From assembly GCA_016933395.1 (NCBI GenBank), contig JAFGBA010000323.1, positions 1 to 35,499 of the forward strand: a stretch of DNA of 35,499 bases, written 5' to 3'. Shown here one piece after another: positions 1 through 35,499 of the stretch. The DNA is from Sedimentisphaerales bacterium. Its GTDB lineage: Bacteria > Planctomycetota > Phycisphaerae > Sedimentisphaerales > SM23-30. A program made the position numbers and the translations under genes. Numbering within the stretch: position 1 is the first letter of the stretch; every line of letters starts with the position of its first letter. The notes below the pieces were generated by a model. It did no database searches, was not told the origin of the DNA, and was given only the letters and a program-made list of their open reading frames with translations.

Positions 1-563
1 CGATCCAGCACGTGCATGGCCAGTGGCGCGATTTCCGGGATAAGCCGGGGACAATTGCGCCGCAACTCGACAGCCTGATCGAACAGCCTGCCATACAGCA
101 CCATCGATTCGCGCTGGTCCAGGATGTATTTCAGCGGCTCAAAGCCGATAGCCGTGAATCCGAGATGTTCAAGAATTTTCTGCGAGCCTTGATGAGCGGT
201 GCGTCCTTCGGCGAAACCGAACTGAATGATGGACGTAATATGATCAAGTGTCGCCTGCATAAGCCGCGTGCCGATTTTTTTGCCGCCGGCCTCGGGAGAA
301 ACGACCAACCGGCCGATTTCCCCGATGAGATCGCTCAGGCCACCGGCCGCCAGCATCGCGCTGATGGTGCCGATGACCTTGCCGTTTTCCACCGCGACCA
401 GGAACAACGTGTCATCATCGAACATGGCCTTTTTCAGCCAGCACACGTCCAGAAATTCCTCGAAAGGGTAATTATTCCCGTAAGCGCCAATAAACAATTC
501 CCGCACCGCCGCGACATCCGTTTCCGTCGCCCGGCGAATGGTAACCGCATCCGTTGTATTCAT
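1..563 (-). CDS. GNAT-family N-acetyltransferase, truncated at the left window edge
   Basis: Minus-strand frame open from ATG at 563 to the window edge, so it is missing from the ORF track because no stop is present. Translation by eye: MNTTDAVTIRRATETDVAAVRELFIGAYGNNYPFEEFLD...LVAVENGKVIGTISAMLAAGGLSDLIGEIGRLVVSPEAGGKKIGTRLMQATLDH. This has a GNAT-like V..VVSPEAGGKKIGTRLM acetyl-CoA loop. Confidence 0.75.
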   Translation of the reverse strand, partial: MNTTDAVTIRRATETDVAAVRELFIGAYGNNYPFEEFLDVCWLKKAMFDDDTLFLVAVENGKVIGTISAMLAAGGLSDLIGEIGRLVVSPEAGGKKIGTRLMQATLDHITSIIQFGFAEGRTAHQGSQKILEHLGFTAIGFEPLKYILDQRESMVLYGRLFDQAVELRRNCPRLIPEIAPLAMHVLD

Positions 564-755
564 ATCAACCTCATGTGTTTTGCGACATCCGACAGCCGGA
601 TTGTCGTCCATTTACATGGATATGGCAAGGACTCTCATCTTACCGATTCAACACGCTCAAAGGCGCACTGACACAGGCATCCCACCCTCGCTTTTGCCAA
701 CCTGCGAACGGAGTTTGGACGCCATCAGCAATCACGGGCGTTCTGCCCTCGGCAC

Positions 756-792
756 AAAAAAAGCAGACCCGGCCATCAAGGATGACCGGGTC
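756..792 (-). terminator. Rho-independent terminator downstream of the 836..2299 transporter gene
   Basis: Minus-strand GACCCGG-(13 nt)-CCGGGTC stem (766-792) followed within a few nt by TTTTTTT (756-762), 44 nt past the 836..2299 stop. Confidence 0.75.
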
Positions 793-835
793 GTATCTGC
801 CGAAAAATAGCGTCCCGGCAGAATTCACTACCTTT

Positions 836-2299
836 TTACGCCCCCCACAAGCCAAAAATCAATCGCTGCACGATGGTGAGGGCAACCAGCATCGGCAGCA
901 GAATAAGGGCGCTCCAAAAACAATAACTGAAAAAACCGGGCATGCGGATGCCCGCGCGTTCGGCAAGGGATTTAATCATGAAATTAGCGCCGTTGCCAAT
1001 GTAGGTCAATGCGCCGAAAAAGATAACCGCCATCGCCAAAATACTTTGTACGTTAGTTGCGTGTTCTGTTTCTGTGGAGTCGAGTGCCTGGCCCAACGCG
1101 GCCATGATGGCGGCGTTGTCGAACATGCTGCTGGCGGCGCCCGCTACCCAAAATATCCGCCAGCCGGCGTCAAGACGTTCCGGTGAAAATAAGCTACGCA
1201 AGGCTTCCATTGCCGGGATGACCGTTATGAACAGGCCCAGGTAAAAAACGGCTGCTTCCAGCAGGACGCCCTTGGTAAAAAGATTTTCGCGGCGGATGTC
1301 TTTAGGTGTGGTAAGCAGAGAAAGCGCCGCCAACAAAAGCAAAAGCACGTCAAACAAGTATGCAGGGACAGGCGCAATATTAAGATTAAGCACTTTCCCG
1401 AAGTTTGCGTTTTTCAGGACGATGATCACTATGGCTAAAAGTAGCCAAAGAAAGTTGTGTCGCCCGGTAGGAACAGGTGCAATTTGTTGGTCAAGGACGT
1501 TTTGAACCGTCAGGCGATCTTTTTCCAACCGCCAAAAAAGGCTATCGACGATCAGATAGATAACCAACAGAGCAATATTAACGGCCAGCCAGAAAGGCCA
1601 GATTTGCTGCACCAAAACAGGAAGTGATGTCGTATGGACGTACCGGTAAAGCAAGGCCGCATCACCTACGGGCAGCAGCGCGCCGCCGGTATTGGCGACG
1701 GCGATGATAAAGAAGATAATGGTGTGGCGGATATATTTTCGCTGCAAGTTAAGCTTTAACAGGGGAAATATCATCACTATCGCCGCAGGGATATTGCCGA
1801 TGAAACCGGCCAGAAGGACTCCCAGCGTTAATAGCAAAAGGTTGGCCCACGGCGTCGGTTTTAGATTAAAACGCAGTTGGATATTACCCGCGATGATATA
1901 TAGGCTACCGAGAATAATGATAAAGGAGAGAAAAGCCGGTATGTCCATAATCCGCAGGTAAGAGATTGGTGATGACTCCACTTTACTGTCACTACGCCAC
2001 CAGTAAAACCCCAAAGTGGAAACAATTACCACCGTCGTGAGCAGAAGGCGTGTTCCAAATTGGTTATAAACTTTGCGAGTCCAAGGCAGCGCCGGCAGTA
2101 ACGCATGGGCGAGAATCAAAATGGCAAACGGAATTGCTACATATATCGACTCAATTGTTCGAGATGAATTTTGTATGGATTGTGGATCGACTGTAGTGGT
2201 TTGCGCATAAAGAACGGCTGTTCCGCTGGTTAAGACCAACAAAATCAGAAGTGCCATTTTTCCGCGCGATACCAAAAACATAGTCAACCTGATAAACAA
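836..2299 (-). CDS. Multi-pass transporter, sodium:proton antiporter / ArsB-NhaD (citrate transporter-like) family
   Basis: 487-aa ORF with an N-terminal signal/TM segment and many hydrophobic helices. Motifs IGNIPAAIVMIFPLL, IAVANTGGALLPVGDAALLYRY and SSMFDNAAIMAALG are typical of ion transporter superfamily antiporters. Confidence 0.75.
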   Translation of the reverse strand: MFIRLTMFLVSRGKMALLILLVLTSGTAVLYAQTTTVDPQSIQNSSRTIESIYVAIPFAILILAHALLPALPWTRKVYNQFGTRLLLTTVVIVSTLGFYWWRSDSKVESSPISYLRIMDIPAFLSFIIILGSLYIIAGNIQLRFNLKPTPWANLLLLTLGVLLAGFIGNIPAAIVMIFPLLKLNLQRKYIRHTIIFFIIAVANTGGALLPVGDAALLYRYVHTTSLPVLVQQIWPFWLAVNIALLVIYLIVDSLFWRLEKDRLTVQNVLDQQIAPVPTGRHNFLWLLLAIVIIVLKNANFGKVLNLNIAPVPAYLFDVLLLLLAALSLLTTPKDIRRENLFTKGVLLEAAVFYLGLFITVIPAMEALRSLFSPERLDAGWRIFWVAGAASSMFDNAAIMAALGQALDSTETEHATNVQSILAMAVIFFGALTYIGNGANFMIKSLAERAGIRMPGFFSYCFWSALILLPMLVALTIVQRLIFGLWGA

Positions 2300-2328
2300 C
2301 CACCCGACCTGAATTAAACTAAATTAGA

Positions 2329-2357
2329 TATAACTTCTTATTTAAAAACAAGTTATA
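2329..2357. promoter_or_regulatory. Inverted repeat TATAACTT-N13-AAGTTATA upstream of the transporter gene
   Basis: Perfect 8-bp dyad arms in the AT-rich region upstream of the 2299 start codon. Confidence 0.4.
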
Positions 2358-2466
2358 CAACATCCACGCCGTTTTGCGCAGACGAAACCAGTCGCTGAAT
2401 AAACAACTTATCTAGTTATCGGCACATAAGTTACTGGAGGTTAAATTATAGGACGGAAGGTAAAGG

Positions 2467-3897
2467 TCAGCCCAAATAGACAATGTCCCCAGCTTTCATC
2501 TCGCGTAGTTGGCGGCGTTTATCGTATAATTCATGATCGTCCAGCGCAAAAAGAGGGGATATTTCAATCAAGGCATCTACGGTTCCATCTTCGCGGCGAG
2601 GCACTTTTATGCCTGCCCGTTCCATCCATCGAGCCGCTCGTTCGATTTGTAGCTGTTGGGAAGATTGGAGGCTATCGACGCCTGAGGCGTTTTTAATAGG
2701 AGCGAACTGGTCGGCCCTTTCGATCTCCAGAATAATAGAGTGGTCAGCAAGCCGCAGAGCATCGAATACAAAGGACTCGAATTTATAAGCGTTGGGATTT
2801 TCCGGAGATACCAAATGGGCGGTTTTGTCGATGTAGGGCACTTTTTTGAATGCTCGATGCCAGGGAAGCGAAAAACCGTGCTGGTTGAGTTTTTCAACAA
2901 AACTGCGGCTAATGACATGGATGGCGATAGAACCATATTCCAACATCAGACGACCGTTGCTGCGTTTTTTATAGGCTAAATCGTCGGGTAGGTCACTGTA
3001 TTCGATAACGGTGACTTTGTTGTCCACAAGGGCGAAATTTCCTACTTTTTCCAGGGGTTCCGCCTTTACCACCGCTTTGCTGGACATATCAGCATTATCG
3101 AGGGCGTGTAAGCCGATGAAAAGCGGATCGACCACATAAACGAGGGGATTGTCGATCTGGAAATAGCTGATGTATTCCACACCGCGGCGAGCCATATCTT
3201 CGATGGCGCCGCTGCGGAATAGTGCTCGCAGGCTGCCGCCATGGCCGTCGGGATTCATGGCCAGCGATTCCGGCGAAGCCAGCATGAGTTTCCCTTCGGT
3301 GTCCACGCAAGGCATCATGCCCTGGCGGAAGAAAAAGACATCACCAGGATTCAGGCCAAAATGGTCATTTTGTTCAAAGGTGCGGACTGTGTCCTCGTGA
3401 TTGGCGCGGCTGGTCATGATGTACCAGGGCAGAACGCAGTTATATTTTCGCTGAACGGCGAGGACCGTTTCGGCGAAGAGGCGAAACAAGGTTTTATTTC
3501 GGACGGGAGTGGCGGGAACATTTCCTTTAGGGCCGTCGAAGTTTAGACGGGTTCCCTGACCGCCGGCGACCGTAAACGCTGCGACTTTGTGCTCAGCGAT
3601 GAGATTTTCGCCGCGATCAAGGGCCTGACGGTATTTTGATTCCAGATCGGAGGCAGGTTTGGCAGGATACACCTGGGGCGGATCGATTCGTTTGGGTAAT
3701 TCAAAGGGTTGGGGATTATGGATATGTTCTTCGATCAGACGATCTAAAAGATTCAGATCCAATTGCTCCAGGTCATCGAGCAAGATTTCCCGCTGGGAAC
3801 GATCCAATTGTTCGACAAATTGTAAGACATGTTCCTGATTATGGTTGCGCAACTCGCGGGTTGCGGCGTCAATGCGGCTTTTAAAGGTTTGAGCCAT
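2467..3897 (-). CDS. UDPGP-family nucleotidyltransferase (UTP-glucose-1-phosphate or UDP-GlcNAc pyrophosphorylase, eukaryotic-type fold)
   Basis: 476 aa with the signature VAAFTVAGGQGTRLNFDGPKGNVPATPVRNKTLFRLFAE and later GHGGSLRALFRSGAIEDMARRGVEYISYFQIDNPLV. Confidence 0.9.
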   Translation of the reverse strand: MAQTFKSRIDAATRELRNHNQEHVLQFVEQLDRSQREILLDDLEQLDLNLLDRLIEEHIHNPQPFELPKRIDPPQVYPAKPASDLESKYRQALDRGENLIAEHKVAAFTVAGGQGTRLNFDGPKGNVPATPVRNKTLFRLFAETVLAVQRKYNCVLPWYIMTSRANHEDTVRTFEQNDHFGLNPGDVFFFRQGMMPCVDTEGKLMLASPESLAMNPDGHGGSLRALFRSGAIEDMARRGVEYISYFQIDNPLVYVVDPLFIGLHALDNADMSSKAVVKAEPLEKVGNFALVDNKVTVIEYSDLPDDLAYKKRSNGRLMLEYGSIAIHVISRSFVEKLNQHGFSLPWHRAFKKVPYIDKTAHLVSPENPNAYKFESFVFDALRLADHSIILEIERADQFAPIKNASGVDSLQSSQQLQIERAARWMERAGIKVPRREDGTVDALIEISPLFALDDHELYDKRRQLREMKAGDIVYLG

Positions 3898-3940
3898 AGC
3901 TCGGTTCCTCGCGTCCTGGTCGAAAGTCTCAGTTTTTAAT

Positions 3941-3957
3941 GGCGGGCACAGCCCGCC
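3941..3957. repeat. Inverted repeat GGCGGGC-ACA-GCCCGCC in the divergent intergenic region
   Basis: Perfect 7-bp arms with a 3-nt loop, between the divergent starts at 3897 (minus) and 4061 (plus). Confidence 0.45.
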
Positions 3958-4060
3958 CTGATTCCATTATGATGGTTGTGATGGGAATGTCCAGCCCCCC
4001 GGCTGAAAAGGCGAAAAATGACCGTTATGAAACCTTAAAAACCAGCCGATATGGGGGCTG

Positions 4061-5122
4061 ATGTTAGCTTCGACGACAACATTTAAAATAGGCGAAAAAC
4101 CGCTTTATCAGCCTTTCCACGGCTGGTGGCGGTTTTGGATGATAGTGGTGGTCTTGCTAGTTATCGGAGCTTCGGCGGTTTTTGGAGCAACATATCACTT
4201 TACCCGGGCTATAGATGATCCCCTTCGCCGACAGAAAGCCCCCGTCTGGGACGTCCAGAGTCAATACGTTGTACGGGGAATGAAGGTGAATGCCATCAGT
4301 TTACGGCTGATGGTGCAAACGGGCATTCGTCGTTTGTCCGGTGAACAGAATATGAAACAAGCCTGGCGGCGGTTCGTCCATGACGAGGATGTTATTGCCA
4401 TTGTGTTTTCACCTCTGGCCGGCAACAACCTCTCCAGTAATGATGTTTTAGCGAATGTGCTGGTGGAAAGTCTGGTTGAGGCTGATTTCAAACGCGAAAA
4501 TATTATGGTGGTGGGTTTGACAGATTCTCACTCGGCCCCGGCGGGCACACGACCGTGGCGTTATGGCTGGCAGACACAGGTACAGGATTTTTATAGCGGT
4601 GAGGATTATCTGCCGCTTTGGCTCGATGAGGTTACGGCAATCATCAATGTGCCCAGCCTGATGGATGATAATATTATCGGCCTGCGCGGGGCAATCGCAA
4701 ATCTGGCCTGGCCCATGATTAAAAGTCCGGCACGATTTTATCTCAACGGGGGTGACCCTTTTTTAACAGACATCTACAATATTCCCGCCATACGCGGTAA
4801 AGTTCGGCTGCATATCATGAACGCATTACGGATTCTATATTACGGTGGTCCGGAAGTGCGTTTATGTTATATGTGGGAATACGGATCGCTGCTGTTTTCG
4901 CGGGATCCGGTGGCATTGGACTCGATAGGCCTGGAATTGATCAAGCGAGCACGACAAGATCAAACCTTGCCGCGCGGCGCACCAGAATCTTTCAAATGCG
5001 AATATCTAAAAACGGCGTACAGTATGGGATTGGGGTATTTCGATTTGAATTTCATCGGGTACCAGCGCATCCAAAATGATCCTCCCGATAAGCCGACAGC
5101 AACTACATCCGAAGGGTCATAA
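4061..5122 (+). CDS. DUF362 domain-containing protein with an N-terminal transmembrane segment
   Basis: 353 aa; N-terminal hydrophobic helix (FWMIVVVLLVIGASAVFGATYHF). DUF362-like core VADFKRENIMVVG..., AIINVPSLMDDNIIGLRGAIANLAWPMIKSPARFY, RLHIMNALRILYYGGP, DPVALDSIGLELI. Confidence 0.7.
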   Translation: MLASTTTFKIGEKPLYQPFHGWWRFWMIVVVLLVIGASAVFGATYHFTRAIDDPLRRQKAPVWDVQSQYVVRGMKVNAISLRLMVQTGIRRLSGEQNMKQAWRRFVHDEDVIAIVFSPLAGNNLSSNDVLANVLVESLVEADFKRENIMVVGLTDSHSAPAGTRPWRYGWQTQVQDFYSGEDYLPLWLDEVTAIINVPSLMDDNIIGLRGAIANLAWPMIKSPARFYLNGGDPFLTDIYNIPAIRGKVRLHIMNALRILYYGGPEVRLCYMWEYGSLLFSRDPVALDSIGLELIKRARQDQTLPRGAPESFKCEYLKTAYSMGLGYFDLNFIGYQRIQNDPPDKPTATTSEGS

Positions 5123-5125
5123 TTA

Positions 5126-6523
5126 TTAAGCGACGGGGGGAGCTGTAAATCCAAGATTACCGCCGCGAAACTCTTGCGCGGGTTTACTGATAACGGGACG
5201 GTATTTTCCTGACGGCGCGGGCGCGATGTCATCCATCAGCTCAACGATGATATCATCGGTGCTTTGCAGACGGGCGCGGGCGGCTTTCTCCACCTGTTGA
5301 ACGCCATCCGCAGGGAAACTTTCATCGGTCACCAGACAAAAGCGTATCTCGCCAATACGATCCTGGATCACCTGGAATTTGACAATGCCTTTGATGGAAC
5401 GGCAGATGTAGATAAAGGAATAACCCACGACCCATTTGCCTTCACAAGTGATAATAAAATCGGCGATGCGGCCGCCACTGATAGTAATGCTGTAAAGCGT
5501 TCGGCCGCAGGGACAGGGGGCATGGCCGAGGGTAACGATGTCGCCGGTGCGATAACGGAACAGGGGCATGGCCGGACCCATGATGTTGGTGACAACCAGT
5601 TCGCCTTCGCCGTCAGTGAGACGGAGGGTTTCAGGATCAATGGTTTCGAGGATGACTTGTTCGTCCATGGTGTGCATGATGTGGCGGTCGCACTCATGGC
5701 CGATAAGGCCGGCTTCGCGCAAGCCGTAGGAATCATACACCGGCACACCGAAGGCGTCGGCGATGATTTTACGGTCCACGTCGGTGAGCATCTCGGAAGT
5801 GGTGCAGATTACTTTAAGGCCGCAGCGAATGCTGAGGACGGAAAGGTCGATGTTTTGCGCCCGGGCCATATTGATTAGCAGAACGAAACTGCTGGGATAA
5901 CCGAAAATACATTTCGGCCGCCAACGTTTCCAATATTCGATATAATCGGCTACCCGCTGAGGAGTAAGTTCAAAGCCATTGGTCAGGCCGTCATTGATGA
6001 GGCGGTCGCGGAAGTGTTTAATGCGGTCCTGCTTGCCAAGCTCCACGGGGGAACCCCAAAAATACATTTCTTTTTCGCCACGACGGACACCGACCCATTC
6101 GTGGCCGCGCATGCGCGCAGCGTTAATGTGGGCTTCGCGGGTGGAGGAGGTGTAGAACTGGAGAGCTTCGTTGGTGGAGCCGCTGGTGCGAACGAGGCCG
6201 ACGCGCGGGCCTTCCTCGCGCCAGACCATATCTTCGCGGTTATCACGCAATACCTGTTTATCGATTAAGGGGAAACGCCGCAAATCATCGAGTGAGCCAA
6301 TAGCGTCGGGACGAAGACCGTGTTTATCCATAAACCCGCGCCAGAAAGATGTGTGGTTGTAGGCAATTCGTACTACGTGTTGTAGACGTTGCAGGCGCAA
6401 AGCATCGAGTTTCTCGCGCGGCCACCATTGGCTCTGTATAAGCTCATGATAAATAGAGAATGTCTTTCGTCCCAGGAGTCGCTCCTGAATGCGAAAACAC
6501 GTTCTGGCCAATAGAGGATGCAT
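5126..6523 (-). CDS. CapK/PaaK-like (phenylacetate-CoA ligase-like) adenylate-forming family protein
   Basis: 465 aa; RTSGSTNEALQFYTSS loop, KCIFGYPSSFVLLINMARAQ, CTTSEML, DSYGLREAGLIGHEC, GELVVTNIMGPAMPLFRYRTGDI. Confidence 0.85.
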   Translation of the reverse strand: MHPLLARTCFRIQERLLGRKTFSIYHELIQSQWWPREKLDALRLQRLQHVVRIAYNHTSFWRGFMDKHGLRPDAIGSLDDLRRFPLIDKQVLRDNREDMVWREEGPRVGLVRTSGSTNEALQFYTSSTREAHINAARMRGHEWVGVRRGEKEMYFWGSPVELGKQDRIKHFRDRLINDGLTNGFELTPQRVADYIEYWKRWRPKCIFGYPSSFVLLINMARAQNIDLSVLSIRCGLKVICTTSEMLTDVDRKIIADAFGVPVYDSYGLREAGLIGHECDRHIMHTMDEQVILETIDPETLRLTDGEGELVVTNIMGPAMPLFRYRTGDIVTLGHAPCPCGRTLYSITISGGRIADFIITCEGKWVVGYSFIYICRSIKGIVKFQVIQDRIGEIRFCLVTDESFPADGVQQVEKAARARLQSTDDIIVELMDDIAPAPSGKYRPVISKPAQEFRGGNLGFTAPPVA

Positions 6524-6538
6524 GATGCTGCTCCCTTC

Positions 6539-7561
6539 TCAGGTCCAATAGAGATTATTATATGCCTGCATGATTTTTCTGACTATGGCGCGAGGGGCGG
6601 AAAACGTCGGCGGTGTCGCGGTTTTAGGTTCATATCCGCCCTTATTCAGGCGACGGTGCAGATCCGTGAAAGTTTTTACATGCAGCGGAATATCGGTCGA
6701 CGCCAGCCAGCGACACAAACGTTCAAAACGGCGCGTGATGATGCGATTGGGGCGGCCGCCGTCGTATTGTTTGTTTTGCACCTTAAAGAGACTAAAACTA
6801 TGGAGGATAAGAACCGCATCGACACCGTCGCAGGCAAGATGTCGGATAAGATCGCGGCATTCTTCAAAACATATTCCCATCGGGTCGAGTACTTTTGCAG
6901 GTTTAATGCCGGGCAAGCGCGGCTGATAAAAACCCGAAAAAGCCAGTTCCAATACGTCGTCGTACCAGCGCGAACCATTGTAAGGTTCGGATGGGGGAAA
7001 GGGACACTGGCCGCCGGCAAAAGCAAAGGTATAGCTGCTATCGATAGGAATACCTACGGCGGCGAGTTGCTTGAGCGTTTCCGTTGATGCGCCCATATTA
7101 CCGGCGCGGAAAGCACACGGCTTGATACCGGTCCAGCGCCGGATGCGGTCAGCGCCTTCCTCCAGCAAAGCGAACTGCATATCGGGCGACAAATCGGCTA
7201 TCTGGTCGGTGCGAGGCAAATTCAGGCTTTTTTGGCGAAGAGCGTAAAACTTGTGGCCGGGGTGAATATGCAGTTGCACGTCATGGCCACGTTCGAGCAG
7301 GTAATGACATATAGGTTCGCTTTGGCCGGGATAGCCTTGTTCGTCGATAAATGCGTCAAGAAAAAAGGTGGCGGGCAATTCATAACGCGCCAGTATCTCC
7401 ACAATCAGCGGGATTCCCCAGGTGTTATTATCATAGCGACCCCAGACAGCGCGTTCAGGCGACACCGGACGTAACGCAGGATTATGGCCTGCGCCGCCCA
7501 TACTGCATTCGACGTCAATGGTTAAATAAACGCCGGGTTTTTGTATTGTTGGTTCGCTCAT
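6539..7561 (-). CDS. Polysaccharide deacetylase family protein
   Basis: The ORF extends to 7783, but the likely start is ATG at 7561 (MSEPTIQKPGVYLTIDVECSMGG...). Motifs LTIDVE, LPATFFLDAF, GHDVQLHIHPGHKFY, CAFRAGNM and VLILHSFSL are typical of NodB-fold deacetylases. Confidence 0.8.
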   Translation of the reverse strand: MSEPTIQKPGVYLTIDVECSMGGAGHNPALRPVSPERAVWGRYDNNTWGIPLIVEILARYELPATFFLDAFIDEQGYPGQSEPICHYLLERGHDVQLHIHPGHKFYALRQKSLNLPRTDQIADLSPDMQFALLEEGADRIRRWTGIKPCAFRAGNMGASTETLKQLAAVGIPIDSSYTFAFAGGQCPFPPSEPYNGSRWYDDVLELAFSGFYQPRLPGIKPAKVLDPMGICFEECRDLIRHLACDGVDAVLILHSFSLFKVQNKQYDGGRPNRIITRRFERLCRWLASTDIPLHVKTFTDLHRRLNKGGYEPKTATPPTFSAPRAIVRKIMQAYNNLYWT

Positions 7562-7595
7562 GCCTGATAAAAACACGTAAAATCCTGGTGCGGCG

Positions 7596-8837
7596 TCACG
7601 CCTGGCCAATAATATCAAACGATTTTGCGCCCAGCCGCCGCACCATGTTATGGCAATCCACCCAGAATGGTTTGAGATCGCCGAGTAAAAATACATCGTC
7701 TTTGGTCCACGGACCGCAATTAAAGAGAAACCGTGCCGCGGCGGAACATCGATGTAAACGCTTTTGACCGGGCGGCAGTTCATCGCCGCGCACCATGCCG
7801 ATCATCCAGTTGGCGTCGCCGCCAAGAATGCGGGTTCGCAGACCTAATTGGTAAGTTGTCGGCGACATTTTTTCCGGCTCAAACCAACTTTGCCAAAGCA
7901 GAAACGGCGCTTCGAATCCCGCCATAATAACCGTCGGCAGGCCGCCGATGAAACGTGGATTGATTTCCAGAAAAATGTATTGGTTCGTTTCTGTATCGTA
8001 GTGAAACTGCACGCCCGCAATGCCGTCCCAGCCAATGGCCTGTAAAAGACGCACGGCGTCGTGGATCAAACGCTCGTGTCGGCAGGAAACACGCTGCACG
8101 GTAACGCCGCCGGCAAGGGGCATGTGATGTTCACCGATGTATTCACCCACCATAAACGGCTGGTTCTGATGCATGAGAATTTGCACATGGTCTTCGACGC
8201 CGGGATGGTATTCCTGTACAACGACATTATCAGCCAGAGATGCGACTTGATCGTGGAGCTTGAGTAATTCATTTTTATCGCGAGCGTAGGCGGCTTTCCA
8301 GGGCGCCCATTGGGTGGATTTGTCATTTTGGCGCGAGGTGCGGAGGACCAGCGGAAAGCGGAGGGACTCACCGCCGTCGGCGATGAGTTTATCCAGCGTA
8401 GCACCTTTGGCGACAGGGACGCCGAGTTCGCGGCAAAGGGATTGCATATAATCTTTGTTGGTGGCTTTGTCGAACTGTTGGCGCGCGGGACTGAAAAGGT
8501 GGATATCCGGCTCGAATTGTTCGCGTTGGGCGATGAGGGTGGCGTGGTAGCCTTCGGAGATGGGCATGATGGAACCGGCGTCGAGTTCGACGGCGAGGGC
8601 GTGGAGTTCATCGACGAGTTGTTGGGGAGCGGCGTTCGGGGTGAGCATCCAGGCGCCGGCGGCGTAGCGACTGTGAGCGGAGAGGCCCTGGGGGCTGCGG
8701 CAGACAGCGTACACCTCCAAGCCGCGACGGCTCAGGCAACGCACCATCCACAATCCCACCTGCGTATCGCCACAAAGGGCCACGATGCGTTTGTGGCGAG
8801 GTTTACGGGTGGGTGGAGGTGGTTTAAGGCATTTCAT
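7596..8837 (-). CDS. ATP-grasp domain protein (carboxylate-amine ligase-like)
   Basis: 413 aa; N-terminal ALCGDTQVGLWMVRCLSRRG, DKATNKDYMQSLCRELGVPVAKG, VVVQEYHPGVEDHVQILM, and QYIFLEINPRFIGGLP (metal-binding loop). Confidence 0.85.
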   Translation of the reverse strand: MKCLKPPPPTRKPRHKRIVALCGDTQVGLWMVRCLSRRGLEVYAVCRSPQGLSAHSRYAAGAWMLTPNAAPQQLVDELHALAVELDAGSIMPISEGYHATLIAQREQFEPDIHLFSPARQQFDKATNKDYMQSLCRELGVPVAKGATLDKLIADGGESLRFPLVLRTSRQNDKSTQWAPWKAAYARDKNELLKLHDQVASLADNVVVQEYHPGVEDHVQILMHQNQPFMVGEYIGEHHMPLAGGVTVQRVSCRHERLIHDAVRLLQAIGWDGIAGVQFHYDTETNQYIFLEINPRFIGGLPTVIMAGFEAPFLLWQSWFEPEKMSPTTYQLGLRTRILGGDANWMIGMVRGDELPPGQKRLHRCSAAARFLFNCGPWTKDDVFLLGDLKPFWVDCHNMVRRLGAKSFDIIGQA

Positions 8838-8858
8838 AGTATTGTTTCCCTAGTCGGG

Positions 8859-10031
8859 CTAACAAGTTATAGGACGTTGTAAAGTATTATTGAAGACCAT
8901 TTGCACCTGTTCGGCGACGGCGTCCCAGCTTTTGACGGCGCCGGCGGCAACGTGATAATCAGCCCGTTTGGTTGCACTAAACACTTGTTTGATTGCGGCA
9001 GCAAGAGCCTCGGCGTCACGGGGCGGGACAATTTGGCCGTCTCGGGGCACGGCCATCAAATCCTCGACCGCACCGACCCGCGTGGCGACCACGGGTGTAC
9101 CGCAAGCAAGGCTTTCGAGCACCACGTTGGGACAACCTTCACGATACGACGCCAATACGCTGACGTCGGCGGCGTTAAGATATAAGGGAATTTTATCATA
9201 AGCCTGGCGGTCGGCAAGGATTACACGCTGAAGAACGCCCAGTGTCAAAGACAGTCGTTCCAATTCACGACGATAACCGGAAACAACTTCGCCGCCGACA
9301 ATAACCAGGTGAACATCGTTATCCAATTGTTGTAGAGCGCGAATCAGTTCGCCGTGCCCTTTGGCGGCCTTGAGGTGGGCAACGGCCACAATCAGCGGCT
9401 TGTCGAGAGGCAAACCCAGTTGGCGGCGGGCATCCATTTTATTGCGGGGAGCGAAGTGCCGGAGATCAACACCGTTAGGGATAACAAACAGACGTTCGTC
9501 GGGTACGCCCAGTTTACGCGCTTCATCGGCCATAGGCGAGGATACACTGATGACCGCGGCAGCGCCGATAAGAGCCTGGGCGCACTGTCGTCGTTGCGAG
9601 GGTATTTCCAGGCAAGGGTAAATTTTTCCACGCAGGGTAATAATATAAGGGAGCTTAAGTTTGCGGGCCAAGTACGCCACACCAACGCCGTCCGGCCAAA
9701 CGAAGTGGGCATCAAGTACATCAGGACGCCATTGTTGGCGGAATTGCTTTAGCCATGCGGTTAATCCGCGGCCGTAAAACCAACCGTCAAGGGATTTGCA
9801 TATAGCGGGAATGTAGAAAAATCGGGGACGGTGCACCGTGAGACCGTGCCAATTTTCCCGGTGAGGTAAACTCCGGCCATGTAACCGAGTCAGCAGGGGA
9901 AAGTACGGCGTTGGCGCAACCACCTGTAAATCCACCTTTCGATTTAACGCGGCCAAGCGCTGTTCGACGAAAACGCCCCAGGTTGGTTGATGGGCGTTAG
10001 GAAAACAATATGACCAACTCAGCACATTCAT
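8859..10031 (-). CDS. Glycosyltransferase family 4
   Basis: 390 aa; GT-B features NVLSWSYCFPNAHQPTWGVFVEQRL, VIPNGVDLRHFAP, and C-terminal VSVLASYREGCPNVVLESLACGTPVVATRVGAVEDLM (EX7E). Confidence 0.92.
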   Translation of the reverse strand: MNVLSWSYCFPNAHQPTWGVFVEQRLAALNRKVDLQVVAPTPYFPLLTRLHGRSLPHRENWHGLTVHRPRFFYIPAICKSLDGWFYGRGLTAWLKQFRQQWRPDVLDAHFVWPDGVGVAYLARKLKLPYIITLRGKIYPCLEIPSQRRQCAQALIGAAAVISVSSPMADEARKLGVPDERLFVIPNGVDLRHFAPRNKMDARRQLGLPLDKPLIVAVAHLKAAKGHGELIRALQQLDNDVHLVIVGGEVVSGYRRELERLSLTLGVLQRVILADRQAYDKIPLYLNAADVSVLASYREGCPNVVLESLACGTPVVATRVGAVEDLMAVPRDGQIVPPRDAEALAAAIKQVFSATKRADYHVAAGAVKSWDAVAEQVQMVFNNTLQRPITC

Positions 10032-11146
10032 AATACAACCGCATCCTTTTGCGCCAGACGGCGATACAGGCTTTCATAGGCGGTGAGCATGGCGCCAAGG
10101 CTGTATTTTTCGCAGGCGCGGGCGCGGGCGGCCTGGGCGAATTTCCGGCGTTGTTGGGCATCCCGGCGCAGGGTGTCAATGGCGACGGCGAGAGCGGCTT
10201 CGTCACCGGGCTCTATGATAACGCCGCAACGACCTGCATCAAGCATTTCCGCGACACTGCCAACACGGGTGGCGATGCAGGGAAGGGCGCAGGCCATGGC
10301 TTCATTGAGGGCGTTGGGGTGCTGTTCGCTGTCACTGGAAAGGATGAAGATATCCAATTGATGAAGAAACGCAGGAATATTTTGCACGCGGCCCGGAAGT
10401 CGGATTCGGTCAGTAAAGTCGAGTTGGCGGGCGAGGTTTTCCAGAATGGGGCGTTCTTCGCCTTCGCCGGCGATACGCACTTCCAGATCAACACCCTGCC
10501 GAACGAGTCGGGCGGCGGCGCGGATAATCAGGGTGTGATTCTTTACCGGTCGAAGGTTGCCGACTGATCCGATGATTAAACGCGAATTTCGCGGAGGTTG
10601 AGGCGCCGGACAAAAAAGATTCATGTCCAGGCCGTTGGGGATTACGGAGGTTTTGTCCGCCGGCCAGTGCCATTGGGAAATCATCAATTGCCGGGACGCC
10701 TCACTAACGGTAAAGAGATGTGTGGCCGACCAAGCGAGAACTTTTGACGCCAGTCGCCTGCGCAGGGGCATGAAGCCCGCTTTGCCCAAACCATGAAAGC
10801 TGAGCAGCAACGGCGGTTTATGTCGCATCAGCCAGCGGGCTGCAACCGTGTCAGGCCAGGCGCCCCAGTTGCGGGCGTGAATGACATCGGGCCGGATACG
10901 ACGAATTAACCGAGCCAGGCGAAATGGCAGTTTTAATTCGTTAGGGCGGGCATGGAACAAGTGTATCTCGGTATCCTTGGGCAATAAATCGGCGATATGA
11001 GATTCCTCTTTCAGGCAGGCAATGGAATGACGCCACCCATCCTTGGTCAGACCGATGATCACCCGCGCCATGGCCAATTCCATACCGCCGGGCCCCAGGC
11101 CGGGTGTGACATGTAAAATATGAAAGGGAGACATCTTTGCCATCAC
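10028..11146 (-). CDS. Glycosyltransferase family 4
   Basis: 372 aa; HVTPGLGPGGMELAMARVI, SVIPNGLDMNLFCP, IGSVGNLRPVKNH, and ILSSDSEQHPNALNEAMACALPCIATRVGSVAEML. Start is GTG at 11146 or ATG at 11143. Confidence 0.92.
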   Translation of the reverse strand: MMAKMSPFHILHVTPGLGPGGMELAMARVIIGLTKDGWRHSIACLKEESHIADLLPKDTEIHLFHARPNELKLPFRLARLIRRIRPDVIHARNWGAWPDTVAARWLMRHKPPLLLSFHGLGKAGFMPLRRRLASKVLAWSATHLFTVSEASRQLMISQWHWPADKTSVIPNGLDMNLFCPAPQPPRNSRLIIGSVGNLRPVKNHTLIIRAAARLVRQGVDLEVRIAGEGEERPILENLARQLDFTDRIRLPGRVQNIPAFLHQLDIFILSSDSEQHPNALNEAMACALPCIATRVGSVAEMLDAGRCGVIIEPGDEAALAVAIDTLRRDAQQRRKFAQAARARACEKYSLGAMLTAYESLYRRLAQKDAVVL

Positions 11147-12504
11147 CGGGACACGTTTCGCTTGGTTTTTTTGGGTTTCATCTTATCGTCAGGGATCGTC
11201 GTTACGACCGGCTTGGCTTCAATAGACATTTCTATATTATCCATCGCCCGCCATAGACACACCGGCAGTAATAAATACCACCAATATGCTTCGAAATATA
11301 CCAGGCTCCCAGTCAAGCCGAAACACAATAAAGATACCAATGAAGCGGCCATGGCGCTACCAAGCCATTGATAGTCACTACGATATTCCAATGGCAAGTT
11401 ATTAGCCCGACGAATGAGCTTGCGGTACATCCACAGCGCATTGAAGATGATAACGAGTAATACGCCAAGACCGATAACACCCAGTTCCCCGCCACAGCGA
11501 ATAAATGTACTATGGGCGTCACGGTTTTCATGTTCGGGACAATAACGACCGATGGCCTGGGTAAAATTCCCGGGACCAACCCCCAAAGGTTCATCTTTAA
11601 TTAACCGAATGCCGGCTTTCCAAATTTCAATGCGTGATTGAGCCGAACTGTCCCGATCTTCGGAAGATCGCAGAATCGTTTTGCTGCGAGCGATAAACTG
11701 AGGATCCATTAAAAAGGTGAAACCAATCAACGCCGCTATCAGGGCGGCAAATATTTTAAGGCGATATTTTCGGGGAACGATTAAAGCAAGAAATATTCCG
11801 CCGCTCGCCAGACCCACCAAAGCCGATCGGCTGCGGCAAAGAACAATCGTATTCAAAGCCAATATCCCGGCTGTGGCGGAAACGATTTTTCCCGGCCATT
11901 TGGATCGGAGAAATTTAACGCCGATTATGGGCATCATCGCCGCCAAATATCCGGCGAGGCGATTTGCTTCACGAAAGTCAGGTCCCCCCACCGTTTCCAA
12001 ACGTCCGGAAACAAACGCTGCGCGCGGCGTATCGAACGCCTCCATGCCGAGAAACAACGCGCCCAAAACCATGGACCAGAGCAATATATTGAGGTTGCGA
12101 TAGTTACAAACAAGATGCGTCATCATCAATAATAAAACGACCATTTTCGTCATTTTAACGGAAGGGTGATCCACCACGGAATACCGCCCCACCGTTTTTC
12201 CACCGATAAAAACACCAAGCCAGACGATGGCGAGGAAAAGGAGAAGTAACTTTTCCTGACCTGTCAACAATGACTTTCCAAACTTCAGTTTGTTCCAATT
12301 AACCAACATGCCAACGGCCGTTAATACCGCAAGGATAAGTGAATAACGTACGCCAAGATCATTAATCGGACTGGCCCACCATTGCCCTTCCGGTCCGATG
12401 TTATAATGGAGCACATAGGCCACTAATCCCCATAAGGGGATAAAAGGAGCAACGGCAAAACTTGCCGCCACTCCCAAAGCAAATATAATCGTTTTAATCG
12501 CCAT
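11143..12504 (-). CDS. O-antigen ligase / Wzy-like polymerase family membrane protein
   Basis: 453 aa, polytopic; central IEIWKAGIRLIKDEPLGVGPGNFTQAIGRYCPEHENRDAHSTFIRCGGELGVIGLGVLLVII, the periplasmic-loop pattern of the O-antigen ligase family. N-terminal region resembles exosortase-associated O-glycosylation ligases. Confidence 0.85.
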   Translation of the reverse strand: MAIKTIIFALGVAASFAVAPFIPLWGLVAYVLHYNIGPEGQWWASPINDLGVRYSLILAVLTAVGMLVNWNKLKFGKSLLTGQEKLLLLFLAIVWLGVFIGGKTVGRYSVVDHPSVKMTKMVVLLLMMTHLVCNYRNLNILLWSMVLGALFLGMEAFDTPRAAFVSGRLETVGGPDFREANRLAGYLAAMMPIIGVKFLRSKWPGKIVSATAGILALNTIVLCRSRSALVGLASGGIFLALIVPRKYRLKIFAALIAALIGFTFLMDPQFIARSKTILRSSEDRDSSAQSRIEIWKAGIRLIKDEPLGVGPGNFTQAIGRYCPEHENRDAHSTFIRCGGELGVIGLGVLLVIIFNALWMYRKLIRRANNLPLEYRSDYQWLGSAMAASLVSLLCFGLTGSLVYFEAYWWYLLLPVCLWRAMDNIEMSIEAKPVVTTIPDDKMKPKKTKRNVSR

Positions 12505-12784
12505 AAAAGTTATATTTATCCCAAACGCCTAATTTCATCTTCTATATTGAAACAACGCTGACTATCGATAATAATACTTTATCTTTCGAGGTCCGTCAAA
12601 ATACCCAGGGCTTGAACCGGAGTTTGTGTTGATATATACTTTTCCTACGGTATAAAAAGACCGGCGTTCTTTTTTTACTTCGGCGTCTGTTTCCAGGCGT
12701 TTTGTTGATAAGGAGCCATTATTATCTAACTGCTTTTACCGGCGTTTATTATAGCTCTCGGCAGCGGCTGAAACAAGGTTAATT

Positions 12785-14212
12785 ATGTGCTCTAAGACAA
12801 GTCAAATCATACATTCAAAATGGCGAAATCGCTGCCGCGGGAGTCTTGCCGGTATTTATAAATCTCTACGAAACGAGCGGGATTCAGCCTACCTGAGGAC
12901 ATTAAAACAAAGTCGCCATCTTAATATGTCATTCCTGCGTCAACGGCAGTGGGACAAGATGCGGATTTTGCTAAATCACGCTTACCAATCCGTACCCTAT
13001 TATCGCCAACAAATGGACAAGGTGGGATTGAAACCCGATGACATTCGTTGCCGTGAGGATTGGAGTCATTTGCCGTTATTATCGAAAAATGACTTGCGTC
13101 ACCATCTCGAAGAGTTGGTATCGACGGACTATGCGTCGAAACACCTATATCAAACCTCGTCCGGGGGATCGACAGGCGAGCCGGTACGTTTTTATCTGGA
13201 TGAACGACGTCGGCGTATGGCCGGTACGGAAACGCACTGGATACACACCTGGTGCGGCTGGCGCGAGGGTGAGCCTATTGCTCGTTTATGGGGCGCACCG
13301 GAAAAAACCGTACACGTATCCGGAATACGACATTTTTTCCGACGTCTTATCCTGGAGCCTGGTTTTCTTATTGATGCGTATTCTTTAAATCAGGCCACAC
13401 TCAATAATTTTGTCGATGCCTACCGGCGCTGGTCGCCGACGCTGGTCATCGGTTACGCCCAGGCGTTAGGAGAACTGGCGAATTTTCTACTCGAAGAAAA
13501 AATCGAACTGCCTTCCTGCCGAGCGGTGGTATCTTCAGCGGAATTATTGAATCAACACAATGCCGAACTCATCCGACGGGCCTTTAAGGCGCCTTTGATG
13601 GATCGCTATGGTTGCCGCGAAGTCAGCCTGATCGCTTGTCAGTGCCCTCAGGCGCAAAAGGATTACCATATTAACATGTTCCGTATTTTTCTGGAGCTTC
13701 TCGACGATGATAATCAACCGGTCGAGCCCGGAGCATCAGGACGGGTGGTGGTGACCGATTTGGCCAATTTTGGCATGCCTCTGATTCGGTATGATTTGGG
13801 CGACCGAGCGAAGTGGTCTTCATCGCCTGGATGTGTTTGTGGTTGGGATTCAGAACGACTGTCCAATTTGGAGGGACGAACGTGTGATTTTCTATTTCGC
13901 TCCGACGGTACGAAAATCCACGGCCTATATATCAACGTCTTGGTATGGGAGGTTCCTCAAATCGTCCGGTATCGACTTTGTCAGGAGTCATTAGAACAGG
14001 TGGTACTGGACTACATCGAAAACGAACCCGTTCCGGCGGCGAAACTCCTATGGCTGCAAGCGCGTCTGCGCGAAACACTCGGACAACAAATGGATATTAC
14101 TTTAAGAAAAGTGGAAACGCTTCCCAAATCGAAAAGCGGCAAACATCAATATATCGATTGTCACATAGATCCTGCGGAGGCGCCGGCGACGCCTTCGAGG
14201 AAACAGAATTAA
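12785..14212 (+). CDS. CapK/PaaK-like adenylate-forming family protein (second copy, opposite strand)
   Basis: 475 aa; YQTSSGGSTGEPVRFYLDE P-loop, TLVIGYAQALGELANFLL, VVSSAELLN, DRYGCREVSLIACQC, GRVVVTDLANFGMPLIRYDLGD, TLPKSKSGKHQYI. Confidence 0.87.
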   Translation: MCSKTSQIIHSKWRNRCRGSLAGIYKSLRNERDSAYLRTLKQSRHLNMSFLRQRQWDKMRILLNHAYQSVPYYRQQMDKVGLKPDDIRCREDWSHLPLLSKNDLRHHLEELVSTDYASKHLYQTSSGGSTGEPVRFYLDERRRRMAGTETHWIHTWCGWREGEPIARLWGAPEKTVHVSGIRHFFRRLILEPGFLIDAYSLNQATLNNFVDAYRRWSPTLVIGYAQALGELANFLLEEKIELPSCRAVVSSAELLNQHNAELIRRAFKAPLMDRYGCREVSLIACQCPQAQKDYHINMFRIFLELLDDDNQPVEPGASGRVVVTDLANFGMPLIRYDLGDRAKWSSSPGCVCGWDSERLSNLEGRTCDFLFRSDGTKIHGLYINVLVWEVPQIVRYRLCQESLEQVVLDYIENEPVPAAKLLWLQARLRETLGQQMDITLRKVETLPKSKSGKHQYIDCHIDPAEAPATPSRKQN

Positions 14213-15477
14213 TGTAGAAGTTGTTCCAATTCACGCACTTCACAAACCATACGTTCGTGCCAATTCCAAAAGGTTTTAGCAACCTTTTGCTGCGCTGCGC
14301 TTAATGTTCGGCGCAGTTGAGGATCATTACAAAGCTTCAGAAGATGAACGCCCAGTTGTTGGATGTCATCAGGAGGGGCCAGTAGGGCATTACAATCGTG
14401 GCTTAACAGATCAGCGGTGGAACGATCGATAATGGAAACTATCGGCAAACATGCATAAATGGCTTCGTAGAGGGGATTACATCGATTGGTTACATCGTTG
14501 GTAATCATGAAAATATCACAGATATTCATCAATTCCCAAATACGATCATGTTCCATTGCTCCCAGCCAAACGACGTCGGACGCAATGCTTAATTCATCAA
14601 CCATCGCTTTCAAGGCGCTCCGCTCCGGTCCCTCGCCGGCAATCAGTATTTGAGCATTGCCGCCGGCGTTGCGGCACACCTGCAGGGCTTTAAGGATTCG
14701 ATCAATACGTTTCCAATAGCTCAACCGGGAGCAACTGCAAATCCAGATGCTGTCCGGACGAAGGTTATCAGGCGCATTCCGAGCGAACTGCGCCCTGCTT
14801 ATAGCCGGCGGCGCCGACGGCGGATCGACGCCGTTTTGCCAGAAACGGAAACGTTCCGGATTGATGTTGAATTTACGCGCCACCTCATCGCCGCGCGTGC
14901 CGTCGTTGCCCACGATAAGAAGATTGCAGGGAATCCGATACCCCGCCGCCGCGACGGGATATCGCAGGGTAACGAAAGGTTGTTGCATCAAATCGGCCAA
15001 AAATGTGCCATAAAGGCGCGTGACGTTAGGTGCATGAAGTAGTCGCTTAAGAATGTATCCCGCCAGAGCGCTGTTTTGATTATGGGCGTAGATGATATCT
15101 GGCCGTTGTCTCTTTTGGCGGCTCCATCGTAGAACCACAACGGTTATTTCAGCGGTAAACAACAGAAAAACCATCATGTTCAAAATCCAGCGCAGCGGGA
15201 ACCAGAGGTTCTTGCCGCCGCCGATACGGAAACATATTCTGCGAAAGGCTTTCAGGCCGGGCAACCAGCGACATGGAGCCATAATGACGGGATAATCAAT
15301 GTTTAAAGGCGGTTTAATGCGTTCCAACTGAGGACTGAATAATCCATATTGGGGCATAAAAACAGTGATGGTATGTCCGGCGCGACGATGGCCCTTGAGC
15401 GTTTCCGCCAGAGAGGGCATGCCGCCCTTGCCTCGCAAAGGCCATATCGGTAACGCGGATATGTGTAATATATGCAT
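14209..15477 (-). CDS. Glycosyltransferase family 4
   Basis: The ORF extends to 15555, but the likely start is ATG at 15477 (MHILHISALPIWPLRGKGGMPSLAETLKGHRRAGHTITVF). RFWQNGVDPPS, ILIAGEGPERSALK, and DIFMITNDVTNRCNPLYEAIYACLPIVSI support GT-B. Confidence 0.9.
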   Translation of the reverse strand: MHILHISALPIWPLRGKGGMPSLAETLKGHRRAGHTITVFMPQYGLFSPQLERIKPPLNIDYPVIMAPCRWLPGLKAFRRICFRIGGGKNLWFPLRWILNMMVFLLFTAEITVVVLRWSRQKRQRPDIIYAHNQNSALAGYILKRLLHAPNVTRLYGTFLADLMQQPFVTLRYPVAAAGYRIPCNLLIVGNDGTRGDEVARKFNINPERFRFWQNGVDPPSAPPAISRAQFARNAPDNLRPDSIWICSCSRLSYWKRIDRILKALQVCRNAGGNAQILIAGEGPERSALKAMVDELSIASDVVWLGAMEHDRIWELMNICDIFMITNDVTNRCNPLYEAIYACLPIVSIIDRSTADLLSHDCNALLAPPDDIQQLGVHLLKLCNDPQLRRTLSAAQQKVAKTFWNWHERMVCEVRELEQLLH

Positions 15478-15490
15478 GTGAAATTTCCGA

Positions 15491-17293
15491 TTAGTCCGTA
15501 TTGCCGGGAGCATATGCCGCTTTGACGTCGGGAAAATAACGCTCCAGGAATTCAAAAAATACGATAAAGGATAAGTTGAATGGATAACTGATGTAATTTT
15601 TACGCAGGAAAATCATTAACGCATCGCGCAGTAAACGCGGCGCCGCTCGACCGTTGTTGAATAATTGATTATGCCGGATAAAATGCCGCTTCAAATTAAA
15701 CCACCAGAATACTTGTCGCTGATGATGGTAACGGATGTCGTCATGTTCGTATGTTATTTTCGGGAGCGAAGCATAAAGCTGCGCCAGCCGAGGGTAAGCA
15801 CGTTCCACATGGTTTAGGCGCAACTTGTTCTGGATGCGCATTAGCGGCGGCAAGCCCATAACAAAATCGAAAAGGTCGTTATCAAAAAACGGGAAGAAAC
15901 TTTCGGCCTTGAGCGACACCAGTTTTAGGCTCGCCAGAGCTGTCGCCCGGCGCGATCGATTCATCAGATAATAACATCCGAGTTTGTTGGGGGTATGGTC
16001 ATATTTTTCCAATTCCCGCGCAACGGCCTGCACGACGTGGGCACGATGCAAATGGCGGCTGATATCAGGATGCAAGATGGAAAAATCATGCAATTCCGGA
16101 ATAAGCTCTTCCGCAAGATGATCGTTGGTCATGGATAGCGTTTCGGAAAAAACCGCCGCATCAATAAAACGAGAGGCGCGGCGAACGGCATTAAAGGAAA
16201 TATCGCCTCCCAGGCCGTCATAATTAATCAGACCGCCGGGAGGAAGACTTTGCACCAGGGGAAGGATCCATTGATGCATGCGGGTTTCGTTGTCGCATAA
16301 GACCGCCGCTTGAGGAAAACAGGTAGTGGTAAATCCGCGGGAAGGAAGATTTATAAAATGATGTTCCACACCCAGTAGATCGGCCACGGCCCGGGCGCGA
16401 TCGCGGTCGCTATTGTCCAGACTAAAGCCGCGCGTCGTATAGGCGACGAAAGGACAGGCCTGCTTTTTCAGTTCGGCGGCGATTCGACCGGAATCCAGAC
16501 CGCCGCTGAGAAATACGATGGTTTTTGAACCGGATGTCCGTGCTCGGCGACCGATGGCGCGAGCGAACATGCCCGTACACCCTTCAACCGCCTGGGAATA
16601 GGAAACCGATTCATCGATGGGTATACGAGCAATATCCCAATAACGCTTTATAACAACGGTGTTATCCTGAAACGTTAAAATTGACGCCGGGGGCAATAAA
16701 AAGACATTTTCCAAGAATGTGTCTTCGCCGAGGTGATGGCCAAAATGGAGAAACACACTGCACGCCGTCCAATTGAGTTTGCGCGGCGTCCGGGGTGTAG
16801 CCAACAAAGCGCGCAAATCGGAGGCGAACACCAATATATTTTCGGCCTGATTGTGATGATAGTAAATTGGGCGCAAGCCAAAACGATCATTAATAAGCAC
16901 CAATTTCCGTTGTTGTTTTGACCACCACGCCAGAGAAAAAACGCCATTAAGTTTCGGTAGAAGGTCCTTGCGAGACCGGCTTAACAGGCCAAGCATAAAC
17001 TCAACATCATCAGTTAATGAATTAACGTTACATAGGGAGAGTTTATTTGCCAAGTCCGCGTAATCGAATATCTTGCCGCAATAAACAATGGCATTATCGC
17101 CATCGGCGCTGAATAACGGCTGCGGTTTCGTATTAACGGCTCCAAGGCTGAAATGGCCCAGTCCGGCCTGATGATCGTGCCAGACTTCCCGACGGACAAA
17201 GGTATCTTGCCAGGATGCTTCGTACATCCGTCTCAGGGGATCAAGGGGATTGAAATCATCCCGGTTTCCAACAAGTCCGCATATTTTCGTCAT
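15491..17293 (-). CDS. Asparagine synthase-like protein (class II GATase-like N-domain + AsnB-type PP-loop ATPase domain)
   Basis: 600 aa; MTKICGLVGN start, DRFGLRPIYYHHNQAENILVFASDLRALL, and PP-loop TIVFLSGGLDSGRIAAEL. Confidence 0.88.
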   Translation of the reverse strand: MTKICGLVGNRDDFNPLDPLRRMYEASWQDTFVRREVWHDHQAGLGHFSLGAVNTKPQPLFSADGDNAIVYCGKIFDYADLANKLSLCNVNSLTDDVEFMLGLLSRSRKDLLPKLNGVFSLAWWSKQQRKLVLINDRFGLRPIYYHHNQAENILVFASDLRALLATPRTPRKLNWTACSVFLHFGHHLGEDTFLENVFLLPPASILTFQDNTVVIKRYWDIARIPIDESVSYSQAVEGCTGMFARAIGRRARTSGSKTIVFLSGGLDSGRIAAELKKQACPFVAYTTRGFSLDNSDRDRARAVADLLGVEHHFINLPSRGFTTTCFPQAAVLCDNETRMHQWILPLVQSLPPGGLINYDGLGGDISFNAVRRASRFIDAAVFSETLSMTNDHLAEELIPELHDFSILHPDISRHLHRAHVVQAVARELEKYDHTPNKLGCYYLMNRSRRATALASLKLVSLKAESFFPFFDNDLFDFVMGLPPLMRIQNKLRLNHVERAYPRLAQLYASLPKITYEHDDIRYHHQRQVFWWFNLKRHFIRHNQLFNNGRAAPRLLRDALMIFLRKNYISYPFNLSFIVFFEFLERYFPDVKAAYAPGNTD

Positions 17294-17323
17294 CGGGCCA
17301 ATCCTGCTACGGTTTAATAAACG

Positions 17324-19192
17324 TTATTCTTTCCGCTCGGACTTTTGTCGGAGAAACGTCTCGGCGTTCCAGGTGGTCAGTTGCCCCTCCATAATCCAAT
17401 GCCATACCTGCCAGTAAAAAAGTAAATTTCGGGCAATACGTATTTTCCAGTCAAACGGAGGATGCGTTTGTTTGATAGTCATAACGGCACCGGCATTGAG
17501 TTCATTATGATCCGGGTGAACCAACTGGATAACCTGATTAACCAACCGGTTGGCCTCACCTCGCTGCTTTGATCCTGCACCCAGTTTCTGAAAAAACGAT
17601 CCGAAAATAGGTAAACGTCCAAGACGATGCCAGTAATAACTGGTGTGTTTACACAGTCTGCCTGCGCCCTTTAAGGCCCACAGTCGAGGTGTAAATTTAT
17701 TCGGCGTGAAAAACTGTCCGCCGGAACAAAACGGGATGCTCAAGGCTTCAGGGAAATGCTTCTTATATAATTTAAGATGGAGTTGTCTCTGACACGTGAG
17801 TTTTCTTGGAAATTTACCGGCAATATTCCAAAACGTTCTGCTGAAACAAGGAATGAAAGACAAGACATAATTGCCGTATACTTGAACAGGATCCAAGCTA
17901 ACACAACGGCGCAATCGATTATTATCCAGAAATCTGGCTATCCCATATCCATCATTAGGGTAACGGGATAACTCAATATTCAGAAGTTCAGTGTATTTTT
18001 CCCTCATGGCCTCTCCAATGTCGGGGGAAAAGAGGTGCTCAGCGGCCTGCCAATGCAAAGACGTAATCGGCCGAGCTTTCGCCTGTAAAAAATCTTCGAA
18101 CATGTCAAACTGCGGATGACCGGGAGAGAACGCAACGCCGGAACCGCCGCCGTCCCAAATTGCCTTCATTTCCGGTCGTAAATACTGCACCACCTGGGTG
18201 ATGAACAAATTCAAACATGGTACGGCAACTTCGTTCAAAACCAAATAATGCAAAAATACCGGTGATTCATAGTAATGTCGCGATGGTATAACAAGTTGAT
18301 ACTTGCCTTGATTGAATTTTTTGGCCGCCTGCACGGCCAGCCGACCATCAGCGCCAAAATACTCCTCCTGATGCTGAAGCGTCAACGCCTGAACCTCTAA
18401 TCCTTCCTCATGCAGAAGTGTCATGATAAGGCGCGAGTCAAAGCCGCCGCTTAAAAGCGAATAACCGGAATGTGAATGCTGCGTGTATCCCCGAATTTCC
18501 TGCCGGGCTATATCGAGTAGTTCACCGGTATCAATATCATCAAGGGTCATATGAGGGGCTGGTTCGGGCCGGGACCAGTACTTTTTTGTTTCGACGTGGT
18601 TGGTTTCGGCGTCATAGGTGATAATTGTAGCGGCGTTTATCCGTGATACACCTTCCAGTTGGGTATTTTCGCCTATACAATAATCAAAAGACACAAAGGA
18701 ACCCCAGCCGGCGGGATCCATTTTCGTCTTGATGAGTCCACTGGCCGGAAACGCCTTAAGTTCCGAGGCGATGAGAAGGCCTTGGTTGGGCCGGGCGATG
18801 TAGAGCGGCTGAAGCCCGAGTGGGTCGGTAAACACTACGAGTTTTTGTGCAGCAGCGTTCCAAAATACCGCGGCGAACACTCCGTCAAGACTGGCGAGTT
18901 GTTCGATTGCTTGTTTGTAACCTCCTACGATCGCTTGGGCCAAACAGGTGTCCAGACATCCATCGAGTTTGATCGGGACACCTGCGACCGCCAGAATATT
19001 GCCTTCATCACTTTGACGAAAAAGCGAAACTGACGAGGAGCTATCGGACGTGGCTACGTAGGCCAAAGCTCCTTTGCCAAGGACCAGCGTTTTACACTGG
19101 TGGTTGTTCGCCAGACGCATGGACGTCGCCATCGCTTTCACCACGTTTTTAGCATTCAACCTTGCCGGGGCAAAGCATACTGCCAGCTTCAT
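17324..19192 (-). CDS. Asparagine synthase-like protein
   Basis: 622 aa; LDGVFAAVFWNAAAQKLVVFTDPLGLQPLYIARPNQGLLIASELKAF and PP-loop YSLLSGGFDSRLIMTLL. Clearly alignable with 20732..22594. Confidence 0.88.
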   Translation of the reverse strand: MKLAVCFAPARLNAKNVVKAMATSMRLANNHQCKTLVLGKGALAYVATSDSSSSVSLFRQSDEGNILAVAGVPIKLDGCLDTCLAQAIVGGYKQAIEQLASLDGVFAAVFWNAAAQKLVVFTDPLGLQPLYIARPNQGLLIASELKAFPASGLIKTKMDPAGWGSFVSFDYCIGENTQLEGVSRINAATIITYDAETNHVETKKYWSRPEPAPHMTLDDIDTGELLDIARQEIRGYTQHSHSGYSLLSGGFDSRLIMTLLHEEGLEVQALTLQHQEEYFGADGRLAVQAAKKFNQGKYQLVIPSRHYYESPVFLHYLVLNEVAVPCLNLFITQVVQYLRPEMKAIWDGGGSGVAFSPGHPQFDMFEDFLQAKARPITSLHWQAAEHLFSPDIGEAMREKYTELLNIELSRYPNDGYGIARFLDNNRLRRCVSLDPVQVYGNYVLSFIPCFSRTFWNIAGKFPRKLTCQRQLHLKLYKKHFPEALSIPFCSGGQFFTPNKFTPRLWALKGAGRLCKHTSYYWHRLGRLPIFGSFFQKLGAGSKQRGEANRLVNQVIQLVHPDHNELNAGAVMTIKQTHPPFDWKIRIARNLLFYWQVWHWIMEGQLTTWNAETFLRQKSERKE

Positions 19193-20694
19193 CGAATTTT
19201 CCCTTTCGAAAAGGCTTCCAACGAAGAATTATTTTGGGAGCGAACATCTTCATATCGCAAACGTAACTCATGATTGGCCCAATGGAACAACAGGAAATTG
19301 GCTTGGAGTCTTAGAAGGCGTTCCCCGAGATTAGACCATCCTAATCTTTTGGTCAGGTTGGTATATATCATGCTATTGACATAATTACCCTGACGCATTA
19401 TCGCCAGTACCGTATTCGATGGAGCATACAAATTGCGTTCCTTGAGATACGTCCTGAAACCGGCCCTGGCTTGCGGAGAATAGGGCCACAAAAACGGTGT
19501 TTCCAAAGAGGTGTTTTTCTTTCGTTTTCCAAATGCATCCCGGGGAACACCCGCTTCTTCGACGATTCGCCGCGGAACAGGACGATCATAGTCGTTGTAA
19601 AGCGTCCAGGGTTCCATCTCTTGCGAAAAGCTGATATTTTGTACTTCGTTAAAGTGCCTGCGTCCCCAAAACGGCACCGGGCAATTGAAAATACCCTGAA
19701 ACAGGCGAAATTCACTCAATCCCGCCAACCCGGCTGCGGCGCTGGCAAAAGGATCGGGAAGTTGAATACGCCGACGATCCCATACGCCGTCGCCATAAGA
19801 ACCGGTAAACAATAAGCACAGAGGTTCCGGATAATCAAAAAGTGTCCAGTTAAGAACCCCGGCGCGTCCATTGACGGACCAAATCGTTTCCTCTAAAGGA
19901 TATTTTTTCGCCGTGCGGTTACAAGTTTTACAGAAAAGGTTGAGGTGCTGAGCAATATCGGCCCCGGAATCCGATCCTCGCCACAAACTGGATGATTGTT
20001 TGATGGTTACGGAATTGCGGCATTGGGCGTAGCGGGAAATAACCGCCGTTGCCGAAGCGTCATAACCACGAGAAATTGTTGTTAGTGGAACAACCTGATG
20101 CCGGCGTTGAGAATCACGAAGATTTTTGCCGAGTTTCTCCGCCGTGGCGGCGAGAAAATTGTAATAATCAGAAAATGTCAACAAACGTGGCGCGGTATCG
20201 GGCTTTTCTTTTTCTGCCACGTCTCCGTTGTTGTAAGCCAGATTATGAAAATAAGTAAGGTTAATATTCCGGGTGGCGGTAGGCAACGTTCGCACGTAAG
20301 CACTTAACCCTCCGCAGACCGTCATGATATCTTTTGGATAAAAATAATCCTCCCGTAACGTTAGACCGGTAGTTGCCAGAAATCCTCCAAGAGTGTTGGA
20401 TACATATAAGACATCGTCTTGCACACAGTGCCACAAACGATCTTCCATCGTACCTGAAGAAACAAATATTACCTGATTTTCGCGCACTCGAATGCCGGTG
20501 CCGAAAACCAGATCCGTCTGATCAAAATCACCTTCCTGGAAATCGCCCGCCCAAACCGCTTCGCAGCACCATTGCGGCCCGATTTCGACGCAGGGACCAT
20601 GCCTTACGGTGACGGTGTTGTCACCGCGGGCAATACCGGCAACCCAGGCGAGTTTGGGCCAATCAGGGATACATTGGGTTAGTAGTTGCATCAT
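19189..20694 (-). CDS. Divergent asparagine-synthetase-like protein with degraded PP-loop; otherwise uncharacterized
   Basis: 501 aa; N-part VIFVSSGTMEDRLWHCVQDDVLYVSNTLGGFLATTG and central VPLTTISRGYDASATAVISRYAQC, which sits where AsnB proteins have LSGG.DS. Located between AsnB-like genes. Confidence 0.6.
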   Translation of the reverse strand: MMQLLTQCIPDWPKLAWVAGIARGDNTVTVRHGPCVEIGPQWCCEAVWAGDFQEGDFDQTDLVFGTGIRVRENQVIFVSSGTMEDRLWHCVQDDVLYVSNTLGGFLATTGLTLREDYFYPKDIMTVCGGLSAYVRTLPTATRNINLTYFHNLAYNNGDVAEKEKPDTAPRLLTFSDYYNFLAATAEKLGKNLRDSQRRHQVVPLTTISRGYDASATAVISRYAQCRNSVTIKQSSSLWRGSDSGADIAQHLNLFCKTCNRTAKKYPLEETIWSVNGRAGVLNWTLFDYPEPLCLLFTGSYGDGVWDRRRIQLPDPFASAAAGLAGLSEFRLFQGIFNCPVPFWGRRHFNEVQNISFSQEMEPWTLYNDYDRPVPRRIVEEAGVPRDAFGKRKKNTSLETPFLWPYSPQARAGFRTYLKERNLYAPSNTVLAIMRQGNYVNSMIYTNLTKRLGWSNLGERLLRLQANFLLFHWANHELRLRYEDVRSQNNSSLEAFSKGKIR

Positions 20695-20731
20695 TAAAAA
20701 TTATCGCCGTTATGCAGGGTGACTTTTGGCG

Positions 20732-22594
20732 TTACAAACGCCGCCGTGCCAACAGCGTGTCTAGATTTTTCGGTGTAAGTCTTCCTTCCATAATCCACAG
20801 CCACATCTGGCGGTAAAACAACATGCGTCGCGCCAATCGCGTTGACCAGGTGAACGGCGGCGTTTTCTGTTGGAGACAGCGCACCGTATCGGCGTTTAAG
20901 TCCGTGTCGTCCGGGCTTACCTGCCGGATCACCGTATCCAGCAAATCATTCGTCCATTTATTATCAGACGATTTCACGCCCATGCCGCGCAGGACGGAAC
21001 CGATAAGCGGCGTTCGCCCCAGCCGACGTCCATAATATCGGCATTTTCCTAAAGCCTGACCCAATTTTTTCCAGGCCCAAAGGTCAGGCGTGAAGGACCG
21101 GTAACTGAAAAATTTGCTACCCGAACAAAACGGCACGGAACTCGCTTCAGGAAAAAATTCGGCAAATATTTTGAGATAAAGCTGATGGTGAGCCGTTACG
21201 CCGCGCGGTATTTGCGCCGCCAGATTCCACATGGCTTTACTCAGGCACGGTGTAAAGGGCAGCACCCGATTGGCGTATACCATCAGCGGACTTATAGACA
21301 GGCCTCGACGCATCTGGCTGGACATCTGGAATTTCGCCACGCCAAAATCATCGTCGGCGTATTGGCTTATGTCATCGGTGAAAGCCTGGCGAAAATCATC
21401 GTACATCGCCTGTCCCAGGCCGTCGGCGAAGATGGAAAAAATCGTTTGCCAGTGAAGGGAATCCCGATCCTTGCAACGGTCCGCCTGATAAGTCGCAAAA
21501 CCGCCGGGCAGCGGATACGCCGGTGCGAAGGCAAAACCCGGCCCGAGTCCTTCCCAGGCTGATGTCATTGACGACTGAATATGATGCGCCACATGCGGAG
21601 TGATATACAGGTTCATGCTGGGAATGGCGATTTCGTTCATCAACAAAAATTCGAGATAGGATTTGGAGGCATAATAATCACGTTCAGGCGCGACGACCTC
21701 GATCTGACGGCAATTTAACTTTCGGGCGATTCTGCAAGCCAGCCGTGCATCCGCGCCGAAAAGTTGCTCAGGATGGTTCAACACCATCGCCTGGTAATCC
21801 AATTGGGCGCGATTGACGTGCGCCAGGATCAGGCGCGAATCGAAACCACCGCTCATGAGGACGACGCCTTTGCGGCTGTGGGCCGCATAAGCTTCCACCT
21901 CACGTTGCATAACCCGCAGCATTTCGGCTGTATCAACATCAGCCAGTTTCATATCAGGACGCGATTGAGGCCATGACCAGTATCGGGAGGACTCCACCTT
22001 GCCCGTCGCGCCGTCACAGATAAGCACTGTCGCCGGCCCCATGCGCTTTACATCGGCCATTTGTGACAAGTCAGAAATTAGAAAACCCAGCGAGATAAAC
22101 GCTCCCCAGCCGGCCGGATTCATGGTCGGCTTGATTTGCCCCGAAGCGCCGAACGCTTTCAATTCCGTCGCCAAAAGCAGGTTCCCGTTTTGTTGGCTTA
22201 TATGTATGGGTTGGATGCCGAGGGTGTCCGTCACGACCACCAGTTTTTCATGCTGAACATCCCAAAATATCGCCGCGAAGGCGCCATCCAACCGGGTCAG
22301 TAAATCGGCGGCCTGGCGGTAATCCCCCTGAATAATCTTCGTCAGACGCTGGTCTAAATATCCATGCAGGTCGATAGGCACGCCTGTTGCCAGCAACACG
22401 TTGCCGTTATCAGCTTCGCGCAACAATGGTATGGCGGAATGCCGGTCGGACGTCCGCACGCACCCAATCGCGCCGTGAGCGACGGGAAATACCTTTATGT
22501 CCTGATCGTCCAGCAGTTGCTGGGACTGGGCCATCTTGCGCGCTGTTTCGGCAGCGATGGCTTTTTCCAAACCCAGACAAACCGCAATTTTCAT
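20732..22594 (-). CDS. Asparagine synthase-like protein (paralog of 17324..19192)
   Basis: 620 aa; MKIAVCLGLEKAIAAETARKMA, LDGAFAAIFWDVQHEKLVVVTDTLGIQPIHISQQNGNLLLATELKAFG, and PP-loop VVLMSGGFDSRLILAHV. Confidence 0.88.
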   Translation of the reverse strand: MKIAVCLGLEKAIAAETARKMAQSQQLLDDQDIKVFPVAHGAIGCVRTSDRHSAIPLLREADNGNVLLATGVPIDLHGYLDQRLTKIIQGDYRQAADLLTRLDGAFAAIFWDVQHEKLVVVTDTLGIQPIHISQQNGNLLLATELKAFGASGQIKPTMNPAGWGAFISLGFLISDLSQMADVKRMGPATVLICDGATGKVESSRYWSWPQSRPDMKLADVDTAEMLRVMQREVEAYAAHSRKGVVLMSGGFDSRLILAHVNRAQLDYQAMVLNHPEQLFGADARLACRIARKLNCRQIEVVAPERDYYASKSYLEFLLMNEIAIPSMNLYITPHVAHHIQSSMTSAWEGLGPGFAFAPAYPLPGGFATYQADRCKDRDSLHWQTIFSIFADGLGQAMYDDFRQAFTDDISQYADDDFGVAKFQMSSQMRRGLSISPLMVYANRVLPFTPCLSKAMWNLAAQIPRGVTAHHQLYLKIFAEFFPEASSVPFCSGSKFFSYRSFTPDLWAWKKLGQALGKCRYYGRRLGRTPLIGSVLRGMGVKSSDNKWTNDLLDTVIRQVSPDDTDLNADTVRCLQQKTPPFTWSTRLARRMLFYRQMWLWIMEGRLTPKNLDTLLARRRL

Positions 22595-22618
22595 GCCATA
22601 TCCTCAATACCGCCTTGA

Positions 22619-24193
22619 TCAAGGCCGAGATAAACCGGATATCTTATTGTACACTTTAGCCATCAGAGACATTAACAAATTCCAGATGCGCTGCCGGTCG
22701 GCGGCGGGAACCAGAATAAACCAGGCAATGGGAACATACCCAAGCAACGCCAATCCCACCTGAGAGAAAAAAAGTATCCAAGACGTAGCTGCAAATAAAT
22801 GTCGGACGCCCAGGCATAAGGCAACGAATAATCCACCCGCCAACACTACGGGACCGCCGACATCTCTGGCAAACCGGGACAGACTCGCGCCTACCTTACG
22901 AAAAGCAACCAACGGCATAATAAACGTCGAAGTGCATAGACGCGCCGCCAATGTACCCGCCGCCACACCCGCCAGTGACCAGTCAAGCAACGTCACGAAA
23001 CTAATTGATAATACCAAATTCACTGTCGCTTCAATAGCCGTCATTTTCGTCGTGAATTTTATATGTCCCATTGCCTGAAGTAAAGACGCCGAAGGCGAAG
23101 TTAAACAAAGTAATAGTTTTGACACCGCCAAAATCCACATTACTGTTGCGGCGTTAGCGACATCCTTTTCGTAAAAGTCGCCGCCGAACATCCACAGGTG
23201 AATAAAAACATAGCCGAACATGATAAATCCGATATATATCGGCAGGCTGAAAATAAACGTAAGTCGAAGCTGACGGTAAAAATACCATCGAGCAGTCCCC
23301 ATCTCCTTTTTCACCACCGCCCGCTGAACCGGAGGGAAAAACGTGGTGTAAATCTGACTGATAAACGTCGTCGTATAATATAACAACATCGCCCCGACGG
23401 AGTAGGTGGATACTTCGCTGACACTAATCAATAACCAGACAATCAACAAATCGGTCTGGCCGATAATTTTAACCGACAGCGACGTTATAAATGCCGGAAT
23501 ACCATATCCGAATAATTCACGCAATCGCTCTTTAATGAAACAAAACGGCCATAATTGTAAACGGGTATAAATCCGCCGCGCCATAATATAATTGGTCGTA
23601 ATGCACAATATATTCGCACTCAGAACCACCAGCGTCAAGCCTATCAATCCGTATCCTTGTTGCAGGACAATGACCGTACCGATGGTGCGAATGATTAGAG
23701 CGCCCAGATCAGCACCTCGAGTAAGATCAAAGCGATCATGCGCGGAAAGCACGCTCGAAAGCACTGCCTGAATTGCGTTAATCCAAAGATTAATTGCCAT
23801 CAACGGCAAGAGTAATCTAAATACGGTGTGATATGCCGGTGGAATACTTTCGGTCATCCGCGGCACATAAATACCTAACACCAAGGCGGTAATAAAGATC
23901 AGAATACCCGCCACAGAATAAAATCCCAGTCCGCAACGAATCGTCTGGTTTACTTTTTCGTGGTCGTTTAATCCTATATAGTAAATGATATATCGGCCCG
24001 TCCCCGCCCGAATACCCATATCCATGATGCTCAAGTGGCCGATCAAGGTATTTACCAGAGTCCAAATGCCGTACACTTCCTTGCCCAGGGTATGCACGAT
24101 AAAGGGAGAAAGGAACGCCATTACCAGCAGATTGGCCCCGAATACAGTCCAATTAGCCAGCAGGTTGCGGGTATAAACACGGGCGGTGTTCAT
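22619..24193 (-). CDS. Polysaccharide flippase (Wzx / oligosaccharide flippase family)
   Basis: 524 aa, about 12-14 hydrophobic segments; starts RNLLANWTVFGANLLVMAFLSPFIVHTLGKEVYGIWTLVNTLIG; LLQAMGHIKFTTKMTAIEATVNLVLSISFV. Confidence 0.9.
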   Translation of the reverse strand: MNTARVYTRNLLANWTVFGANLLVMAFLSPFIVHTLGKEVYGIWTLVNTLIGHLSIMDMGIRAGTGRYIIYYIGLNDHEKVNQTIRCGLGFYSVAGILIFITALVLGIYVPRMTESIPPAYHTVFRLLLPLMAINLWINAIQAVLSSVLSAHDRFDLTRGADLGALIIRTIGTVIVLQQGYGLIGLTLVVLSANILCITTNYIMARRIYTRLQLWPFCFIKERLRELFGYGIPAFITSLSVKIIGQTDLLIVWLLISVSEVSTYSVGAMLLYYTTTFISQIYTTFFPPVQRAVVKKEMGTARWYFYRQLRLTFIFSLPIYIGFIMFGYVFIHLWMFGGDFYEKDVANAATVMWILAVSKLLLCLTSPSASLLQAMGHIKFTTKMTAIEATVNLVLSISFVTLLDWSLAGVAAGTLAARLCTSTFIMPLVAFRKVGASLSRFARDVGGPVVLAGGLFVALCLGVRHLFAATSWILFFSQVGLALLGYVPIAWFILVPAADRQRIWNLLMSLMAKVYNKISGLSRP

Positions 24194-25359
24194 GAAACCT
24201 TTGCCTTTCGCACCGGTGTAGCCGGACGCAATAGCGCCTTAGTAATTTGCTCAAGTTTATCAGGCCAGGTTTCATGGGCCATGGCTTGGCAGCGCCGCTC
24301 CCGGCCGTCCGCATCCTCCGTCAGGCAGGTTTCCAGGGCGGCGATAAATGTCTCTGGCGTATTGGCAATGTGAATCAAATGGTTATATCGCATCACTTCC
24401 GGCATGGGTGTAGAGACCACCGGCAAACCGGCCGCCAGATACTCGCGTAATTTTATGGGGTTGACGGCATGGGTGAGTTGGTTGACCTGAAACGGAATCA
24501 ATCCCACATCAAAATACCGGCAATATCCGGGCAATTCCTGATACGACTTACGCCCCAGAAAGTGCATGTTCGCCAGCCCGCGGTACGGCGCCAAATCGAC
24601 CGTGGAATCGCCCAGCAGCACAAAATGCCAGTCAGGGCATTGTCGGGCGATCTGGGCTAAAAGGTCCACATTTACCCAGTCGCGAATCAATCCGAAAAAT
24701 CCCAACCGGGGATGGGGAATATTAGCCATATCCGCCGGTTCGGCCGGATTTGAATGAACCGCCGTAGCGAAGTGCTCATAATCAACGCCATGCGGGACTA
24801 GCAGAGTATTGGGATTATAAGGTTTTTTTTGCTCCTGGAGCGTTTGGGACGTCGTTACCACCAGATCAGCCCGACGGCACAGGTCTTCCTCGTCACGCAG
24901 CACTTGGGCGGTGTCGTAGCCGGTAAAAGCCGCGTGATCATCGACGCAGTAATACACCACTTTTTCCTCGCCAAATCTCCCTAGTAAATAGGAAATATCA
25001 GGTGTAAACGACCAGAGCTGCACCGGTTTGGACGGCAGCTTCCTAAGTGCCGCCCGCAACTGCGTTAACAACAGCAGTCGATTGAGCTTACGCGCCCATG
25101 TCCGATTCGGCAGGGGAATGACCATGGGGGTCAATACGTACAAATTCTTCCGGGGGTTCGTTAATCCTGCGAATACTTCTTTGAGCTTACGCCGAATATA
25201 CGCCAAATCCGATGAACTAACCGTCGGTGTTCGCGAAGCGTGGTAATTCACCCATAATACGACATTACGCTGGGCCAACAGGTGCATTACGTGATGCTTA
25301 CTGGTGGGCGGAGCGTCATAACCGCTGGCAAAACATAAAATTATCCGGTTTTCAATCAT
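24190..25359 (-). CDS. Glycosyltransferase (GT-B fold, TuaH/GT1-like)
   Basis: The ORF runs to 25440; likely start ATG at 25359 (MIENRIILCFASGYDAPPTSKHHVMHLLAQRNVVLWVNYHASR). PRLGFFGLIRDWVNVDLLAQIARQCPDWHFVLLGDS, VNPIKLREYLAAGLPVVSTPMPEVMRY. Confidence 0.85.
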   Translation of the reverse strand: MIENRIILCFASGYDAPPTSKHHVMHLLAQRNVVLWVNYHASRTPTVSSSDLAYIRRKLKEVFAGLTNPRKNLYVLTPMVIPLPNRTWARKLNRLLLLTQLRAALRKLPSKPVQLWSFTPDISYLLGRFGEEKVVYYCVDDHAAFTGYDTAQVLRDEEDLCRRADLVVTTSQTLQEQKKPYNPNTLLVPHGVDYEHFATAVHSNPAEPADMANIPHPRLGFFGLIRDWVNVDLLAQIARQCPDWHFVLLGDSTVDLAPYRGLANMHFLGRKSYQELPGYCRYFDVGLIPFQVNQLTHAVNPIKLREYLAAGLPVVSTPMPEVMRYNHLIHIANTPETFIAALETCLTEDADGRERRCQAMAHETWPDKLEQITKALLRPATPVRKAKVS

Positions 25360-25406
25360 CTTCGGGAATACTCGGTTTATTGTCCCATCGCCGAGGGAAC
25401 AGGTGA

Positions 25407-27125
25407 TTATTTCGGATCGTGGTAATGAGGCCAGCGCCACGCCATAGCGCCGGGCAGCCCCAGGGCAATACCCGTCACGCCAATCAGGACATCACTGAGG
25501 CGGTTTTGCCTGCCGGCAACACCGCCCTGCATCTTTTCCAATATAAAGGCGGCCGCTATGCAAATCGCCAAGGACAACAGCACCACCCAAAGGCGTCGCC
25601 GCAACACCGTCGATAAGGCCAATGAAACCAACACCATCATTAACGCCATTGCGGGCATGTGCAGGATGTTTTGCATTTCCGGAGTGAGTCCCGAATTCCA
25701 AATCCCGAAATAAGGAAGATATTGCCCTTCATGGAATTTATTAACCTTGACCAGCACAAACATATACGCCAACGCCAATACCCATATTGGCGCAGCAATA
25801 TACCATTTGATGCGGGCGCGCTGCGGAAACATGGGTAAAACCGCAGGTTGTTTTGTGCCGGCTCTGGATGGATGAGCACATCGCCGCTTATCCATCTTTT
25901 TATCTGCGGTCGGCGCAGTGGCGGAAACAGTTTGCTCCTGAACATCGGTTAGTTGCTTGCACAACTCCACCAGCGGCGCAACTCGCGCCGACCAGGCGTA
26001 ATGTTCCACCACACATTGCCGCGATTGTTCGGCTATTGCCGCGCGGTATGCTTCATCGTCGAATAACTGACCGAGTCGGCTTTGCCATTGTTCCGGCGTA
26101 TCCGCTTGCAGTACATCTTTACCCGGTTGTGTTTCCAAACCCTCCAGCGCCGGGCCGGAAGCAACCACCGGTAAACCCATCGCCATCGCTTCCAACACCT
26201 TGTTTTGAATCCCACGAGCAATACGCAGCGGGCATACAGCCGCCATAGCGGTTCTTAAATACGGCCGCACGTCCGGCACGGAGCCGGTCACTTTTACGCC
26301 CGGCGCGTGTTCCAGCCGCTTCACCGCCCGGCTCGGATTACGCCCCACGATAGTAAACGTCGCTTCAGGATATTGTTTCCTTAGTTCGGGCCAAATTTCA
26401 TTCACGAACCAACATACCCCGTCGATATTCGGTTCATAATCCATCGTTCCCGTAAACACCAGGGATCCTTTAACGGATTGCGTTGAGCGGCTAGGCTGAA
26501 AATAATCCACATCCACCCCGTTGCTTAATGCGTGAACCTTGCCCGGATATACGCCAAGCACCTGACTTTCCGCCTCGCTCACCAATAATACCGCGTTGCA
26601 GTGGACGATGGCGTCTTCTTCCAACTGCCGAACCAATCGGGCTTCGCGCTGGTATAGCCACCGTTTGGGCCATCCGGCTTTTTCCGCATAGGACGACCAT
26701 TTGGCGCTATCAACATCCACCAGATCCATTATTCGCGGACAATGCCCTGCATGACGTAAATAGTGCACCATTGCCGACGAAGACGCCATCACCAAATCGA
26801 AAGGTTTGCGCTTCGCTTCCTTCTCAATGAGCTTTGCCAGACACGCGCTGTGGAAATGCCGTTCTGTTACGGATGTGCCCGTCATTAAAGCCGCAAGCCC
26901 CCCGCGCACTCGCCCTTTGCGCCCGTCCGCCGGAGCCAGTAGTACATGTTTGCACCATCGACGCATTAATTGAGCGGCGTCCTCATCACGCGAATCGTGC
27001 ACCGGCGTCGCCAGGGTAATATGATAATGCTCCGCCAGCGCTCGAATTTGATTATACGCGCGGACACGCTCCCCCTTGTCGGGAGGAAAGGGCACACGAT
27101 GCGTGATGAACAGTAAACGTTTCAA
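25407..27125 (-). CDS. TIGR03087-type (PEP-CTERM/XrtA system) glycosyltransferase fused to a C-terminal VanZ-like membrane domain
   Basis: 572 aa; MKRLLFITHRVPFPPDKGERVRAYNQIRALAEHYHITLATPV...DLVDVDSAKWSSYAEKAGWPKRWLYQREARLVRQLEE is characteristic of TIGR03087. The C-terminal ~140 aa is multi-TM with EKMQGGVAGRQNRLSDVLIGVTGIALG (VanZ-like E..Q...R...D....G..G pattern). Confidence 0.85.
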   Translation of the reverse strand: MKRLLFITHRVPFPPDKGERVRAYNQIRALAEHYHITLATPVHDSRDEDAAQLMRRWCKHVLLAPADGRKGRVRGGLAALMTGTSVTERHFHSACLAKLIEKEAKRKPFDLVMASSSAMVHYLRHAGHCPRIMDLVDVDSAKWSSYAEKAGWPKRWLYQREARLVRQLEEDAIVHCNAVLLVSEAESQVLGVYPGKVHALSNGVDVDYFQPSRSTQSVKGSLVFTGTMDYEPNIDGVCWFVNEIWPELRKQYPEATFTIVGRNPSRAVKRLEHAPGVKVTGSVPDVRPYLRTAMAAVCPLRIARGIQNKVLEAMAMGLPVVASGPALEGLETQPGKDVLQADTPEQWQSRLGQLFDDEAYRAAIAEQSRQCVVEHYAWSARVAPLVELCKQLTDVQEQTVSATAPTADKKMDKRRCAHPSRAGTKQPAVLPMFPQRARIKWYIAAPIWVLALAYMFVLVKVNKFHEGQYLPYFGIWNSGLTPEMQNILHMPAMALMMVLVSLALSTVLRRRLWVVLLSLAICIAAAFILEKMQGGVAGRQNRLSDVLIGVTGIALGLPGAMAWRWPHYHDPK

Positions 27126-27144
27126 AGCGACTTTTTGTGATCCC

Positions 27145-28011
27145 TCACAAATAATAGTCGAAATACCGGGGAACGTAACTCTTTTGATGGGTCAAAAAGA
27201 TGCCGGCAATATTAACGTCCGCCGATTGTAATAAACCCACCGCCCGTTCGATGGATTCCCGATGCGTTTTATTCATGCGAATCACCAGCAGCGCATCACC
27301 GGTCACGCGGCCGAGAATACTCGCGTCCGATGCGGATCCCACCGGCGGCGTATCCACCAGAATAATATCGTATTTTCGCTGCAAGTCCTGAAGCAGTTTG
27401 CTTGAGGACAACCGGCTGATAACTTCACCGATTTCGTGTTTTTTCGCTCCGCCCGCCGATATGGCGTCCAAATTCGAGCACTGTGTGGGCTGCAAAGCCT
27501 CATTTAATCGCGACGGATCCCGCAGCACCTCCGCCAGTCCCGGACTGGCATCCAGCCCCAACATCGTCGTCAGCCGATCTTTGCGCAGATCGCCGTCAAT
27601 CACCAATACTCTGGTGTCCGGCAATTCCGTCATTACAAAAGCCAGATTCAGCGTTGTGACGGTTTTTCCCTCGTTGGCTTCCGCTGAAGTGATTATCATA
27701 CATACTTGTTGTTTTTTCGCGCGCGCCAAAATATTCGTCCGCAAGCTGCGATATTGCTCCGTGAGAATACACCCCGGGTCATTATAAGCCACGAGATCTG
27801 AACTGTATTTCTTGACTTTATTGGACGAAAACGACGTGTTTTCCGAAGAAGATTCCTGGGATGATACGGCTTCCACGTTCTCTGTTTCCGCCGACAGTGC
27901 CGCCGCTTTCGTCACGGGTGTTTCCGCCGGACCGGCTGTCTGGGGCGCAGAGGCGCCTTTTTGCTGCTGCTCAGCTTGTTGTTTTTTAAAGGCGTCACTG
28001 ATATTGCCCAT
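27145..28011 (-). CDS. CpsD/CapB-like polysaccharide biosynthesis tyrosine-protein kinase (BY-kinase) family
   Basis: 288 aa; TEQYRSLRTNILA, Walker A-like ITSAEANEGKTVTTLNLA, Walker A' VLVIDGDLRKDRL, IILVDTPPVGSASDA, and Tyr-rich tail YVPRYFDYYL. Confidence 0.9.
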   Translation of the reverse strand: MGNISDAFKKQQAEQQQKGASAPQTAGPAETPVTKAAALSAETENVEAVSSQESSSENTSFSSNKVKKYSSDLVAYNDPGCILTEQYRSLRTNILARAKKQQVCMIITSAEANEGKTVTTLNLAFVMTELPDTRVLVIDGDLRKDRLTTMLGLDASPGLAEVLRDPSRLNEALQPTQCSNLDAISAGGAKKHEIGEVISRLSSSKLLQDLQRKYDIILVDTPPVGSASDASILGRVTGDALLVIRMNKTHRESIERAVGLLQSADVNIAGIFLTHQKSYVPRYFDYYL

Positions 28012-28028
28012 ACCGGTCTCCTGAAAAT

Positions 28029-28886
28029 TTATCCGTTCCCGATGGTCGAGGTTTCACTGCCGCTGGTCTGCAAACCCCAGCAGGTCATGTCGCGCAGAAC
28101 ATCCATAATGACACCCTTACCGATCTGCGCCTGTCCTTTGACGTATCCCACCAGCAAGGCATTATCGCAAAGCGTATTGATGAGTCGGGGAATACCATCC
28201 GTGGCGGCATGAATCGCGTCCATGGCTTCCGGTTCAAAAACACCTGATGAACCGTTCAATGAAGCCACCCGCAACCGATGTTGCACATAAGCGCAGGTGT
28301 CATTGGCCGTGAGATTTTTTAAATGGTAACTTAAAACAATACGCTGCCGTAACGGCTCCCAGCGCGGCTCCATGATCTTTTCTCGTAGTTCCGGCTGGCC
28401 GATCAGCACAATCTGAATGAGCCGATGTCCTTCAAATTCCCAGTTCCATAACAGCCGCAACTCTTCCAGCGCCGCGTTGGTCATTTCCTGAGCTTCGTCC
28501 AGAATCAGCGCCACCAGCCGTCCGCGATGGTGCAACCGCAACAAATAATCCTGTAAATCCTCTTCTAACGTGATTTTGTCCACTGTCGCGCGAGTGGTCA
28601 GGCCGATTTGCCGAGCAAAAGATTTCAAAAGCTGTTTTTTTGATTCGGGTGGATTTTGCATTAATACGCTCTGGCAACCCGGTCCCAGTCGCTCGCGCAG
28701 CACGTGCCCGACAAAACTTTTCCCCGCCCCTACTTCTCCGGTGATTAGCACCATACCCTTGCGCTGCTGCACGGCGTAAATCATGTTCGCCAGCGCTTCT
28801 GTGTGAACGGAACTTTCATAAAAGTACTTGCCGTCACAACTCAGCGTAAATGGAAATTCGCGTAGTTTATAAAATTCCAGATACAT
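28029..28886 (-). CDS. ExeA/XrtA-associated AAA ATPase
   Basis: 285 aa; MYLEFYKLREFPFTLSCDGKYFYESSVHTEALANMIYAVQQRKGMVLITGEVGAGKSFVGHVL, LVALILDEAQEMTNAALEELRLLWNWE, PRLINTLCDNALLVGY. Confidence 0.92.
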   Translation of the reverse strand: MYLEFYKLREFPFTLSCDGKYFYESSVHTEALANMIYAVQQRKGMVLITGEVGAGKSFVGHVLRERLGPGCQSVLMQNPPESKKQLLKSFARQIGLTTRATVDKITLEEDLQDYLLRLHHRGRLVALILDEAQEMTNAALEELRLLWNWEFEGHRLIQIVLIGQPELREKIMEPRWEPLRQRIVLSYHLKNLTANDTCAYVQHRLRVASLNGSSGVFEPEAMDAIHAATDGIPRLINTLCDNALLVGYVKGQAQIGKGVIMDVLRDMTCWGLQTSGSETSTIGNG

Positions 28887-28896
28887 TAAAATTTAC

Positions 28897-30600
28897 TCAA
28901 AATACCTGATCGGCTATTTCTCGAACTCGATCCCACAATATTTCCGCCTGTTGGCTTAAATATGCTATCGGCTCCGCCTTCCACTCTTTATAGGATTCCG
29001 GCTGGCGCAATCGTAATGTTACATCTAAAGCCGACAGCGCCAATCCTATTGTCAAAATGACCACTACGAGAGGCGTAAGGATCCACCGTCGAAACTTACG
29101 TAAAAACCCTTTTTGCGGGGTTACAATTACGTCTACATATCCGAACACCGGAATTCCAAAACCTTTGGCCGCCTCTTCCGGTGTACTAACCGTCTGGTCC
29201 GCCCAACTTGCTAAAAATACCAGTCCCCCACCGAAAATAATTCCTCCTATTATAGCAAAACCAAAAATTGTTATCAAAGATGGCGACGAGGGAAGATCCG
29301 GCTTCAAAGCCGCTTGCACGGCGTTTAAATGCATGCGCCGTTTGGCCGCTTCCGCCGCCAGGTTCATCTGCACCGCGGTGCGCCGAGTTTCCCAGTCGTT
29401 GAGTTCCCGCTCTTTATCGCTCATCTTTTTGATAAGCTCCAGATACTCTCGCCGCGCCGGTCCGAAATTCGCCATCAAATCTTCGTACAGCTCCCTTTGT
29501 CGATCCAGTCGTTCCAGCCGGTTTTTTGCTACTTCAGTTTGAACTTTTAATCCTAACCGCTCTAATTCCAGTTGACTGATCTGCCCGCGGGCGCCAAACA
29601 CTTCATTCAATACCGTCGTCGGTTCCGTTTCAGCCAGGTCCTGCTCCAATTGTTCGATTTTGCGCTTCAAAATCTTTACCGTAGGATGCGCATCCGTCAT
29701 CGTCCTGATTTCCGTCAATTCGTCAAGTTGCGATTGCGTTTGACGCAACTGCTTCTGTAAATCAGTATAATCCGGATTTGGCCCTTTAACGATTTCACGA
29801 GGTTTGCCGTCTTCGCCTTCCTCCACCACCTCCGGCGGCGCCATAGCGTCCAGACGCGCCAGTTGTTGCTGTGCGGCTTCGTATTGAAGTTGCAATTGGT
29901 CATAATCCGCCGCCACTTTCAACATCGCTTCACGCAACGCGCCGGGGCTTTCCGGTAGAACTCCGGACTTTTCCGTCTCAAAGTTGATGCGTTCGTTGAT
30001 GATTTCGAACAACTGACTGTTGCTGTTCTGCACCTGTTGATCAAGAAAGTCATAACTGTCCTTAAGTTGCTCAACGGTCTGTTCGCTAACACGGTTTATA
30101 TAGTTCTCCACCAGGATATTGGCCATCTGCTCGGCTTTATCAGGATCCGAATCCGTGAAACTAATCTTGACCAAATCCACTTCATCCGATTGCACTTCCC
30201 ATTTGACTTCGATGGCTTCGCTGACGGCGGTCGCCTTTTGCTGGCGCAGGCGCTGCCCCTCTTCGGTCCATTCTCCACTTTCCTTTTCACGGGGCAGCCC
30301 TTCCGTCCAGCCCAGTTGATCAATCGCCTTTAAAACGGCGTCTTGTCCCGATAGTTCAAATTCCTGCGTCAGTTTGGAGGCTTTGTATATATCACTCCCC
30401 CGCAAACTGGTCTGTGCCGCCGCCGGATCCTTGCGTCGCTCAAAAATCGTTGTTGCGGTGTACTGCAACGATAAAAAACGAGAGCATAACATGGCCAGAA
30501 TGGCAAACAACACCGCTGATGCGACCACCAAACGCCATCTGCGGAAAACTGTCCGTATGAACTTACGCAGGGTTATAGGTTCTTTTTCCTTGCTCATCAA
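28897..30600 (-). CDS. Wzz/GumC-family polysaccharide chain-length determinant
   Basis: 567 aa; N-terminal ITLRKFIRTVFRRWRLVVASAVLFAILAMLCSRFLSLQYTATTIFERRKDP, long coiled-coil, and Pro-rich segment before a C-terminal TM (LPSSPSLITIFGFAIIGGIIFGGGLVFL). Confidence 0.92.
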   Translation of the reverse strand: MMSKEKEPITLRKFIRTVFRRWRLVVASAVLFAILAMLCSRFLSLQYTATTIFERRKDPAAAQTSLRGSDIYKASKLTQEFELSGQDAVLKAIDQLGWTEGLPREKESGEWTEEGQRLRQQKATAVSEAIEVKWEVQSDEVDLVKISFTDSDPDKAEQMANILVENYINRVSEQTVEQLKDSYDFLDQQVQNSNSQLFEIINERINFETEKSGVLPESPGALREAMLKVAADYDQLQLQYEAAQQQLARLDAMAPPEVVEEGEDGKPREIVKGPNPDYTDLQKQLRQTQSQLDELTEIRTMTDAHPTVKILKRKIEQLEQDLAETEPTTVLNEVFGARGQISQLELERLGLKVQTEVAKNRLERLDRQRELYEDLMANFGPARREYLELIKKMSDKERELNDWETRRTAVQMNLAAEAAKRRMHLNAVQAALKPDLPSSPSLITIFGFAIIGGIIFGGGLVFLASWADQTVSTPEEAAKGFGIPVFGYVDVIVTPQKGFLRKFRRWILTPLVVVILTIGLALSALDVTLRLRQPESYKEWKAEPIAYLSQQAEILWDRVREIADQVF

Positions 30601-30609
30601 ACCACCTTT

Positions 30610-31461
30610 TTAATTACGATATCGATCTTCGTATGCCCAGCCGGGATCGTATGCTTCCCGTACGCGATAAGGCGCGCTGGCCGCTTCCACCACGGGCTGC
30701 ACCGGGAACAGAACTTGTCGCAACGACAATCCCACCGCCGCAAACGGATTCGGAGGGACAAAAATAACGTCGCCCGGCTGAAGCAAAACGTTGTGGGACA
30801 TATCTCCGGTTTGCACCATTCTTTTGAGGTTTATCACCACCTCATCGGCTCCGGCCGGATTATGACCCGCGAAAACATTTTCCTCCGCGAGATTCTTGCG
30901 CTCATCCTTATCCTTGGGTAATAAATACCCTCCTTGCTGAGGGGTTTTGGCGCGGATTAATTTAATTTTTTCCGGCCAGGCAAGGTCCGTCGGCCGAGAC
31001 CGCGCTAAAGCGTCCAGCACGGTGTCTGAGCCTGTCCACGGTACAGGACCCGGACCGCTAACTTGCCCCAAAACAAAAAATTTCTGGGAATTATACCCCG
31101 CCACTTCCACGGTTACATCCGCTTCACCATAGTACTTTTCGGAAGCCTGGAGGATAGCTGCTTCCACTTCCGCCGGTGTCTTTCCGGCAACGTCGATTTC
31201 GCCCAGCAACGGGAGTACAATTTTCCCATCCGGACGAATACGTTGCGATAACTTGTTGATTTCCAGGATACTCACCGAAGAGAACGACAGCACATCCGGT
31301 GGATATACCCGGTATTCCAAACCTGAAACCGGTCGGTGTGGCACCTGCAGGAACGCCTCCAGATTGCTGTATTTGCTACCGCATCCCATGATTGCGATCA
31401 GGCTCGCCAGCCCGACTACCGTTAGTGTTGTTTTGACTATTTTTCTCATAATCATTTCCAT
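30610..31461 (-). CDS. Polysaccharide export outer-membrane lipoprotein, Wza/PST-like (SLBB-type)
   Basis: 283 aa; lipobox LIAIMGCGSKYS; EYRVYPPDVLSF...QRIRPDGKIVLPLLGEIDVAGKTPAEVEAAI; FVLGQVSGPGPVPWTGSDTVLDALA; NVLLQPGDVIFVPPNPFAAVG. Confidence 0.93.
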   Translation of the reverse strand: MEMIMRKIVKTTLTVVGLASLIAIMGCGSKYSNLEAFLQVPHRPVSGLEYRVYPPDVLSFSSVSILEINKLSQRIRPDGKIVLPLLGEIDVAGKTPAEVEAAILQASEKYYGEADVTVEVAGYNSQKFFVLGQVSGPGPVPWTGSDTVLDALARSRPTDLAWPEKIKLIRAKTPQQGGYLLPKDKDERKNLAEENVFAGHNPAGADEVVINLKRMVQTGDMSHNVLLQPGDVIFVPPNPFAAVGLSLRQVLFPVQPVVEAASAPYRVREAYDPGWAYEDRYRN

Positions 31462-31858
31462 ACCCCGCTTTACTATTATCAGGCCGAATTAAGCTTAACT
31501 AAAGAAGGGATCCGTCCATCCGACGATAACGAGTCATTTATTCGGGTTGGCCACGATAATTCCATTGCTATTTTGGCTGGTTTTACCAAGCCTATTTCCC
31601 GTAAATGGTTAATTATACTTGATGTTATCGTTTTTGTCCACAAATTTTCGTCCTTTTCATGCGTTGTCAATAATTGGAAATAAAGAAGATATGGAAAAAG
31701 TAATACACCCGATAATCTTTGGCCAAATTCCCCCATCCAGACTTACAAATCATCCCTTTGGCGGTCCTTTTTTTCTTGCAATAATTATCGGACCTGCGGT
31801 AGATTGGCGTGAGAGGATAAAATAAGTAAATATTTTCCCCCGCTTTTTCGCATGAGAT

Positions 31859-31928
31859 ACTTACCTGCCTTGCTTGATGGCATTACCTGGTATTTAACCG
31901 GAAATTACCCGGATAATTCGGGTGTAAT
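31859..31928. promoter_or_regulatory. Three TTACC(T/C)G(C/G) boxes phased at exactly 22 bp; the last overlaps an imperfect dyad
   Basis: TTACCTGCC at 31861, TTACCTGG at 31883, TTACCCGG at 31905. The third box lies in AATTACCCGGATAATTCGGGTGTAAT (imperfect dyad). Confidence 0.5.
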
Positions 31929-31978
31929 ATAACGCTTTTTACGGTTAGACCAGCTAGGTAAACACGCCGGCGAAAAAA

Positions 31979-32006
31979 TACCGTTTTTGCGAGCCTTAAA
32001 ACGGTA
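31979..32006. repeat. Inverted repeat TACCGTTTT-N10-AAAACGGTA upstream of the first FeeM-like gene
   Basis: Perfect 9-bp arms at 31979-31987 and 31998-32006, 80 bp upstream of the likely ATG at 32087. Confidence 0.6.
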
Positions 32007-32086
32007 ATGTAGTATGAAATCACCCCCTTTATATCGTAATTTTGCCTTTGGATAATGTAATTGTCTGTATCACCGGAGGCAGAGCT

Positions 32087-33079
32087 ATGTTGAAGACAGA
32101 ATTCGCCACATCGTCAAACGATGCATGTGCCGTACAGGGTGAATCTTCGTCATCTTTCACGGCCGCATCCCAAAAAGGCAAAAGCCGACGAATGCAATTA
32201 CTTGAACGTATGGGGTGTTTCGGAGCCGGGCCTGGAGGCGTTTCCATCCGGCGGGCCGTTACAGCAGATGACCTTCGCCAGGCCTATTCCCTCGTCCATG
32301 ATTGCTATGTCGAGCAAGGTTATATATTCCCACTTGCTTCAGGTATGCGAATGCGGATTTTCGAGGCAATGCCGGAAACGGTAACCTTCGTAGCCAAGGC
32401 CGGTAAACAAGTTGTTGGCGTCACTAGTGTGGTTTTTGATAGTAACGATCTGGGCCTGCCCTCCGAACATGTGTTCCGCGATGAGATTGAGGTTTTACGG
32501 CGTCAGGGGCGTAAAATCGCCGAAATCACCAATTGGGCCATTGCCCCCGATTACCGCCGCACGGCCGTGCTGACCGAGCTGATTCGCTGCTACGTCGCAC
32601 ATCTCCAAGCGGCCGGATGCGATGACGCCATCGGCGCTATTAGCCATAACCACAAGTATTTCTATAAACTTATGGGCTTTGACCGCGTTATTGGCTCAGA
32701 ACGCAGTTATTCTGCGCAAATTCACGACCCTGTCATATTGGTCAATATGGGCCTGGACCGTTTATGGGAGTGCTTTGATAACGTCAACGACGATATTTGT
32801 AATGACGTCACCACTCTCAAGCGGTACTACCAATCCGCCAATCCTTACCACGAATGTATCGAATCATGGAATCAGGCCGCCCAGAAAGCCTTCAAAGATC
32901 CCGCCTTATTGCGGCGTCTTTTTGTAGAACAGAGCGATCTCCTAACCGATTGCAGCAGAGAAAACTTGGAAATTATCCGGCATCGATGGGGAGATGATTT
33001 ATTCCTGAATGTACTGGGGCATAACATCATTTATGATGGTTTTGTTTTACTGGATTCCTTGCCGGATTCAGGGATTTGA
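32087..33079 (+). CDS. FeeM-like N-acyl amino acid synthase / PEP-CTERM-exosortase system-associated acyltransferase family protein (copy 1)
   Basis: The ORF runs from 32042, but ATG at 32087 is preceded by GGAGG. AYSLVHDCYVEQGYIFPLASGMRMRIFEAMPETVTFVAKAGKQVVGVTSVVFDSNDLGLPSEHVFRDEI...EITNWAIAPDYRRT matches the AHL-synthase-like acyltransferase pattern. Confidence 0.75.
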   Translation: MLKTEFATSSNDACAVQGESSSSFTAASQKGKSRRMQLLERMGCFGAGPGGVSIRRAVTADDLRQAYSLVHDCYVEQGYIFPLASGMRMRIFEAMPETVTFVAKAGKQVVGVTSVVFDSNDLGLPSEHVFRDEIEVLRRQGRKIAEITNWAIAPDYRRTAVLTELIRCYVAHLQAAGCDDAIGAISHNHKYFYKLMGFDRVIGSERSYSAQIHDPVILVNMGLDRLWECFDNVNDDICNDVTTLKRYYQSANPYHECIESWNQAAQKAFKDPALLRRLFVEQSDLLTDCSRENLEIIRHRWGDDLFLNVLGHNIIYDGFVLLDSLPDSGI

Positions 33080-33187
33080 GAGGATTCCACGTGATTGAAA
33101 GAAATGCGTTATTTTTGACTGAAATGGCCGTTTCTTTACGTTTTTGAGAAAAAAATGCCGATATAAACCGGAGGTGAGAAGAGAGAA

Positions 33188-34153
33188 ATGGAAACTCAAA
33201 CAACTGCCGAAACCATGATAGCCGAAGCCGAAATCCCCGCCCCCCCTGCTCAGCCATCCGCCACCAAACGCCCCCAGGGCAAAAGCCGGCGAATGAAATT
33301 AATGGAGCGCAGGGGTTGTTTTGGCGAATTGCCGCCAGAGGTGACGATTTCTCGCGCAACTAGTCTTGAAGATTTGTGCGAAGCTTATCAGTTGGTGCAT
33401 GATAATTACATACAGAAAGGGTATATTTCTCCTCATCCATCCGGTTTGCGTATTCGCTCGTATGAAACAGCGTCGGAAACCGCTACTTTTATCGCTAAAG
33501 CAAATGGGCGTATCATCGGCGTTACCAGCGGGGTGATTGATTCAGACGATTTAGGCGTGCCGGCCGACAAGGCTTTTAAAACGGAAATCGATGATTTGCG
33601 GCTACAGGGATACAAGGTATGTGAGGGCACCAATTGGGTGATAGCGCCGGAGTATCGTTCCACCAATGTCATGCCGGAATTAATGCGTGTCTGCTTCGCC
33701 TATTCCATCGCCCAGGGATGCAACGGCATGTTAGCCACCGTTAGTCCCAATCACGGCCATTTTTATGAAATGTTATGTTTCGACCAGGTGGGTTCAGAGC
33801 GGTCATCTTCGCCGGATATCGATGATCCGGTTGTTTTGCAACTTAACAGCTATGATGAATTTTACCGCCGTTGGCGAGCCGTCCAACCTGATGAAGTTAG
33901 CGATGATGAAGTGGTAACGTCGTTCTTTATCGCTGATAATCCTTACTATAAACGCGTTCAGGAATGGTCGCGAATAGCAGAAGCCGAATTCATGAAACCC
34001 GCTTTCCTGCATGAACTATTCGTAAAGCAAAGCAATTTTCTTAACGAGTGCAGCGACAAGGAATATACCATAATTCGCCGTCGTTGGGGAGAACGCTTCA
34101 TGTGGCATGTGTGGGGGGATGGCGTCCGGAGAAAGTTGGCGCTAACGGCGTAA
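33188..34153 (+). CDS. FeeM-like N-acyl amino acid synthase / PEP-CTERM-exosortase system-associated acyltransferase family protein (copy 2)
   Basis: 321 aa; preceded by GGAGG (accggaggtgag). Alignable over its full length with 32087..33079 (GKSRRMKLMERRGCFG..., AYQLVHDNYIQKGYISPHPSGLRIRSYETASETATFIAKANGRIIGVTSGVIDSDDLGVPADKAF). Confidence 0.75.
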   Translation: METQTTAETMIAEAEIPAPPAQPSATKRPQGKSRRMKLMERRGCFGELPPEVTISRATSLEDLCEAYQLVHDNYIQKGYISPHPSGLRIRSYETASETATFIAKANGRIIGVTSGVIDSDDLGVPADKAFKTEIDDLRLQGYKVCEGTNWVIAPEYRSTNVMPELMRVCFAYSIAQGCNGMLATVSPNHGHFYEMLCFDQVGSERSSSPDIDDPVVLQLNSYDEFYRRWRAVQPDEVSDDEVVTSFFIADNPYYKRVQEWSRIAEAEFMKPAFLHELFVKQSNFLNECSDKEYTIIRRRWGERFMWHVWGDGVRRKLALTA

Positions 34154-34219
34154 AAATCAATGCTCACGGTGGATACGCCACCGGAGCGTTTCATGCTTAT
34201 CCCGTCTATCGTCGAAGAC

Positions 34220-34249
34220 AACCCTGCCGACGGATGGACGGGTTTTTTT
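34220..34249 (+). terminator. Candidate rho-independent terminator after the FeeM-like pair
   Basis: AACCC-TG-CC-GACGGAT-GG-AC-GGGTT stem with internal loop, followed by TTTTT. Confidence 0.45.
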
Positions 34250-34283
34250 CTGCGCATCCCTATTTTGAAAAAACACACGATAG

Positions 34284-34305
34284 TCATTCTGAGCGTAGCG
34301 AAGAA
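34284..34305. repeat. CATTCTGAGCG-type interspersed repeat remnant (GTCATTCTGAGCGTAGCGAAGAA)
   Basis: Matches, from memory, a short intergenic motif common in many bacterial genomes. Only one copy is seen in this window. Confidence 0.4.
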
Positions 34306-34349
34306 ACTCGACTGTAATAACACTCCCTTTGACATGATATGCTGTGCAG

Positions 34350-34390
34350 AAAAAAACCGGCCGATCAGGTTTTTACACCCAATCGGCTGG
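34350..34390 (-). terminator. Rho-independent terminator of the PEP-CTERM protein gene
   Basis: Minus-strand CCAGCCGAT-(16 nt)-ATCGGCCGG stem (one mismatch) followed by TTTTTTT, downstream of the 34454 stop. Confidence 0.7.
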
Positions 34391-34453
34391 CTTAATTACA
34401 AAACACGTTAAATGGTTTGTTATCTCCGAGCGGTTTTACCACTCATTTTGATA

Positions 34454-35499
34454 TCAGGCCATCCGACGTTTGCGGATATAACCGCCGAGGCTGCCGACCG
34501 CCAGGAACATACCCAGCATCGTCACCGGTTCGGGAACAATGTAGGCTTTTCCAGAATCTTCACTACCGGTCCATCCATTTTCATAGATAAACGGCCGACC
34601 AATTTCCCAACTCTGCCACATATCTTGGGTATTTTCGTCAGAAACAGGAAGTTGGTACCAATTAATGAATTGCTTATCCCAAAGACCTTCTTTATTCCCA
34701 GAAAAATCCAGAAGTACATCGGTTTGACCGACAAATTTTGTCTGATCTGCCGCATTGCCCCAAAATCTAAAATAGTCAATATCACCACTCATTACCAACG
34801 CGTCCCTGGTAGGATCAAACCAACCAGGAAACTCGTCTTCCGCTGCCGGACGATCCCAAGGAGTGGGATTGCCTGCTACCGATGGATCTATGTAAGTTAC
34901 ATTTGAAGCATCGATTAACCAAATATCAAACTGAGCACCCGCTTGCCAAATCCGGTATTGAGGTGCAATATCATCAAAAGGATCCAAAGGATCGCCGATA
35001 TCGCCGGGTGTAACGCATTGTACGATTTGATCTTGACCACCATAGAGTATGCCGCGCAGATAGTCCCCATCAGTTACGTTCTCGGCCCAATATATACCCG
35101 CGGCAGAGATATTATTGCCGATAAGCGTGGTATTATCACCATCTCCGTAAGGACTATCCAATCCTCCGATAGTACCGTCATGGATAGTGTTAACACGCAG
35201 CAATCCGAAGGCATCCTCACCGCTTTTCAGAACGGTATCGTCTCTAGTAACAGTTAGGGTGCCACCGCTTATAATACCACCATATTTTCCTACACTTTCG
35301 AGGTAAGCTTTATCAACGGTGCCATATTCTAACGTATCGTAAGTGGTGGTTTCCGATAATAAATAGAACTTCCCCGCTTCACCGCCGGAGTATGATGTTC
35401 CGACTTCATAATTCAACGTTTCCAGGAACAAGGGCCCATTATGCAAGCTAGTGGCTTGCGCCAAACTTGCGCCGGCCAGGATGAGCGCCCCGGCCATCA
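34454..35499 (-). CDS. PEP-CTERM sorting domain-containing protein (N-terminus possibly beyond the window edge)
   Basis: C-terminus AYIVPEPVTMLGMFLAVGSLGGYIRKRRMA has PEP motif, hydrophobic helix and basic tail. N-terminal MAGALILAGASLAQA looks like a signal peptide h-region whose start may lie outside. Confidence 0.9.
   Translation of the reverse strand, partial: MAGALILAGASLAQATSLHNGPLFLETLNYEVGTSYSGGEAGKFYLLSETTTYDTLEYGTVDKAYLESVGKYGGIISGGTLTVTRDDTVLKSGEDAFGLLRVNTIHDGTIGGLDSPYGDGDNTTLIGNNISAAGIYWAENVTDGDYLRGILYGGQDQIVQCVTPGDIGDPLDPFDDIAPQYRIWQAGAQFDIWLIDASNVTYIDPSVAGNPTPWDRPAAEDEFPGWFDPTRDALVMSGDIDYFRFWGNAADQTKFVGQTDVLLDFSGNKEGLWDKQFINWYQLPVSDENTQDMWQSWEIGRPFIYENGWTGSEDSGKAYIVPEPVTMLGMFLAVGSLGGYIRKRRMA

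Follow-up and report, generated by a model that had tools for sequence, protein, structure and literature searches.

Asparagine-synthetase-like genes in a conserved type of Wzx/Wzy polysaccharide locus of Planctomycetota and other phyla

A set of asparagine-synthetase-like (AsnB-like) genes in a polysaccharide locus of a Sedimentisphaerales bacterium is a real and conserved feature, and its function is predicted here from sequence. Four such genes, designated A, B, C and D, lie side by side in this genome; across genomes it is C that is conserved, with D and A as optional partners, and the number four is incidental. Judging from their residues, all four products appear to have lost the glutaminase part of AsnB. 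When polysaccharides are decorated with amides, the step is usually attributed to glutamine amidotransferases or to FemAB-type transferases. An AsnB-like precedent is WbpS (PGN_1234) of Porphyromonas gingivalis, which converts the glucuronic acid of a Wbp-pathway sugar into glucuronamide; the same study noted AsnB-like genes beside exosortase genes and suggested a link with exosortase loci (PMC7468200). Our search of the literature on AsnB-like enzymes in connection with uronic acids, capsules, exosortases and Planctomycetes turned up the WbpS study and no description of a set such as this one.

The gene block and its polysaccharide setting

The window, meaning the whole 35,499-nucleotide stretch of DNA analysed here, corresponds to contig C36 of a genome of 3.37 Mb that is 70% complete and distributed over 384 contigs. 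An earlier note on this DNA had described four adjacent minus-strand reading frames, and its coordinates proved exact: gene A (15491..17293, 600 aa), gene B (17324..19192, 622 aa), gene C (19189..20694, 501 aa) and gene D (20732..22594, 620 aa). The four form one operon-like block, with a spacer of about 30 bp between A and B, a 4-bp overlap between B and C and 37 bp between C and D; B and D are paralogues with 43% identity. They are contained in a longer minus-strand block that runs from a Poly_export gene (31461) down to a glycosyltransferase gene (14209).

The surrounding genes, all on the minus strand, are those of polysaccharide synthesis and export. A Wzx-like flippase gene (22619..24193; Pfam and synteny) lies directly upstream of D, as it also does in three related loci described below (L023, L049 and L035). 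The upstream part of the block (24190..31461; Pfam/NCBIfam) encodes Poly_export, a Wzz/TIGR03007-like protein, an AAA ATPase, a tyrosine autokinase, a TIGR03087 glycosyltransferase that passes its cut-off (439.5 versus 316.65) and another glycosyltransferase; TIGR03018, TIGR03007 and TIGR03097 all remain below cut-off in the window. Directly downstream of A is a glycosyltransferase gene (14209..15474; Pfam) with orthologues beside C or an A remnant in L059 and L035; its listed reading frame begins at 15555 and its likely start is near 15474. Then follow a Wzy/O-antigen-ligase-like gene (11143..12504; PF04932, with TIGR03097 below cut-off) and a glycosyltransferase gene (10028..11146; Pfam, synteny with L050 and L061), both conserved in related loci, and a further glycosyltransferase gene (8859..10031; Pfam) with an orthologue in L060. 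Three putative enzyme genes come next, in the same order as in L049: an ATP-grasp ligase-like gene (7596..8837; PF15632/PF02655), a polysaccharide-deacetylase-like gene (6539..7783) and a PaaK-like adenylating ligase gene (5126..6523; NCBIfam PaaK-type models below cut-off, orthologues in L049, L059 and L061). The deacetylase assignment draws on synteny and on a weak PF01522 match (22.0 bits versus a cut-off of 23.1) that the L049 relative just exceeds; the start of the window gene is probably further downstream. Two genes for FeeM-type N-acyl amino acid synthases are also found in the window, and an Rfam search of it gave no match.

The window locus is exosortase-related. The exosortase context proposed in the earlier note holds at the level of the genome, with a PEP-CTERM protein encoded in the window (34454-35497; TIGR02595, 19.3 versus a cut-off of 16) and two exosortases on other contigs; in the window itself we found no exosortase gene. 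Nor was any uronic-acid enzyme recognised in the window; the best UDP-sugar dehydrogenase match of the genome is on contig C68, which also carries one of the exosortases.

Family membership, folds and active-site residues

AsnB-type architecture had been attributed to all four products, and the attribution stands for A, B and D by profile and for C by an AlphaFold model only. Gene A matches both PF13537 (3.7e-23) and PF00733 (4.5e-14); B and D match PF13537 (1.6e-10 and 5.2e-10) and gave no PF00733 match in the Pfam search. Over their PP-loops, B and D are also matched by several NCBIfam models of the AsnB family (best 1.2e-20 and 2.3e-20), with scores against AsnB-type models of that library always far under the curated cut-offs. 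Gene C has no family match in Pfam or NCBIfam, and a search of PDB sequences with a C profile returned nothing relevant, even at E 10. An amidotransferase-like domain together with a PP-loop synthetase domain, the combination that marks the AsnB superfamily, was thus found in A, B and D by profile, and in C and D by Foldseek searches with the models.

None of the four reaches the cut-off of the AsnB, XrtA amidotransferase or lasso cyclase models. For AsnB itself (TIGR01536, 267.1) the scores are 143.8 for A, 70.9 for B and 73.1 for D, with no match for C. An identity with the XrtA/PEP-CTERM amidotransferase (TIGR03108), which shares with these genes the AsnB family, an exopolysaccharide locus and an exosortase-bearing genome, was considered and is ruled out by score, A reaching 125 and B and D about 64 versus a cut-off of 816.9, with no match for C. 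Lasso peptide isopeptide cyclases are AsnB-type ligases that use a substrate amine; against their model (NF033535, cut-off 525) the best product is that of gene A, at 119.3 bits. The top PDB sequence match of both A and D is the hydroxyamidotransferase TsnB9 (7YLZ), from which they differ by low identity and by their polysaccharide gene context.

The C model, built from eight C sequences, has a pLDDT of 79 and a pTM of 0.84. Its best Foldseek match in the PDB is beta-lactam synthetase (E 1.1e-12), followed by carbapenam synthetase and asparagine synthetase, and the alignments cover both domains with TM-scores of 0.4-0.5; on this model, C is an AsnB-fold protein of an unnamed family. With a pLDDT of 63.5, the D model is of poor quality; it matches TsnB9 best, then beta-lactam synthetase, a near-best match, and AsnB. 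Enzymes that make amides other than asparagine, to which the earlier note had pointed, are therefore the nearest solved folds to both models. Beta-lactam synthetase and its kin adenylate a carboxylate, use a substrate amine and have a Tyr-Glu catalytic dyad. The likeness to beta-lactam and carbapenam synthetases (1JGT/1MC1 and 1Q15) lies in a two-domain AsnB fold whose amidotransferase-like domain is without the glutaminase cysteine; the differences are an identity of about 14%, a location in polysaccharide rather than antibiotic loci, the presence of several copies side by side and, in C, an SxGYD loop instead of SGGxDS. In alignments too distant for a firm reading, no Tyr of the dyad is seen at the expected place in the G-x-G-x-D region of A and D, and C is variable.

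Residues of A, B and D were compared by alignment to E. coli AsnB, at very low identity, and those of C were read by eye from a 12-member alignment rather than by structural superposition. The nucleophile Cys2, directly after the initiator Met, is absent in all four (A MTKICGL, B MKLAVCF, C MMQLLTQ, D MKIAVCL), and the AsnB-like proteins of related planctomycete contigs mostly start with MCGI. Of the residues that bind glutamine in E. coli AsnB (R49, N74, E76 and D98, mature numbering), the first three are replaced in A, B and D and the position of D98 is kept in A only. Since Cys2 is missing and, in A, B and D, glutamine-binding residues are lost, A-D are not ordinary glutamine amidotransferases; free ammonia may still be compatible with this site loss as a nitrogen source.

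The ATP site is better preserved. Three intact PP-loops had been claimed and are indeed present (A SGGLDS, B SGGFDS, D SGGFDS), with SRGYDA in C; relatives include variants such as SGGQDS in the A of L034 and SSGFDS in the D of L059, and most D members keep an intact loop. Gene A retains the second magnesium aspartate within its G-x-x-G-D motif (GLGGD) and, in the window and in G007, a lysine at the catalytic-lysine position, before which the L034 sequence ends; in D and B the second aspartate (D351-equivalent) is replaced by G, and no clear catalytic lysine is seen. The C family has S-x-G-Y-D in 12 of 12 sequences, a GD magnesium motif in 11 of the 12, K at the presumed catalytic lysine position and a strongly conserved Y-x-RP-x-x-RR...F...K stretch. 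With one glycine fewer than SGGxDS, the C loop could function poorly or not at all. A lost glutaminase site beside a retained ATP site is the pattern known from beta-lactam synthetase.

These residues bear on the suggestion in the earlier note that uronic acids are amidated. It is quite improbable, in our estimation, that A-D are WbpS-like amidotransferases, dependent on glutamine or ammonia, which make uronamides from uronic acids and in which the A subunit carries the glutaminase. The WbpS precedent favours it, as the WbpS gene, too, neighbours a wzx gene (porS) and belongs to a polysaccharide pathway, and so do the UDP-sugar dehydrogenase of the genome, the retained D98 position and the start M[TS]KICGL, invariant among A members, whose Cys at position 5 could become N-terminal given removal of a propeptide. 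Yet that cysteine is not at position 2 and the R49, N74 and E76 positions are lost, which speaks against simple uronamide formation; the dehydrogenase is on another contig, and three or four divergent genes, unlike the case of WbpS, are unnecessary for one amidation.

Conservation, the conserved unit and phylogeny

The neighbourhood is kept in a second genus of planctomycetes and in other phyla, as a survey of related genomes revealed. In a genome of another genus of the same family (G007), locus L023 reads Wzx, D, C, C2 (a second C), A, ATP-grasp-like, GNAT-like and deacetylase-like. The order in Desulfuromonadales C00003068 is ATP-grasp, deacetylase, PaaK-like, TIGR03790-like, D-aminopeptidase, Wzx, D, C and A; this locus spans two contigs (L049 and L034), with D divided between their ends. 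In Deferrisomatales C14-16 (L035 and L050), Wzx is followed by D, reduced to a remnant by an internal deletion, by C, which is intact, by a remnant of A and by the window-type glycosyltransferase. After these come an AsnB-like gene, Wzy, a complete second copy of D and one more AsnB-like gene; the D and A remnants may be real or assembly artefacts. Shorter versions are L059 (D, Wzx, C, window-type glycosyltransferase, Wzy) and L060 and L061 (Wzx, C and Wzy, with neither D nor A). L059 also encodes, between Wzx and C, a protein of 519 aa, which was considered as a hidden AsnB relative and rejected, having no PP-loop motif and no family match. Relatives of window genes beside C in these loci (Wzx, Wzy, several glycosyltransferases, ATP-grasp, deacetylase and PaaK2) score mostly 350-680 bits, so that much of the surrounding locus is common to different phyla. 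As the same gene order returns in another genus and in other phyla, the array goes beyond chance.

Besides G007, gene C occurs in 5 of 392 Planctomycetota genomes sampled, namely this genome, three with distant matches outside such loci and one with a contig-end fragment; it occurs in 5 of 277 genomes of Desulfuromonadia, the class of the Desulfuromonadales genome, and in 3 of 257 sampled around the Deferrisomatales genome. High-scoring D is confined to this genome among the 392 Planctomycetota and is found in three of the 277 Desulfuromonadia, two of them with C and the third at a point where its contig ends. High-scoring A was seen in one Desulfuromonadia genome (847.6 bits, the next best being 159.9), where it adjoins D and C. 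A scan of genome contigs with D found no relative, and one with the C alignment found three loci. The C homologues in L036, L037 and L038 share about 30-33% identity; no version of the locus could be recognised around them, and they served for alignment only.

From these loci, small in number, a nested pattern emerges: C alone (two Desulfuromonadia genomes, searched whole), C with D (one genome) and C with D and A (the window, the other planctomycete genus, Desulfuromonadales and, with D and A as remnants, Deferrisomatales). The fourth gene is a lineage-specific duplicate, of D here (B) and of C in G007 (C2). Because some C-bearing genomes miss both partners, C should be able to work without D and A, unless genome incompleteness hides them. 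The earlier note had read the four genes as a multistep or multi-subunit machine; four is not a conserved number, and with C found without D and A in two genomes and the fourth gene a local duplicate, an obligate four-part machine is unlikely and we reject it. A looser association, in which A and/or C would be the enzyme and D and B pseudoenzymes that dimerise with it as scaffold or regulator, also seems unlikely. The loss of the D351-equivalent aspartate from D and B, which keep the fold, would suit such a heteromer, as would the fact that D, wherever a contig permits checking, is found with C, adjacent or within about 4 kb; the two genomes with C alone argue against it, and so does the intact PP-loop of most D members, needless in a pure scaffold.

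A tree of 39 rows, from which C was left out as too divergent, places A, B and D apart from the canonical AsnB clade of MCGI type. Gene A forms a clade with its two orthologues (support 100/99), B and D form another together with three relatives (100/100), and a separate group (100/99) contains 28 AsnB proteins, among them those of E. coli and of contig C197 of this genome. Long branches make the deep joins unsafe, including that between the A clade and the BD clade. The C197 protein, an ordinary MCGI-type AsnB, is the sole other PF00733 protein found in the genome. Phylogeny, to which the earlier note had looked, thus sets A, B and D apart from housekeeping AsnB paralogues, and the tree and the C197 gene led us to reject that reading. 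Taken together with the notion of a degenerating, functionless array, for which the Deferrisomatales remnants and the lineage-specific duplications could speak, it is barely tenable: the genome has its separate canonical AsnB, the clades are distinct and well supported, and open frames with conserved motifs persist across phyla, so that this alternative is already largely refuted.

A predicted role in amide decoration

Our best explanation is that A-D are glutamine-independent adenylating ligases that would build an amide on a sugar precursor; taken whole, it is a tentative reading that falls just short of probable, in which the sequences, the fold match of the models, the residue losses, the synteny and the nested distribution are observed and the catalysis, nucleophile and substrates are inferred. 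A-D would be ATP-dependent AsnB-fold ligases with their glutaminase function lost, serving one conserved type of Wzx/Wzy polysaccharide locus, with C as the core member, D and A as add-ons in some loci only and B as a local duplicate of D. They would act in the cytosol, before the sugar precursor is flipped by Wzx, because hydropathy predicts no signal or membrane segment in A, C, D or the ATP-grasp, deacetylase and PaaK-like proteins; B has one marginal 19-residue hydrophobic stretch. At least C and A, in which the ATP and magnesium residues and the catalytic lysine are preserved, would activate a carboxylate by adenylation and join it to an amine that is not glutamine-derived ammonia. Such an amine is probable since the glutaminase part seems lost and the core recurs in the same locus type. 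The product would be an amide decoration, as beta-lactam synthetase and lasso cyclases form amides on substrates of their own. A free amino group on the sugar could come from the neighbouring deacetylase, and the acid or amino-acid part could be prepared by the PaaK-like and ATP-grasp enzymes. In D and B the ATP loop is preserved and the second magnesium aspartate is gone, so these two may be altered or accessory.

A bolder version, rather unlikely at present, would have C found an unnamed AsnB-fold family, marked by an SxGYD ATP loop, that installs a novel amide-linked substituent on an exopolysaccharide common to several phyla, with D and A adding further amide-forming steps in a modular, glutamine-free system. 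The C family is invisible to the profile libraries searched here. The nested occurrence of C, C+D and C+D+A lends itself naturally to asking which group each gene adds, and glutaminase-less AsnB-fold ligases would, if the explanation is true, represent another route to the amide decoration of polysaccharides.

Genes in and around the minus-strand block

The minus-strand polysaccharide (EPS) block is broken by an opposite-strand gene for a PaaK-like ligase, the second in the window (12785-14212, +), which overlaps the end of the neighbouring glycosyltransferase gene (14209-15474, -) by 4 bp. A TIGR03087-family glycosyltransferase (25407-27125, -) carries a VanZ-like domain at its C-terminus, and its match in L023, a related locus in another planctomycete genus, is a separate ORF (192-782) in the corresponding position. 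The gene at 4061-5122 (+) encodes a DUF362 protein whose N-terminus includes a membrane segment; near C in L062 lies the N-terminus of a protein that, judged by eye, looks like DUF362.

Homologues of C and their neighbours

In the Deferrisomatales locus L035 (4611-7031), C is intact and flanked by D and A as fragments only, reflecting either real decay or assembly collapse. Three planctomycete genomes carry distant homologues of C (~30-33% identity; L036, L037, L038) in places where no polysaccharide locus is recognisable. The Desulfuromonadia forms of the locus pair a gene for a TIGR03790-like protein with one for an M55 D-aminopeptidase, as assigned by family test in L049 (2931-5966) and by N-terminal similarity in L059 and L061.

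PEP-CTERM protein and N-acyl amino acid synthases

The protein encoded at 34454-35497 (-) scores above the TIGR02595 cut-off and carries a PEP-CTERM sorting signal at its C-terminus (VPEP...GGYIRKRRMA). Next to the EPS block lies a pair of neighbouring genes (32042-33079 and 33188-34153, +) for FeeM-type N-acyl amino acid synthases, an arrangement also reported for planctomycete stieleriacine loci (PMC7293339).
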